Shown here: one piece after another, positions 1 through 41,786 of the stretch | How the letters are laid out: every line of letters begins with the position of its first letter | How positions within the stretch are numbered: the stretch's first letter is position 1 | Source: Halococcus salifodinae DSM 8989 | GTDB lineage: Archaea > Halobacteriota > Halobacteria > Halobacteriales > Halococcaceae | Direction of reading: 5' to 3' | NCBI RefSeq assembly: GCF_000336935.1 | Contig: NZ_AOME01000108.1 | Span: 40,281 to 82,066 of the forward strand | Length of the DNA stretch: 41,786 nt | Notes under the pieces: model-generated | Seen by the model: the letters and a program-made list of their open reading frames with translations, nothing else | Databases searched by the model: none | What the model was told of the DNA's origin: nothing | Made by a program: the position numbers and the translations under genes

Positions 1-1
1 G

Positions 2-544
2 CGCGTCGATGCGCTGGAAGAGCGCATCGACAAAGTAGAGCGAGAGATCGACGAGGAAACGTACAAGATTTGGACGAGGACGCTACCGATCTCGAAGTTA
101 GGTGAGGTACGACTGGTAATCGCCGAGAAAGTCACTGACAAGGACGAAGACAACCCGGTCAAGTACCTCGCAACGAACAAGATCGACGCTCCCTCTGGCC
201 ATCTCATTCGGAGCTATTCGTACAGGTGGCGAATCGAGACGTTCTTCGAGGACTCGAAGCAGGATCTCGGCCTTGGAGGCTGCGAGGTACGCGATTCTGA
301 AGGTGCCAGTGACGACTGGCACCTTCAGATGCTGACCTACAGTCTCCTTCGCCTTGGTCCCGAATCGAGCGTCTCGGAGCGACTCGTCTCGAAAGCCTCG
401 TCGCTCCGAGCGCAGCTCGAACACGGTCTCAAAGAGGCGATCTACAACATGTTTTCGTGGGTGCGCGACCAGCCAGATCACGATCTCGACGGACTGATGG
501 AGGAAATCGACCATCTCTTCCTCCATTCTGAGGGGAGTTTATGA
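2..544 (+). CDS. DDE transposase, C-terminal part (IS4 superfamily, IS701/ISH-like)
   Basis: The open frame enters from the left edge, so only about 180 C-terminal residues are seen. It contains the IS4-superfamily YREK signature, Y-x2-R-x3-E-x6-K, in the stretch SYSYRWRIETFFEDSK, followed by QDLGLGGCEVRD and a helical C-terminus. The Glu of this motif is the last acidic residue of the DDE catalytic triad, which cuts and joins IS ends. The upstream DD residues are outside the window. The frame ends normally with TGA, so this is probably the right half of an IS. The exact IS end after the stop could not be located. The IS701-like assignment is less certain than the DDE/IS4-superfamily call. 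Confidence 0.85.
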   Translation, partial: RVDALEERIDKVEREIDEETYKIWTRTLPISKLGEVRLVIAEKVTDKDEDNPVKYLATNKIDAPSGHLIRSYSYRWRIETFFEDSKQDLGLGGCEVRDSEGASDDWHLQMLTYSLLRLGPESSVSERLVSKASSLRAQLEHGLKEAIYNMFSWVRDQPDHDLDGLMEEIDHLFLHSEGSL

Positions 545-667
545 ACGTGCAGAGCCGAGTCTCCTATTGAGAATCGTCAAGATCAATTTTGCCAATGTTT
601 CCAGCACTATATCCTACAACACAAAATAAAAAATGATTCCATTTGTCGTCTGGTGTATGGATGTGTC
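545..667 (+). promoter_or_regulatory. Intergenic: IS right flank and promoter of the Tat nuclease gene
   Basis: This AT-richer stretch separates the transposase stop from the next start codon. An A-rich TATA-like block (ACAAAATAAAAAATG, around 620-634) lies about 35-45 bp before the ATG at 668, which fits a promoter with a short leader. No clear terminal inverted repeat of the IS was identified by eye. Confidence 0.4.
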
Positions 668-2980
668 ATGCGACGACGAACCTTTCTGACCACACTGGGA
701 ACGACCGGCGCTGCGGCACTCTCCGGAGTCAGCGCAGCGACCGCTCAAGAACCGGTGGCGTCCGACGGAACGATACGGCCCCTCGTGTTCGACTCAACCG
801 CGAGTCTCCTCAACGGAAACAAGGAACCCCTGACCGATGACTCGCTGATCGCGGTATGGGCTGAGTCCCCCGCCTACAACGGTGATGCGGACGGCAACGG
901 CGATGCCGTCGTTTATCCCGATGATGTACCGATGCCGTTGATCACCAGCGATGACGGCGTTGTGGGTTTCGGCGCGCCGATCGGCCAGAGCGACACCGAT
1001 TTCAACTACGGCAACGAGGAGTTCCTACTCAATATCCTCGATGTCGAGACTGACGGCCCGGCTGTCGTCTTCGACGAGGGGCACGGCCAGTTCTACGATG
1101 CCGAGAAATTCAGCGGGTTCATCGGCTACGCCGAAGCGAACGGGTATGAAATCGCTGCGACGACGGACATCGCTGCCGACCTCGCAGGAGCCGATGCGGC
1201 GATCATCACCTCGCCTGCGGACGCTTTCTCGGCCGCCGAACGCGACGCGCTCGCGGCGTTCGTCGCAAACGGGGGCGCACTGTTGCTGTTTGGTCAATCG
1301 GATTTCAACAACTACGACACGACGGCGAACCTCAACGCGATCGCCGACGCCATCGGCGCAAACTTCCGGTTCAACGACGACCAGGTGTACGATCCTGAGA
1401 ACAACCTCTATGCACCCTTCGTACCGGTAACCTCGAAGTTCAACACGGCGTTCGACTACTTCGCAGACCGCGAAGGACTGGGCCTCGAACTCGATCCCTC
1501 GAAGACCTATACCGTCGAGGTGGTTGAGGTCACCGATGGCGACACGGTCGATGTCCGATTCGAGGGCGGTCAGGAGATAGCTATTCGGGTACTGGGAATC
1601 GACACGCCCGAGACCGGGAGTGCGACCAGTACCGAGCGTGCCGAGGAGTGGGAAGGCATCGAATCGTATGACTACCTCGAAGCCGCGGGCAATGCGGCCA
1701 CCGCGTTCGCAAGGGGTGAACTGTCGTCCGGGGAGACCGTGGAACTCAGCTTCGACGCGAACGAACCCGTTCGCGACGAGTTCGGTCGCGTGCTTGGCTA
1801 CCTCACGTACGACGCCGATGGTTCGGGGGATCGCGAGACGCTCTACAATCGACGGGTGATCGATGCAGGCCACGCCCGGGTGTATGATTCTGGGCTGGCT
1901 CGCCACGATGACTTCCTTGCTACAGAACTCAACGCCCGTGAAGTCGGTCGAAACGTGTGGTCCGCAAGTGATCCAGCGACCTCCGAGCCGATTCAGAACG
2001 ATTCCGTCGAGGAACTCTTCGTCCCGCTGGCAGCCGCTATTGAAAGTACGAGTGGTGATCTGAGCGGGCGCGTACCCGTGCGTGCCGAGGCCACGGCCTC
2101 GATGCCGAACGCGCCGCTCGTCGCGGTTGATGACGACGCTGGGATCGCAATGGTCGGGTCATCGTTCGTCGATGAAACCTACGAAACTGCCGAGGGATAT
2201 CCGGTCGATACGAGCGACTATGGCAATTACGTGTTCTTGACGCACTTGCTTTCACGGGCTGTAGCTGCCGCTGGCCGCGGACCACCCCTCCACGCCGGTC
2301 CTCCGGATCACGCTGGGCCTCCCGATACCCCTGGCAACGGTGGTCCTCCACCCCATGCAGGACCGCCAGATAACGCGGGACCGCCGGATCACGCAGGTCC
2401 GCCAGACAGGGATGACGCCACTGAGTACGGCGAGGCCCCGGTACTCATCGATGGCGGACACGGCCAGTTCGCCGCGAGCTACGCGCTTTCGGCCGAAGAT
2501 GCCGCCTACTATCTGCGGTACCTCGAAGGGGTCGATATCGCGTTCGAGGGCGTCAATCAACCCGCGACGAGCTTCGGTGCCGAGCTACTCGGAAAGGCCC
2601 GATCGCTGTTAATCACTGCGCCCGCTGAGGCCTACACCGAGGCCGAACTCGATGCTGTGCGCACGTTCCGTGACGATGGCGGTGCCGTGGTCCTGCTCGG
2701 CGGGGCCGTCCCCGAGACGGCTCGGACGAATCTACACACGATCGCCGAAGCCCTTGGATCGGACCTCCGTCTTAGTGGTGCGGTGACCGACGCAACGAAC
2801 AATCTGAACGGGAACCCGTCAGTCCCAATTACGTCGAACTTCGCGGAACGATTCAACCTGTTCGACGTCTACACTGGCGAGACGGAGTATGGAGGCAAGA
2901 AAAGTAACCCCGGTCGCAGCCGTGGACGGAATCCTGGCCGTCGTCCTGACCGTGGTCGTGGGAACGATCGCGGCCACTGA
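668..2980 (+). CDS. Tat-exported protein: staphylococcal-nuclease domain between two GATase1/DUF4350-like domains
   Basis: A 770-residue protein predicted to be exported by the Tat pathway (MRRRTFLTTLG, Ala-rich, then SAATAQ). ATG 668 is chosen over an in-frame ATG at 653 because it puts the twin-arginine motif at the N-terminus. The middle (about residues 275-440) is a thermonuclease fold: EVTDGDTVDV, IRVLGIDTPET and DEFGRVLGYL match the catalytic Asp, Arg, Glu and Arg regions of Staphylococcus nuclease, so extracellular DNA/RNA cleavage is likely. Two related blocks resembling GATase1/DUF4350 flank it (VVFDEGHGQFYD near 138 and VLIDGGHGQFAA near 596). A Gly-Pro-rich repeat linker precedes the second block, and the tail is Arg/Gly-rich and basic, unusual for a haloarchaeal secreted protein. 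The nuclease call is firm. The role of the flanking domains is unknown. Confidence 0.85.
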   Translation: MRRRTFLTTLGTTGAAALSGVSAATAQEPVASDGTIRPLVFDSTASLLNGNKEPLTDDSLIAVWAESPAYNGDADGNGDAVVYPDDVPMPLITSDDGVVGFGAPIGQSDTDFNYGNEEFLLNILDVETDGPAVVFDEGHGQFYDAEKFSGFIGYAEANGYEIAATTDIAADLAGADAAIITSPADAFSAAERDALAAFVANGGALLLFGQSDFNNYDTTANLNAIADAIGANFRFNDDQVYDPENNLYAPFVPVTSKFNTAFDYFADREGLGLELDPSKTYTVEVVEVTDGDTVDVRFEGGQEIAIRVLGIDTPETGSATSTERAEEWEGIESYDYLEAAGNAATAFARGELSSGETVELSFDANEPVRDEFGRVLGYLTYDADGSGDRETLYNRRVIDAGHARVYDSGLARHDDFLATELNAREVGRNVWSASDPATSEPIQNDSVEELFVPLAAAIESTSGDLSGRVPVRAEATASMPNAPLVAVDDDAGIAMVGSSFVDETYETAEGYPVDTSDYGNYVFLTHLLSRAVAAAGRGPPLHAGPPDHAGPPDTPGNGGPPPHAGPPDNAGPPDHAGPPDRDDATEYGEAPVLIDGGHGQFAASYALSAEDAAYYLRYLEGVDIAFEGVNQPATSFGAELLGKARSLLITAPAEAYTEAELDAVRTFRDDGGAVVLLGGAVPETARTNLHTIAEALGSDLRLSGAVTDATNNLNGNPSVPITSNFAERFNLFDVYTGETEYGGKKSNPGRSRGRNPGRRPDRGRGNDRGH
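2275..2415 (+). repeat. In-frame repeat encoding GPP-D/H-x-A-GPPD linker
   Basis: Degenerate DNA repeats encode about six copies of a GPPDHAGPPD-like peptide (GPPLHAGPPD, GPPPHAGPPD, GPPDNAGPPD and so on). This Pro/Gly-rich, His/Asp-containing linker joins the nuclease domain to the C-terminal GATase-like domain. Such a repeat can change length by slippage and may act as a flexible spacer in the cell envelope. Confidence 0.75.
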
Positions 2981-2998
2981 AACGGTCGTAGATCGTCT

Positions 2999-3415
2999 TC
3001 ACCTGATAAGAACATCAATATCATCGACAGCGACATCGGAGGGTGCGTGGTCGTGAATGCCGCCGTCCGTCGTAACGAGCGTCCGCCCGGTCGACGCGGC
3101 GGCCGCGACGTGGCCGGCGTCGTAAACTGTGAGCGACGTGTTCCACGCCGTCTCATAGACGCGAGCAATCCCGCCGACATCCTGCAATGAGAGAAGCTCG
3201 ATCTCATTGCGAAGGTCGGCTAGCTGTTCAACGAGGAGATCGGCGTCATCGCGTGAGAGACGCTGTTCGTGGGCGGCGATCCGGTAGAGGGTATTTGCGA
3301 CCTCGAAGAATCCGAGTTCAAGCACGGCGTGTCCAAACGCCTGATCGTCTTCGCCATCGAGGAGAAGCTTCACGACGGCACTGGCATCGAGCAGAAATTC
3401 ATCGCCCTCGCTCAT
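2999..3415 (-). CDS. vapC: VapC-like PIN-domain toxin
   Basis: A 138-residue PIN-domain protein. The N-terminal LLDASAVVKLL carries the first catalytic Asp, ELGFFEVANTLYRI carries the conserved Glu, and YDAGHVAAAASTGRTLVTTDGGI carries the C-terminal acidic cluster. These residues coordinate Mg2+/Mn2+ in PIN RNases that cleave tRNA or rRNA. The start overlaps the end of the antitoxin gene by 4 bp (ATGA), typical of translationally coupled VapBC. The length is normal and no key residue is missing. The gene converges on the exported-nuclease gene, with only 18 bp between stops. RNA target unknown. Confidence 0.88.
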   Translation of the reverse strand: MSEGDEFLLDASAVVKLLLDGEDDQAFGHAVLELGFFEVANTLYRIAAHEQRLSRDDADLLVEQLADLRNEIELLSLQDVGGIARVYETAWNTSLTVYDAGHVAAAASTGRTLVTTDGGIHDHAPSDVAVDDIDVLIR

Positions 3416-3639
3416 CGAGCATCCTCGTCACGGCTCTTGCGAACGGCCGCAGCGATCTCGTCGTCCGAGAGGTCGACATCGAGTGCGCTGATGCGGTTGC
3501 GTCGCTCATCCATCCGTTGTCGTCGGCGACGGCGGACCTCCTCGGCGAGTGCCGACCGCATGACTTCACTCTTGTTCAGGTCGAGTTCGTCGGCCTGCTG
3601 CTTCAATTCGTCCGGAACTCGGATACTCACCGTTGTCAT
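3412..3639 (-). CDS. vapB: VapB-like ribbon-helix-helix antitoxin
   Basis: A 75-residue protein beginning MTTVSIRVPDELKQQADEL, a classic RHH/MetJ-Arc fold: a beta strand that contacts DNA, then two helices with the LNKSEVMRSAL turn. The C-terminal half is charged and would occupy the VapC active site. It is the first gene of the vapBC pair and should repress its own promoter. On the minus strand a TATA-like ATTTATCTA (about 3669-3677) lies roughly 30 bp upstream of the ATG, implying a short-leader transcript. Confidence 0.87.
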   Translation of the reverse strand: MTTVSIRVPDELKQQADELDLNKSEVMRSALAEEVRRRRRQRMDERRNRISALDVDLSDDEIAAAVRKSRDEDAR

Positions 3640-3680
3640 ACTCTAGCCGTATGTACGAGGCGAGTATAGATAAATGTGTG

Positions 3681-4526
3681 CTACTCCGTGGCCGAATCGA
3701 TCACATCCCGGCCGGCCTCGGGAAGATCACCCGCCTCGACGTCGCGCAGCCGATCGTCGAGCACCAACCGCTGACGTGGCCGGCCGATGTCGATCGGCAC
3801 CTTCTCGGTCGTGAGTAGTCCCTGGTCTTCGAGTCGATTTTTCGTCCGCGAGAACGTGGCCTTGCTGGCGAGACCGACATCTTCACCCCACCGCGAGAGG
3901 TCGTAGTGCTGGAGTTCGTGTTTCGCGCCCGCGAGAAGGACCAACTCAACCTCGTCGAAGCGGTCATCATCGGTCGTCCTGTAGCCGTTGCTCCGGGTGG
4001 TCTCGACCGCATCGAGCATGGCCTGGTAGTCGGCCTCGACCGCGGGATCGATCTCGTCGCCGAGAGTTTCGTAGACCCGCGACCGTGGTGGCGTCCGAAG
4101 GTCGAAGGGTTCTGCGGTCTCCCATGCTTCACTACACCGCTCGCGCATGCTGTCGACGAACTCGGGGTCGTCGGTCGCTGGCCCGGCAGTTTGCTCGTCG
4201 GTCGACAGGATCGAAGCGACGGCATCCGCGGTCACCACCATCTGATTGGCGAAAGACCCGTCGGCCACCCGAAGTGAGAGCGTTTCAGCGGCGAGTAGAT
4301 CCGCAGCGGTGCTGGCGAGGTGGAAATCTCGGCGGAGCCACTTCGCTACGGTTTCCGTCACGAGAAGGCGGACTGTCGGCGGATCGTCGAGGCCGGCGAG
4401 GGCGTTCACGAGTGCCGCCGCCGGTTCCTCGGCGAGACCGGCGGCGAACACGTCGCTGGATGTGGACGCATCCGCGAGGTGTGCTCGATAGACTTCCGCA
4501 GTCGTTGGCGCGACGTGAGAAGGCAT
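3681..4526 (-). CDS. TbsP-like (DUF5821) haloarchaeal transcriptional regulator
   Basis: A 281-residue protein whose whole length matches what I know of the haloarchaeal TbsP/DUF5821 family. The N-terminal half is a sensor-like alpha/beta domain (DDPPTVRLLVTE, AADLLAAETLSLRV). The C-terminal winged helix contains WGEDVGLASKATFSRTKNRL and the family signature TEKVPIDIGRPRQRL. TbsP is known as a regulator acting near trmB in haloarchaea; this copy is an accessory paralogue on a mobile element, so its target is unknown. A TATA-like AAAAGTAAAT (about 4551-4560, minus strand) lies about 25-35 bp from the ATG, suggesting a nearly leaderless mRNA. vapBC lies 41 bp downstream on the same strand. Confidence 0.82.
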   Translation of the reverse strand: MPSHVAPTTAEVYRAHLADASTSSDVFAAGLAEEPAAALVNALAGLDDPPTVRLLVTETVAKWLRRDFHLASTAADLLAAETLSLRVADGSFANQMVVTADAVASILSTDEQTAGPATDDPEFVDSMRERCSEAWETAEPFDLRTPPRSRVYETLGDEIDPAVEADYQAMLDAVETTRSNGYRTTDDDRFDEVELVLLAGAKHELQHYDLSRWGEDVGLASKATFSRTKNRLEDQGLLTTEKVPIDIGRPRQRLVLDDRLRDVEAGDLPEAGRDVIDSATE

Positions 4527-4675
4527 TGTTGTATAGACCAGGCCGCCAGATCATTTACTTTTTGGATGCTTTCGGCAGAAACGGGACGCAGGAGAGCGAT
4601 TCGCCTATCCGCCCCATCGCCGACAGCGTAGCCCGTCGCCGGGCGATAAGGGGTAGCCTTCCCAGCCCCGGCGAG

Positions 4676-5101
4676 TCAAGCTTCAGCAGGCTTCGGATCG
4701 CCATCGCCGGTGTCGCCCCATCGGAACGAAAGATCGACCTCTGTGGCTCCTTCTCGGAGGATGGGCTTCTTGCTCGCCCCCTCGGATACGAATTCGACAA
4801 CTCCGAGCGATTCGAGTTCGTTTAGGTTTCGATGGACATCGCTGTAGTCGCGGTCAACGGCTGCCGCGGTCGCGCGGATGCTCGATGGCTGTTCGGTGGC
4901 GATCGCTTCGACGAGTTCGAGATTCGAGCGACGCATGAGACGCTCGACCTCGCCGAAGCTCTCGAAGTTGAGGATGAAGCGCTCGTCCTGTTCGATAGCT
5001 GCACCGGTCTCGCCGGCCTCAGCTCGGCGCAGACGCTCGCGGGCGGCCGCCCGGTGGTCGTCGGCCTCTCCGAACGTGATTTTGAGTGTGTTCTGGGTCA
5101 T
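4676..5101 (-). CDS. HVO_A0114-family winged-helix DNA-binding protein (antitoxin partner of TumE)
   Basis: A 141-residue protein with a C-terminal winged helix (SSIRATAAAVDRDYSDVHRN, then LNELESLGVVEFV). The N-terminal region starts MTQNTLKITFG and has LNFESFGEVERLM. This layout is typical of the haloarchaeal HVO_A0114 family, often encoded beside TumE-like toxins. Here the TumE-like gene lies 2 bp upstream, toxin first. It probably neutralises the toxin and represses the operon. The C-terminus is acidic and unstructured. Confidence 0.75.
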   Translation of the reverse strand: MTQNTLKITFGEADDHRAAARERLRRAEAGETGAAIEQDERFILNFESFGEVERLMRRSNLELVEAIATEQPSSIRATAAAVDRDYSDVHRNLNELESLGVVEFVSEGASKKPILREGATEVDLSFRWGDTGDGDPKPAEA

Positions 5102-5103
5102 GG

Positions 5104-5382
5104 TTAGGGTAGATCCGTGATTTCATCCAGAAACCGATCCCGGAGTTCCAGCATCCCAGGGAAGTCGATTTCTTTGATGTCGTCGGGTGTATGCTGTTCG
5201 TGCCGGCCCGGCGTCCGGTTCTCGTTGTCATACCGAAGGATGGTGCCACGGTCATCAGTATAGCCGTAATGCAGCGCGTACCGGTAGCCACTCGGGAACT
5301 GAGAATCGTCCGTGCGGAGTATCTTCCGCCGGATTACCCGTGTTCCGTCACGCTCCTCCTCGTCTTCGATGACCGTGACCAT
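5104..5382 (-). CDS. TumE-like (DUF6516) putative toxin
   Basis: A 92-residue protein: MVTVIEDEEERDGTRVIRRKIL, then FPSGYRYALHYGYTDDRGTI and LRYDNENRTPGRHEQH, ending in a helical GMLELRDRFLDEI. The YALHYG and RYDN-x3-H motifs match TumE/DUF6516 toxins as I know them. It is the first gene of a two-gene operon with the winged-helix partner. The biochemical activity of this family is poorly defined, so a specific target is not claimed. The short upstream gap (5383-5442) holds a weak TATA-like TCTTATGC. Confidence 0.7.
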   Translation of the reverse strand: MVTVIEDEEERDGTRVIRRKILRTDDSQFPSGYRYALHYGYTDDRGTILRYDNENRTPGRHEQHTPDDIKEIDFPGMLELRDRFLDEITDLP

Positions 5383-5442
5383 CTCTACCCTATGGTACTA
5401 TCCCCATCAGCATAAGACTATGGGCGTTCCCCCATCAAAGAG

Positions 5443-5679
5443 TCAGAGGGGTGCGGTGGAGTACCCCTGCTGCACCGCCTCGCGGCGCGTCGACGCTAAT
5501 TTCTCCTCCAGGTAGGGCACGAGCGGTGTGAGCTCGCGAAGACGATTGTCGGCCTCGAACCCATCGCTCTCGGTCACTGCCGCCACCGAGCTTGTGGTGT
5601 CGCTCACGCGCTCGCCGTCGCACGGCTCAAACGCTGGTTCGGCGTCCGTGTCAGTATCCAAAATCGGATCGGTGCTCAT
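5443..5679 (-). CDS. Small acidic hypothetical protein, last gene of operon A
   Basis: A 78-residue acidic protein (MSTDPILDTDTDAEPAFEPC) of unknown function. The N-terminal half looks disordered; the C-terminal part (LRELTPLVPYLEEKLASTRR) should be helical. It starts 3 bp after the stop of the preceding gene and closes the five-gene operon A. Composition is that of a genuine haloarchaeal gene. No domain recognised. Confidence 0.6.
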   Translation of the reverse strand: MSTDPILDTDTDAEPAFEPCDGERVSDTTSSVAAVTESDGFEADNRLRELTPLVPYLEEKLASTRREAVQQGYSTAPL

Positions 5680-5682
5680 GAT

Positions 5683-5994
5683 TCAAGCCCCGCGTTGCTC
5701 GGCGAGATACGTCGCCGAATACTGGTACTCGGCCAACTTGTCCTCGTGGCGTTCGCGCCGCCTGCGCGCCTGCTCGCGCTCCTTGTCGGACATCTGCACC
5801 CACTTCCAGCAGTGGTGAAACGCGAGTGGGGACGTTCGGTGGTCGCACTCCGTACACCGTCCGCGGTGATCGGGCGGGAGTCGTGGGTGCTCAATCCGCT
5901 CGATCTCCTCGCTGCCGCACTCGGGGCACCGCGCCTCGGGAAGCGCCTCGATCTCCGGCTCTACCTCCGTAGGCCGGGACTCTCGCGCGGTCAT
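5683..5994 (-). CDS. Zinc-ribbon protein with basic helical tail, operon A
   Basis: A 103-residue protein. ATG 5994 is chosen because it overlaps the upstream stop as ATGA; a longer upstream extension is Arg-rich and reads through two other genes. A four-Cys ribbon is visible: CPECGSEEIERIEHPRLPPD, then CTECDH, followed by FHHCWKWVQMSDKEREQ and a charged coiled helix. The ribbon probably binds Zn2+ and may contact nucleic acid or protein partners. No specific family recognised. Confidence 0.68.
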   Translation of the reverse strand: MTARESRPTEVEPEIEALPEARCPECGSEEIERIEHPRLPPDHRGRCTECDHRTSPLAFHHCWKWVQMSDKEREQARRRRERHEDKLAEYQYSATYLAEQRGA

Positions 5995-6203
5995 CGATCG
6001 TCGACCTCCTGCGCGCCGACACTCTCTAAATCGCTCTCGCTGAACGTTCCCCACTCCCAGTCTCCGCGCGTCAGTGGTGACCGAACGCGCCCGTAGTAGA
6101 CGGTTTCGGGCGTCTCGCGGTCGGTGGAAAACGCCTGCCACTCCCATCCCGGCGCACGTTCGGACACGAACACGGCGATTGGGTCGTCTTCGTCGTCGGT
6201 CAT
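5991..6203 (-). CDS. Small hypothetical protein, operon A
   Basis: A 70-residue acidic protein (MTDDEDDPIAVFVSERAPGW) rich in Trp and Thr (WEWQAFSTDRETP, RGDWEWGTFSESDL), suggesting a compact beta fold. It is coupled on both sides by 4-bp ATGA overlaps, strong evidence that it is translated. Function unknown. Confidence 0.62.
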   Translation of the reverse strand: MTDDEDDPIAVFVSERAPGWEWQAFSTDRETPETVYYGRVRSPLTRGDWEWGTFSESDLESVGAQEVDDR

Positions 6204-6460
6204 TGATCGCCACCGCCCTCGCCGGGAACGAACACGAGTTCGTCACCGTGGTCGCTGTACTTGTCGAGTCGCCACCCGTCGGCGTTCGCGGCGCGAACCA
6301 GCCGGAGTACCGTCACCATCGCGGGCGCTCCGTTGCGAATATGGATGCGGATACGCTTGCCGTCGTGATGCGGGCGCGGCTCGGATTCGACGGTGTAGCG
6401 GTCGCGGTCGGTGCGGTCGGCGGCGAAGTCGGGGAGTGCCTGCTGATCGTCGTCGGTCAT
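6200..6460 (-). CDS. Small hypothetical protein, operon A
   Basis: An 86-residue protein. ATG 6460 overlaps the stop of the preceding gene by 4 bp; a longer upstream reading is basic and out of character. It contains HHDGKRIRIHIRNGAPAMVT and VLRLVRAANADGWRLDKYSD, a mixed alpha/beta pattern, then an acidic C-terminus. No family recognised. It sits third from the 5' end of a tightly coupled operon, so probably works with its neighbours. Confidence 0.6.
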   Translation of the reverse strand: MTDDDQQALPDFAADRTDRDRYTVESEPRPHHDGKRIRIHIRNGAPAMVTVLRLVRAANADGWRLDKYSDHGDELVFVPGEGGGDQ

Positions 6461-6717
6461 CGGCCGCTCTCCAACTGCTGGCACTCTGTGCAGTGCTCGT
6501 TGGCGTTGTCCGACCGTTCGCTCGTGTATCGGATGTGTACGCCGCACGAGACACACCGCACGCGCTCGCGGTCAAGCGGTCCATTGTAGGCAATTGCACG
6601 CTCGGTGTGGACGCGCTCGGGAACCGGCGACTCGGGTTCGCAGGGGGCGCTGGCGATGGTGCCGCTGGTCGTGACCGATGCGTCGGATTCAAACCGTTGG
6701 GTTGCGTTTTCGATCAT
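6457..6717 (-). CDS. First gene of operon A: small zinc-ribbon protein
   Basis: An 86-residue protein with a C-terminal ribbon, CVSCGVHIRY ... HCTECQQL, likely to bind Zn2+. The N-terminus (MIENATQRFESDAS) is closely similar to that of the first gene of operon B (MTENVTRRLESDAS), although the rest of the two proteins differs. The shared leader and shared N-terminus suggest the 5' end of the operon was copied as a unit. Translation begins directly after the start-proximal hairpin of leader L1. Function unknown. Confidence 0.66.
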   Translation of the reverse strand: MIENATQRFESDASVTTSGTIASAPCEPESPVPERVHTERAIAYNGPLDRERVRCVSCGVHIRYTSERSDNANEHCTECQQLESGR

Positions 6718-6812
6718 GGTTGTCTGCCCAAAAGACAGCCAGCCCGCGCGTTGTAGCGCGCGGGCACTTCCTTTCCGCTCGAAAGTGCCCCGAGGGGCCG
6801 GTCTGTCTCTAC
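6718..6812 (-). ncRNA. Structured 5' leader RNA, copy L1 (operon A)
   Basis: Predicted 95-nt leader on the minus strand, from an inferred start at 6812 (GTAGAGACAGACCGG) to the ATG at 6717. Homologous to copies L2-L4. Possible helices in order: GCCC-CUCG-GGGC; GGGCACUUUC with GGAAGUGCCC; GCCCGCGCG with CGCGCGGGC (9 bp, loop CUACAA); and GGCUGUCU with AGACAACC (one mismatch) ending right at the start codon. Adjacent hairpins share strands. A TATA-like CTTTATCA at 6834-6841 is centred about 26 bp upstream of the start. Upstream of that, L1 has no similarity to the other copies, so the conserved unit is the transcript, not the promoter. Confidence 0.72.
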
Positions 6813-6833
6813 CTATGCGTTATAGAGCTATGG

Positions 6834-6872
6834 TGATAAAGCTACCGATTGCGTTATTGAGCAAAGGTTAAA
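6834..6872. promoter_or_regulatory. Divergent promoters for operon A and the HTH-HicBA operon
   Basis: Minus strand: CTTTATCA (6834-6841) is the TATA box for leader L1. Plus strand: AAAGGTTAAATG (about 6862-6873) is a TATA-like box about 28 bp before ATG 6897, predicting an essentially leaderless mRNA for the HTH-hicBA genes. The contrast between a leaderless gene and a 95-nt structured leader starting from the same small region is notable. Confidence 0.55.
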
Positions 6873-6896
6873 TGCGTGCCGGTCGTTGGTGTAGCC

Positions 6897-7145
6897 ATGC
6901 CCGAAGACAGGGAATCGGAAAAACCTCGAAATAACGCCGGACAGTTCGTAAAAACCCGTTCACCGGACGATGTGTATAGTGCGATGGACCCAGCAGAGCC
7001 ATACACGACCGGCGAGCTTGCCGACGCGCTCGGATGGCCCCAACGGTCAGTGTATCAGGCCCTCGATGACCTAGCCGATGATGGTGAGATACGGAAGAAA
7101 AAGACTGGCCCGCGACAAGCGATTTGGATTCGGCCGGGGGAATAA
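6897..7145 (+). CDS. Small winged-helix regulator, first gene of the hicBA operon
   Basis: An 82-residue protein. An HTH is evident in EPYTTGELADALGWPQRSVY followed by QALDDLADDGEIRKKK and a wing-like GPRQAIWIR. Its layout resembles the 135-residue HTH protein at 14559 (NAGQFVK here, EGRFVQK there). ATG 6897 is preferred over an upstream GTG (6876) because it sits at leaderless distance from the TATA box. It lies just upstream of hicB and may add a layer of repression to the operon. Confidence 0.7.
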   Translation: MPEDRESEKPRNNAGQFVKTRSPDDVYSAMDPAEPYTTGELADALGWPQRSVYQALDDLADDGEIRKKKTGPRQAIWIRPGE

Positions 7146-7147
7146 TT

Positions 7148-7399
7148 ATGAGCGCAGGACTCCGCCGAATCAGGTTGACTGAGAATCCTGATGGGTGGTG
7201 GACGGCCTATGACGAAGAGGCCGAGGCGGTCTCGCAGGGACCCACCCGTGAGGATGCCCTCGAAAATCTCGATGAAGCAGTCAAACTCATCGAAGAAGAG
7301 GACTATGGGCGTGAACCAACTGAGGAGGAACTGCGTGAGTGGGGTATCGATGTGGAGGAATACGGGACTGGCGGCGATCTCCCCGAGGTCCTGAAGTAG
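7148..7399 (+). CDS. hicB: HicB-like antitoxin
   Basis: An 83-residue protein with the partial RNase H-like HicB fold: IRLTENPDGWWTAYDEEAEA, VSQGPTREDALENLDEAVKL, then an acidic tail. The pattern of strand, Gly-Pro/Ser turn and EAL-type helix is diagnostic of HicB/UPF0150 proteins. No C-terminal DNA-binding domain is present, so repression may be left to the separate HTH protein encoded 2 bp upstream. HicA follows 10 bp downstream. Confidence 0.82.
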   Translation: MSAGLRRIRLTENPDGWWTAYDEEAEAVSQGPTREDALENLDEAVKLIEEEDYGREPTEEELREWGIDVEEYGTGGDLPEVLK

Positions 7400-7409
7400 G
7401 TGGCTCGGT

Positions 7410-7664
7410 GTGGTCACACGCGATTTCTCCGGCTACGACGTGATGAAGGTCTTGGTCAACAAAGGGAATTTTGAACGGACACGGGTTCGTGGCGATCACG
7501 TGCGGCTCGAATGGGTCCATCCCGACGGTTCTGACGTTGAAACCCGCCATGTGACGGTTCCGCTCCATGACCGAGTTCGGGTCGGGACTCTCCGTCAGAT
7601 AGCTGAGAATGCAGGCGCAAAGGAGTTCGATGCGTTCTGCCGATGGGTTGACCGCAATCGGTGA
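7410..7664 (+). CDS. hicA: HicA-like mRNA interferase toxin
   Basis: An 84-residue dsRBD-like protein with a GTG start. FSGYDVMKVLVNKGNFERTR, GDHVRLEW, HVTVPLHDRVRVGTLRQIAE match the HicA layout: G-x-H catalytic region (here RGDHVRL), V(T)VP-x-H, and G-T-L-R-x-I. HicA is a ribosome-independent mRNA interferase. The order hicB-hicA is the reverse of the Escherichia coli arrangement but common elsewhere. It converges with the beta-CASP RNase gene, with a 14-bp gap. Confidence 0.84.
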   Translation: MVTRDFSGYDVMKVLVNKGNFERTRVRGDHVRLEWVHPDGSDVETRHVTVPLHDRVRVGTLRQIAENAGAKEFDAFCRWVDRNR

Positions 7665-7678
7665 CTTCAGAGTCGGTA

Positions 7679-9511
7679 TCAGGAGTTAGTGACCGTCTTG
7701 TGGCTGTTTTCGATTTCATCGCGAACGATACGGCGTATCTCTGCTTCCGAGGGGCTGGTATCGTTCCGAGCGGCGGCGAGGTCTTCGCTCATCGCGGATA
7801 GCTGCTCTTGGAGAACTTCGATTTTCTCGTGAGCGGAGAGATCGTCGGCGGTCTCGAAGTTCTCGGGCGAGAGTGCTGGCGTGTCAACGTCGATATCGCG
7901 CGAGACGGCAATCGGCGTGAGCATCCGGCTGCGTGTTGCCTGTTGGATGCTCTCGACGTTCTTGGCGAGATGAGTCGCAAGGTGGCCCTGTGCGTACTCC
8001 GGGCCGTGAATGAGCGCTACCGTCTCGGGGCTCACAGTTCGGACGAACTCTAAAAGGCCGTGCTGGGCGGCGTGGCCACTCAACCCGTTGATCGTACTCA
8101 CCCAGTCGGCAGGGATCGTCGCGCGGGTAACCGGCTTGCTCTTTCCGTCCTCCTCGACAGTTGTCCGCACGATGTTTGAGACAGAGGGCCAGTCGGTGCC
8201 GAGCGGTTCGCTGTCCACGGTATAGGTGAGTTCGTCCTTCTCAGCCTTGCGTTGGTCTTGGAGCACGCGCCCGGTGGTGTTCTGGGCCTGATAGCCGGTG
8301 AGAAAGACGTTCGCGGAGCCGAAGCGGGCGGCGAACTCGGTGAGATACCGCGGGGAGTTGCCACCAGTAAGCATCCCCGACGGCGCGATGATGATCGGGA
8401 CCTTGCCACCCGAGCGGGCCGCGTCGGTGAGGATCGCCCGCCGGTCGCTGTCCGAGCTCGGAAAGGCGGTGCCGTCCGGCAGGAACGGTTTCGAGGTACC
8501 AGACTCGACGCGATTCACGATCGATTCGTCCATATAGCTTGCGTCGGTGGCGAACTCGTGGTAGATGTCGATCGCCTCCTGGGCCATGCCATCAACGACG
8601 AGTTGGACCCGATCTTGAATGTCGTCTGAGAGCGTGTGCAGCCGATTAGCGAACAGGAGCATGAGCATCTGGGCGCGACCGACTGCGAAGGTGGGGATAA
8701 GGACGGGTTCGCCGGACTGGACCGCACGCTTGGCTGCGTCGTAGAGGCTCGACTGTGCATCACTCATTGCGGTGTGGCTGTGGAGCGACCCGTAGGTGGA
8801 TTCGAGGACGAGCAGATCGGCCTGCGGTGGTGCGGTGATGTCCGGGAGGTGGGGTGCGCGCCCGCCGAGGTCGCCCGAGAACACGGTGCGATAGCCGTTG
8901 GTCTGAAGCATCAACCATGCCGACCCGAGCAGGTGGCCGGCGTTGCCCATCTGGAATACCAGCGGGTCCTCGTCGGGGATGGGCGCGAGGGCTTCGACGC
9001 GGCCACCGCCGTACTCGACGGGTTCGAAGCGCTCGAATACGTCCTCGACGTGGCTCTCGACGTACTGCTGTTCTTCGCCCGCATGACGGCTTTCGCGGCG
9101 ATGAATCTTCAACGAGTCTTCGAGCAACGTTTTGGCGATTTCGATGGTGGGTGGGGTGGCGATGATCGGCGCGTCGTCGGCGAGCAACCCGCGGGCTTCG
9201 AGGATTGGCAGGCCGCCGGAGTGATCGATGTGAGCGTGGGTGAGGAAGACTGCACCGATGCTACCGGGTTCCAGCCCACGAAAGTCGGGGAATGAGTCGC
9301 CGGTCCCCTGATTGAGTCCACAATCGACGAGGGTGGTGCTGAACTCGGTGTCGACCTGGTAGCAGCTCCGTCCGACCTCTCTCGCGCCGCCGCGGGGGGT
9401 GACAGCTATCGGGGTCTCGGTGTCGATCTCGATGTCGGCGTGTGCAAGCGGGTCGAACGTTTCGTCGGCGTCGGCCGGCAACCACGGCATTTCTTCGTTG
9501 ACTCCGCTCAT
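7679..9511 (-). CDS. Beta-CASP metallo-beta-lactamase RNase, last gene of operon B
   Basis: A 610-residue protein of the MBL/beta-CASP family (RNase J/CPSF73-like nucleases). Visible motifs: VDCGLNQG (motif 1, about 62-69), HAHIDHSGG (motif 2, 92-100), NAGHLLGSAW (motif 3, about 190-199), FSGDLGG (motif 4, about 211-217), LESTYG (beta-CASP A), IIAPSGML (B), FLTGYQAQNTTGR, LSGHA and LIHG (C). All metal ligands appear present. There is no N-terminal KH domain, unlike archaeal aCPSF1. About 100 extra C-terminal residues are acidic and coiled-coil-like. Its start overlaps the HhH gene by 4 bp, which makes it the distal gene of an operon that begins with leader L2. RNA processing or decay is likely; the substrate is unknown. 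Confidence 0.88.
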   Translation of the reverse strand: MSGVNEEMPWLPADADETFDPLAHADIEIDTETPIAVTPRGGAREVGRSCYQVDTEFSTTLVDCGLNQGTGDSFPDFRGLEPGSIGAVFLTHAHIDHSGGLPILEARGLLADDAPIIATPPTIEIAKTLLEDSLKIHRRESRHAGEEQQYVESHVEDVFERFEPVEYGGGRVEALAPIPDEDPLVFQMGNAGHLLGSAWLMLQTNGYRTVFSGDLGGRAPHLPDITAPPQADLLVLESTYGSLHSHTAMSDAQSSLYDAAKRAVQSGEPVLIPTFAVGRAQMLMLLFANRLHTLSDDIQDRVQLVVDGMAQEAIDIYHEFATDASYMDESIVNRVESGTSKPFLPDGTAFPSSDSDRRAILTDAARSGGKVPIIIAPSGMLTGGNSPRYLTEFAARFGSANVFLTGYQAQNTTGRVLQDQRKAEKDELTYTVDSEPLGTDWPSVSNIVRTTVEEDGKSKPVTRATIPADWVSTINGLSGHAAQHGLLEFVRTVSPETVALIHGPEYAQGHLATHLAKNVESIQQATRSRMLTPIAVSRDIDVDTPALSPENFETADDLSAHEKIEVLQEQLSAMSEDLAAARNDTSPSEAEIRRIVRDEIENSHKTVTNS

Positions 9512-9825
9512 CGTTGTTCACCCACCTTGTGGTTGTTCACCTCGGCGATGATGAGACGTGCGCGCCGTTCACCGATTTCATCGATTGTCAGCAGGTCCTC
9601 GCGGGTGGCGTCGGCGAGGTCTGCGATCGTCTCGTAACCTTCGTCGGGGAGGCGGTGGGCGAGCGCTGGTCCGACGCCGTCGAGGCTGGTCAGATCGGGT
9701 GACTGCTCGCCGTTGCTGTCGCGCGCACACATTGCAAACGGCGGGCGGTCGCCGACTGGTACGCCCTCGTCTTCGTCGTGGTCGTCTGACTGTTCTGTCG
9801 TGGTGCGTGGTTGGTTGTTTGGCAT
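9508..9825 (-). CDS. Helix-hairpin-helix protein
   Basis: A 105-residue protein. The acidic, Pro-rich N-terminal half is followed by a tandem HhH unit (LTSLDGVGPALAHRLPDEGY, LTIDEIGERRARLIIAEV) of the kind that binds DNA backbone non-specifically (RuvA/Rad51-like). ATG 9825 (MPNNQPRTTTEQ) is chosen over longer readings, which are basic and overlap other genes. It is coupled by ATGA to the beta-CASP RNase gene, so the two may act together. The HhH unit resembles those fused to the VirB4-like ATPase in this window. Confidence 0.78.
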   Translation of the reverse strand: MPNNQPRTTTEQSDDHDEDEGVPVGDRPPFAMCARDSNGEQSPDLTSLDGVGPALAHRLPDEGYETIADLADATREDLLTIDEIGERRARLIIAEVNNHKVGEQR

Positions 9826-9851
9826 GTTGATGCTTTTCGGTGTTGGTATTG

Positions 9852-9989
9852 CTATTGTTGAACGCCCCGAAGCCCTGTCGGTCGAAGATCGTGTTCGTGG
9901 TGGGTGGCGGACGCCTCCATCATCGTCGAATCCTTGGCCTCGACCATCGGGCCACAGATCGCACACTCGACACGAATGACGCCTTTCAT
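9852..9989 (-). CDS. 45-residue Cys/His-rich protein, operon B
   Basis: A very small protein, MKGVIRVECAICGPMV ... SATHHEHDL, with a CxxC followed by a His cluster, consistent with a single C2H2-like zinc knuckle. Its ATG overlaps the upstream stop by 4 bp (ATGA), and 26 bp separate it from the HhH gene. The tight coupling and zinc-finger pattern support a real gene despite its length. Confidence 0.58.
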   Translation of the reverse strand: MKGVIRVECAICGPMVEAKDSTMMEASATHHEHDLRPTGLRGVQQ

Positions 9990-10450
9990 CGGTCGGCTTG
10001 CTCGACGTGGATCGTGACGTTGCCGGTGTCGTAGTCGGCCTCGACAAGCTGGACCTCGTAGGCGTCTGCCTGGACGGCGGCGCGGTAGGTCCATTCGAGC
10101 GCGTGGCCGTCGTTCGTGAACTCCGGTCGGCCGTAGTCGCTCTCCCCGACGATTTTCCCGCGTACGACCTTGCTGTTGTAGAACACGGTCGAAATGTAGG
10201 GCGCGCTCTGGGTTTCGATCTGTGCCTCGGTGGTTTGTGGGACTGCGACCCGTCGGGGATCGTCGTCGACGAAGGCTTTCGCGCGCTCGACACTCCCGGC
10301 GATCTGGCGGGTGCGCTCGCCCGATAGAACATTCACGGGAACCGTGCGCTCGGCGTGGGCTTCCGAATACAGCACTTCCTCGTACGTCCGCGTTCCTCGA
10401 ATAGCTTCGTCCCCGAGCGGTGCGTCCGCGAATGCGTCGGTGTCGCTCAT
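9986..10450 (-). CDS. Hypothetical protein, operon B
   Basis: A 154-residue acidic protein (MSDTDAFADAPLGDEAIRGT). Its C-terminal half is predicted to be beta-rich (SAPYISTVFYNSKVVRGKIV, LEWTYRAAVQADAYEVQLVE, GNVTIHVEQ). No cysteines and no recognised family. Coupled to its neighbours by 4-bp overlaps at both ends. Haloarchaeal codon use and acidity argue that it is expressed. Confidence 0.62.
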   Translation of the reverse strand: MSDTDAFADAPLGDEAIRGTRTYEEVLYSEAHAERTVPVNVLSGERTRQIAGSVERAKAFVDDDPRRVAVPQTTEAQIETQSAPYISTVFYNSKVVRGKIVGESDYGRPEFTNDGHALEWTYRAAVQADAYEVQLVEADYDTGNVTIHVEQADR

Positions 10451-10626
10451 AGGCCGTCCTCCTGGCGGGCTTGGCGGCGGGCGTCACGCTCGGCTTGCCG
10501 GGCGTCGGCGCGAACGTGCTCGTATTTGAGTTCGCAGGGGGTCGAACAGAACCGGCCGCTGAAGCCACCGCCGCCGCGGGGTTCGTTGCTGCACGAGAGG
10601 TTCCGACACTCGTCGCGGTCGGTCAT
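10447..10626 (-). CDS. 59-residue zinc-finger protein, operon B
   Basis: A small protein with CRNLSCSNEP ... GRFCSTPCELKYEHV, four cysteines in a C-x4-C ... C-x3-C arrangement followed by an Arg/Ala-rich basic helix (ARQAERDARRQARQ). The basic helix is unusual among acidic haloarchaeal proteins and suggests nucleic-acid contact. ATG 10626 overlaps the upstream stop by 4 bp. Confidence 0.6.
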   Translation of the reverse strand: MTDRDECRNLSCSNEPRGGGGFSGRFCSTPCELKYEHVRADARQAERDARRQARQEDGL

Positions 10627-10769
10627 TGATCGGCCTCCTCGGGTTTTGAGACGAGAATCGTTCCACGCGAGCGGCACCACGCGAGTCCGTATCCGTCGGA
10701 ATCAAACGATACGGGATGAGTGTCGTCACACTGTGAGCACTCGTATGTTTGGCGTTCGCCGTGGCTCAT
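10623..10769 (-). CDS. 48-residue Cys-rich protein, operon B
   Basis: A tiny protein, MSHGERQTYECSQCDDTHPV, with a CxxC pair, a later single Cys (GLAWCRSRGTIL) and a His. It may form a small zinc site. Both ends show 4-bp start/stop overlaps with the genes around it, which is the main support for its being translated. Confidence 0.55.
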   Translation of the reverse strand: MSHGERQTYECSQCDDTHPVSFDSDGYGLAWCRSRGTILVSKPEEADQ

Positions 10770-11287
10770 GCTTCCTCCGTGGTGCTCTCGCCCGCGATCT
10801 CGAACGGGTAGAACGTCGCGTACGTACCGTCGGCGGAAGCGTCCTCGTTGACGAGGGTCGTCGAAGGGCCGGTCGACGCGTTGACGTGGATGACACCAGC
10901 AGGCCGGCCTTCGCCGCCGGGGAACGTCGCGGGAGCGAACTCGCACAGCGCCTTGATGATTCCGTTGCGGAACGCCGCCCCGTTCTCGCGCTCGTTCAGG
11001 TCGCGGTCAAACCGTGTTTCGTGGGTGTAACGGGAAAGCACCTGCTCGATCGAGAGGCCGTAGCGGTAGGTCGCGCTCGGCTCAGGGGCTTCGTCGGTGG
11101 GCGCGGTCGTGAACGTCTTCGGGTCGCCGTTGTCCCAGCGCGTGCGGGCTTCAACCGCGCCGTCCGCACGAACGACGAGCGCCCAGTCACCGACCGCGTG
11201 AACCGTCTCGCCGTCGGCTTCGCTGGTCGGTTGGTGGTCGGCAGGCGATGCGTCGGATTCAAGTCGTCGGGTTACGTTTTCGGTCAT
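10766..11287 (-). CDS. First gene of operon B: hypothetical protein
   Basis: A 173-residue protein of unknown function. ATG 11287 (MTENVTRRLESDAS) is chosen because it lies immediately after the start-proximal hairpin of leader L2 and matches the N-terminus of the first protein of operon A. The middle has a beta-rich block (GDWALVVRADGAVEARTRWD) and helical stretches (YRYGLSIEQVLSRYTHETRF, GAAFRNGIIKALCEFAPATF). No catalytic motif recognised. Confidence 0.62.
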   Translation of the reverse strand: MTENVTRRLESDASPADHQPTSEADGETVHAVGDWALVVRADGAVEARTRWDNGDPKTFTTAPTDEAPEPSATYRYGLSIEQVLSRYTHETRFDRDLNERENGAAFRNGIIKALCEFAPATFPGGEGRPAGVIHVNASTGPSTTLVNEDASADGTYATFYPFEIAGESTTEEA

Positions 11288-11379
11288 GGTTGTTCTCCAC
11301 CGAGACAACCAGCCCGCGCGTTGTCGCGCGCGGGCACTTCCTTTCGTGAAAGTGCCCCGAGGGGCCGGTCTGTCTCTAC
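11288..11379 (-). ncRNA. Structured 5' leader RNA, copy L2 (operon B)
   Basis: Predicted 92-nt leader from 11379 to the ATG at 11287. Helices: GCCC-CUCG-GGGC; GGGCACUUUC/GGAAGUGCCC; GCCCGCGCG/CGCGCGGGC (loop CGACAA); then GGUUGU/ACAACC extended through an A bulge by CUC/GAG with loop GGUG, abutting the AUG. The TATA equivalent (CTTTAA on the plus strand, 11402-11407) is centred 25-26 bp upstream of the inferred start. The purine-rich GGUGGAG inside the last hairpin is the only Shine-Dalgarno-like stretch, and it would be hidden in the loop and stem. Confidence 0.75.
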
Positions 11380-11401
11380 TTCACCGTATGCACTACACCT
11401 A

Positions 11402-11570
11402 CTTTAATGTTTTACTTCGGGGTTGTACTCTGAGTCTTACGTCGTTCGGTTTCGGTGCTCACAAGGCGCTGAAGCCGGTGGGATGGGCGTGGTGGTGCGC
11501 CACGCGACTGTGCTTGTCATAATAGTCCAGTTCCGAAGCCGCTGAGACCGCTGCTGTCGTCCGTACAGCG
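11402..11570 (-). repeat. Promoter and upstream repeat of leader L2
   Basis: First of three long homologous promoter regions (others at 13007-13165 and 14318-14480). From the gene outward: TATA box (TTAAAG read on the minus strand), a box reading GAGTACAACCCCGAAG, and a distal 16-bp box (CTTGTCATAATAGTCC on the plus strand, 11513-11528) that lies exactly 109 bp from the TATA box in each copy. The block ends with conserved CCGAAGCCGCTGAGACCGC. No coding sequence is credible here. The rest of the gap to 11634 shows nothing further. Confidence 0.7.
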
Positions 11571-11634
11571 GTGCTCGTCTGGTCTTCTTTCGAGGGGGTG
11601 ATCTCCTTGAACCGACGGGCTGGGTCGGGGGCAG

Positions 11635-12417
11635 TTAGTGACCGTGGTTGGGAAGTTCGGGATCGGCGAGCGCGAAGCCATCAATGCGGGCGTCGAAAGT
11701 GAGTGTGGCGGTTGCGACCACCTCGCCGGGTTCGTCGGCCTCGCCGTCGCCGGGCGGACCACAGTCTTCGCAGCTAACCCAGCGGAGCGACCACTTGTCT
11801 GTGTCGCGGACACGGGTCGCGTACACGACCACCGTATCAGGGTCTTTGTCGTCGAGGTCATGCTCGCGGTGACCGTCAGTCAGCCGCCGGTTGCACGAAT
11901 CACACGCGGCGCTGCCACCGGGGCCACCGACGGGCGTGCCGGCGAGCATCGCCGGGGTGAGCGCGTCGTCTTCGTGGTCGTCCTCGACGCGGCCACCGTC
12001 GGCGAGCGCTCGGGGTGCCTCGTCGTCCGCAGCCGTGTTCGCGGTGGGTTCGTCGGCTCGGTCGTCACTGCCGGCGTGGGTTTCGGGGGCGTCGTCGTCG
12101 GATTCGTCGGTCTCAAATAGGCATTGGCTGGCGGCGCGTTCGCCCGTGAGTGTTTGCTGGTCGTCCTCGGTGTCGGCGAACAGCGAACCCTGCTCGCCCG
12201 CGTCGGCCGACGTGGCTTCCGGGCGATCGTCCACACCGAAGGTGGTAGCTTCGGGCTGGTCGATCTGGCTATCCCGCTCGCGGTGATCCACGTTCGCGCC
12301 GAACGCTTCCAGCGATGTTTCGATACTCTCCTCGGCGGCTTCGATGCCGTCCGTCTCGCCGTCCTCGCCGACCGAAAAAGCGTACTGCTGGGTGATGGTC
12401 GGGGTGTCGTCGCTCAT
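11635..12417 (-). CDS. Acidic zinc-ribbon protein, operon C
   Basis: A 260-residue very acidic protein. The N-terminal 150 residues look disordered (long D/E/T/A tracts). The C-terminal third has a ribbon-like fold with CDSCNRRLTDGHREHD and WVSCEDCG, probably a Zn2+ site, set in a beta-rich domain (TVVVYATRVRDTDKWSLRW; EVVATATLTFDARIDGFAL). It overlaps the SWIM-protein gene by 4 bp and ends operon C. No enzymatic motif seen. Confidence 0.66.
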   Translation of the reverse strand: MSDDTPTITQQYAFSVGEDGETDGIEAAEESIETSLEAFGANVDHRERDSQIDQPEATTFGVDDRPEATSADAGEQGSLFADTEDDQQTLTGERAASQCLFETDESDDDAPETHAGSDDRADEPTANTAADDEAPRALADGGRVEDDHEDDALTPAMLAGTPVGGPGGSAACDSCNRRLTDGHREHDLDDKDPDTVVVYATRVRDTDKWSLRWVSCEDCGPPGDGEADEPGEVVATATLTFDARIDGFALADPELPNHGH

Positions 12418-12890
12418 GCTGCCAGGACCTCCTCGACGCGCTCTTTCTTGTCGGGGCTGATCCCGAGCTGGCCGATAGCTTCGATAGCGGACGCGCCGGG
12501 GTTGTTCGCGGCGAATTGTTCGACACGCTCGGCGAGCGTCTGACTGTCGTCGGTCTCTGTCTCGGTATCGGCGTCGGTGTCGTCGGTCTTGTCGCTCGAT
12601 TCGACACGAACACCGTCAATGTCTGGGATTTCGCCGGTAACGAACGCGACTCGGTGGGCGTGTTTGCACCACGATCCGCGCTGGCCGTCGGGACACGTAC
12701 ACGATCCATCCGACGGGTCCACCGTGTAGGTGTTGCCCGACCCACTGAGCACCGTGTATTTGCCGTTGTCGCCGGCTGCTTCGACGTGGAAGAAGCTATC
12801 GAGCGCACGGGTAACACGCTTTGCGACCGCCTCAACACCGCGTCGTTCGTCGTCGGTACGTTCTTGACCGTTGGGTTCGTAGGCGTTCAT
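12414..12890 (-). CDS. SWIM zinc-finger protein, first gene of operon C
   Basis: A 158-residue protein with a SWIM motif, SCTCPDGQRGSWCKHAHRVA (CxC...CxH), preceded by the typical beta hairpin GKYTVLSGSGNTYTVDPSDG. SWIM domains bind Zn2+ and mediate DNA or protein contacts, for example in MuDR transposases and Sws1/Shu-type recombination proteins. The C-terminal part has an acidic linker and a helical unit (ASAIEAIGQLGISPDKKERV). The start codon follows the start-proximal hairpin of leader L3 directly. Confidence 0.78.
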   Translation of the reverse strand: MNAYEPNGQERTDDERRGVEAVAKRVTRALDSFFHVEAAGDNGKYTVLSGSGNTYTVDPSDGSCTCPDGQRGSWCKHAHRVAFVTGEIPDIDGVRVESSDKTDDTDADTETETDDSQTLAERVEQFAANNPGASAIEAIGQLGISPDKKERVEEVLAA

Positions 12891-12984
12891 GGTTTGTCCG
12901 TTGAAACAAACCGGCCCGCGCGGTCTGAACGCGCGGGCACTTTCCTCGTTGGAAAATGCCCCGAAGGGACCGGTCTGTCTCTAC
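12891..12984 (-). ncRNA. Structured 5' leader RNA, copy L3 (operon C)
   Basis: Predicted 94-nt leader from 12984 to the ATG at 12890. It is the most diverged copy in hairpins 1 and 2, yet keeps pairing: CCC-UUCG-GGG in hairpin 1, GGGCAUUUUCC with GGAAAGUGCCC in hairpin 2 (11 bp including one G-U), GCCCGCGCG with CGCGCGGGC (loop UUCAGAC), and GGUUUGU with ACAAACC ending at the AUG. Base changes that preserve or wobble pairs, compared with L1/L2/L4, support a selected RNA structure. The TATA equivalent is at 13007-13012. Confidence 0.75.
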
Positions 12985-13006
12985 TTCATCGTATGCACTA
13001 CACCCA

Positions 13007-13165
13007 CTTTAATGCTTTGCTTCGGGGTTGTACTCTAAGCCTCATGTCTTGCAGTTTTGGCATTCACAAGCCGCTGAAACCGGTGAGTTGGGCGTGGTAG
13101 TGCGCCACGCGACTGTGCTTGTCATAATAGTCCATCGCCGAAGCCGCTAAGACCGCTGCTGTCGG
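13007..13165 (-). repeat. Promoter and upstream repeat of leader L3
   Basis: Second long promoter repeat, homologous to 11402-11570 and 14318-14480. It holds the TATA equivalent (CTTTAA on the plus strand), the CTTAGAGTACAACCCCGAAG element read on the minus strand, and the distal 16-bp box at 13118-13133, again 109 bp from the TATA box. It fills the gap between operons D and C, so a terminator for operon D may also lie here, but none is obvious. Confidence 0.7.
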
Positions 13166-13195
13166 CGGCTAATCACCGAACAGACAGAGGTTCGG

Positions 13196-13450
13196 TCACA
13201 CAACGATCTTCCCGCCGCGTTCGTACCATTCCGCTTCGACTGGAATAACGGCGTCACAGTAGCCGCACCCAATAGTTCCGTCGTCGTGGTGCTCGAAGGT
13301 CTCCGAAGACGCGAGACACCACGGGCAACAGTCGTCCCCGCCACGTTGATCGGGTGGCGCGAGATTCGTCCTCGCGCTCGACGAAGAAGGCTGTTCGGTC
13401 GTGGGCGTGTCACTGAGTTCGTCGTCGTCGGTAAGCGTGGTTTGGTGCAT
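13196..13450 (-). CDS. Zinc-ribbon protein, last gene of operon D
   Basis: An 84-residue protein. ATG 13450 (MHQTTLTDDDELS) starts an acidic protein; a longer reading is basic and unlikely. The C-terminal half contains CCPWCLASSETFEHHDDGTI followed by GCGYCDAVIPVEAEWYERGG, a classic two-CxxC zinc ribbon. The stop is about 30 bp from the L3 promoter repeat. No specific family recognised. Confidence 0.66.
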   Translation of the reverse strand: MHQTTLTDDDELSDTPTTEQPSSSSARTNLAPPDQRGGDDCCPWCLASSETFEHHDDGTIGCGYCDAVIPVEAEWYERGGKIVV

Positions 13451-13482
13451 GGGTGCCTCCGAAAGCGATCGAACCCGGACAG

Positions 13483-13596
13483 CTATCGCGCGCCCTCCCG
13501 TCGCCAACAGATACCGCACAGTCCGCGCGTGACCGACCGAGGCGCAGCCGGGTCGTCGTATGTGGTGTCGTCCGTTCCGCAAATCGCACAGTTCAT
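13483..13596 (-). CDS. 37-residue zinc-ribbon protein, operon D
   Basis: MNCAICGTDDTTYDD ... GLCGICWRREGAR: two CxxC motifs 24 residues apart make a minimal zinc ribbon. It begins 4 bp after the stop of the SWIM-protein gene and ends 32 bp before the start of the last gene of operon D. Very short, but the motif pair and the position within an operon of Cys-rich proteins make it credible. Confidence 0.55.
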   Translation of the reverse strand: MNCAICGTDDTTYDDPAAPRSVTRGLCGICWRREGAR

Positions 13597-13600
13597 CGGC

Positions 13601-14203
13601 CTACTCCTCGGGGTAGGCGATGCGTCCGGTCCACGTCCGCTGTGCGTCACGCGAATGGGCTTCACCGTCGACCCGGAACGAACCCGTCGCACCGCAGGAC
13701 TGGCACTCGTAGAACTCCTCCCACTTCTGATTATTACTGTCCTCGGTCGCGGCGATCATGGCGACCTCGAAGCGCGACCCGCAGGACTGGCATTGTCGTT
13801 TCTCGCCTGCGCCCTCGACTTCATCGCTGTAGTGTGCGACCTCGTGGCCCCAATGATCGGCCTGGGGATGGTCGTGGTCGTGGTCCGTTTCGTCGGTCGT
13901 CTCGTCGGTTTCGATGACCGTGCCGCCGTCGGTGGCGATTTGCTGGCCGATCTCCGCCGCAGCTGCTACCGCGCTCGACCGCACGAGTGGGCGGGTTTCG
14001 ATCTCGTCTTGATGGACACAATGGCCGTTGAACTTGTGGCCTTTGCAGGAACAGCGAACGACCTCACCCGCACCGTCGACGAACACCGAGTGGGCGCGGT
14101 CGGATTCGGGGCGCTTGACGTTGATAACGCCGTTGTGGCAAACCGTGGTTTTGAGGCCGATGCAACCGGATGTTTCTTGACCGCTGAGTTCGTTCGTCGT
14201 CAT
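13601..14203 (-). CDS. SWIM-like plus zinc-ribbon protein, first gene of operon D
   Basis: A 200-residue protein with an N-terminal SWIM-like site, VVRCSCKGHKFNGHCVHQDE (CxC...CxH), and a C-terminal ribbon, RQCQSCGSRFEV ... YECQSCGATGSF. The middle is His/Asp-rich (DETDHDHDHPQADH), which may bind metal. It is a functional cousin of the SWIM protein of operon C, and its start codon sits at the same position after a leader (L4) whose start-proximal hairpin matches that of L3. This suggests operons C and D arose by duplication. Confidence 0.76.
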   Translation of the reverse strand: MTTNELSGQETSGCIGLKTTVCHNGVINVKRPESDRAHSVFVDGAGEVVRCSCKGHKFNGHCVHQDEIETRPLVRSSAVAAAAEIGQQIATDGGTVIETDETTDETDHDHDHPQADHWGHEVAHYSDEVEGAGEKRQCQSCGSRFEVAMIAATEDSNNQKWEEFYECQSCGATGSFRVDGEAHSRDAQRTWTGRIAYPEE

Positions 14204-14295
14204 GGTTTGTCCGTTGAAACAAACCAGCCCGCGCGGTCTGAACGCGCGGGCACTTCCTTTCGTGAAAGTGCCCCGAGGAGCCGGTCTGTCTCTAC
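14204..14295 (-). ncRNA. Structured 5' leader RNA, copy L4 (operon D)
   Basis: Predicted 92-nt leader from 14295 to the ATG at 14203. Hairpin 1 is GCUC-CUCG-GGGC, where a C-to-U change is tolerated as a U-G pair. Hairpin 2 is identical to L2. Hairpin 3 has the 9-bp GC stem with the L3-type loop UUCAGAC. The start-proximal hairpin GGUUUGU/ACAAACC is identical to L3. This mixture of L2-like and L3-like parts suggests recombination among copies. The TATA equivalent is at 14318-14323. Confidence 0.75.
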
Positions 14296-14317
14296 TTCAC
14301 CGTAAGAGCCCCATCCA

Positions 14318-14480
14318 CTTTAATGTTTTCCTTCGGGTTTATACTCTGAGGCTCACGTCCCACGGTTTTGGTGCTCACAGTCCATCCAAGCGGCTGAGAC
14401 GGGCGTGGTGAGACATCACGGACCGGCACTTGTCATAATAGTCCAGTTCCGAAGCCGCTGAGACCGCTGCTGTCGTCCGC
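14318..14480 (-). repeat. Promoter and upstream repeat of leader L4
   Basis: Third long promoter repeat. The TATA equivalent (14318-14323), the CAGAGTATAAACCCGAAG element and the distal box (14429-14444) keep the same spacing as in the other two copies. The far side borders the divergent HTH gene at 14559, so the distal box cannot be a terminator of an upstream operon and is more likely part of the promoter region. Confidence 0.7.
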
Positions 14481-14483
14481 ACA

Positions 14484-14558
14484 ATAACCTATATACTTCG
14501 GCTATAGCCCATAGGTTTCCACCAGAGGTTTTAACTCTATGGACGTTGTAGAGAGGGT
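14484..14558 (+). promoter_or_regulatory. Promoter of the HTH gene at 14559
   Basis: The region holds CCTATATACTTCGG and CTATAGCCCATAGG, which can form an imperfect hairpin, followed by a TATA-like GGTTTTAAC at about 14525-14533, 26-34 bp before the ATG. This predicts a leaderless transcript. The CTATAG/CCTATA symmetry is a plausible operator for autoregulation. Confidence 0.42.
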
Positions 14559-14966
14559 ATGGCATCAGACGAAGACGAAACACGAACCAACAAAGCCGGA
14601 CGAGAAATGGACAGTGAAGGGCGCTTCGTGCAGAAATTCGACAAAGAGGACGTGATGAAAGTCTTCGATATGGTGGAAGGGCCGGCGATCGTGGCGGGCG
14701 ACGTGGCCGAAGCATACGATTCGCAGGCTGAGACCGCACGGCGGCGGCTCCGCGAGTTGTACGCCGACGGTCGGGTGGACAAGCGCAAGGCGCGCAAGCG
14801 AGTGTTGTGGTGGCGTACGGACGAGGACGGGCCGGATGTGGCTGACGTACTCGCGGGGAACGATCCCGAGACGATCCTGAAACTCCTGTCGCTCAATCTC
14901 GGCGAAGCGATTACCGTGGGCGATACCGTCTACGAAAACGGCAGCCAACATCCTATCGAGGACTAA
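14559..14966 (+). CDS. Winged-helix regulator
   Basis: A 135-residue protein. The central HTH reads VEGPAIVAGDVAEAYDSQAE followed by TARRRLRELYADGRVDKRKA and a wing ending RVLWWR. The C-terminal segment (DETILKLL-like helix, then AITVGDTVYENG) may be a dimerisation or sensor part. The N-terminal EGRFVQKF resembles NAGQFVKT of the HTH protein at 6897, hinting at a shared family. Its divergent position beside operon D makes it a candidate regulator of the repeated promoters. Confidence 0.72.
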   Translation: MASDEDETRTNKAGREMDSEGRFVQKFDKEDVMKVFDMVEGPAIVAGDVAEAYDSQAETARRRLRELYADGRVDKRKARKRVLWWRTDEDGPDVADVLAGNDPETILKLLSLNLGEAITVGDTVYENGSQHPIED

Positions 14967-15013
14967 ACCACTCCTCTTCTGTCCGGCAATAGTCCAAAAC
15001 CGGGCAAAGGCTA

Positions 15014-15070
15014 ACTTAGAGTATAAAGCCGAAGGTAAAATTTGAAGTGGGTGTAGTGCATGGTATAGAT
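15014..15070 (+). promoter_or_regulatory. Plus-strand promoter related to the L2-L4 promoters
   Basis: CTTAGAGTATAAAGCCGAAG (15015-15034) and GAAGTGGGTGTAGTGCA (15044-15060) match the minus-strand promoters of L3 and L4 almost base for base (CTTAGAGTACAACCCCGAAG; AAAGTGGGTGTAGTGCA in L3). Here they face the opposite way and drive the gene at 15108. The structured leader does not follow; instead there is a small GGCC-GAGGAA-GGCC hairpin (15073-15086) and a GGGAGG Shine-Dalgarno-like site (about 15089-15094). Confidence 0.68.
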
Positions 15071-15107
15071 ATGGCCGAGGAAGGCCGTGGGAGGTGAATC
15101 AGGAAAA

Positions 15108-15260
15108 ATGCCAGAATGTGACCGATGTGGATTCTCACGCACGCAGTACGAAGGCGCTCGGTACTGGTCTGGAAGCTGGACCGAACGCAAGCAGGGCGGG
15201 CGTGAGGTGTATCACACTCTCTGCAACGACTGCCATCGGGAAGTCGTCAGAGGGAACTAG
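15108..15260 (+). CDS. 50-residue zinc-finger protein
   Basis: MPECDRCGFSRTQYEGARYW ... HTLCNDCHREVVRGN: two CxxC motifs form a small zinc ribbon. A promoter of the same family as those of operons B-D, plus a purine-rich ribosome-binding site about 15 bp before the ATG, support expression. A longer reading frame across the same bases in another frame has no motif and is not preferred. It probably belongs to the same functional set as the Cys-rich proteins of operons A-D. Confidence 0.68.
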   Translation: MPECDRCGFSRTQYEGARYWSGSWTERKQGGREVYHTLCNDCHREVVRGN

Positions 15261-15327
15261 CGCACCGGGCGCTCAAATTTATTTCGGCGTTCGGCGCTGT
15301 ATGCGCCATTCGATATTGGAGGAATCG

Positions 15328-15594
15328 TTATGCAGTCGGTGCAGGCGCTTCGAGCGTTTCGGTGTCGAGTTCACTTTTTTCCATCGTCACGCGCTCGACC
15401 ACTGGCTCGCCACTTTCGAGGATGAACAGCCGGTCATGTACGAGGTTCCCGTCTTCATCGCGACCACGGGAACGGAATGCGAAGGCATTGGTGTCCCCGT
15501 CAGCGAAGTGCTGGACTCTCACCGTCCAATGGTTGTCCCATCGTTCGGTCGCTTCGGCTTTCAGCCGGTCGATCTTCGCATCGAGGCTCGACAT
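15328..15594 (-). CDS. Small hypothetical protein
   Basis: An 88-residue acidic protein: an N-terminal helix (MSSLDAKIDRLKAEATERWD), then a beta-rich stretch (WTVRVQHFADGDTNAFAFRS, VHDRLFILESGEPVVERVTM) and an acidic tail. No cysteines, no recognised family. It converges with the zinc-finger gene at 15108. A short AGGT sequence lies just upstream of the ATG. Confidence 0.6.
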   Translation of the reverse strand: MSSLDAKIDRLKAEATERWDNHWTVRVQHFADGDTNAFAFRSRGRDEDGNLVHDRLFILESGEPVVERVTMEKSELDTETLEAPAPTA

Positions 15595-15663
15595 AGCGAT
15601 CTATTACGAGGTGAGATACCTATGCGTTACGGCGTTCATCGGCTTCGAATCGCTAACCAGACC

Positions 15664-15831
15664 TTACAGGTCGCGCGCCTGCACCGTCTTACGATCGTTG
15701 TCCTGCGCTCGCTGCGCGGCGTCTGCGAGCAGGTCTTGGACTTCGCTATCGAGAACGTCGTAGAAATCCGCCGACACGTTCTTGTCGTCCAGTGCATCCT
15801 TCACACCTGCTTTGACGATGGTATCTGCCAT
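15664..15831 (-). CDS. Histone-fold protein (DUF1931/NFYB-like)
   Basis: A 55-residue protein, MADTIVKAGVKDALDDKNVS ... VLDSEVQDLLADAAQRAQDN ... RKTVQARDL, with the helix-strand-helix pattern of a single archaeal histone fold: the long central helix and a TVQARDL end that matches the usual TV-x-(A/P)-RDL loop-strand. ATG 15831 is chosen because it starts exactly at the conserved helix. Haloarchaeal chromosomes encode similar short proteins. A copy beside a putative origin/partition region may help organise the element's DNA. Confidence 0.75.
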   Translation of the reverse strand: MADTIVKAGVKDALDDKNVSADFYDVLDSEVQDLLADAAQRAQDNDRKTVQARDL

Positions 15832-15932
15832 GCGTCCGCTCGAAGCGGGGATCGGTACTTGAACGTGTCTATTTTCGTGCGTCTCGGCAGCTCTGGCGTG
15901 CAGATTGGCCCGTAGCACCCTTGTACCGCAAG

Positions 15933-16016
15933 TTACTCCGTACTAAGAACTTAGTCCTCCGCATCGAGTTCTTAGGTCTGAGGCACAAGTATTTGGTGCT
16001 GAGTACCCCGTACTAT
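15933..16016 (+). repeat. Heptamer array 1: twelve abutting 7-bp units upstream of the AAA+ gene
   Basis: Reading from 15933 in steps of seven gives TTACTCC, GTACTAA, GAACTTA, GTCCTCC, GCATCGA, GTTCTTA, GGTCTGA, GGCACAA, GTATTTG, GTGCTGA, GTACCCC, GTACTAT. The consensus is close to GTACTNN, with the phase kept throughout. The array covers the likely promoter (AAGTATTTG around 15987-15995) of the ATPase gene at 16045, so the protein that binds it would also control that gene. Confidence 0.78.
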
Positions 16017-16044
16017 TACGGTGCTAGGGCATACACTGGATGGC

Positions 16045-16977
16045 ATGGGCATAATTTCAGAACAGATCGACCGCCTCGAACCGGCAATGCTCCAGTTCGG
16101 CGAAGCGCTCGGTGGATCGCCCGACTCGGTGAAAGACCTTCCATTCAGCGAAGAGGCCGACAAAGATGGGATGCCTGAAGCGTTGTACGTCCGCCATGAC
16201 CAAGCGATGATCCACAACCTCACAGTCGCACTACTGAACGGCCACCACGTCGGTCTCATCAGTTCGTATGGCACGGGAAAGACCGCGCTCCGCGAGATCG
16301 TCCGGCGCGACCTCGGTGAGCATCCAGAGTTCGTCATTGGCTATCTCGACAACGCTCACGAGACGACGCCGCGCGGACTGTACGCCACGGTCATCCGGGC
16401 AGCGCTCGATGCGGATTATGACCTCGACGCTGACGAGTATCGCCAACTCCGCGAGGGTGTTCCGTGGGTCACTGACGAAGCGAAAGCAGCTGTCCGCGAC
16501 CTCGCCGAACAGGTCGAAGCCGACGACCGAACACTCTCGCTCGTCGTTGACGAGATCGAGGACTTCCCGACCGAGTTGTTGCCAGTGCTCCAGACGGTCG
16601 CCGATGCTGGCGTCCGACTGTTCCTGATGGGGACGCCTGCGGGACAGGATCGCCTCGAAGAAGCCCGCGACACGCTCGACTCGCGAATTCGATACCACGA
16701 GGGTATCAAGCCGTTCGACCACGAGGATGTGGCCGAATACGCCGCGCGCTCACTCACGTATTTCCGCGGCGAGGAGTTCAACGGTCAGGGACCCTCGCCG
16801 TTCACCGAGGACGCTATCGAGGTGATCCACGAGCGGACGGACGGCAACCCGCGTGACGTGCGCCTCGAATGTGCTGATACGCTGGCGAAGGCGGCCATTG
16901 CGTGGCACCAAAACGAACATGATGTCGAGGACTTCCAGATCGACCGCCGACTCGTCACGAGTACGGTCACGTCTTAG
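16045..16977 (+). CDS. AAA+ ATPase, Orc1/Cdc6-like without a recognisable winged helix
   Basis: A 310-residue AAA+ ATPase: Walker A SSYGTGKTAL (residues 76-80 are GTGKT), Walker B LSLVVDEIED (166-173), sensor 1-like LFLMGTPAGQ, an arginine-finger region LDSRIRYHEG, and a lid domain with TEDAIEVIHERTDGNPRDVR, the sensor-2 style of Orc1/Cdc6 proteins. It stops about 40 residues later, so the C-terminal winged helix of true Orc1/Cdc6 is missing. TniB/ExeA-type AAA ATPases are an alternative relative. ATG 16045 is preferred over an upstream GTG (16021). Heptamer arrays lie on both sides and the RHH-like gene follows, suggesting a role in replication initiation or DNA partition. Confidence 0.78.
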   Translation: MGIISEQIDRLEPAMLQFGEALGGSPDSVKDLPFSEEADKDGMPEALYVRHDQAMIHNLTVALLNGHHVGLISSYGTGKTALREIVRRDLGEHPEFVIGYLDNAHETTPRGLYATVIRAALDADYDLDADEYRQLREGVPWVTDEAKAAVRDLAEQVEADDRTLSLVVDEIEDFPTELLPVLQTVADAGVRLFLMGTPAGQDRLEEARDTLDSRIRYHEGIKPFDHEDVAEYAARSLTYFRGEEFNGQGPSPFTEDAIEVIHERTDGNPRDVRLECADTLAKAAIAWHQNEHDVEDFQIDRRLVTSTVTS

Positions 16978-17003
16978 GAGCAACATTTACCATGCCACAA
17001 CAC

Positions 17004-17052
17004 GCACTAAGAACTACGTGCTCCGTACTCCGCACTGAGTACGCGGTACTAA
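17004..17052 (+). repeat. Heptamer array 2: seven perfectly abutting 7-bp units
   Basis: GCACTAA, GAACTAC, GTGCTCC, GTACTCC, GCACTGA, GTACGCG, GTACTAA from 17004 to 17052 without a gap. Same unit as array 1, between the ATPase gene (stop 16977) and the RHH-like gene (start 17096). It occupies the position of a promoter or operator for the second gene. Forty-nine bases made of seven units is very unlikely by chance. Confidence 0.82.
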
Positions 17053-17095
17053 TTCACGGCTCGACACCCTCCACGCTACAACAGGACCCACATCG

Positions 17096-17554
17096 ATGAC
17101 AGAAACCAACGACAGTGACACCGACACCGACGATAGCGGCGATCTCGGCGGCGTGCTTGGTGAGGTCGGCCTCGACTACGGGGACGATGAAGCCGGCGAC
17201 ACGCCGGAGAGCAACGAGACGGATTCTGAAGGCGAAGCCAGTGATTCTGATCCACCACAGGCGTCCGACGACTCAGCGGACGCTGACGAGCAATCGAGTG
17301 ATGAATCGGAATCAGGATCGGGAGCGGACGATGGCCCGTTCGCACCGGACCCCGGAATGCAACTCACGAAATCGTTCGGGACGAAACTCACGCCGCCCGA
17401 AAAGGAGTTCATCGAGTTGTACGTCGAGTTCTCCGACGAGTATGACAACCCCGGCGCGTTCTTGCGTAAGTTCGTGAAGGAACTCCGCCGAGAGTACGGT
17501 GAAGAGGTGATGCGGCGAAAAGAAGCACTCGAAGAACTCAAAGGGGGATTCTGA
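17096..17554 (+). CDS. Acidic protein with predicted C-terminal ribbon-helix-helix domain
   Basis: A 152-residue protein. The first about 85 residues are an extremely acidic, low-complexity tail (MTETNDSDTDTDDSGD and similar). The C-terminal 65 residues read QLTKSFGTKLTPPEKEFIEL, then YVEFSDEYDNPGAFLRKFVK and a charged helix. A short strand (KSFGTKL), a first helix and a second helix after the DNPGAF turn fit an RHH fold, the class of DNA-binding protein that recognises heptad centromere/operator arrays in pSM19035 omega and related partition proteins. This assignment is by pattern only. It is encoded just after the AAA+ gene and is the best candidate to bind the heptamers. Confidence 0.62.
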   Translation: MTETNDSDTDTDDSGDLGGVLGEVGLDYGDDEAGDTPESNETDSEGEASDSDPPQASDDSADADEQSSDESESGSGADDGPFAPDPGMQLTKSFGTKLTPPEKEFIELYVEFSDEYDNPGAFLRKFVKELRREYGEEVMRRKEALEELKGGF

Positions 17555-17808
17555 AATGGGCCGGAGAGAGCGTCACCTGCGATACCGTGGGCGTTCGCGG
17601 CACCGACGACTTGCAGAATGGGGTCCCCGTGGCGTGCGCTGTCGGTCCGGAGATGTATATCATGTCCTCTGAACGCCGAAACCGTCGCCAATGCCACTCA
17701 AGAGGCAGGATCAAACAGCGCTCCGAGAGTGGCGGCGGACTGTGGGGGACCGTGCTCATTCCTCGTGCGCTCTCTCGGGGGCCAACCGACGGATAAGACA
17801 GCCATCAC

Positions 17809-17998
17809 ATACTCCGTACTCCGTACTCCGTACTCCGTACCCCGCACCGCGTGTTGCGTGCGTTCTCCCCCGTACTGCGTGCTCGGTTCTCCGCTATTTC
17901 GTACTGGTGTCTCGCTATCCCGTGCTGAGAACGGCGGACTGAGTGAGCGGTACGGAGATCGGCATACTCCGTCCTCGTCACGGCGTCCGTAGTGCTCT
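17809..17998 (+). repeat. Heptamer array 3, about 27 units, right part degenerate
   Basis: It begins ATACTCC, then three copies of GTACTCC (17816-17836), GTACCCC, GCACCGC, GTGTTGC, GTGCGTT, and later GTACTGC, GTGCTCG, GTTCTCC. After a one-base slip near 17900 the 7-bp rhythm resumes with GTACTGG, GTGCTGA, GGACTGA, GTACGGA, GTCCTCG and GTGCTCT. The unit and orientation are those of arrays 1 and 2. Degeneration toward the right suggests that only the left end is under strong selection. Confidence 0.72.
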
Positions 17999-18320
17999 GC
18001 GTTCAGGTGGCGCGTGTGGCCGCCCAGTGCGCCGCTGTGGGTGCCCAGCGTGGAAACGGGTGTCCATCCCTCCATCTCGCTCTCTCGCCGTTTCTGGCCC
18101 CGCTGCTGGCGGAGATATGAGTCCCACGCTGCTATGGTGCTCTTGCCTTCCGACGACAGCCACTCCGCTGGCCCGGACCCCGAGCGTGCGTCCCCGTGCT
18201 GAGGACCCTGCTGCTGCCCTCCAACGATCTCCCCACCGCTGCTGACGACCGCTGCTCCGCTGGTGCTATGCCGACCCGCACCGCTGCCGCACTGGTGGGA
18301 CCCCGGTTCTGCTGATACTG

Positions 18321-18642
18321 CCCGGACCCCGGCTTTGTCGTCACGTTACTGTGCTGTCGCACTGCTGTTTTTTCAGTGCTGTGCTGTGTCTCTCACCTGT
18401 TGGCCCCCCAGTCTGTCGTCACTCACCCGGCCCCGGCCATGCTGATACTGCTGGACATCCAGGACTCGCGGTACTCTCATCAACTCGCTGCTTCGCTCAC
18501 TCGGCCCCCGGTCATGCTGACACACGCTTCCATCAGCGGTCAGTTGCTGCGCCACCTCGGCCCCCAGTCTGTCGTCACTCAATCACCATCACTCCATACT
18601 CAGTGTCTCGCCTGCCGGCCCCCGGTCTGTCGTCACACTCAT
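18321..18642 (+). repeat. Longer direct repeats with core CGGCCCCC(A/G)GTCTGTCGTCAC
   Basis: Near-identical copies start at about 18400 (TGGCCCCCCAGTCTGTCGTC), 18558 (CGGCCCCCAGTCTGTCGTCA) and 18616 (CGGCCCCCGGTCTGTCGTCA). Weaker versions are at 18321 (CCCGGACCCCGGCTTTGTCG) and partial ones at 18428 and 18502 (CGGCCCCCGGTCATGCTGAC). All are in the same orientation with uneven spacing, so they are not a simple tandem repeat. They look like iteron-type binding sites inside the non-coding region. Confidence 0.62.
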
Positions 18643-18763
18643 CCATCATCGGTGTTCCACTCCCTGGCTTCTGCTCCTGCTGGCTCCTCAGCTGGCACCA
18701 TCAGCATTCTGGCAGGTCCAGTCAGTGCTTGCTTCACTCGGCCGGGGTCCCCACGTCGTCGTC

Positions 18764-18924
18764 AGTCCTCAGTTCGTAGTTCTCAGTTCGTAGTTCGCAG
18801 TCCTCGGACACCCATGCTCAGTTCGTAGTGCGCGGCTCGCAGTTCGCAGTTCTCAGTCGCCAGTTTCCAGTCCGTAGTTCGGCGTACTCACACACGGGGT
18901 CCTCCGTTCTCCGCACTCCGTAAC
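18764..18924 (-). repeat. Heptamer array 4, mostly inverted relative to arrays 1-3
   Basis: Twenty-three units in phase from 18764. Units 1-17 read AGTCCTC, AGTTCGT, AGTTCTC, AGTTCGT, AGTTCGC, AGTCCTC, then after two diverged units AGTTCGT, AGTGCGC, AGTTCGC, AGTTCTC, AGTCGCC, AGTTTCC, AGTCCGT, AGTTCGG. Their reverse complements are GAACTNN-type units like those of arrays 1 and 2. The last units (around 18897-18924) switch to the forward type, GTCCTCC, GTTCTCC, GCACTCC. Inverted arrays at the two sides of the non-coding region suggest a bracketed nucleoprotein structure. Confidence 0.78.
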
Positions 18925-18993
18925 CCCACAAATCGTCTCACCACCGGGGGGTGGGGGTCCCCATGACGTTCCCTCGGGCCGGTCAGCTAAGTG

Positions 18994-19072
18994 CTTATAA
19001 GCGGGAGAGAATAAGAGTTCTAAGAGAATTAAGAGGAAAAGAATTAAGAGGTTCTAAGAGGATTACGGAGGT
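18994..19072 (+). promoter_or_regulatory. Promoter and TAAGAG operator repeats of the HTH gene
   Basis: TATA-like CTTATAAGC at about 18994-19002 is followed by five TAAGAG boxes starting at 19012, 19021, 19030, 19045 and 19055, mostly 9-10 bp apart and so on one face of the helix. They lie over the predicted start of transcription and the leader. GGAGGT (19067-19072) touches the ATG directly, too close for a normal Shine-Dalgarno site. The repeats probably bind the HTH protein itself. Confidence 0.58.
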
Positions 19073-19510
19073 ATGGGAAACGGCGCTCAGACAGACGCAG
19101 AAACTCTCGATGAACTCGTGGGACAGACGCGCGGCCCCCGCGCATCAATCATTGATGGCCTCCGTTTTTACGGCAATGAAACTAATGTGAAAAAACTCCG
19201 GGAATATGGCGATTTTCAGTCGGCCGCCTACCACCTTGACATACTTAAGGAACAAGGACTTATCAAAAAATCTGGAGAAGAATTTGTGGGTCGTGGAGGG
19301 TCGTCAACAGTATATCGTTTGACTAATCTTGGGCAGGAAGTCGCGGATGAACTTACTGATCCATCGGACCAGTCGGCAACGTTTTCGGAGATGGTAGGGC
19401 GGGTTGAACAGTTGGAAGACGAAATCGAGAACTTTCGGGAAGCCCACAATGAGATGGCTGACTTCGTTGAAAAGTTGGATGACGAGATAGAAGACCTCAA
19501 GCAGCAGTAG
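19073..19510 (+). CDS. Winged-helix regulator with C-terminal coiled coil
   Basis: A 145-residue protein. The winged helix covers about residues 25-90 (ASIIDGLRFYGNETNVKKLR, QSAAYHLDILKEQGLIKKSG, then a wing GGSSTVYRLTNLG). A coiled coil follows (MVGRVEQLEDEIENFREAHN, VEKLDDEIEDLKQQ), which should give a dimer. This layout is common among haloarchaeal plasmid and phage regulators. It borders both the repeat-rich non-coding region and the end of the T4SS operon (12 bp, convergent), so it may control replication or its own promoter through the TAAGAG boxes. Confidence 0.74.
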   Translation: MGNGAQTDAETLDELVGQTRGPRASIIDGLRFYGNETNVKKLREYGDFQSAAYHLDILKEQGLIKKSGEEFVGRGGSSTVYRLTNLGQEVADELTDPSDQSATFSEMVGRVEQLEDEIENFREAHNEMADFVEKLDDEIEDLKQQ

Positions 19511-19521
19511 CGTCCCAGGAT

Positions 19522-22500
19522 TCAGAGTCGGCTAACACGTTCTCCAGAATCACCGTCCTCAGAGGCGGGTTCAGAGTTGGTCTCAGCCTCGGCTTCCTCG
19601 ACCTCTTCGGCGTCTTCGTCTGGGGCGCTCCCGCCGTCCGTCGCACGGGCGGCGGACTGGTCGCTCCCGTCGCTCGCATCCGGCGTGGTCGCGGTGTTTG
19701 AGTCCGGGGTGGCGGTCTGTTCTCTGCTTTTCTCGTTGCTCTCAACGTCGTCCGGCATGATAATCATGTCCGAGAGTGGTGTGTTTTCGGCGTCCTCCCG
19801 GTAGAGTTCGAGGTCGGCTGGCGAGAGCAGTTCTTTCTCCACCTCACCGTCCTCAGTCTCCGTTCTCGGCGGCCTTGGTACGGTGATGATGTCCCATTCC
19901 GCAGCGCTCGGGTCGCCACCGTCGAACTCGTATTCGGGGATGATTGGCGGCTTCACACCCCGATCGCCGTCGTCGGGATACGCGCTCGCATCGGTGTAGA
20001 TGTCCGCCGCCGTATCGAAGCGTGCGTGGACGGTTCCGGCGTTGTCACGCAGGATGTACTGGCCGGTCTGCTCGTCGTACACCCACACGTTATCCTTCGC
20101 ACCGGGGCGGGTGATCTCCTCGTCGTCGATCTTGAAGTAGTCCGGCGTGAGCGTGTAGAATCGTTTCTCACCGTCTTCGGAGTGCCCGTCCGTACAGCAT
20201 GGCTCCTCGCCCGCAACCACATCGTGTAGATGCGCGGCGTCCTCGGGCCGACAGAGGAACAGACACCGATGGTTCTGGTTGTGGGCTTGGACGAGATTTG
20301 AGACCGTCTGCGACGGCTGTGAGTTGCCTGTCGAATGCTCAGATTCGATAAACGCATCACGGGTGCCTGCGAGCCGGTCGAGAATCGCGTGCTCTTCGCG
20401 GTAGGTAGTCACGCGCTCGGTGATCTGGTCGTGGGCGTCGGCGTCGAGATCGTCGAGGTAGAGTGCATCATCGAGCGTGGCGAGCGCGTCAGGCAGTGAG
20501 TCGCCGTCTTGATCGAGGATGTCGAACACGAAGCCCAGCTGCGTGAACGGGACATACGCCTCAACCATCGGGTCTTGGTGGTGTTTCCCACCAGCGGTAG
20601 TGCTATCGCCGACGTTCATGAAGCTCGTGTCGAGTGCTTTCACCTCGGTATGAGCTTCTTCGCCATCTTCGGATACCTGATCGCGGACGGCGATACATTC
20701 GTCGGCGACGTTCTGGTAGACCTTTCGCCACGCTTGTTGGGGCGTCTTGATGCTCTCGCCACCCGGTAGATACTGTCGGAGGCGGGAGATAGCATCTTCC
20801 ACCGTCACAAACGCTGGCTCGTCATCCTGCCGGATTGACTCGTCGAAGGTAGCTTTGAGCGCACGCTGCCACACACGGCGGTCGTCCATGTCGAGTTCGT
20901 CGGGCAACGCGGGGCCGCTGATCTCGCCTGTGGTGCCAGTGTTGTGGAACGGCGACTCTTCTTTGAGTTCTTCCGCCGACTTGGGCACATCGCCGTAGCG
21001 CTCGACTGACCGGCGCTTCATCCCCTCAACATCAACCGCTCTCTCATCGTCAGCAACGATCTCCTGACGTGCGTCTCGCGCTGGCTGAAAGCCGTCAACT
21101 TTGTACGAATACGTCTTGTCCTCGTTGTTCGCTGTCCGCCAATATGTTCGCAGCCAGTGCTTATGACGGCCGACATCGGTCAGCGGGTCGGCGCTGTCGA
21201 ACGAGTGATGGGATCTGATATACTGAGCGTCTTTCTCACCAGTACCATAGGAAACGGCGGTATCGACCTGATTCTGGAGCGCGTTTTTCAGTTCGTCATA
21301 CAACTGGTTCGACGGGGCCTGGCACGCCAAGATCATGCGGAAGCCATACCCGCCGGAGATTGACAAGAGTTCGTGGACGTTTGTCAGCGGGGAAATCCCT
21401 TTATCGAACTCGTCCCACAGCAGATAGAAGCGTGGCGAATCGGGAAGCGTCCTCTTCGCCGTCGCAAACCGCCGCATCAACGGTGTGAGCATGAACCGGG
21501 TTTCGTTCTTTGAGAGATGCGGGTCAAGACGGAGTACGCATACCTTCCCCTCTCGGACGAACTCTTGAATGCTCGCTGTTGGATCACGGGCACACAGGAA
21601 CTCGCGGAGGCCGGCGTGTTGGGTAAGGAGGTCAGTGCGGCCGGCCAAGGGTTCGAGGTCAGCGTCTTCCTTCTCAGCAATGCGTTGGGCGGCTTGACGG
21701 ACGAATGCAATGCGTTCCTCATCCATCCATTGGCTGAACTGCTCTAGCCCTTCCGACGACGACACAGCGGCCGCGATATCCAACGGGGTGCAGGTCTCGC
21801 TCCGCTGTTTCGACAGGCCCGTGATGACCGTTCGGGTGATGCGGTCCATGAGAGCACCCCAATAACTCGTGTCCCCGCCGCCTGCCTCGGCGAATGAAGC
21901 AGCCCAATCCTCAGCAAGCGTCTGAATCGCCGACTCATACTCATTCGTTCCTGGTTCGGCATCGGTCGGGATCTCCAACAGGTTGAATCGCACCCGCTTC
22001 TCGAACTCGTCGCCCGTGTCGATGAATACGAAGTCCTCTTCGGGGCGGCCCTCGGGCCATTCCTCGATAAACCGATCTTCGTCCGACACTTCATCATCCT
22101 CGTCTTCTTTGGCCGTCGCAACGACGAGCGCACCATAGTCGCGGTCGAACACCTGCGACCCGACATTTGTCAACGTCGTTGTCTTCCCCTTCCGTGTCCC
22201 GCCGGTAAGCATCATGTGGGCGTCCAGATAATCCTCATAGACACCGACTTCCGTTCCATGCTTGCTGCCGAAACCAAGCCAGAACGGATCGCCCGGCCCG
22301 GAATTATCGAGCATTGCGACCTGCTTTTCCGCACGAGATGCTTCGCTCGACAACCCGACATCCTCGAAATCAAAGCGTGGGGTGCGTGGTGGGACGCCTT
22401 TGCCGGCCGACGAAAGCGAGTAATCGAACTCTGAGAGCGTCACATTGGCCGGCACCTGACAGACGCCGGCCAGCGTATCCGTCGAAAACACCATCCTTTG

Positions 22501-23580
22501 ATCGGTGTACTCACGGCCTGCCGCCCGCTGGACCATTCGGTAGAGTTGCTTGCTCGACAGTGACGACGGCTCGAACCCCTGTTCGAACTCCGGCGCGTCG
22601 AACTCGCTGTACGTGCTGGCGACGTTCGCCACTCGGCGCTTAGCAACCTCCGGGTCGTCCGACACGGCGATGATGCGGATGCAGAAGTGATGGCCTCGCA
22701 TTCCTTTCTGCGTGTCGAGCAGCTGCTCCTGTGGCGACCGATTCGCCCGCGGCTCCTCAGTGTTGCTACCGGTAAACCGATTCCCGTCCTCACGTTCGCG
22801 CTCACGCCGTTGGCGGCGGCGGTCGCGGCGGCGCTGTTTGTCGGTCATCCCGGCCTGCTGGAAGGGTTCGGCGATTTCTCTACCAATTTGTTCCCAATCC
22901 ATCGAACTGTCGCCACTGTTGCCCTTGCCGGTCACGGAATCCGCTGTCTTGTCGATGCCGTACCACCAATTCAGGCGGTCCCATCGTGCATCGAACACGG
23001 CGGGCTTGATGATCGTCTGCACGAGCACGTCGCACGCGGCTTCGTGCGTCGACCCGACCATCTCACGGCCAATCGACTTGAATGGTGAGATGTCGAAGTA
23101 GTCACTATCATACCGGAAGTTCTTCACTGGACGCAGCCGGTCAACGTCGCTGGATTGGCGCAGTGAGAGCGTCGTGCCAGCCACATACCGACCAGTACGA
23201 GCATCGAGAAACGCTGAGTCGACCTCCTGCATATCGGATTCGTCATAGTAGCTCTCGAACTGTCGTTCTAAGAACTCAAAGCGCTCGCTCGACCGTGAGC
23301 CGACCCGCGGCTGCAACAACTCAGTATCATCGGAGTAGTGCAATTCAAACGCAAACGGAGCCGACCCATTCCGCAGGTCGAGCATCCCCGTCGTCGGGTC
23401 ATGAAGCGAATTGAGGAGCTTTGCGCTACGAACCAACCCATCATCAGTGCCAGTATATGGACGGACTGTCTGGAGGCGTGCATCGCGTGAGCGCTCGTAG
23501 AGGTCTTCGGCGAGCATGTCGTCCACTTCGATGGTGGCGGGGCCGGAGTCGCCGAACGGGAGAATTGAGGACAGCCCCAT
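19522..23580 (-). CDS. VirD4/TraG-like coupling ATPase (HerA/FtsK superfamily), last gene of the T4SS operon
   Basis: A 1352-residue ATPase. Walker A is MLTGGTRKGKTTTLTNVGSQ (about 457-476) and Walker B is RFYLLWDEFDKGI (about 717-729), followed by LLSISGGYGFRMILACQAPS, a sensor-like Gln region seen in TraG/VirD4 and VirB4 ATPases. The N-terminal 300 residues are VirB4/TraC-like soluble sequence with a very basic patch (DKQRRRDRRRQRREREREDG). The C-terminus is long, acidic and probably disordered. No N-terminal membrane segment is apparent, unlike bacterial VirD4; the small membrane proteins encoded just upstream could anchor it. Role: bringing DNA to the transfer channel. VirB4-type is the main alternative. 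Confidence 0.78.
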   Translation of the reverse strand: MGLSSILPFGDSGPATIEVDDMLAEDLYERSRDARLQTVRPYTGTDDGLVRSAKLLNSLHDPTTGMLDLRNGSAPFAFELHYSDDTELLQPRVGSRSSERFEFLERQFESYYDESDMQEVDSAFLDARTGRYVAGTTLSLRQSSDVDRLRPVKNFRYDSDYFDISPFKSIGREMVGSTHEAACDVLVQTIIKPAVFDARWDRLNWWYGIDKTADSVTGKGNSGDSSMDWEQIGREIAEPFQQAGMTDKQRRRDRRRQRREREREDGNRFTGSNTEEPRANRSPQEQLLDTQKGMRGHHFCIRIIAVSDDPEVAKRRVANVASTYSEFDAPEFEQGFEPSSLSSKQLYRMVQRAAGREYTDQRMVFSTDTLAGVCQVPANVTLSEFDYSLSSAGKGVPPRTPRFDFEDVGLSSEASRAEKQVAMLDNSGPGDPFWLGFGSKHGTEVGVYEDYLDAHMMLTGGTRKGKTTTLTNVGSQVFDRDYGALVVATAKEDEDDEVSDEDRFIEEWPEGRPEEDFVFIDTGDEFEKRVRFNLLEIPTDAEPGTNEYESAIQTLAEDWAASFAEAGGGDTSYWGALMDRITRTVITGLSKQRSETCTPLDIAAAVSSSEGLEQFSQWMDEERIAFVRQAAQRIAEKEDADLEPLAGRTDLLTQHAGLREFLCARDPTASIQEFVREGKVCVLRLDPHLSKNETRFMLTPLMRRFATAKRTLPDSPRFYLLWDEFDKGISPLTNVHELLSISGGYGFRMILACQAPSNQLYDELKNALQNQVDTAVSYGTGEKDAQYIRSHHSFDSADPLTDVGRHKHWLRTYWRTANNEDKTYSYKVDGFQPARDARQEIVADDERAVDVEGMKRRSVERYGDVPKSAEELKEESPFHNTGTTGEISGPALPDELDMDDRRVWQRALKATFDESIRQDDEPAFVTVEDAISRLRQYLPGGESIKTPQQAWRKVYQNVADECIAVRDQVSEDGEEAHTEVKALDTSFMNVGDSTTAGGKHHQDPMVEAYVPFTQLGFVFDILDQDGDSLPDALATLDDALYLDDLDADAHDQITERVTTYREEHAILDRLAGTRDAFIESEHSTGNSQPSQTVSNLVQAHNQNHRCLFLCRPEDAAHLHDVVAGEEPCCTDGHSEDGEKRFYTLTPDYFKIDDEEITRPGAKDNVWVYDEQTGQYILRDNAGTVHARFDTAADIYTDASAYPDDGDRGVKPPIIPEYEFDGGDPSAAEWDIITVPRPPRTETEDGEVEKELLSPADLELYREDAENTPLSDMIIMPDDVESNEKSREQTATPDSNTATTPDASDGSDQSAARATDGGSAPDEDAEEVEEAEAETNSEPASEDGDSGERVSRL

Positions 23581-23810
23581 CAGTTCTCACCTCCCTCGGC
23601 GGTGGGTGATCCCCGGACACTCACATGAGAGACGGTCCAGTAGGAGAATGCCACGAGAAGCACACCGCCGAGTATGGCAGTCCCCGCCTGCCGGAGTGGT
23701 GTCGCCGTGAGAGTCGCCATGATTGGGGCGGGGACCAGTGCTGGTCCAACAACCATGAGAGCGATACCGAGAAGCACGCGATCGAACGATTCGGGAGTGT
23801 GGGGATTCAT
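23580..23810 (-). CDS. Small two-helix membrane protein, T4SS operon
   Basis: A 76-residue protein with two hydrophobic segments (VLLGIALMVVGPALVPAPIM; AILGGVLLVAFSYWTVSHV) and short polar ends. Its stop overlaps the start of the coupling-ATPase gene, so the two are likely made together. It may anchor that ATPase, which lacks its own membrane segment. Topology resembles VirB3- or TraM-like small components, but sequence alone does not assign it. Confidence 0.68.
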   Translation of the reverse strand: MNPHTPESFDRVLLGIALMVVGPALVPAPIMATLTATPLRQAGTAILGGVLLVAFSYWTVSHVSVRGSPTAEGGEN

Positions 23811-23816
23811 TCGTTG

Positions 23817-23891
23817 TTACCTCGATCGAAAATCAGCGGACGATTTGCTATCGATCGTGAACTCGTGAGTGTCGTCGATTTCGTTGCTCAT
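23817..23891 (-). CDS. Possible 24-residue micro-ORF, T4SS operon
   Basis: MSNEIDDTHEFTIDSKSSAD ends in FRSR. Its ATG overlaps the stop of the preceding gene as ATGA and its stop is 6 bp before the next start, so it fills what would otherwise be the only long gap in this part of the operon. The size is so small that this remains a possibility; it could instead be a translational bridge without a functional product. Confidence 0.32.
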   Translation of the reverse strand: MSNEIDDTHEFTIDSKSSADFRSR

Positions 23892-24355
23892 GGTTCTGGT
23901 TCTGGTTGCTGTTGGAGGTCGGTCGGCTCACTCTCGGCACTGCTCTCGTCGGTTTTCACTTCGTCTGGCGACGGGTTCTCTCCGTTCTCGGTGGTTTCGA
24001 CGGCCCTGTTCTCGCTCTCGCCGAAGACATCGAGTGTTCGCCGTGTGGTGCTGAATGTGGTAGCCTCGGCAACACCCTCTCGGTAGGCTCGTTTCCCGAC
24101 GAAGATCACGTCCCGATGGGAGAGTCCGTACACCCGGAGCACCGCGTAGGGCACAGCGATCGGGATCACGACCGTGACACCCACGGTGACGCCGAGTTGG
24201 AGCTGCCACGGCACCGAGAGTATCGCAGCCACGCCGGCCACCCCGTAAATTACGATAGCAACAGCAGCGCCGATAGCCAGCATCCCGGCTTGTCGGCCTC
24301 GTCGCCGAAGCGCCCGCCGTGTCTCGGAGTTCAACACAGAGTCAGTCTCGGCCAT
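23888..24355 (-). CDS. Membrane protein with acidic tail, T4SS operon
   Basis: A 155-residue protein. ATG 24355 (MAETDSVLNSETRRALRRRG) gives a sensible start and overlaps the upstream gene by 14 bp. Two hydrophobic segments (AGMLAIGAAVAIVIYGVAGV; LGVTVGVTVVIPIAVPYAVL) are followed by a long acidic cytoplasmic tail (ESENRAVETTENGENPSPDE). No family recognised. It is one of three small membrane proteins between the VirB4-like and VirD4-like ATPases. Confidence 0.66.
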   Translation of the reverse strand: MAETDSVLNSETRRALRRRGRQAGMLAIGAAVAIVIYGVAGVAAILSVPWQLQLGVTVGVTVVIPIAVPYAVLRVYGLSHRDVIFVGKRAYREGVAEATTFSTTRRTLDVFGESENRAVETTENGENPSPDEVKTDESSAESEPTDLQQQPEPEP

Positions 24356-24854
24356 GTGGCGAGTCCCCTGATGGAGTGTTCGATTGCCCGGCAAGCGCCT
24401 CGTACTCGGTCCGAAACGCATCGAGCATCGCGGTTTCGAGGTCGGTGATCTCGTCACCGTATTCAAGCAGGGCATAGCCGCCGATCCGGCCGCCGCGTGG
24501 CGAGACGACCCCTGCAAACGTACCGTTGCAGAACACCGCCCACTGGCCCGGTTGAACAGTAATCGTGTTCCAACCGGGATAGGTGGTTTCGACCGTCCTC
24601 GAAGCATCGAGATCGGCGGCAACGAACCCCCACGTGTCGTCCGTCTCGAAGCGATATTCCCACGCACCGTCGTCGTTCAGGTGCTCGGATGCGGCCGGCT
24701 GCTCAGTCGCCTCATACGACACACCGATGGCCTCGCCGATCTGTTCGGCCAGAAGCGCGATTTCGGGGATCGCCGTTTCAGTCCCTTCGATGGTCGCGGT
24801 GTTCTCGCTTTTCCTTGGGCGGCTGGTCGTGGGTTCGGTCTCGGAATCCGCCAT
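24342..24854 (-). CDS. Soluble hypothetical protein, T4SS operon
   Basis: A 170-residue protein. ATG 24854 (MADSETEPTTSRPRKSEN) is chosen; the longer reading covers another gene. The N-terminus is disordered. The C-terminal two thirds are globular: IALLAEQIGEAIGVSYEATE, WEYRFETDDTWGFVAADLDA, WNTITVQPGQWAVFCNGTFA, then GGRIGGYALLEYGDEITDLE. No transmembrane segment or known motif. It overlaps its neighbours by 14 bp and 1 bp. Confidence 0.64.
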   Translation of the reverse strand: MADSETEPTTSRPRKSENTATIEGTETAIPEIALLAEQIGEAIGVSYEATEQPAASEHLNDDGAWEYRFETDDTWGFVAADLDASRTVETTYPGWNTITVQPGQWAVFCNGTFAGVVSPRGGRIGGYALLEYGDEITDLETAMLDAFRTEYEALAGQSNTPSGDSPHGRD

Positions 24855-25138
24855 TAGATGCTCGCCTCCCGGTGATACTGCCACGTGGTGAACTTCGTCG
24901 TGAGCTTCGAGACGACGAACAACCCAGCGAACAGTGCCGTAAGCACACCGCACAACGCTGCCAACGAGATACCAAGACGATGCACGACTACCGGATGGGA
25001 ACCGTACAACGTCCCATAGATCGTCACGAATGCGTAGCTGAGAATCGCCCATTTCAGCGCTCGACTACCCAACCGACGGAACACCCACTGGTGGCGTTGC
25101 TGCCGGTCGATTCGTCGCTCGTAGGATGCGCTGGACAT
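24854..25138 (-). CDS. Small membrane protein, T4SS operon
   Basis: A 94-residue protein with a basic N-terminus (MSSASYERRIDRQQRHQWVF) and two hydrophobic segments (LKWAILSYAFVTIYGTLYGS; LGISLAALCGVLTALFAGLF). A start three codons upstream (25147, MIEM) is also possible and would overlap the VirB4-like stop. The pattern is compatible with a VirB3/PrgI-like inner-membrane component but is not diagnostic. Confidence 0.64.
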   Translation of the reverse strand: MSSASYERRIDRQQRHQWVFRRLGSRALKWAILSYAFVTIYGTLYGSHPVVVHRLGISLAALCGVLTALFAGLFVVSKLTTKFTTWQYHREASI

Positions 25139-25139
25139 C

Positions 25140-28100
25140 TCAATCATCACCTCCTGCCGTGCCGGCCACCGCACCCTCCGCCTGCTCGTCGACGAGACTG
25201 CTCGCGCTCTCGACGATTGTCGCGGCACGGGCACCGCCGATCCCCTTGACATCGGTCAGGGTGCTCTCGTTGGCGGTTGCCACGTCCTCGACTGTCTCGA
25301 AGCCCGCTTCACGGAGCATGTCGGCACGGTCGTCACCGATCTCCTGAATGTCCGTGAGCGCCGGCTGGCCGGACTCGTCGGCGGATACTTGCCCGGCTGT
25401 ATCGGCACTCTCATCAGCGTCAGGACTATCCGAAGACTGCGCTTCCTCGGGCTGCTGTCCGTCGATCTCGGCGTTTTCGCGCTTGTCCGTTGCTTCTGGC
25501 GATTCAACGATCGATTTGGATCGACCAAGCGGTTCGGCCGCCTGTCGGCGGAGGAACGCGGCTTTGGTCACGTCAAGGCCCTCGACCTCTGCGAGCGCTG
25601 CGTTGTCGGCCTCGAAGAAATCCTCGACGCTCCCGTAGCCTGCTGCTCGAAGGTTGCCCGCCATTCGGACGGTAATGGTACCGTGAATGTCGGTCAATTC
25701 CGGGTCCTCGACCGCTTCGCTCTTGTCCTGGTCGTTGCGACCGACTGCTTCACTCACCGAGTCTTTCAGTCGGCTGGCGAACCCAGCCGATTCTTCGTCG
25801 GCCGGCCCATCACTCCCGATCTCGCTCTCGGCTGTGGCCGATTCATCACCGTCTGCTTCGTCGGCGGGCGTTTCACCCCGAGCCTGTTCGGGGCTGTCCG
25901 TGGCCGCGTCGGCGTCCGTGTTTGCCTCGGTCGGGGTCACGTCCACATCCGCTACATCGGTCGTGACCGTCGTCCCATCTGCGAGCTCGGTTCCGGTGTG
26001 GGACTGGTCGGTTCGTGACCCGTGTCCGGCGTCGTCCTGCCCGAGCCATGTCCACTCGGTCACGTCTTTGTCGTCTCGGTCCGTATAGTTGTGGAGATAT
26101 GCGAGTGGGTCCGTCCCGTCCTCGGCCTCGGTCGGATCGTACTGGTTCACCGCAAATTCACGCGGCGTCAATTTGTCCGTGTAATCCACCGCAAGCCGGT
26201 AGCTCCCACCTTTCTGCAACGTCAGCAGCGCTTGGGCGGTCGGTTCACCCGTGGCCGCGTCCTCGACATGGCGCTGTTCTGCATCCGTCAAGTCAAATTC
26301 ATCCGCCCACTCGTCATTCATCTCTTCGAGGTAGTGCCAGATTTTCACCGACATGAGATTCGTCAGCGTGCTCGCGTCGTCGGTCAACTGTCGCTCGCCC
26401 TCGTCGTTCTTCGTGAAGAACTCCTCGACCGACTGAGTGGCCGTTATCATCGAGAGATCGGAGTGCCGTGAGTGCCGATACGCCTGTTTCAGCGTTTCCA
26501 ACGACGAACTGTTATGGAGCATATAGTGAAATTCATCCATCGCCAATGCCATCGGCTCGTCAATCTCCTTGGCTTGCTCCAGAACCGACGTGAGTAGTGG
26601 CCCCATCATCAACCCGGCCGTCACCTCGTTCTCGTAATTTTGGAGGTCCAGATACAGCACGTCGATGTTGTTGATGTCGATGCTGGTCTCTTCCGAGAGA
26701 TGTTCGAACTCCCCACCCTCCTGAAGCGCCCCCGTGTGTTGATGGAGAATTTTGTCCGCTCTCTGTTCCATCCCGTCTACCGAGGTGTCCACGTCTTCGG
26801 CTCCGCTGAGGACGAATTCTTCAGGGTCATTTAACATCTCCAGAAGAATCGGGAACACGTCCTCTTTGAGGGTCGGACTGTCCCGATGGTGTGTGCTCGG
26901 GTCCTTGGTGATTTCACGGCGGCTGTAAGCTTCCTTGATTGCGTCCCGCCACGTATCCTGTACGTCCTCGAAGGGGAGGCTCTGGTACTCGTAGAAGCTC
27001 CGCACGAAGTCCATTGCCCGACGAATCGCATTCCGATACGGTCCTTCATCGCCGTCTTCATCCAAATCCTCCGGGGGAGTTTCCTCGATTTGGAGTGGGT
27101 TGATGCCGGTATTCGATCCGATTTTCACCGTCTGGCCGTCGAACAGCCACGTAAACCCGGCAAATTCCTGTTTCGGGTCGATGATGACCAGCGGCATCTC
27201 AGGATTTTTCATCTTCAGCCGCAGGAGCAGCCGCGTCAACGTCGTCGTCTTTCCACTCCCGATCGTGCCCCAGACCCCGACATTGAATCCCGTCTCACGG
27301 TTCTGGAGATCGAGGATGATCGGGTCGCCCGTATCCTCGTTCGTCCCGAGTTCGATACCGCCGGGTTCGATGAGATTGCTGGCCGTCCACGGCATGAGGC
27401 GGGCAAGCCCGTCGCCGGTCATTTTCGTCTGCCCGCCGAGGTAGTTCTTGCACGCGGGCGCAACCGTCTGATAGCCTTCCTTCGGGTGGTATTTCAGTTC
27501 CTTCGCAGCTGCCGACACGTCCTGCATCCGCGCCTGAATCCGCTCGATTGCCGTATCGAGTCTGTCGCGGTCGGGCGCGCGGACCTCGATGTAGGTGTGC
27601 GCTGTGTATAGCGAGTATTCGGATGCAGAGATCGTGTTCTGCGTGCGCTTCACATCAGCATATTCCTCGACCGCAGTATCCACGAAGTAATCAGGGATCC
27701 ACTTGTTGCGTGCCAGACTCTTCACCCGCTGTTTGAGCGAGTCAGCCGAGTCGGCAAGCTCTTGGTTGGCGTTCCGCTTGTTCTCGCCCGAGAAGTGCGT
27801 CGTGAGCGTGACATCGACCTTCGGCATCTGGAACGAAACGATGTCATCAAAAAACCCGCGGCACGGTTTTGCGGGCCAATCGCGCACTTCCAGCGTCTTC
27901 GTGAAGTAGTCGCCGTCGATCTCGGCACACTCGTCGTGGAGTTTGAACGAGTCCGGGGCGAGCGCTGTCTTGTACCGCCACGCGAGTTCTTCGTCGTCAG
28001 CCGCGAGACCTACGAGTGCGTCTTCATTCAAGTCGGCCACTGAGTCGCTTTCTGTGGGCATTGTTCCACCGTCGGTCATCACGGTCCTGTTGTGGGCGAG

Positions 28101-28514
28101 ATCAGCCGAGGTGCTGGTGTCTCCGAGATCCTGATGGCTCTCGTAAATCCGACGGACGGCCCCGACGACGCCACCGCTATCGTCAGCGATGACGAGAATC
28201 GGAACCCACCCACCCCCATCACTGAGCGGGTAGCCGTGGAGGTCGCCATAACGTGCAGCCTCATCGAGTTCGGCCAGCGCGACATCATACTCACAGGCGA
28301 ACGAGCCGAACGCTTCGGCCTCGGCCTCGCGTAAGTGAACAGTGCGACCTTCCAATGGATGAGACACTGACTCGCCGACAGTCCGAACGAACATGCTGCG
28401 GAGACGGTCGAACTCCGCACGTGCTAGCGGGTCGTTCTCAGCAACCCACTGACTGAGGGCGTTGACTAGCTCTTCGTCGGGGCTGTGGTCGGTGATATCG
28501 GGTTCGTTGTTCAT
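25140..28514 (-). CDS. VirB4-like T4SS ATPase with C-terminal helix-hairpin-helix domains
   Basis: A 1124-residue ATPase. The region around 190-400 is VirB4/TrbE N-terminal-like, with Walker A VWGTIGSGKTTTLTRLLLRL (about 414-433), then PLVIIDPKQEFAG, and Walker B MALAMDEFHYML (about 655-666) with the downstream SMITATQSVEEF. This is the best-supported T4SS component: a hexameric motor for pilus assembly and DNA transfer. Unusually, the C-terminus carries two HhH-type units after a long acidic linker (LTDIHGTITVRMAGNLRAAG near 950; LTDIQEIGDDRADMLREAGF near 1050). These may let the motor bind DNA. Starts and stops overlap neighbouring genes. Confidence 0.85.
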   Translation of the reverse strand: MNNEPDITDHSPDEELVNALSQWVAENDPLARAEFDRLRSMFVRTVGESVSHPLEGRTVHLREAEAEAFGSFACEYDVALAELDEAARYGDLHGYPLSDGGGWVPILVIADDSGGVVGAVRRIYESHQDLGDTSTSADLAHNRTVMTDGGTMPTESDSVADLNEDALVGLAADDEELAWRYKTALAPDSFKLHDECAEIDGDYFTKTLEVRDWPAKPCRGFFDDIVSFQMPKVDVTLTTHFSGENKRNANQELADSADSLKQRVKSLARNKWIPDYFVDTAVEEYADVKRTQNTISASEYSLYTAHTYIEVRAPDRDRLDTAIERIQARMQDVSAAAKELKYHPKEGYQTVAPACKNYLGGQTKMTGDGLARLMPWTASNLIEPGGIELGTNEDTGDPIILDLQNRETGFNVGVWGTIGSGKTTTLTRLLLRLKMKNPEMPLVIIDPKQEFAGFTWLFDGQTVKIGSNTGINPLQIEETPPEDLDEDGDEGPYRNAIRRAMDFVRSFYEYQSLPFEDVQDTWRDAIKEAYSRREITKDPSTHHRDSPTLKEDVFPILLEMLNDPEEFVLSGAEDVDTSVDGMEQRADKILHQHTGALQEGGEFEHLSEETSIDINNIDVLYLDLQNYENEVTAGLMMGPLLTSVLEQAKEIDEPMALAMDEFHYMLHNSSSLETLKQAYRHSRHSDLSMITATQSVEEFFTKNDEGERQLTDDASTLTNLMSVKIWHYLEEMNDEWADEFDLTDAEQRHVEDAATGEPTAQALLTLQKGGSYRLAVDYTDKLTPREFAVNQYDPTEAEDGTDPLAYLHNYTDRDDKDVTEWTWLGQDDAGHGSRTDQSHTGTELADGTTVTTDVADVDVTPTEANTDADAATDSPEQARGETPADEADGDESATAESEIGSDGPADEESAGFASRLKDSVSEAVGRNDQDKSEAVEDPELTDIHGTITVRMAGNLRAAGYGSVEDFFEADNAALAEVEGLDVTKAAFLRRQAAEPLGRSKSIVESPEATDKRENAEIDGQQPEEAQSSDSPDADESADTAGQVSADESGQPALTDIQEIGDDRADMLREAGFETVEDVATANESTLTDVKGIGGARAATIVESASSLVDEQAEGAVAGTAGGDD

Positions 28515-29950
28515 TGGGTATCACTCTCAGATTGCTGGTCGCTCGCTGGTGCATCCGCTTCGTGCATCTCAGATGTCTCATTCATTGACACCGCTCCGCC
28601 ATCCGCCGTCGCGTGAATCGATGCCCCCGATGAGGGCGTCGATACCGGTGGTGAGCCGGCACGATCGCGGTTCGCAATATGGTGATAGCCTACGTCGTGT
28701 TCGGGGTCGCCTGCCTCCTCGCGTCCCGGTACGGGTGAGCCACGAATCGCGTCGGTGAACTCGTCGTGAGCGCGGACGTTCGTTCCACGATAGTAGTCCG
28801 CAATCACCTCGCTGAACTCCTCGGCAGGCAACGTGTTCGGGGTGAGACCGTCGATCCGATTCAGTTGCGTTTCGAGCTGGTCAGTCCGGCGTTCGAGTTT
28901 CCGAATGAGGGTGGCAGCGTGAGTGTCGGACCCATCGTGCTTCCAGAGCCGGTATTTCTTCACGAACCACCCGAAGCCCGTGATGCTACCGAGACCCCCC
29001 GTCTCGGACGATTGGTCGATGACCGCCTCACCCGGAACGATACTCACGATCAAATAGTGCTCTTGAATCCGGTTTGTCTTCTCGTTGAGATTGATGCCCG
29101 CCGCCCGCTCATCAGCAATATCAGCCAAAATCTGCTTCCGAACTGCCTTGGTCATCGCCTCCTCACCGCTCCCGCTCATCAACCGATCTGCTTCTGCCTG
29201 ATACGCTTGCGCGCTGTCTTTCCACTGCGACCGCCGATGTGCGTAATCTGCCGTCCGCGTCGGCGAAACCCACTGAGCCCGATAGTCCACCGTCCCTTCA
29301 AACGCATTGGCGACCGCGCGCTCGGCCTTTCTCCGCGCTCCGTCGGATTCCAATCGGAGCGGGATCGCCTCGATCTCCATGCCGGCCATGTACCCCCCAT
29401 CATCCCGCTTGATCGCGGACTTCCCACGAATCGGCTTCTCGTGCTCAACGAGCGCTTGTGTCGGCGCATACCCCTCCCAATCGAACACGTCGATGTCCTC
29501 AACCAACGCGCCAAGCAGGGCCAGCCAGTCGCGCACGACCGGCAGACGAGTGAATCGAGCGAGCAGTGCGTCATTCTTGGGCTGTTCGAGTCGGCTTTCG
29601 TCGGGATTACTGTCGTGGATCATCTCTCGTTGGTGTAGGTGTTTTGAAAGAACCGCCGAAAGGTAGCTACGTGGCTCCAAATCGTCAGGGGCGGCAAACG
29701 TGGCGAGCAACATGAGACCGGCGAGCGCGAAGCTCCCAGCGATGCCGTAGAGTTGGTCCGATCCAGAAAGATGATCGATCGATACTCGGAAACCCAGCAT
29801 CGCCGGCAGCAACATGAGAATCAACCATTTCTTATCAATCCCCCAGAGTGTCGGGTCCTCAGTATAGCCAGCGAGAATCTTCTGTTCAGTGCCGGCGTCG
29901 GCAACTCGCTCGTGAATGCTGTTGATGAGGTCGCGTGGGTTTTGTTTCAT
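28511..29950 (-). CDS. Membrane-anchored T4SS component, PrgI/VirB3-like N-terminus
   Basis: A 479-residue protein. Two hydrophobic segments near the N-terminus (KKWLILMLLPAMLGFRVSI, about 40-58; YGIAGSFALAGLMLLATFAA, about 68-87) are followed by a long soluble part (KRDDGGYMAGMEIEAIPLRL, TVDYRAQWVSPTRTADYAHR). This matches PrgI/VirB3-type anchors fused to a VirB4 N-terminal-like domain; the split between this gene and the next (4-bp overlap) would divide the usual VirB3-VirB4 block differently from bacteria. The C-terminus is disordered and acidic. The assignment rests on context and topology. Confidence 0.66.
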   Translation of the reverse strand: MKQNPRDLINSIHERVADAGTEQKILAGYTEDPTLWGIDKKWLILMLLPAMLGFRVSIDHLSGSDQLYGIAGSFALAGLMLLATFAAPDDLEPRSYLSAVLSKHLHQREMIHDSNPDESRLEQPKNDALLARFTRLPVVRDWLALLGALVEDIDVFDWEGYAPTQALVEHEKPIRGKSAIKRDDGGYMAGMEIEAIPLRLESDGARRKAERAVANAFEGTVDYRAQWVSPTRTADYAHRRSQWKDSAQAYQAEADRLMSGSGEEAMTKAVRKQILADIADERAAGINLNEKTNRIQEHYLIVSIVPGEAVIDQSSETGGLGSITGFGWFVKKYRLWKHDGSDTHAATLIRKLERRTDQLETQLNRIDGLTPNTLPAEEFSEVIADYYRGTNVRAHDEFTDAIRGSPVPGREEAGDPEHDVGYHHIANRDRAGSPPVSTPSSGASIHATADGGAVSMNETSEMHEADAPASDQQSESDTQ

Positions 29951-29955
29951 GAATG

Positions 29956-31785
29956 TTAGTCAGCGAGTTTCGACTGCATCGTGGTTCGGTGCGGCCCGGA
30001 GCCATCCTGCTGCTCCTCCGAGAGATACGCCTCGTACTTCGCGTCGGCACTGTTCGGGTCACTGTGCTGGTTTTTGTCCAACTCCCGGACCTTCGCTGCG
30101 GTCGTCTCGGGGTTGCTCCCCGCGATTTTCTCGATGTCCGGTGAGGAATCCAGCGACCCCGATTCCGAAAGTCCCGACCGACTCTCACTGCTGGCTTCGA
30201 TCGCTGCTTCAGCACGGTCGCCTGGACTCGTATTCCCGGTTGCGGTGGTATCGGCGGACGAACTGCCGCTGTCGTCAGCATCGTCACCGCCGATACCAAG
30301 CCGGCTCGCCGCGGCCGCTCCTGCCGATTTCGCTGCCCACGCCGCCGTTCCCGGTATCTGGATGAAGAAATACGTCTGAATGATCGGAACGATCACCGCA
30401 AGCCCGAACAACGCCAGCAACACGATCATCCCGCCAATCCCATTGGTCGGGTTAATATCGACAATGAGAGCGGCCTTGAGGAAGACTGCCATCGGAATGA
30501 CCATCGTGAGGACGTTGACGTACTGCCAGAGACCCATGCTCGCGAACTGCTTGGCACGCTGCCACGGCGCGAGATACAAGATGAGTACCAGCACCGGGAA
30601 CACGTAGGGGAAGAAGTACACGAGGGCAAGGTGCCGCACCGCAAGTTCGACACCCATTCCAAGCACCGACGAAAGGATTCCCCCCGACCCGACGAAGGAC
30701 GCAGCAGCCGCTCCCACCGCGAGCTTGTCAATACTGGTCACTAATGATTTAAATTCTGCCGATGAGGGACGAAGCCACATCGTGATGTCGTTCACCACGC
30801 CGTGCATGAGCGTGATCGTCCCCCATGAAAACGCATACAAGAACAGAAACGTCACGAATTTCGTCATGAGATCAATGACACGGAACCGAGACATGAACGG
30901 GTTCACGGTCAACGAGAGACCGAGCACAACCACACCGATGCCGAGTATATAATTCAAGAGCGGATAGAGTCTGTCCATAAGAAGCTGTTCGTGTAACTGA
31001 CGGTACGACTTATCCGATGAGATACCGAGAACCCGCCGCCAGCTATCGTCAGCTTGTCCCGACACTGTTGCGTTCGTCGCATTCGTCCCGTTCGTGCCGT
31101 TCGTCGTATTTGTCCCGTTGATCGGCTCTCCGAAAATCCCGTTCCAGCCATCGTTTTCGGGGACTGGTGTCGAAAAGGAGAGATTATAGACGGTTCCGAG
31201 GCTGTCCGCAGCGCCAGTTTTGAATGAGTCCCCCAACCGCTTCAGTTGCCTATCCGTGAGACTGTCAATCTTCGATAGCAAGGGACCATCGGTCGGATCA
31301 CCATCGGTTGTGACTTCACTCGAAGCGTTTGAAGCGCTCAGTTGGTTTTCGATGATGTTCTTTGGTTTGGTGAACTCATTCGGTCCCATCGCCCCCCCGG
31401 AATTGAGGATGCTCTGGATGTTCCCAATCTTCCGGTTTTGTTCGAGTTGTGAGAGATCCCCGCTATTCAGCTCTTGGAGGTCTGAGCGAATCTCTTGTTT
31501 CTTGCTGTCTGAGAGATTCGCATACCCGAGATTCTGCCGTTTGAACTCCTGAATCGTCGCATTCACCGGGTCATCAGTCGAATTGCTGGTCGCGTTCGCA
31601 CCGGCTGCCGACGTGTTCCCTGCGGTTGTGTTCCCGGCAGATCCGTTCGCTTGTGCGGCGACAATACCACTTCCCCCGATCATTCCGACGACGCCACTCA
31701 TCACCAGCACGCCGACGAGCGCGAGAGCAACGACACGACGAACAGAAAGGCTACCGTCTTGCTCGGAACCGACTGTATCGGACAT
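29956..31785 (-). CDS. VirB6-like polytopic membrane protein of the T4SS
   Basis: A 609-residue protein. A hydrophobic signal sequence near the N-terminus (ALALVGVLVMSGVVGMIGGS) leads into an external domain of about 230 residues rich in N-glycosylation sequons (NGSAGNTTAGNTS and others). Roughly residues 275-475 hold several membrane helices (LLNYILGIGVVVLGLSLTV, FVTFLFLYAFSWGTITLMHG, YFFPYVFPVLVLILYLAPW, MIVLLALFGLAVIVPIIQTY). The tail is long and cytoplasmic. This topology fits VirB6/TrbL, the channel protein of conjugation systems. It lies between the pilin-like gene and the ATPases, as in many T4SS loci. Confidence 0.76.
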   Translation of the reverse strand: MSDTVGSEQDGSLSVRRVVALALVGVLVMSGVVGMIGGSGIVAAQANGSAGNTTAGNTSAAGANATSNSTDDPVNATIQEFKRQNLGYANLSDSKKQEIRSDLQELNSGDLSQLEQNRKIGNIQSILNSGGAMGPNEFTKPKNIIENQLSASNASSEVTTDGDPTDGPLLSKIDSLTDRQLKRLGDSFKTGAADSLGTVYNLSFSTPVPENDGWNGIFGEPINGTNTTNGTNGTNATNATVSGQADDSWRRVLGISSDKSYRQLHEQLLMDRLYPLLNYILGIGVVVLGLSLTVNPFMSRFRVIDLMTKFVTFLFLYAFSWGTITLMHGVVNDITMWLRPSSAEFKSLVTSIDKLAVGAAAASFVGSGGILSSVLGMGVELAVRHLALVYFFPYVFPVLVLILYLAPWQRAKQFASMGLWQYVNVLTMVIPMAVFLKAALIVDINPTNGIGGMIVLLALFGLAVIVPIIQTYFFIQIPGTAAWAAKSAGAAAASRLGIGGDDADDSGSSSADTTATGNTSPGDRAEAAIEASSESRSGLSESGSLDSSPDIEKIAGSNPETTAAKVRELDKNQHSDPNSADAKYEAYLSEEQQDGSGPHRTTMQSKLAD

Positions 31786-31817
31786 GAGTGTGGACAGTAA
31801 GAGTATCGGTCGGGCGA

Positions 31818-32315
31818 TTACCCGCTGCCTCCACTGCCAGTGTCGCCAGCGCTACACGCGTCCGGGTTGATCGGGCTGTTCTGCCCAGCCAAATCAACCA
31901 GTGCCGGCCCCAAGACCAAGAAGACGGTACCAACGAGCACACCGCCGATCAGCGCGTTGCCGATACTGTTTGTCCCTCGGCCTGGGATCATTTTCATGAT
32001 TCCAGCAGCGATCACCATCGAGAGAATGATCAGCCCGGCACTCCGCTGTATCAAATCGTGGATCGAGCCCAAAAACGACAATGGGCCGCCCTCACACCCT
32101 ACCTGAGCGGCTGCCGGTCCGCCCATCATCGAAAGCAGAGTGAGCGACAGCAGCGACAGGCGTCTCTTGCGCGTGCTCGTCGCGCGCTTGCCAAGTCCTT
32201 CTAGGAAGGTGTAGGAGAGACCTGCGAGCGCTGCGGGCACCGGAGCCTCCCGATAGGCTAATTGAGTGAACGATGCGACACGGTTTTGGACCGACGTAAG
32301 TCGTGAATTCGACAT
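31818..32315 (-). CDS. VirB2-like pilin candidate, first gene of the T4SS operon
   Basis: A 165-residue protein. ATG 32315 (MSNSRLTSVQNRVASFTQLA) is chosen because it follows the mirror-image promoter; a longer reading crosses that promoter. A basic segment and signal-like helix (RRLSLLSLTLLSMMGGPAAAQ) precede a mature part with two membrane helices (AGLIILSMVIAAGIMKMIPG; IGNALIGGVLVGTVFLVLGP) and a Gly/Ser-rich end with Cys residues. The signal peptide plus two helices is the VirB2/TrbC pilin layout. Its position at the head of the operon agrees. Confidence 0.72.
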   Translation of the reverse strand: MSNSRLTSVQNRVASFTQLAYREAPVPAALAGLSYTFLEGLGKRATSTRKRRLSLLSLTLLSMMGGPAAAQVGCEGGPLSFLGSIHDLIQRSAGLIILSMVIAAGIMKMIPGRGTNSIGNALIGGVLVGTVFLVLGPALVDLAGQNSPINPDACSAGDTGSGGSG

Positions 32316-32377
32316 GGGTGGTCTCTTTTTCGGGCACTCTCTCGTCTCGTGGTGCCGATACCGCCCCTCTCTCGTAA

Positions 32378-32501
32378 TGCAGGATATGACCTGTGGAGGT
32401 GTGTATTTTAAATTACATTGGGAATATAACCCTTGGCGGGGCAGGTAATGACATTTGTGCAATTGAAATTAAAATACACAACGCACAGTTCACATCCTGC
32501 A
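32378..32501. promoter_or_regulatory. Mirror-image divergent promoter of the T4SS and envelope operons
   Basis: Two arms of about 35 bp, 32378-32413 and 32468-32501, form an imperfect inverted repeat. Each reads, from the outside inward, TGCAGGAT(A/G)TGA, then CTGTG, then TGTGTATTTTAA. Each arm contains its own TATA box (TTTAAAATAC or TTAAAATAC), so the two promoters are mirror copies pointing outward. Transcription should start at the outer ends, about 20 nt before ATG 32520 and about 65 nt before ATG 32315. The CTGTG/CACAG boxes next to the TATA boxes are probable operators. Confidence 0.76.
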
Positions 32502-32519
32502 TCAGCAGAGAGACGACAT

Positions 32520-32996
32520 ATGTGCGAGACCGGAACTGATACCGAATCAGCATCCCTGGCAGACCTCGACCCCGACTTGACCCGTCTGTTTAGAAACCCC
32601 AACCGGACTTCACAAGAACTCGTTCGGACGATTTTTGGCCTCAAGCAAGGCGAGATACGCGCGTATTTCGCGCTCACTGCACAGCCTCATAGCTCTGCTA
32701 ACCATCTTGCCGACGCGCTTGATCAGCACCGACGCTACGCCGCTCGATCGCTTCGCGGACTCCACGATGTTGATCTTGCTGAACGCGAGCAAGAAGTCCT
32801 CGATACTGGCGGGCAAGGCTACGTCTATGACCCTGTTCCCGTCGAACAGGTTCAACAGTATCTTCAAAACCAACTGAACGAGTGGGTTGAACACCTCCGC
32901 GCTGAAATCGAAACCCTCGACAGCGAAATCGAAGCCGAACTCGCGTGCGATGGCGGCTCAGACGAGTGTTCCTGTGCTTACGAAACCGAAGGCTGA
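32520..32996 (+). CDS. TrmB-like winged-helix regulator beside the T4SS promoter
   Basis: A 158-residue protein. The HTH lies in GLKQGEIRAYFALTAQPHSS, NHLADALDQHRRYAARSLRG, with a wing-like GGQGYVYDPVP, then a coiled coil (QQYLQNQLNEWVEHLRAEIE) and a Cys-containing tail (CDGGSDECSCAYE) that could sense metal or redox. ATG 32520 lies immediately after the right promoter arm. It is first in the envelope operon and the natural candidate to bind both promoter arms. An in-frame upstream start (32433) would run through the promoter and is rejected. Confidence 0.76.
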   Translation: MCETGTDTESASLADLDPDLTRLFRNPNRTSQELVRTIFGLKQGEIRAYFALTAQPHSSANHLADALDQHRRYAARSLRGLHDVDLAEREQEVLDTGGQGYVYDPVPVEQVQQYLQNQLNEWVEHLRAEIETLDSEIEAELACDGGSDECSCAYETEG

Positions 32997-32999
32997 TCT

Positions 33000-33323
33000 A
33001 TGTTTGAAATGCAACGACGCGCACGAGAGGATAGCGTCGAACTGTCGCGCGAAGACGTGGCGGAGTGGTATGCCGGCTTGCGAGACGCGGAACTCGTCCA
33101 CTTCCGCGGATGGGACATCGAGAGCAAACCACAGTTTGCCCTCTCACCGACGGGGAAGCAAGTGTTCTGTCCGGCATGCGCTGCTCCTGCGGTGTCTGTC
33201 CGGGAATTTCTCACCGACGAATGGGTGCTGGAATGTAGCGGCTGCGAGGCGCTGTGGCCTGCCGGTGCCGACGCGGTGCGGGCGTTCGAGGCGTTTATAG
33301 AGGCTTCTGAGCAGTTTGTGTGA
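33000..33323 (+). CDS. Zinc-ribbon protein of the envelope operon
   Basis: A 107-residue protein that starts 3 bp after the regulator's stop. The N-terminal half looks like a small HTH-type domain (LSREDVAEWYAGLRDAELVH; LSPTGKQVF). The C-terminal half has CPACAAPAVSVREF and LECSGCEALWP, a two-CxxC zinc ribbon. It may assist the upstream regulator. Function not assigned further. Confidence 0.68.
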   Translation: MFEMQRRAREDSVELSREDVAEWYAGLRDAELVHFRGWDIESKPQFALSPTGKQVFCPACAAPAVSVREFLTDEWVLECSGCEALWPAGADAVRAFEAFIEASEQFV

Positions 33324-33334
33324 CCTGATTTACT

Positions 33335-35473
33335 ATGAACAGAAAAGGCCACGTCGGTATGACGCTCCTCGCGTTCGCGCCCGTCGCGCACGTGCTCGCG
33401 AGCGATGGGAAACTCCTGCTCGCCGTCCTGTGCTGGTTCGGGATTCAAGCCGTCGAACCCCTACCCGATCAAGATTTTCGCCTCCCGATGCTCACCCATC
33501 GCGGGGTGAGCCATTCACTGCTGGGCGTGTTCGTCGTTGGCGGGATTCTTGGCGGGGCTGGTTGGTTTCTCGGCGGACACGGGTTCAAGTTGCTGTATGA
33601 CCTGCTCTCGACGTTCGTGGGCGTTTGGGACTGGCTTCTCGGGTTGCTGCCGGAGCTTTCAGCATCGATTCTCGCGGGCCTCGTGCCGAACATACCGCCG
33701 GACGAGATCGTTACGACGCTCCAGCAGCAGGCCGGAGGGAGTGTGGATCGATCGTCGTTCGCCATATTCGGGTTCTTCATCGGCGCATACGGCGTGCTCG
33801 CGCACCTGCTCGGCGACGTGATCACCGTTCGGGGTATTAAACCGTTTCTCCCGTTCTCGGGCTGGCGGTTCTCGGTCTCGTCTCTGCGGGCGGACAGTCC
33901 GGTTGCGAACGCCGGTCTGTTCGGAGTGGGTGTGCTCGCTATCGTCGTCGTACTGGTTGCGACCGTACCGGGGGCGATCCTCGGAGCGGGTACGCCTGCC
34001 GACCTCTCGCCTGTCGGTGTCGCTGGTGCTCAGGATTCCGGCGCGCACAACGGCTCGGTACAGATCAACGACACACGCACGAACCAGACACAAGTCGTCT
34101 TGGAGAGCGTGACGCTCCCGCAGAATGGATATATCGTCGCACAGACCGGCAACGACTCGGGAAATCAGTCGGGCACGGTTGTCGGACATACCCAATACGT
34201 CCGTAACGGAACCTTCGAGAACGTCATTCTTGAGCTGAATGAGACAGCTGATGCGTCGTCGAAGCTCTCTGTGACGCTCTATAACGACTCTACCGGCGAT
34301 GAAACGCTGAATGTCACTGGTGGAATCGCGGACACTCCATACCGGACGGCGAACGGAACGCCAGTCCGGGATAGCGTGCAACTCGGGGCAAACGGTAGCG
34401 AGAGCATCGGCCAGAACCGGAACGCTACCACCACTAACGCGACGGTCGAACTCGATAGCACGAACAACACAACTGCGACGAACGTAACCATCACCGAAGC
34501 GACCCTTCCAGATGGAGGGTTCGTTGCTCTTCACGGTGAAGGATTCAACCAAAGCGGCACGCTCAGAGGCACCGAGATTGCCGCCTCGGGCTACCTCACA
34601 CCCGGCACACACCGGAACCTCACTCTCCCGGTCGAGCAAGGCGTTCCGGGCAGTTCCAACGTCTCGCGGCTGAACGATACCAGGGCGAACCTCTCGCTAG
34701 TCGCCTACCGGGATACGGACAACAACGCTCAGTTCGGTTACACCGCCTCGAAGGGTCGCAACGACACGCCCTATGAAACGTCAGACGGCGGGCCAGTGTC
34801 CGATACGGGCACGGTTGTCCTTGAGAGTAACGTCGAAAGAGTGAATCAACAATCACAGCCAGCAGCAGCGACGTTCTCGTTTGCCGATCAACAGGTGCAA
34901 CAGCGCGACGGTAACGCCTCTGTCGTCGTGCGGAACGTCTCGTTGGCAGAGGGCGGATTCATCGGAATACACACGGCGGACTTCTTGCCACCGACGCGAC
35001 AGCCGATCGATAGCGGTCTCGGCCACTCACAGTATCTCACGGCCGGGAATCATTCGAACATCATCGTCCGGCTCCCGCCCGGTTCGTTAGCGGGCAATCA
35101 GACGCTCGTCGCGGTGCCGTATCTCGACACGAACGGCAACCAGCGCTACGATTACACCCGTAGTGGCGGCGAGACTGACTATGCGTATATCGAGCAGCAG
35201 AACAACTCAACCGTCCTCATCAACGAGACTGCTACCGTTCGCGTACCGCGTTCACTCCGGGCGACATCGCCGGCCTCGACCTCCTCGATCACCTCGACCA
35301 CAGTCTCGGAAGAGCCGACTCAAACGGCGACGACCGATGGAAACGCGACCCGCGGTGCCGAAGGAGAGCAAAAAGGCCTCCTAAGCGGGTATTCGCTCCT
35401 CCAACTCCTTGGTGGCGCTCTCGTAATTGTGCTTGCACCAACCGTCATTAGACGACTGACGCGGGGGCGCTGA
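33335..35473 (+). CDS. DUF457/YdjM-like membrane domain fused to three extracellular repeats
   Basis: A 712-residue protein. Residues 1-225 are a membrane domain of the YdjM/DUF457 metal-dependent hydrolase type, with His/Asp motifs GHVGMT, LTHRGVSHSLLG (54-63) and HLLGDVITVRGIKPF (157-171). Residues about 235-670 form an external region of three repeats (each has LP-x-GYIVAQ, GGFVALHG or GGFIGIHT, then an NVIL/NLTL/NIIV strand and a YxDxxxD block) resembling haloarchaeal DUF7282 surface domains. The region is full of N-x-S/T sequons. A single C-terminal membrane helix (LLQLLGGALVIVLAP) ends the chain. It probably acts at the cell surface, perhaps in mating contact. Confidence 0.74.
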   Translation: MNRKGHVGMTLLAFAPVAHVLASDGKLLLAVLCWFGIQAVEPLPDQDFRLPMLTHRGVSHSLLGVFVVGGILGGAGWFLGGHGFKLLYDLLSTFVGVWDWLLGLLPELSASILAGLVPNIPPDEIVTTLQQQAGGSVDRSSFAIFGFFIGAYGVLAHLLGDVITVRGIKPFLPFSGWRFSVSSLRADSPVANAGLFGVGVLAIVVVLVATVPGAILGAGTPADLSPVGVAGAQDSGAHNGSVQINDTRTNQTQVVLESVTLPQNGYIVAQTGNDSGNQSGTVVGHTQYVRNGTFENVILELNETADASSKLSVTLYNDSTGDETLNVTGGIADTPYRTANGTPVRDSVQLGANGSESIGQNRNATTTNATVELDSTNNTTATNVTITEATLPDGGFVALHGEGFNQSGTLRGTEIAASGYLTPGTHRNLTLPVEQGVPGSSNVSRLNDTRANLSLVAYRDTDNNAQFGYTASKGRNDTPYETSDGGPVSDTGTVVLESNVERVNQQSQPAAATFSFADQQVQQRDGNASVVVRNVSLAEGGFIGIHTADFLPPTRQPIDSGLGHSQYLTAGNHSNIIVRLPPGSLAGNQTLVAVPYLDTNGNQRYDYTRSGGETDYAYIEQQNNSTVLINETATVRVPRSLRATSPASTSSITSTTVSEEPTQTATTDGNATRGAEGEQKGLLSGYSLLQLLGGALVIVLAPTVIRRLTRGR

Positions 35474-35477
35474 TTCG

Positions 35478-37223
35478 ATGGCGACAGCGACTGACTCGCC
35501 CGACAGCGACGGCACACGGTTGGGATCGCTCACTCGTCGTCAGTTCCTTGCGGGAGCGGCTGGCGCGGCGGCGGTGACGGCAGCACCCACCGCTCTCTCC
35601 TCCCCGGCGACTGCTGTCAGCATGGGAGAGAAGTCACCAACCGCCTATGGGGAAGCTCAGATCAGCCTTGACGGGTATCAAGAGCTTGCCTATTCCGAAC
35701 GAATGCAACAACAGAAGGGGAATGACTTTCAGTTCTCCAAGAAAGTCGATGCAGTCAAAGATCTCGGCTGTGATCCGAACGGTGGCACACCCGTTCAGGA
35801 CACGCTGAACAGCAAGATCGAGGACGGAATGCTCGTCGTGTTTCCCGGTGGGACATACGCGGCAACCGGCGAGATCAACCCTGGCGCTGACCGATACGGT
35901 ATCGTCGGGGAGGGCTATCAGAACAGCAAAAAGCCGCCGAAGCTCGGGGAGAATAGCGTCGTTTTCACGGTCGAAACCAACCAACCGATCAAGCTGTTCA
36001 ATTTCGGTGCCGCAGAAGCTCTTGTCGGAAATTTCGTCATCGATCAACGAAAGCGGGCCGCCCACGGAGGGGTAACAGCGCGCTCGTCTGGGAACGTCCG
36101 TGTCCGCGACGTTCGCACCGTCGGCGCACAGACGGCGGTCGGGAATGGCGATAGCACACCGTTTTTCTTTGAGCCGTTCGCTGAAGGCAAAGACTCGCTG
36201 ATCGTCTTCGAGCGATGCATCGCCCGCGGCGGCGGAATCCCCGGCACGAAAAACACCGGCGCGTCTGCGGGTATCGGTATCTTCCAGCGAAACGGCGCAG
36301 CGGGGCGTATCGTACTCAAGGACTGTGTTATCGAGAACATGGCCGACAACGGCGTGTACGGTGCCCGAACGACAGCGGAGGTCATCGTTCTTGGCGGTCT
36401 CTACCGCAACAACGACGTGTCACAGGTGCGTGTGAACGGTGACGCGCAGGTTGATGGTGTGGACATCGTTATCGACGAGGAAAACTACACCGGCCTCAAG
36501 AGCAAGTCCTACGGGCGAGAGCGTGGGCCGGGCTGGCCGGCGACGAACGGCCTCAAACTCGAAACAGATTCTGCCGGTTCGGTGACTGCTGGAACGGTAG
36601 TGAGAAAATGCGACATCCGGGCGATCTCCGTTGCGGATGAAAGCAGCATCGGCGGACTGGTCAACTTCTTCGCCTCAGCGGGGGGCGCAACGCTCGATAA
36701 CTGCCGATTGACGAACAACGTCCCCGGAACGACAGGCATCATCGCCAGCAACCCGAGCAACGCACCGAGTCAAGTGGGGATCACCGTCAAGAATTCGGTG
36801 ATCCAGGGCAACGGCGCGGGCCAGAACGCAGCCGTGAATATCAGTAGTCGCCCCCGCTCCCTTGTGAAAAATACCTGTCTCAGCTATCCCGGTGCGAGTC
36901 GGGATGATATTAAGGGTGCAGGTACGTCCAACGTGAGTTTCGTCGAGTGTAAGAGCGGAAGCGGTCTCAAAGCCCCGCAGCAGGTCGGGAGTGAAGGGAA
37001 TCTGAGTTCGCTGCCTGCTCCGAGCGTGAGCTACAACAGGTCTGGTGCTGCTGTCGGGAGCGGTTCTGGCGGAGGGCAGGAAGGGCCGAGAAAGGGCGTG
37101 CTTCTCGGGGTTGTGAATGGGTTTTTCATATTGCTACTCCTGCTGGTCGGGACGTTCGTGCTGTTCGTCGGAGGGATTCTCGGTGCGCTTGGTGCTCTCG
37201 TTTCGGTGATCGGCGGCGACTAG
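35478..37223 (+). CDS. Tat-exported parallel beta-helix surface protein with C-terminal membrane anchor
   Basis: A 581-residue protein. TRRQFLAGAAGAAAVTAAPT (residues 19-38) is a Tat signal. The body is made of repeated short strands (GNVRVRDVRTVGAQ, GRIVLKDCVIENMADNGVYG, VIVLGGLYRNNDVSQVRVNG, ATLDNCRLTNN, ITVKNSVIQGNGAG), the pattern of a right-handed beta helix as in pectate lyases and tailspike-like proteins. No catalytic site is identified. A Gly/Ser linker and membrane helix (NGFFILLLLLVGTFVLFVGG) anchor it. It follows the DUF457 fusion gene by 4 bp, so the two surface proteins should be made together. Its stop overlaps a convergent gene. Confidence 0.78.
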   Translation: MATATDSPDSDGTRLGSLTRRQFLAGAAGAAAVTAAPTALSSPATAVSMGEKSPTAYGEAQISLDGYQELAYSERMQQQKGNDFQFSKKVDAVKDLGCDPNGGTPVQDTLNSKIEDGMLVVFPGGTYAATGEINPGADRYGIVGEGYQNSKKPPKLGENSVVFTVETNQPIKLFNFGAAEALVGNFVIDQRKRAAHGGVTARSSGNVRVRDVRTVGAQTAVGNGDSTPFFFEPFAEGKDSLIVFERCIARGGGIPGTKNTGASAGIGIFQRNGAAGRIVLKDCVIENMADNGVYGARTTAEVIVLGGLYRNNDVSQVRVNGDAQVDGVDIVIDEENYTGLKSKSYGRERGPGWPATNGLKLETDSAGSVTAGTVVRKCDIRAISVADESSIGGLVNFFASAGGATLDNCRLTNNVPGTTGIIASNPSNAPSQVGITVKNSVIQGNGAGQNAAVNISSRPRSLVKNTCLSYPGASRDDIKGAGTSNVSFVECKSGSGLKAPQQVGSEGNLSSLPAPSVSYNRSGAAVGSGSGGGQEGPRKGVLLGVVNGFFILLLLLVGTFVLFVGGILGALGALVSVIGGD

Positions 37224-37846
37224 CGGACGGGCGTGTAGTATTGCCGCCGCCCATCCTCATCATGATAGACGAGTTCACCGTCGGGAAGGTGCCAGAGCAC
37301 CGCTGCCGACCCAAGATCACCGATCGCGCTCGCGGAATTACCGAGTGCGATAACCGCTGCTGACGCGATGAGCCAGAGGTGCTGGCCGGCGACGAGCACG
37401 ACGATGCTTGCTGCTGTCAGCCCTACCAGCGGCGTGAGCGTGATGGCGAGCGATTCACCGCGTGACTGGAACTCGCCATACGTGAGGATTTCCGGCGACC
37501 AACTCAGCGGGTGGTCGTACTGAATCCGGACTTTGGTTCGTAACCCGAACCACCGTCCAGCGAGCGCGTGCAGTGCTTCATGCCCGACGAGGAGAACGCC
37601 GAAGGTTCCAACGATCCACCCGAAGTAGGTCCCCCACTCACGGGCGGTATCCGGTTGGAGGACTTCTCGAATGATGCGGCCGATTGATCCGGGGCCATGC
37701 ACACCAATGACGAGTGCGGGCACGCCGACGAACACGCCGACAAGCCAGAGATACAGCACTGCCGTGATGTACCACGGTTGGTTGTACTCGAGATCATGAA
37801 ATCGATAGCCCTCGGGCGGCGTTGGCGGCCACTCATCCACTGTCAT
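37220..37846 (-). CDS. DUF3267-like membrane metalloprotease
   Basis: A 208-residue membrane protein. HEALH at residues 89-93 (LLVGHEALHALAG) is an HExxH zinc-metalloprotease motif at a membrane helix, as in DUF3267/M50-like proteins. Hydrophobic segments surround it (AVLYLWLVGVFVGVPALVIG; GWIVGTFGVLLVG; LAITLTPLVGLTAASIVVLV; LWLIASAAVIALGNSASAIG). ATG 37846 is preferred over a more distal start. The stop overlaps the end of the convergent beta-helix gene by 4 bp. Substrate unknown; processing of surface or signalling proteins is possible. Confidence 0.74.
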   Translation of the reverse strand: MTVDEWPPTPPEGYRFHDLEYNQPWYITAVLYLWLVGVFVGVPALVIGVHGPGSIGRIIREVLQPDTAREWGTYFGWIVGTFGVLLVGHEALHALAGRWFGLRTKVRIQYDHPLSWSPEILTYGEFQSRGESLAITLTPLVGLTAASIVVLVAGQHLWLIASAAVIALGNSASAIGDLGSAAVLWHLPDGELVYHDEDGRRQYYTPVR

Positions 37847-37903
37847 TGTCCTCCAAACGAGTCGACCATGGGATTTCACCCCGCCGAGAGAAACCCCGAA
37901 CGG

Positions 37904-38671
37904 TCATCGATCAGTCTCAAAATCGGTGAGTCGCGTCGAGTGTGCTGAATCTGCGGTTTCGGGGGAGAGTGAGACGAACTCTAAGCCTTCGGTTGTCAAC
38001 AATTCCTCGGCCCGCTGGGTTACTGACGGCGCGACCAAAATGCCCCTGACGGTCCTCTCGGCCGAAAGATCGCGTTCGAGTGCGTCGACGTAGCGGTTCA
38101 ACTGTCCCGCGGCGTCGGGACCCACACGCCGACGTTTGAGTTCGACGATGGTCGGGGTGTCGTCGGCGTCTTTCCCGTAAATGTCGACTGCGCCGGCAGC
38201 GGTTTCGCGCTCGGTCATCTGGGGTTGAAATCCGGCTTCGAGCACGTCGGGGTCAGCGAGGATGCGCTGGCGAAGGTCTTCTTCGCTTCCTTCAAGTGAG
38301 AGATCGGAGGCGTCGTCCAGTTCGACGAGTGAGACTTGATCGAGTGTGTCGAACGTGATCGTGACCTCCTCATGCGGTGTCGTGCGGGTGCTCTCGACGA
38401 TGAGCCGATCGTCGTCGAGACAGGCGGTGTGGGTACAGCCGGGTGGTTGCCAGTTGACCGGGGTGCGCTGCTCGTCGCGATGGACTAAGAGCGTGCCGTC
38501 GGATTTCAGAATGACTAATCGGTCGCCCGGCGGAAGGTGACTCGTTGCGCGCCCCTCGTAGTCAACCTCACATCGCCCGACGAGAGTCAGCATGCCACTC
38601 TGCTTGAACCCGGTTTCAAGCAGGTCAAGCGCGTCCTCAGACTCCGGAGCGGTGAGTGTGGAAACGGTCAT
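37904..38671 (-). CDS. nucS: NucS/EndoMS mismatch- and branch-specific endonuclease
   Basis: A 255-residue protein of normal NucS length. The N-terminal beta domain is present (VGRCEVDYEGRATSHLPPGD, RLVILKSDGTLLVHRDEQRT). The C-terminal RecB-like nuclease domain shows GAVDIYGKDADDTPTIVELK (Asp163, Glu177, Lys179) and GPDAAGQLNRYVDALERD. NucS/EndoMS cuts both strands at mismatches or at branched DNA and takes the place of MutSL in many archaea and actinobacteria. It is encoded in a run with the MarR/MazF-like pair, 24 bp after the 60-residue protein gene, which is unusual for a repair gene. Confidence 0.9.
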   Translation of the reverse strand: MTVSTLTAPESEDALDLLETGFKQSGMLTLVGRCEVDYEGRATSHLPPGDRLVILKSDGTLLVHRDEQRTPVNWQPPGCTHTACLDDDRLIVESTRTTPHEEVTITFDTLDQVSLVELDDASDLSLEGSEEDLRQRILADPDVLEAGFQPQMTERETAAGAVDIYGKDADDTPTIVELKRRRVGPDAAGQLNRYVDALERDLSAERTVRGILVAPSVTQRAEELLTTEGLEFVSLSPETADSAHSTRLTDFETDR

Positions 38672-38695
38672 GGCTGAGAGTGGGTTTCGCGGGCG

Positions 38696-38878
38696 TCACT
38701 CGTAACAGTCGAACGCGGTCTCACGGTAGGCTTGCTCTGTGTCATCGTGCTGGGCGTGCTCAACGGCCGCACGTGCTTCATCAAGCAACGAGCGGGTACG
38801 GGAGAGGTCGCCGCCGTGGAGCGCGTCGATCGCGTGCTGGCAGGCTTCGACCGCGTGATGGTGGATGTCGTCAGTCAT
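38696..38878 (-). CDS. 60-residue helical protein between MazF-like toxin and NucS
   Basis: MTDDIHHHAVEACQHAIDAL ... LSRTRSLLDEARAAVEHAQH: two amphipathic helices with His and acidic residues, probably a small helical bundle. It overlaps the toxin gene by 4 bp (ATGA). Similar small proteins accompany toxin-antitoxin genes, so an accessory role is possible. No family recognised. Confidence 0.6.
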   Translation of the reverse strand: MTDDIHHHAVEACQHAIDALHGGDLSRTRSLLDEARAAVEHAQHDDTEQAYRETAFDCYE

Positions 38879-39210
38879 ACGTCAGTCTGGATGTATCGTG
38901 CGGCTTCGTCTGCGATCTGATCGACCGTTTCGGTAGTGATGCGCCCGAACTCGTCACGTAGCATCTCTTCTTTGAGCGTGACTGGGTTCCACGGTGACAC
39001 GAAACTTTCACGCGGCAACCCACCCTCAGCGAACGCTGGCGAAATCGGGATTGCCCTCTCTCGGTGAGTCGTAGTCACGACGATACCGACGGATTCGTTG
39101 TCGGGGAATGGATGTCCAGTCGTCGCATCTGAAACAAGAACGAACGGCCGGATTGGTGTCTCACCGAACGGGTCAGTAGCTGTGACGACCGTGCCACGCG
39201 ACGGGATCAT
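38875..39210 (-). CDS. MazF/PemK-like toxin
   Basis: A 111-residue protein: MIPSRGTVVTATDPFGETPI, RPFVLVSDATTGHPF, GIVVTTTHRERAIPI, SFVSPWNPVTLKEEMLRDEF, GRITTETVDQIADEAARYIQ. The G-x-V-V opening, RP-x-LVVS-type strand, and S-x-V-x(n)-T-L core followed by a C-terminal helix match MazF/PemK mRNA interferases. It overlaps the upstream HTH gene by 4 bp, forming a toxin-antitoxin pair in which the antitoxin is MarR-like and not the usual AbrB/MazE type. Confidence 0.76.
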   Translation of the reverse strand: MIPSRGTVVTATDPFGETPIRPFVLVSDATTGHPFPDNESVGIVVTTTHRERAIPISPAFAEGGLPRESFVSPWNPVTLKEEMLRDEFGRITTETVDQIADEAARYIQTDV

Positions 39211-39620
39211 CCCTCGTCCTCAGTGTCGGTGGGACTGTCGTGATCGGTGGGCGTCCATGCATCCTGTTCGGGGTCGAAGTCGTCGGCCCAATCGGGGTTT
39301 TGGGCGTACCAGTCATCATCGTAGGTGTCGGCAACCGACTGGAGTCCAGTACTGGCTGCTGAGACTGACGCAAGCCGGTCATCGTCAGCGATGATCCAGT
39401 AGCGGTCACGGTGACGGACGAGATCATGACTTTCGAGCCGTGAGAGAACTTTCCCAAGACTCCCGCGCTGAATCCCGGTCTCGTCGGCGAGTTCTGTCTG
39501 TGTATAGGCTGTTTCGGGGTGCTCCAGAAGGAACTGGAGAACCGTTCGGGGTTGCGTACTCGGCCCGAAGGGGATACTCTGGCTCGGTTCGTGCTCGAAC
39601 TCGTCCCGACTGATCGGCAT
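39207..39620 (-). CDS. MarR-like HTH regulator, probable antitoxin
   Basis: A 137-residue protein. The HTH is in VLQFLLEHPETAYTQTELAD, TGIQRGSLGKVLSRLESHDL, with wing VRHRDRYWII. The C-terminal half is acidic and disordered (YDDDWYAQNPDWADDFDPEQ), suited to wrap a toxin. First gene of the run that continues into the MazF-like toxin, the 60-residue protein and NucS. A perfect 11-bp palindrome upstream is a likely operator. Confidence 0.74.
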   Translation of the reverse strand: MPISRDEFEHEPSQSIPFGPSTQPRTVLQFLLEHPETAYTQTELADETGIQRGSLGKVLSRLESHDLVRHRDRYWIIADDDRLASVSAASTGLQSVADTYDDDWYAQNPDWADDFDPEQDAWTPTDHDSPTDTEDEG

Positions 39621-39635
39621 CTCGTATCGACCCCT

Positions 39636-39662
39636 CTATGTCATAGAAAGTCACAGATAGTC
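39636..39662 (-). promoter_or_regulatory. Promoter and palindromic operator of the MarR/MazF-like operon
   Basis: CTATGTCATAG (39636-39646) is a perfect palindrome around a central T, 16 bp before the ATG at 39620. Related half-sites follow (CACAGATAG, GTCATAAAA) and a TATA-like TTTTATGAC on the minus strand (about 39657-39665) lies just upstream. The operator would overlap the transcription start, the usual place for antitoxin autorepression. Confidence 0.6.
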
Positions 39663-39665
39663 ATA

Positions 39666-39964
39666 AAACTGTTGGGCTGGACTCGTTGGGCTGGTTAGCG
39701 GCGACTGAGACTGTGTGCTGTCTTGGTATACCGATCGGATTCGGCGAGTGCTCGTGGTTCATCGCGTCTCTCGATTCCAGCGATGCACCAGCGAATCACG
39801 ATCTACCCACAGATCATCGGTTAGCTCCCGCTATCTGATGAGGGGCTCTTCTTCGTCGATCGTGGCGAACGAAGGACAGAGCGCTATGAAGGCCGCTGAT
39901 AGCCAACTATCCGAGATGGCCTGTCGGGGGAATCTTTACGAAGACGGGAGTGATGCATGCTACT
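39666..39964. other. About 300 bp without a recognised gene
   Basis: Between the MarR-like operon promoter and the small frames below there is no frame with haloarchaeal character or a motif on either strand. A 99-residue reading on the plus strand is Ser/Arg-rich and looks spurious. No repeats or RNA genes were noticed. Confidence 0.4.
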
Positions 39965-40063
39965 GTGACACAAGATACGATTCAGATCGACGACGATCCG
40001 GAATCGGAGACTGAGGCATTGGGGACACTGCCGAAACCGGGGGTCTACTGTGGCACGGAGTAG
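39965..40063 (+). CDS. Possible 32-residue acidic peptide upstream of a zinc-ribbon gene
   Basis: With a GTG start, MTQDTIQIDDDPESETEALG ends in TLPKPGVYCGTE. It is acidic, haloarchaeal in character, and overlaps the start of the next small gene by 14 bp. The size and GTG start leave it uncertain; it could be the remains of a longer gene. Confidence 0.35.
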   Translation: MTQDTIQIDDDPESETEALGTLPKPGVYCGTE

Positions 40064-40211
40064 TTCGACAGCGGTGCCATCACGCTGCCTGAATTGTGGG
40101 TTCGAAGCTGCTGCCGGTAGTGATGAGTGGGACTCAATTGACTCGCCACCGCTGGGAACGATGACGCAGTGTCCCGACTGCGGAAGCACGAACGTGATGA
40201 ACCGGGAGTAA
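40050..40211 (+). CDS. 53-residue zinc-ribbon protein
   Basis: With a GTG start, MARSSSTAVPSRCLNCGFEA ... GTMTQCPDCGSTNVMNRE. Two CxxC motifs, CLNC and CPDC with the typical CPDCGSTNV ending, form a classic small zinc ribbon. A start eight codons later (GTG, VPSRCLNCG) is possible. No promoter was located with confidence. The motif pair makes it a probable real gene. Confidence 0.62.
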   Translation: MARSSSTAVPSRCLNCGFEAAAGSDEWDSIDSPPLGTMTQCPDCGSTNVMNRE

Positions 40212-40515
40212 TCGATAGCGTCGTCGGTGAAGGCCGCAGCCGCTTTGTCAGCGTTGGTGTTGCTTGCTCGTTCTCGTCCCGTCAGCATCAGCCACCATCT
40301 CGATCCTCGTCGCAGATTGAATGCCGATTCCCACCCCTGATCCTGTTCTCAGTCCCGTTTCTGCGGACTGGATGTCGTCTAAGACGACGATTCGTGGCCG
40401 GTGGAGGGTGCCAGCAGATTCACTTTCACTCCTCTACCCGGATGTTTTTGGGTGTTAGTCGCCAACCGCAGGCGTCTCCCATCGAACACACATGGAGGCA
40501 GGACGATTCCAACTC
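40212..40515. other. About 300 bp upstream of the RPA gene
   Basis: No supported gene. It should contain the RPA promoter. The stretch ends with GATGTTTTTGGGTGTTAGTC and a C/A-rich approach to the start codon; a clear TATA box at leaderless distance was not found, so a leader of some tens of nucleotides is likely. Confidence 0.4.
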
Positions 40516-41442
40516 ATGCCCGATCTCCGTTCACACGCCGAAGACATCCACGACCAGTTCGCCGACCAGACCGATCTCACCGTCGACGAGGTCGAAGACC
40601 GCCTCGATACGCTCGTCACCGACTATCAGGTCCCCATCGACGAAGCTCGCCGGAGCGTCACCAGCACCTACTACGACGAGGTAGAGGTCGATCAGGACTC
40701 GCTCGACGACGCCAACGAACACCGTGAGCTCGACTCGATCCAGACCGCCGAAGAGTGGATCGACATTACCGCAAAGGTAGTCGAGCTGTGGGAGCCACGT
40801 AGCGATGCGATCGGCCAGGTCGGCCTGCTGGGCGATGCCAGTGGACGGATCAAGTTCACCGCGTGGGCGAAATCCGACCTCGACACGCTCGAAGAAGGCG
40901 AAGTCTACCACCTCGAGAACGTCGTCACCGACGAATACGAGGGCCAGTTCTCGGTCAAACTCAACCGCACCACCACGATCGAGCAGGCCGACGAAGAGAT
41001 CGAAGTCGGCGACAACACTACCGAGATCGAGGGGGCGCTGGTCGACATGCAGAGCGGGAGTGGGCTGATCAAGCGGTGCCCCGACGACGACTGCACGCGG
41101 GTGCTCCAGAACGGCCGGTGCTCGGAGCACGGCGAGGTCGAAGGCGAGTTCGACCTTCGTGTGAAAGGCGTGATCGACGACGGGCGCGAGGTCCACGAGA
41201 CCATCTTCAATCAGGAGATGACTGAAGAGCTCGCAGGCATCTCGCTCGACGAGGCGAAAGAACGTGCGATGGACGCGCTGGATACCTCCGTGGTCGCCGA
41301 CGATATCAGCGAGACGATCCTCGGGAAATACTATCATATCGAGGGGCCAACCCTCGGTCGGTATGTCCTCGCCAACGAGTTCGAACAACTGGGTGCGCGC
41401 TCGGATGCTGAAAACGTCCTGATCACAGCGAGGTCGCTGTAG
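40516..41442 (+). CDS. Archaeal replication protein A (RPA, single-strand DNA-binding), RPA3-like size
   Basis: A 308-residue RPA. An N-terminal helical region (DIHDQFADQTDLTVDEVEDR) precedes an OB fold (EEWIDITAKVVELWEPRSDA, IGQVGLLGDASGRIKFTAWA, VYHLENVVTDEYEGQFSVKL) and a zinc-finger OB region (IKRCPDDDCTRVLQNGRCSE). The C-terminal part begins FDLRVKGVIDDGREVHETIF. ATG 40516 (MPDLRSHAED) is chosen over 40492 by comparison with the family. The length and the adjacent RPA-associated gene fit the haloarchaeal RPA3 pair better than RPA1. It coats single-stranded DNA in replication, repair and, here, perhaps conjugal transfer. Confidence 0.84.
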   Translation: MPDLRSHAEDIHDQFADQTDLTVDEVEDRLDTLVTDYQVPIDEARRSVTSTYYDEVEVDQDSLDDANEHRELDSIQTAEEWIDITAKVVELWEPRSDAIGQVGLLGDASGRIKFTAWAKSDLDTLEEGEVYHLENVVTDEYEGQFSVKLNRTTTIEQADEEIEVGDNTTEIEGALVDMQSGSGLIKRCPDDDCTRVLQNGRCSEHGEVEGEFDLRVKGVIDDGREVHETIFNQEMTEELAGISLDEAKERAMDALDTSVVADDISETILGKYYHIEGPTLGRYVLANEFEQLGARSDAENVLITARSL

Positions 41443-41706
41443 ATGAGTTCGAATGGGAACGGTGCTGACGATGGAGATGCGGACACGAGCTCGTCCGGGA
41501 ACTCAACAGCGCAGACAGGACGAGAGGTCGCCCGACGGGTGTTCGCGCGGGAGTTCAACGACGCGACCTATATGTTCAAAGAGTCCGACGACGAACTCGC
41601 GCCGAACTACACGTTGTTGCCGACGGGCGAGCGGGCGAATCGGTTGTCGCTCATCCCGACACATCGTAACACAGCAGTTTCTCGAACCAGTCGTCTGGTG
41701 AGTTGA
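41443..41706 (+). pseudogene. RPA-associated protein (COG3390), truncated by an IS
   Basis: The ATG directly follows the RPA stop, as in haloarchaeal rpa-rpap pairs. The first 67 residues match the family (REVARRVFAREFNDATYMFK, DDELAPNYTLLPTGERANR). After ANR the expected sequence stops and the frame reads into unrelated LSLIPTHRNTAV and a stop, because an IS has been inserted at about 41644. The rest of the gene, if present, lies beyond the window. The RPA partner is therefore probably lost or altered. Confidence 0.78.
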
Positions 41707-41786
41707 GTTTCAGTCCGAGGAAGCCGAGGTATTTCTGGAGGTGGTGCTTCGAGACGCCTCTGAACTTCGCCAGCCACTGGCGAAGG
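41644..41786 (-). mobile_element. One end of an insertion sequence interrupting the RPA-associated gene
   Basis: The junction is placed at about 41644, where the RPA-associated protein sequence breaks off. The IS runs out of the window to the right, with its transposase reading leftward toward the junction and stopping only about 8 bp from it. The inverted repeat and target duplication cannot be checked because the other end is missing. Confidence 0.65.
41651..41785 (-). CDS. Transposase C-terminus (possibly IS1595/ISH4-like), partial
   Basis: The last 44 residues of a transposase read on the minus strand: LRQWLAKFRGVSKHHLQKYL, then GFLGLKLNSPDDWFEKLLCY and DVSG before the stop. The FRGVSKHHL motif and hydrophobic ending resemble the C-terminus of IS1595-type transposases found in haloarchaea, but with so little sequence the family is tentative. 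The N-terminal part lies beyond the right edge. Confidence 0.62.
   Translation of the reverse strand, partial: LRQWLAKFRGVSKHHLQKYLGFLGLKLNSPDDWFEKLLCYDVSG

Follow-up and report, generated by a model that had tools for sequence, protein, structure and literature searches.

The window analysed here is a stretch of 41,786 nucleotides from Halococcus salifodinae DSM 8989 (contig NZ_AOME01000108.1, positions 40,281 to 82,066), and it carries four homologous leaders of 92-95 nt on its minus strand (6812 to 6718, 11379 to 11288, 12984 to 12891 and 14295 to 14204). The ATG of an open reading frame adjoins the 3' end of each leader, and the first 15 nt, GTAGAGACAGACCGG, are identical in all four copies. 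The homology, location and common 5' end that an earlier note had described for these leaders are confirmed. The leaders and the genes around them are listed below, with scores from R2, a model built from 72 diverse copies plus 40 coding nucleotides.

6718..6812, minus strand: leader L1, 95 nt, ending at the ATG at 6717-6715; R2 match of 95.3 bits
6457..6717, minus strand: first gene after L1, a CxxC protein of 86 aa
11288..11379, minus strand: leader L2, 92 nt, ending at the ATG at 11287-11285; R2 match of 98.9 bits
10766..11287, minus strand: first gene after L2, 173 aa, no Pfam match
12891..12984, minus strand: leader L3, 94 nt, ending at the ATG at 12890-12888; R2 match of 102.3 bits
12414..12890, minus strand: first gene after L3, 158 aa, SWIM zinc finger (PF04434, E 1.2e-5)
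14204..14295, minus strand: leader L4, 92 nt, ending at the ATG at 14203-14201; R2 match of 100.5 bits
13601..14203, minus strand: first gene after L4, a Cys-containing protein of 200 aa
14559..14966, plus strand: divergent regulator-like gene upstream of L4, with matches to transcriptional-regulator PHROGs

R2 covers all four window leaders at full length (positions 1-132, 95.3-102.3 bits); L2 and L4 are training rows of this model, and its independent test lies in the matches in other records. About 240 bp, promoter included, are common to L2, L3 and L4, so that these three are duplicates of one module. The promoter of L1 is unrelated to theirs, as had been claimed, and the constant spacing of the TATA box holds well beyond the window, with T-T-A-W at -27 to -24 from the first conserved base in 115 copies and conservation setting in about 25 nt downstream of the box. 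Transcription of the leader probably starts at the first conserved base.

The distribution of the leader was followed with R2 and with an earlier model, R1, which was made from 14 leaders (taken from H. salifodinae and two further genomes of its genus) and leaves out promoter and coding region; the TATA region lies outside both models. R1 matched in 110 of 391 Halobacteria genomes, representing 50 of 86 genera, and an ATG stood at the model end in 88 of the 106 matches that were read out. The TATA signal and a coding-region motif described below also accompany the R1 matches, and these provide independent support because R1 contains neither. With R2, matches at E <= 1e-3 were obtained in 294 of the 391 genomes and 76 of the 86 genera, and at E <= 1e-10 in about 170 genomes; among the weaker ones above this last E value there may be GC-rich chance matches. 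In a sample of 295 genomes from across the phylum, 35 had an R2 match, all of them in the same order and none outside it. The genome of H. salifodinae itself has nine strong copies: besides the four window leaders there are three on contig C20 and one each on C2 and C26.

The further copies that had been predicted were thus found across the Halobacteria, on plasmids and in viruses. Strong matches occur on plasmids of Halobacterium salinarum, Halococcus dombrowskii, Halomarina, Halalkalicoccus, Natrinema and Natronococcus, as well as in the virus HJTV-4, and divergent forms of the leader occur in the viruses BJ1 and Humcor1 and in an Antarctic Halorubrum virus. One Halobacterium salinarum copy lies on pHSAL1, at 116479-116615 of the record. 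The matches in BJ1 (24.4 bits) and in Halorubrum tailed virus DL (26.6 bits) are weak, but both lie where such a leader would be expected, flanked by a divergent gene and the first operon gene, and carry a perfect GCUGUC...GACAGC hairpin directly 5' of the ATG. A SWIM protein is encoded in the leader-led BJ1 operon. The Humcor1 leader was missed by the model, and the same layout was recognised there by eye.

The expectation that the leaders precede Cys-rich operons was borne out in part, as 35 of 115 first genes encode SWIM-like proteins and another 34 encode other CxxC proteins, but 46 encode neither. A zinc-responsive leader was rejected for this last reason. When the first genes were clustered after removal of their first 15 residues, 25 clusters resulted, largely of small unknown, SWIM or CxxC proteins, so that the single ligand-linked pathway typical of a riboswitch was not found; the gene content of the leader-led operons likewise suggests no ligand. 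The cluster of the divergent gene at 14559-14966 recurs upstream of 53 of the 109 leaders having a divergent ORF. Downstream of L2 there is a gene for a beta-CASP nuclease-like protein.

Predicted folding energies of L1-L4 range from -49.6 to -53.3 kcal/mol (calculated, as are all energies given here, for 37 °C and standard salt, the haloarchaeal cytoplasm being molar in KCl), with z = -4.5 to -7.2 against dinucleotide shuffles, none of 200 of which folded as well. The earlier note had read this fold as three or four hairpins. The strong fold was upheld, but the single row of hairpins was rejected in favour of a three-way junction of helices P1, P2 and P3, which is more stable and co-varies, accompanied by an alternative hairpin, P4. 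An extension of P3 across the P2/P3 boundary was also rejected on inspection, being lost in copies that have GAGC instead of GGGC. P2, which was judged by eye only, has no apparent canonical kink-turn pattern, and conserved unpaired or apical positions are found in the CUCGGGG junction and on the flanks of the P3 loop. The two strands of P1 are placed as follows in L4.

14278..14292, minus strand: P1 5' strand, leader nt 4-18, starting with GAGACAGACCGG, which is invariant in the four window copies
14216..14230, minus strand: P1' strand, leader nt 66-80, whose partner is the 5' strand (in P1) or the AUG-proximal strand (in P4)

A covariance test had been proposed in advance as a check on the leaders, and both-side changes were found in 24 of the 26 pairs of P1, P2 and P3. 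These counts come from a MAFFT alignment that was not fitted to the structure. On the same alignment, the covariation score of the three helices was 0.401, compared to 0.197 for shuffled controls and at most 0.160 for slid registers, and 84.7% of the cells were paired (73.0% when shuffled). Furthermore, an unsupervised APC-MI scan to which no structure was supplied placed its top six column pairs all within P1, P2 or P3. Such compensatory change, in which pairing rather than sequence is conserved, supports the earlier argument for a function in the RNA, and an excess of G-U over A-C in the helix cells (163 vs 72) fits an RNA of the transcribed strand. The permutation and shuffle controls leave some shared ancestry in; when the copies were clustered as strictly as was practicable, to 10 sequences, P4 was still supported (3 of 5000 permutations), and P1 less so (147 of 5000).

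The P1' strand, which lies 3' of P3, is complementary not only to the 5' strand but also to the last nucleotides before the AUG, and because both helices use it, P1 and P4 are mutually exclusive. The P4 hairpin takes the following positions in the window.

6718..6740, minus strand: P4 hairpin of L1, 8 positions with one mismatch, adjoining the AUG
11288..11310, minus strand: P4 hairpin of L2, adjoining the AUG
12891..12912, minus strand: P4 hairpin of L3, adjoining the AUG
14204..14225, minus strand: P4 hairpin of L4, GGUUUGUUU-CAAC-GGACAAACC, adjoining the AUG and exclusive with P1

In a permutation of duplex energies, the pairing of P1' with the AUG-proximal strand gave z = -12.2 and that of the 5' strand with P1' gave z = -9.8, compared to -1.8 to +1.2 for control strand pairings. 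The covariation score of P4 on the unfitted alignment was 0.245, against 0.156 shuffled and at most 0.183 slid. Column covariation is weaker in P4 and dependent on register, since copies ending in CC-AUG and in CCC-AUG use different pairing registers, and the P4 stem is poor in some copies. In 71 of 72 leaders the fold with P1 is predicted to be the more stable, with a mean advantage of 7.1 kcal/mol. When the 5' strand was treated as freed, 65 of the 72 leaders had five or more of their last 12 nt paired; with it blocked, positions -9 to +3 of the window leaders went from a mean unpaired probability of 0.74-0.80 to one of 0.20-0.48. As in a riboswitch, then, sequence and energy evidence indicates two exclusive helices, one of which adjoins the start codon. 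No U-run follows P4 by eye, and an intrinsic terminator was rejected; a Shine-Dalgarno sequence in the P4 loop was rejected as well, SD-like 4-mers not being clearly enriched (35 of 72 vs 28 ± 4 shuffled). Comparison of the copies supports the family and its position before the gene, its structure, and the co-variation and mutual exclusivity of P1 and P4.

Absent from the earlier note is the extension of conservation about 37 nt past the ATG into the coding sequence, where an RNA motif occupies positions +25 to +37.

6681..6693, minus strand: coding-region motif after L1, TTTGAATCCGACG
11251..11263, minus strand: coding-region motif after L2, CTTGAATCCGACG
12854..12866, minus strand: coding-region motif after L3, CAAGAACGTACCG
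14167..14179, minus strand: coding-region motif after L4, CAAGAAACATCCG

Coding nt 27, which falls on the third position of a codon, is A or T in 98.6% of 72 copies, against a background of 28% in the same genes; further conserved bases are A at nt 29 (92%), C at nt 36 and G at nt 37 (96% each). As wobble positions are conserved and the proteins are unrelated, selection acts on the nucleic acid and not on the peptide. Pairing of this motif with the leader was rejected, there being no clear co-variation and no duplex signal.

We consider it fairly probable that the leader is a cis-acting translational switch whose AUG is open by default and closed upon disruption of P1. What we infer about translation, the ON state, the triggering event and the contribution of the coding motif may be set out as follows. 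A conserved cis-acting RNA, transcribed from a promoter of its own, would run directly into the start codon of a small-protein operon. By default, its 5' end and P1' would close the three-way junction, leaving the nucleotides before the AUG single-stranded for the ribosome to load. Occupation or opening of the 5' strand or the junction would free P1' to pair with the AUG-proximal strand, and the resulting P4 stem against the AUG would block initiation. The +25 to +37 motif would probably contribute to ribosome or factor binding. The sequence of the 5' strand varies between copies within one genome, and a trans-acting factor would thus need to read the junction, the loops or the coding motif.

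This switch is favoured because of its two exclusive helices and of precedents in Haloferax volcanii. There, stabilising a stem-loop in a 5'-UTR abolished translation and destabilising it made translation constitutive (PMC2636863), and synthetic theophylline riboswitches that mask the AUG are functional (PMC8241225). The former case, the hp transcript HVO_0721, is also a natural leader without Shine-Dalgarno sequence in which stem stability controls translation, but it has a single weak hairpin (-7.4 kcal/mol) before one gene, with no family described (PMC2636863). The synthetic riboswitches similarly control haloarchaeal translation through pairing of the start codon, but they are engineered and mask the Shine-Dalgarno sequence too (PMC8241225).

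Three other explanations were weighed. The leader might be no switch but a constitutive structured initiation element, an archaeal counterpart, in a loose sense, of a viral IRES, in which the junction and the coding motif place the ribosome on the non-Shine-Dalgarno AUG of plasmid and viral operons. Such an element would suit a leader that almost always adjoins the AUG, occurs in plasmids and viruses alike, shows no clear enrichment of Shine-Dalgarno-like 4-mers (35 of 72 vs 28 ± 4 shuffled) and is conserved at the RNA level beyond the start codon; however, it would not need a P4 that co-varies and excludes P1, and we regard it as rather unlikely. Binding of a conserved host protein at the junction or coding motif, by which translation or decay of the mRNA would be controlled with no metabolite involved, is improbable. 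The conserved unpaired and apical positions (CUCGGGG junction, P3 loop flanks), a coding motif conserved without co-varying with the leader, and the beta-CASP nuclease-like protein downstream of L2 would agree with it, while no canonical kink-turn is apparent in P2 by inspection. A repeat that acts as DNA, be it an operator or a site of recombination or replication, and stands before genes by chance would accord with the common divergent regulator-like gene and shared upstream elements and with the duplication of L2-L4, but is very improbable given the fixed orientation, the fixed TATA-leader and leader-ATG spacing, the excess of G-U over A-C and the conservation of pairing rather than sequence.

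Read as a translational switch, the leader resembles translational riboswitches and other leader RNA switches in being a 5' leader with a conserved multi-helix fold and exclusive helices, the second of which adjoins the start site. It differs from translational riboswitches in that the hairpin involves the AUG itself and not a Shine-Dalgarno sequence, the downstream genes have no common pathway and there is an additional conserved motif in the coding region. No described family fits, as the earlier note had supposed: Rfam 15 gave no match in the window at the gathering score, and none at E <= 1 in ten loci (one from this genome and nine from others). The leader RNA is not described in the titles, abstracts and passages of the open-access literature that was covered. 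In that same body of text, the nearest published remark concerns halovirus Hardycor1, in which a repeat stands upstream of six ORFs and overlaps the start of three, making their N-termini alike; these are different and shorter repeats, with a leader of about 40 nt (PMC7911831). The intergenic repeats of halovirus HF2 also carry promoters before viral genes but are DNA promoter repeats (PMC8707807). Homology was rejected for both, as the best R2 match had E 0.27 in Hardycor1, elsewhere in the genome, and E 0.41 in the first 40 kb of HF2. Among RNAs of the known kind "leader RNA switch", the leader represents a new family.

Most haloarchaeal mRNAs are considered leaderless, and to our knowledge only a small number of natural RNA switches have been described for archaea. 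As the leader occurs in most sampled genera, it provides a testable system for archaeal initiation on long leaders without Shine-Dalgarno sequences, and its plasmid and virus copies (Halobacterium salinarum, HJTV-4, BJ1) provide one for post-transcriptional gene control by mobile elements. It also corrects annotation, the starts of BJ1 ORF7 and of a Halalkalicoccus SWIM gene having been placed inside or before the leader. Tentatively, haloarchaeal plasmids and viruses may have spread the leader through the class as an RNA device that controls the first gene of their operons via one shared host signal or factor, and that might promote initiation in an IRES-like manner, the motif in the coding sequence then being obligatory. 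Such a class-wide device would, if real, be the first family of natural RNA switches to be described for mobile elements of archaea.

In the window, L2, L3 and L4 are each preceded, at a distance of ~135-170 bp, by an element of the form GTCTCAGCGG ... ATTATGACAAG, of which the L3 version reads GTCTTAGCGG. It is also found at an equal distance 5' of the three leaders on another contig of the H. salifodinae genome (C20, locus L009). The element shared by L2-L4 and these copies is missing from L1. It is possibly a regulator site. Separately, a sequence resembling the L2-L4 promoter, AACTTAGAGTATAAAGCCGAAGG...GAAGTGGGTGTAGTGCATGG, occurs in the window at 15010-15075 (+) with no leader behind it.

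Further features of the window were as follows.
7124-7664, plus strand: two small ORFs side by side
7679-9511, minus strand: beta-CASP metallo-beta-lactamase nuclease-like protein, downstream of L2
17013-18900: clustered short direct repeats of types ACTCCGTACTCCGTAC and CTCAGTTCGTAGTTC

The first ORF of the pair appears to be the counterpart of a protein annotated as a HicB-family antitoxin on the related plasmid of H. dombrowskii, and the nuclease-like gene is kept on related Halococcus plasmids.

In the halovirus Hardycor1 (L210), six genes (HrrHc1_045, _095, _160, _230, _235 and _245) are preceded by a short repeated leader particular to that virus, CGGGGCGACCCGG ... CGACC-ATG, which is apparently a case separate from the window leader family.

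At two other copies of the window leader, those of virus BJ1 ORF7 (L197, 171-222) and a Halalkalicoccus SWIM gene (L159, 4998), annotated starts fall inside or before the leader, and translation more likely begins at the ATG with which the leader ends. Some leaders stand before ORFs of only 8-43 aa (L146 and L028, 8 aa each; L117, 23; L145, 27; L156, 43), and these copies suggest that the leader is able to outlast decayed genes.

Follow-up and report, generated by a model that had tools for sequence, protein, structure and literature searches.

A probable translational switch in the mRNA leaders of mobile and accessory genes of haloarchaea

Haloarchaea are regarded as dependent on leaderless mRNAs. 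In a 41,786-nucleotide stretch of Halococcus salifodinae DSM 8989 (the window in what follows), a preliminary description made from the sequence had pointed to positions 11288-11379 as a leader whose hairpins share strands and exclude one another, in the manner of an attenuator or a riboswitch. The locus raises the question of whether such an RNA indeed has two alternative structures, which of its strands take part in the exchange, and what this could mean for the gene behind it.

Results

The placement of this leader proved right: it lies on the minus strand, with its first base at 11379 and its last at 11288, directly before an ATG at 11287-11285. The window contains four such leaders, all on the minus strand, each of which starts ~28 nt after a TATA-like box and ends at an ATG. 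All four open with the 15-mer GTAGAGACAGACCGG (four occurrences found, none expected by chance). With the ATG included in the coordinates, copy 1 occupies 6715..6812 (R2 89.7 bits) in front of a gene for a Cys-rich protein of 86 aa (6457-6717), and copy 2, from GTAG to ATG, occupies 11285..11379 (R1 101.4 bits; R2 92.4 bits, E 1.5e-23) in front of a gene for a 173-aa protein with no Pfam family (10766..11287). Copy 3 is found at 12888..12984 (R2 81.0 bits) before a SWIM zinc finger gene (Pfam SWIM, 12414-12890), and copy 4 at 14201..14295 (R2 79.8 bits) before a gene with a SWIM-like CxC..CxH arrangement (13601-14203). The TATA-like box of copy 2, TTAAAG, is located at 11402..11407 on the minus strand, ~28 nt 5' of the first base of the leader. 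Downstream of leader 2 the minus strand also encodes a nuclease of the beta-CASP/MBL-fold type (7679-9511) together with a helix-hairpin-helix protein (9508-10332); leaders on other plasmids, too, have genes for MBL-fold proteins or RNase J nearby. Genes for a HerA/FtsK-like ATPase with helix-hairpin-helix domains (25140-28514, minus strand), for a YdjM plus DUF7282 membrane protein (33335-35473, plus strand) and for a NucS endonuclease (37904-38671, minus strand) make up a plasmid- or element-like set in the window.

The MFE fold of all four window leaders is a three-way junction of the stems P1, P2 and P3. P1 is a long closing stem, in which GAGACAGACCGGCCC is paired with GGGCUGGUUGUCUC; in copy 2 its 5' strand, termed A, maps to 11362..11376 and its 3' strand to 11302..11315 (this and all following copy 2 features on the minus strand). 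The two strands are separated by J1/2 (CUCG, 11358..11361), which is the sole unpaired stretch of the junction, and by the hairpins P2 (11332..11357) and P3 (11316..11331). Copy 2 reaches an MFE of -52.8 kcal/mol, compared with -32.0 +/- 3.4 kcal/mol for dinucleotide shuffles (z -6.1). Among 62 MFE structures, J1/2 reads CUCG or CUUG in 34, J2/3 is empty in 60 and J3/1 in 58, and the 5' end sits 3 nt from a P1 stem of 14-16 bp.

We found strong covariation in this fold. In an alignment of 106 distinct sequences, which was fitted to the P1-P3 structure and so leans towards it, 93.4% of the cells in P1-P3 hold standard pairs compared with 78.1% in shuffled alignments. Both partners change in 28 of the 29 pairs, with 455 two-sided cells versus 116 in shuffles, and the covariation score is 0.489 as opposed to 0.203 for shuffled alignments and 0.02-0.08 with slid partners. 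Two-sided changes occur in all P1 columns, in 9 of the 10 pairs of P2 (88% of cells paired) and in 5 of the 5 pairs of P3 (99.6% of cells paired). The inner pairs of P1 hold in 97.9% of cells from 60 homologues, with frequent compensatory U-A pairs. G-U cells by far outnumber A-C cells in the pairs of the leader (268 versus 43), and the functional strand is thus the sense RNA. As in the conserved, structured aptamer of a riboswitch, the 5' UTR here contains a covarying three-way junction found across haloarchaea.

The 3' strand of P1 holds a short segment, M (GGUUGU, 11305..11310), whose complement also occurs immediately 5' of the AUG, in a segment termed C (ACAACC, 11288..11293). Pairing of M with C generates a hairpin, P4, which ends 0-2 nt before the AUG. 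In 60 non-redundant leaders, native M:C duplexes have a mean energy of -10.45 kcal/mol compared with -6.77 kcal/mol for swapped partners (z -11.8), and A:M duplexes have -16.12 compared with -10.86 kcal/mol (z -13.0). A pairing signal between A and C was also sought in the same 60 leaders, and none was found. In a second set of 53 leaders, none of which was used in building the first covariance model, the values were z -9.5 for M:C and z -16.6 for A:M. Both tests are independent of the alignment fitted to P1-P3, and in the first set neither native value was reached in 20,000 permutations, which ignore shared ancestry, a concern that thinning to <85% identity and the second set lessen but do not remove. 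M hence has two mutually exclusive partners and covaries with both A and C in two sets of leaders, as expected for the switching strand of a riboswitch.

When P4 is held in one fixed register, 77% of its cells are paired, with 89 two-sided cells versus 49 in shuffles (0/500). This column count is weaker in part because of an additional base in the M segment of 41 sequences, which shifts the register of P4. The hairpin is almost purely Watson-Crick, with 3 G-U in ~370 pairs when the register is picked by Watson-Crick count. In our models of 60 leaders, the median cost of the P4 state relative to the P1 state is 6.5 kcal/mol (quartiles 4.4-8.8), and P4 is the preferred state in three of them; Boltzmann samples of six of this genome's seven leaders place M in P1 in every structure. 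P1 is thus thermodynamically dominant in most copies, and formation of P4 would need something that opens P1. Judged by its position next to the AUG, the M/P4 pairing may control the start region. An SD-like GGUGGAG (11295..11301) is located in the P4 loop of copy 2, and 51 of 114 leaders contain an SD-like 4-mer, compared with 26 expected from shuffles. Since many copies have no clear SD, the exact target of masking by P4 is uncertain.

We analyzed the distribution of the leader with two covariance models. The first, built from this genome's own seven leaders (four inside the window, three on another contig), gave matches in 78 of the class's 391 genomes, and in a phylum-level search every match fell within the window's own order. 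The second, built from 113 aligned matches and used at E <= 0.001, detected the leader in 205 of the 391 haloarchaeal genomes and in 66 of 86 genera. As a specificity control we took 80 database loci that carry a 27-nt piece of the motif: all 14 haloarchaeal loci match (E <= 2e-5), compared with none of the 66 bacterial chance carriers of the pattern (best E 0.011). A known Rfam family was rejected as an identity, with no match above the curated threshold: a search of Rfam 15 returned no match in the window and none of relevance at six loci at a relaxed threshold.

Plasmids of Halococcus, Halomarina and Halalkalicoccus contain two to four copies each; in the 55-kb Halomarina plasmid NZ_CP119995.1, four leaders of equal score and length lie at 3728, 14388, 30740 and 47095. 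A BLASTN search of the leader region against phages found nothing, and the virus version was reached through the SWIM protein. A diverged form of the layout precedes SWIM-gene operons in the haloviruses BJ1 and Humcor1, in a Halorubrum tailed virus and also in a Halobacterium plasmid, as judged by inspection and folding in all cases and by weak model scores in two (L134, E 0.028; L138, E 0.015). This subtype (L132 ~1128-1225, L133 ~1206-1288, L134 1627-1709 and L138 841-916) has another junction sequence; it shares the P1/P4 layout and the placement of the start codon and, for the most part, the coding-region motif described below. Six IMG/VR contigs carry the exact AUG-proximal hairpin of this subtype. 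IMG/VR contigs retrieved by way of the exact 5' 15-mer represent chance matches.

The leader always lies between a TATA-like box and an ATG, and its length from first base to ATG is 73-104 nt. In ~94 of 105 homologues the TATA-like match, in a region outside the covariance model, starts at -27 or -28. From this spacing, transcription probably starts at GTAG, which would bury the 5' end of the mRNA in P1.

The genes behind the leader are unrelated: by sequence they form at least seven groups of more than one member each, besides singletons, and they show no clear metabolic theme. Among 62 downstream proteins, SWIM zinc fingers are the commonest (18, by Pfam), 19 match PHROG 17897, and none matches a ribosomal-protein family. 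We rejected a ribosomal-protein leader, the genes encoding SWIM, Cys-rich and uncharacterised proteins. The mean Cys content of the regulon is 3.4% versus 1.8%, a modest enrichment that we do not take as evidence for a ligand. Very short ORFs of 8-37 codons follow the leaders L053, L058, L081, L092, L102, L105, L110, L111, L114 and L115, and may represent decayed genes or genuine small proteins.

A second conserved element is located inside the coding regions. With the A of the ATG counted as 0, positions 25 and 26 are A/T (96 and 98%), 28 is A (92%), 32 is a pyrimidine (92%), 35 is C (90%) and 36 is G (95%); behind leader 2 the motif reads CTTGAA.....CG, from +24 to +36 (11251..11263). The full pattern is found in 95 of 124 non-redundant leader genes compared with 2 of the 443 remaining ORFs at these loci. 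Because the covariance model ends at the ATG, the motif independently confirms the matches, and because the encoded residues differ, selection appears to act on the nucleotides. Pairing of the motif with the leader was considered and rejected, the highest mutual information, read without a shuffle control, being a modest 0.28 bits. Positions 25-26 are AA, TT or AT and never TA (0/124), which resembles a preference seen for double-stranded DNA.

Discussion

The preliminary description had seen three chained hairpins: the GGGC closing hairpin 1 would also open hairpin 2, and the GCCC ending hairpin 2 would also open a nine-pair hairpin 3, so that either 1+3 or 2 could form. These strands are indeed shared in all four window copies, which speaks for that reading; the hairpin 1 sequence GCCC-CUCG-GGGC, said to be in every copy, is exact in just two of them, at 6.7 and 11.3 kb (hairpin 1 reads GUCC..GGGC with a loop of 5 nt at 12.9 kb, and GCUC..GGGC at 14.2 kb). 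The two arrangements exclude each other only at the base of hairpin 2, across four pairs; the upper part of this hairpin can coexist with 1+3. What had been overlooked is the long outer stem P1, to which hairpin 1 contributes its 5' strand and hairpin 3 its 3' strand, with hairpin 2 corresponding to P2 and the 5-bp core of hairpin 3 to P3. The alternative of 1+3 and 2 is not conserved. Hairpin 3 is complete in its nine-pair form in 17 of 60 homologues, its extension being broken in the other 43, usually by C-A; 49 of 60 homologues retain hairpin 1 in full, for the most part via G-U and without compensation, opposite an almost invariant partner. This hairpin persists through G-U alone, because its GGGC partner is retained for P2. 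With the inner pairs of P1 kept and hairpins 1 and 3 not compensated, selection follows the junction, and P1 also explains the G-U changes in copies 3 and 4 better than does the proposed selection on both hairpin states. When forced, hairpins 1+3 are ~4 kcal/mol worse than the junction. In copies 1, 2 and 4 the modelled P4 state contains hairpin 1 and the long hairpin 3, and the earlier picture is thus partly supported as a local part of the alternative state. As for transcription attenuation, a terminator-like hairpin with a U-run was sought on the sense strand and none was found; the structure leads straight into the AUG, and the sole terminator-like match is antisense, on the plus strand, and within chance. 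It appears extremely improbable that hairpins 1+3 and 2 are the regulatory states of an attenuator-type leader. The broader claim, that a regulatory leader uses chained exclusive pairing, is strongly supported, with A:M and M:C as the strands involved.

Two further explanations would dispense with a sensor or with the RNA itself. The junction and the long 5' stem could protect the 5' end of the mRNA or provide a landing site for a stability protein, P4 then being a backup that silences transcripts trimmed from the 5' end, for example by a 5'-3' exonuclease such as aRNase J. A 5' end buried 3 nt from a 14-16-bp stem is in line with this, loss of strand A alone would let P4 form, and a beta-CASP nuclease gene (7679-9511) lies downstream on the same strand, with MBL-fold/RNase J genes near plasmid homologues. 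This apparent association is one of gene neighbourhood, however, and protection leaves the conserved CUYG junction, the loop sequences of P2 and P3 and the coding-region motif unexplained. We consider it unlikely. A role at the DNA level, either as a cruciform recombination or replication site or as the end of a mobile cassette, would make the RNA irrelevant. It could draw on the clustering of copies on plasmids and virus genomes, on identical-score copies within one plasmid, and on a leader and first codons common to unrelated genes. It is disfavoured by the strong bias of G-U over A-C, by the fixed placement from TATA-like box to ATG and by the fact that P4 abuts the ATG, which render it very improbable.

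Our preferred reading, which we regard as probable, is that the leader acts in cis as a translational switch for mobile and accessory genes of haloarchaea. Comparison of the homologues establishes, at the level of sequence, the junction, P1, P4, the shared strand M, the sense of the strand, the promoter-ATG placement and the coding-region motif. We infer from these an exchange between the two states in cells, an action on translation and an effector that sets the balance. Transcription would begin at the first base of P1 or beside it, and the RNA would fold into the compact P1-P2-P3 junction, in which P1 holds M. With P1 formed, C would remain unpaired and the start codon accessible (ON); if P1 is lost, M would pair with C in P4, so that the start region is masked (OFF), the direction of the switch being suggested by geometry. 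A ligand or protein that reads the CUYG junction or the P2/P3 loops may set the balance, with an element-encoded regulator (possibly the SWIM protein), a small molecule or an ion as candidates; 5' trimming would also fit. The coding-region motif stands outside this model, which does not account for it. A further-reaching proposal, which we put forward tentatively, is that the leader defines a new natural class of riboswitch or of switch governed by an RNA-binding regulator, carried by plasmids and viruses into most genera of haloarchaea, which subjects many unrelated genes to a single translational signal and has a second recognition element in the first 13 codons.

We compared the leader to known systems. 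The add adenine riboswitch is a translational 'ON' riboswitch with a three-way-junction aptamer. Like add-type riboswitches, our leader has P1 as the closing stem of a three-way junction, and the 3' strand of this stem has a second possible partner in the ribosome-binding region that precedes the AUG. In contrast to them, it has a much longer P1 and mostly no strong SD, it shows no sequence relation and no Rfam match, it has no known ligand, and one type of leader precedes many unrelated genes and is accompanied by a coding-region motif. Leaders of the crcB type are likewise structured archaeal 5' leaders thought to act on translation, but the fold and the genes are different here and there is no match to crcB in Rfam. 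The S15 leaders, haloarchaeal ribosomal-protein leaders that mimic an rRNA binding site described as a multistem junction (PMC7247131), are also structured, whereas the genes in our case encode SWIM, Cys-rich and uncharacterised proteins, none with a match to a ribosomal-protein family. The synthetic theophylline riboswitch E masks SD and AUG when OFF and regulates translation in the haloarchaeon Haloferax volcanii, but it is engineered and uses a theophylline aptamer (PMC8241225). In the open-licence literature we found no earlier description of this leader or of a haloarchaeal SWIM-gene leader. We rate it as a new family that would work like known translational switches, its unusual features being the many unrelated genes and the coding-region motif.

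Roughly half of the haloarchaeal genomes sampled contain this switch-like leader with its covarying pairs, which contradicts the expectation of leaderless mRNAs and provides a concrete RNA that is testable in genetically tractable archaea. The leader joins unrelated and mostly uncharacterised plasmid and virus genes into a candidate regulon, and may reveal the stimulus to which they respond. In a subset of homologues (e.g. L030, L048 and L063), inverted repeats are located between the TATA-like box and the start of the leader. Repeats with an arm score >=7 are found in 25 of 114 copies compared with 5 of 570 shuffles; they are possible operators, which hints at transcriptional control as well.

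Follow-up and report, generated by a model that had tools for sequence, protein, structure and literature searches.

The locus raises the question of what purpose is served by a two-gene operon on a haloarchaeal mobile element, encoding an AAA+ ATPase and a small partner protein, that has abutting 7-bp repeats at both promoters and in the noncoding zone beyond. An earlier note on the window (the whole stretch of DNA analysed, 41,786 bp) proposed an archaeal partition or origin system. The gene pair is read here as a plasmid-maintenance module, probably working as a partition system (probability about 0.55, judged from sequence). The features of the locus, in window coordinates, are as follows.

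15933..16016, + strand: array 1, 12 heptamers of GTACTNN type, immediately 5' of the ATPase gene (lag-7 identity, weight-matrix run, conservation in the relative G236)
16045..16977, + strand: AAA+ ATPase, 310 aa, AAA_22 (PF13401, E 2.7e-8), Walker A GTGKT, Walker B LVVDEIED
17004..17052, + strand: array 2, 7 heptamers, between the ATPase gene and the small gene, 5' of the latter (lag-7 identity, weight-matrix run)
17096..17554, + strand: small partner protein, 152 aa, N-terminal half acidic, strand-helix-helix pattern in the C-terminal ~65 aa (G236 has a relative in the corresponding operon)
17809..17998, + strand: array 3, 5 regular units (17809-17843), phase broken afterwards (lag-7 identity, runs)
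18000..18760, no strand: pyrimidine-rich noncoding stretch between arrays 3 and 4, with repeats such as CCCCCAGTCTGTCGTCACTCA (3 copies; repeat search)
18762..18924, - strand: array 4, chiefly bottom-strand heptamers (lag-7 identity, bottom-strand runs)
19073..19510, + strand: winged-helix/coiled-coil-like protein (weak PadR/Csa3-like matches)
19522..23580, - strand: type IV coupling protein, T4CP (PF10412, E 1.8e-4; context)
25140..28514, - strand: VirB4-type ATPase with a C-terminal HHH domain (NF045975, 5.6e-42; HHH_5, 1.6e-17; context)

The 7-bp periodicity claimed in the earlier note was confirmed for all four arrays, using 5000 dinucleotide shuffles per array. Lag-7 identity was 34/77 in array 1 (shuffled mean 18.9; z 4.0, p 0.0002), 26/42 in array 2 (mean 10.5; z 5.2), 89/183 in array 3 (mean 49.7; z 6.4) and 85/154 in array 4 (mean 40.9; z 7.3), with 0/5000 shuffles for each of the last three. 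All lag-7 peaks of at least 27/49 in a scan of the entire window lie within arrays 2 to 4; array 1 falls below this threshold and is not significant in a generic upstream test (p7 = 0.11), and is supported by the in-place shuffle and by a strong in-phase lag-7 array at the same place in G236, which belongs to the same genus. The proposed unit, GTACTNN, is correct according to the consensus of 42 units from arrays 1 and 2 of the window and G236 (G35/42, T33, A28, C37, T36, N, N). A weight-matrix search for in-phase runs recovered all four arrays and gave 0 runs in 112,005 bp from seven control loci; as arrays 1 and 2 supplied the training units of the matrix, only arrays 3 and 4 constitute an independent test. 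Runs include 10 of the 12 units of array 1 and all 7 of array 2. Array 3 had been described as about 27 regular units, and only 5 units at 17809-17843 and a looser set at 17922-17977 (5/8) form runs, the hits shifting phase between them. Array 4 contains two bottom-strand runs, 18762-18803 (6/6) and 18818-18852 (4/5), against one weaker top-strand run, 18765-18820 (5/8), so that its description as largely inverted holds, and the accompanying count of 23 units was generous.

G236 keeps arrays 1 and 2 in phase: its array 1 equals that of the window plus one whole 7-bp unit, and the gap between its two genes contains a longer array than array 2; a chance or microsatellite origin of these two arrays was rejected because both are conserved, and of the module because 6-bp arrays are present in distant relatives. 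Arrays 3 and 4 were seen only in the window and were not found in the 14-kb contig of G236, and for them a chance or microsatellite origin is less firmly rejected. Of 391 genomes of the class, 3 contain exact GTACTNN triplets (that of the window, G032 and G045). The G032 triplets lie between pirin-like and chemoreceptor-like genes (by eye) and those of G045 are a GTACTGG simple repeat, which indicates that the module is not required for such repeats to arise. The GTACTNN unit is special to the window element and one close relative; what the modules share more widely is the phasing of short repeats, most often hexamers.

The ATPase gene and its neighbour form a two-gene module on haloarchaeal plasmids of many genera, including pNG100, and occur in 9 PLSDB plasmids. 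The assignment of arrays 1 and 2 to the promoter positions of the two genes was upheld, since these positions are kept in G236 and, with other units, in a distant plasmid clade; the same array positions and gene order were thus found in other haloarchaeal replicons, with 6-bp-phased arrays in the same two gaps in the plasmid clade. Lag 6 was significant (p<0.05) 5' of the ATPase gene in 26/27 distinct plasmid-clade modules vs 3/28 chromosomal lone homologues, and between the genes in 26/27 vs 0/28. The 27 modules comprised 22 loci plus L037, L040, L053, L054 and L153; L039, L043 and L046 were dropped as duplicates of named plasmids, and G023 (L034), which has a more distant ATPase and, over the stretch read, neither small gene nor array, was left out of the module counts. 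G363, G125, G175 and two G249 matches lie outside the fetched loci, and many of the further loci outside the test set are copies of named ones. Forty-five ATPase matches at 50-56% identity look like lone genes, and no partner or array was detectable in the 28 of these that were fetched. In the ATPase tree the hexamer modules, the heptamer modules and the array-less chromosomal genes each lie on one side of a branch. Across these replicons the operon is conserved, arrays stand at both promoters, unit types follow ATPase clades and the module is located on plasmids beside replication genes. The recurrence of the same layout with 6-bp repeats in distant plasmid relatives suggests an undescribed plasmid-segregation system. 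A viral origin was rejected: the module was found in 0/50,697 phage records, among which the pNG100 ATPase had no match, and no relative of the window ATPase (P0001) or of the plasmid-clade ATPase was confirmed in viral contigs. At an E cutoff of 0.01, no PADLOC defence model matched either window protein or either pNG100 protein.

Alignments with the starts of relatives make ATG 16045 the more likely start of the ATPase over GTG 16021, giving 310 aa vs 309 aa in most relatives. No ParA family matched the protein, Pfam giving AAA_22 only, and it is not a ParA-type ATPase with the deviant Walker A motif of Type I ParABS systems such as that of pSM19035. Its best Foldseek match is 2qby, Cdc6/Orc1, followed by ORC, MuB and TnsC (query model pLDDT 62.7). 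The statement that it is not ParA therefore stands, and it belongs to no known partition class. The term Orc1/Cdc6-like applies to the AAA+ fold class only: the core is of initiator type and resembles 2qby, but an Orc1/Cdc6 protein combines the AAA+ core with a lid and a winged-helix domain, whereas Cdc6_lid had no match anywhere on the contig of the window, a predicted protein of ~310 aa can hardly accommodate a winged-helix domain as well, with no obvious one present, and a real orc1/cdc6 gene stands beside many modules.

These properties bear on replication or copy-number control, in which the ATPase would act as an accessory initiator or a regulator from the ORC clade, and the arrays would be iterons setting origin firing. 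This account is rather unlikely, although, besides the structural match to archaeal Cdc6/Orc1, an Orc1/Cdc6 homologue lies within the fetched stretch of 13/21 distinct modules, TTAACCAACA...TGTTGGTTAA inverted repeats lie just 3' of the small gene in ~10/22 loci (by eye), and a contig without an Orc1/Cdc6 lid may be replicated by something else. Many module plasmids own an orc1/cdc6, however, and the arrays are on the module's own promoters and not in a separate AT-rich zone; the lack of an obvious winged-helix domain weighs in the same direction. An origin system is less likely because so many relatives already adjoin a real orc1/cdc6 gene, and the partition half of the earlier proposal is a fair reading.

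The ATPase also matched phrog_296 (DNA transposition protein; E 1.7e-6), and shares its fold class and its size without a winged helix with MuB/TnsC-type ATPases and with IstB-type AAA+ ATPases. These serve transposition, binding DNA non-specifically and working with a transposase, whereas the partner in the module is a small array-linked protein; there is no transposase in the operon, and none was found among the scanned window genes. In a plain autoregulated operon of unspecified cellular role the arrays would be operators only and the ATPase would perform, for example, MuB/TnsC-style target selection. AAA_22, phrog_296 and the structural matches to MuB and TnsC are consistent with such an operon, as is the retention of the ATPase alone in the chromosomal clade, but the lack of a transposase, the plasmid-linked distribution of the module and the presence of arrays 3 and 4 in a noncoding zone, which exceeds the needs of self-regulation, make it improbable.

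The relative of the small protein in G236 is 68% identical. The window protein is predicted as coil-H15-26-H32-62 (AlphaFold pLDDT 59); a profile search gave no convincing family hit, the predicted model gave no fold hit, and homology to the plasmid-clade small protein (WP_011222133 in pNG100) was not significant by profile comparison. Its RHH-like nature, suggested by eye from the sequence pattern, is unproven: hhalign gave a probability of at most 1.4% against RHH (HTH control 0.7%), and 2/7 genomic RHH rows were in the wrong orientation. An N-terminal FxxA-hydrophobic-DxxE motif may be common to both proteins, their ungapped similarity beating shuffles (p<0.05) in 10/21 pairs, very clear in one, L153 (EDDPFGEAIDRAE vs EDDPFGDAMDAAE), and absent in the window pair (p 0.41); as the rows share ancestry and a number of alignments are shifted out of register, it is kept as a hint only. 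L061, the single viral-contig locus considered as a relative of the small protein (P0002), was rejected because it matched the acidic linker only; its region is tailed-phage-like by eye.

The stretch at 18000..18760 has negative AT and GC skews and no match in Rfam. The T4CP gene ends ~0.6 kb past array 4, with VirB4 behind it, which favours a conjugative role in which the small protein would be a relaxosome accessory factor and arrays 3 and 4 with the intervening noncoding stretch would be the transfer origin. In three relatives a similar pyrimidine-rich noncoding stretch adjoins the genes for T4CP and the winged-helix protein, but none of the T4CP relatives has GTACTNN arrays beside T4CP, the two weak peaks at lag 7 among 7 loci being unrelated sequences; the arrays were rejected as a transfer origin for this reason. 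Hexamer modules are moreover found on small plasmids such as pNG100, on which no transfer gene is annotated, and the conjugative role is quite improbable. The 19073..19510 gene, whose homologue adjoins T4CP in 5/7 fetched relatives, belongs with the conjugation genes and not with the ATPase.

Partition is favoured by the arrays in both gaps, the division of the ATPase tree by array type, the plasmid distribution, the nearby Orc1/Cdc6 genes, the whole-unit change in array 1, the precedent of pSM19035, and module plasmids without ParA: a ParA-type gene (PF13614) is absent from 3/6, namely pNG100, a 29.8-kb Natrinema plasmid and a 119-kb Halomarina plasmid. A further module, carried by a conjugative element from the same genus as the window, has NNAACG-type hexamers in both gaps (by eye). 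Partition is weakened by ParA-type genes on the other 3/6 and on the 84-kb contig of the window (ParA with a small downstream gene ~31 kb from the module), by two hexamer modules on Mb-size contigs (G006:C1, G242:C3), by the lone genes, by the unproven DNA-binding fold of the small protein, by the non-significant homology of the small proteins and by an ATPase outside the known partition classes. As in Type I ParABS, adjoining repeats stand at the promoters of both genes (window, G236 and plasmid clade). In pSM19035, 7-10 heptads are described at the copS, delta and omega promoters, and at least 4 contiguous heptads are required to activate its ParA (PMC9499535). Most hexamer arrays of the module look to have ~4-5 units (by eye). 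The delta/omega system (ParA/ParB; parS heptads WATCACW) is described as having, like the module, each gene's promoter occupied by short abutting repeats of both orientations, and an ATPase with a small partner that is DNA-binding in delta/omega and putatively so here (PMC9499535); the module differs in its AAA+ (AAA_22) ATPase and its unit, GTACTNN here and 6 bp in the majority of relatives.

SegA of the archaeal SegAB system is a ParA-type Walker ATPase. SegAB and AspA-ParB-ParA of pNOB8 are archaeal DNA segregation cassettes, the latter plasmid-borne and unlike the module in its ParA-type Walker ATPase, and the parts of the source drawn on describe no comparable phased arrays of hexamers or heptamers for either (PMC5120986). 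We infer that dimers of the small protein would line up side by side on the phased repeats, each occupying one 6- or 7-bp unit, and that, bound over both promoters, the protein would shut down its own operon. These arrays would also act as the centromere, perhaps joined in the window by arrays 3 and 4. The ATP form of the ATPase, being of the ORC/MuB/TnsC kind, may bind host DNA non-specifically and tether or move the plasmid, as its fold relatives suggest, and contact with the small protein, through its acidic tail or its short motif at the N terminus, may lead to ATP hydrolysis and release. More tentatively, and on sequence comparison, the module may represent a new partition class with no ParA, actin or tubulin homologue, consisting of an initiator-clade AAA+ ATPase and phased-repeat centromeres whose unit length (6/7 bp) and sequence track the ATPase lineage, one such lineage having been adopted as a lone gene by the chromosomes of haloarchaea.

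Haloarchaea have many plasmids and are polyploid, and to our knowledge the transmission of their low-copy replicons is poorly known. A strain that has lost pNG100 is described (PMC6528647), and the question becomes directly testable with a compact module that is spread over plasmids of many genera, pNG100 among them. If the module partitions DNA, an ORC/MuB-type AAA+ ATPase is able to do the work of ParA, and the ATPases of initiation, transposition and segregation would be tied together; the shift from 6- to 7-bp phasing in a conserved layout would be a natural experiment in the packing of small DNA-binding dimers along DNA.

The AAA+ ATPase gene and the small partner gene 3' of it form a conserved operon with phased arrays of short repeats, and this module is plasmid-linked. 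Its features in the window are as follows.

15933..16016, array 1
16045..16977 (+), AAA+ ATPase P0001, 310 aa
17004..17052, array 2
17096..17554 (+), small protein, 152 aa
17809..17998, array 3
18762..18924, array 4, bottom strand predominating

The 7-bp units described in the earlier note are borne out, identity at lag 7 exceeding that of dinucleotide shuffles in all four arrays (z 4.0, 5.2, 6.4 and 7.3, respectively). All lag-7 peaks of at least 27/49 in a whole-window scan lay inside arrays 2 to 4, array 1 falling under this threshold, and a weight-matrix run search found all four arrays again and none in seven control loci (112,005 bp). The consensus is G35 T33 A28 C37 T36 N N (42 copies; arrays 1 and 2 of the window and of G236, a relative of the same genus carrying both genes), and the unit core GTAC is palindromic. 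The unit counts first given for arrays 3 and 4 were overestimates; array 3 stays regular through 5 units only, its phase being lost thereafter. A GTACTGG simple repeat with no relation to the module was observed at G045:C1:1537809-1537869, so such heptamers can arise as microsatellites too.

G236 keeps the gene order, with an ATPase 90% identical and a small protein 68-69% identical to those of the window. The two copies of array 1 differ in length by a single complete 7-bp unit, and G236 has ~30 bp more in array 2, phase being kept in both. Synteny extends over about 7.7-17.5 kb of the window, ending directly after the small gene, and arrays 3 and 4 are absent from G236's 14.4-kb contig. The shared backbone includes an RNase J-like beta-CASP protein (7679-9511, 610 aa), whose gene is 83% identical at the DNA level in the G236 contig. 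A dispersed repeat family of ~100-300 bp (6714-6825, 11213-11550, 12863-13156, 14174-14467) also has several cross-matching copies in the G236 contig.

P0001 matches 96 of the class's 391 genomes (E 0.001). Relatives at 50-56% identity (45 matches, families f3 and f10) lie in many cases on Mb-size contigs; those at 33-39% (about 25 matches) include named plasmids, among them pNG100 of Haloarcula marismortui and plasmids of Natrinema, Natronosalvus, Halomarina and Haladaptatus. In named genomes, a scan detected 22 loci of this plasmid clade, from hosts including Halobium, Halobacterium salinarum DSM 3754, Halogranum, Natrialba, Natrinema, Halogeometricum, Haladaptatus, Halorubrum, Halorhabdus and Halosimplex, and a ~100-aa gene lies directly 3' of the ATPase in 21 of them, the exception being a truncated copy. 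The gene order with phased arrays for which the earlier note proposed a search recurs in other haloarchaeal replicons, but the units there are hexamers (such as TTAATC TTAAGA TTAATA), at the ATPase promoter and in the intergenic gap. Phasing was compared between 27 distinct modules (the 22 named and 5 further) and 28 chromosomal homologues, as shown below.

Loci with significant phasing (0.05)
Modules, lag 6: upstream of ATPase 26/27; between genes 26/27
Modules, lag 7: upstream 1/27; between genes 0/27
Chromosomal homologues, lag 6: upstream 3/28; between-gene position 0/28

The lag-6 misses were the gap of truncated locus L095 and the upstream region of L054 (p 0.07). In one module from the same genus (G209, L153), on a contig also carrying a T4CP gene, both gaps contain, by eye, hexamers of NNAACG type. 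Directly 3' of the small gene, an inverted repeat, TTAACCAACA...TGTTGGTTAA, was seen by eye in about 10 of the 22 named loci (within L076-L093) and is perhaps an Orc-binding or terminator element.

The 28 chromosomal loci (L005-L032, of families f3 and f10) carry a lone, 50-56% identical ATPase with an N-terminal extension; the small gene was neither adjoining nor matched, and the fetched flanks held neither array nor partner gene. This ATPase looks like a plasmid gene adopted by the chromosome. Hexamer, heptamer and array-less groups are each confined to one side of a branch in the ATPase tree (support 100/100, 87/81 and 83/94, respectively), with the chromosomal genes, rather than the hexamer clade, as the nearer relatives of the heptamer ATPases.

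The ATPase belongs to family AAA_22 and is similar to phrog_296, and its predicted structure (pLDDT 62.7, moderate) has archaeal Cdc6/Orc1 as its best match, followed by ORC, MuB and TnsC. MuB-like ATPases bind DNA non-specifically. The N-terminal half of the small protein is acidic, and its C-terminal part shows a strand-helix-helix pattern; profile, fold and family comparisons gave no proof of an RHH fold or of homology to the plasmid-clade partner. Beyond the operon and its arrays, we infer that the small protein would coat the arrays, thereby repressing its own operon and marking the plasmid, and that the ATPase would be a DNA-bound, ATP-dependent tether.

The layout is the same as that of pSM19035 delta/omega, and is a variant of known partition loci. 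The heptads of pSM19035 (7-10) overlap the copS, delta and omega promoters, and full ParA activation needs at least four contiguous ones (PMC9499535). The machinery may be a new class; in searches of open full-text literature on haloarchaeal or AAA+ partition, no description of the module turned up.

No relative of the module was confirmed in viral contigs and phage records. An Orc1/Cdc6 homologue lies inside the fetched stretch in 13 of 21 distinct hexamer modules. ParA-type genes were found on three of six module plasmids searched and not on pNG100, the 29.8-kb Natrinema and the 119-kb Halomarina plasmids. The window's 84-kb contig has its own ParA (contig 24,015-24,890, followed by a 135-aa gene) and no Cdc6_lid match, which count against a simple story. 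At 2999-3639 of the window, a CcdA-like RHH antitoxin gene (PF07362) overlaps a 138-aa gene that by eye looks like a PIN-type toxin.

The window's right half contains conjugation genes, T4CP and VirB4. T4CP relatives have no GTACTNN arrays, which associates the arrays with the ATPase module; a winged-helix gene accompanies T4CP in 5/7 of them. The noncoding stretch flanked by arrays 3 and 4 (18000-18760) is pyrimidine-rich, with iterated GTCGTC-type motifs and, at its end before the winged-helix gene, a G/C-rich near-palindrome; it may belong to transfer. A similar pyrimidine-rich noncoding stretch also lies beside T4CP in the three relatives inspected (L150, L151, L156), which are other conjugative elements, and these stretches are candidate transfer or replication origins. 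The VirB4-type ATPase (25140-28514) has a C-terminally fused HHH_5 domain, and a separate HHH_5 protein is encoded at 9508-10332.
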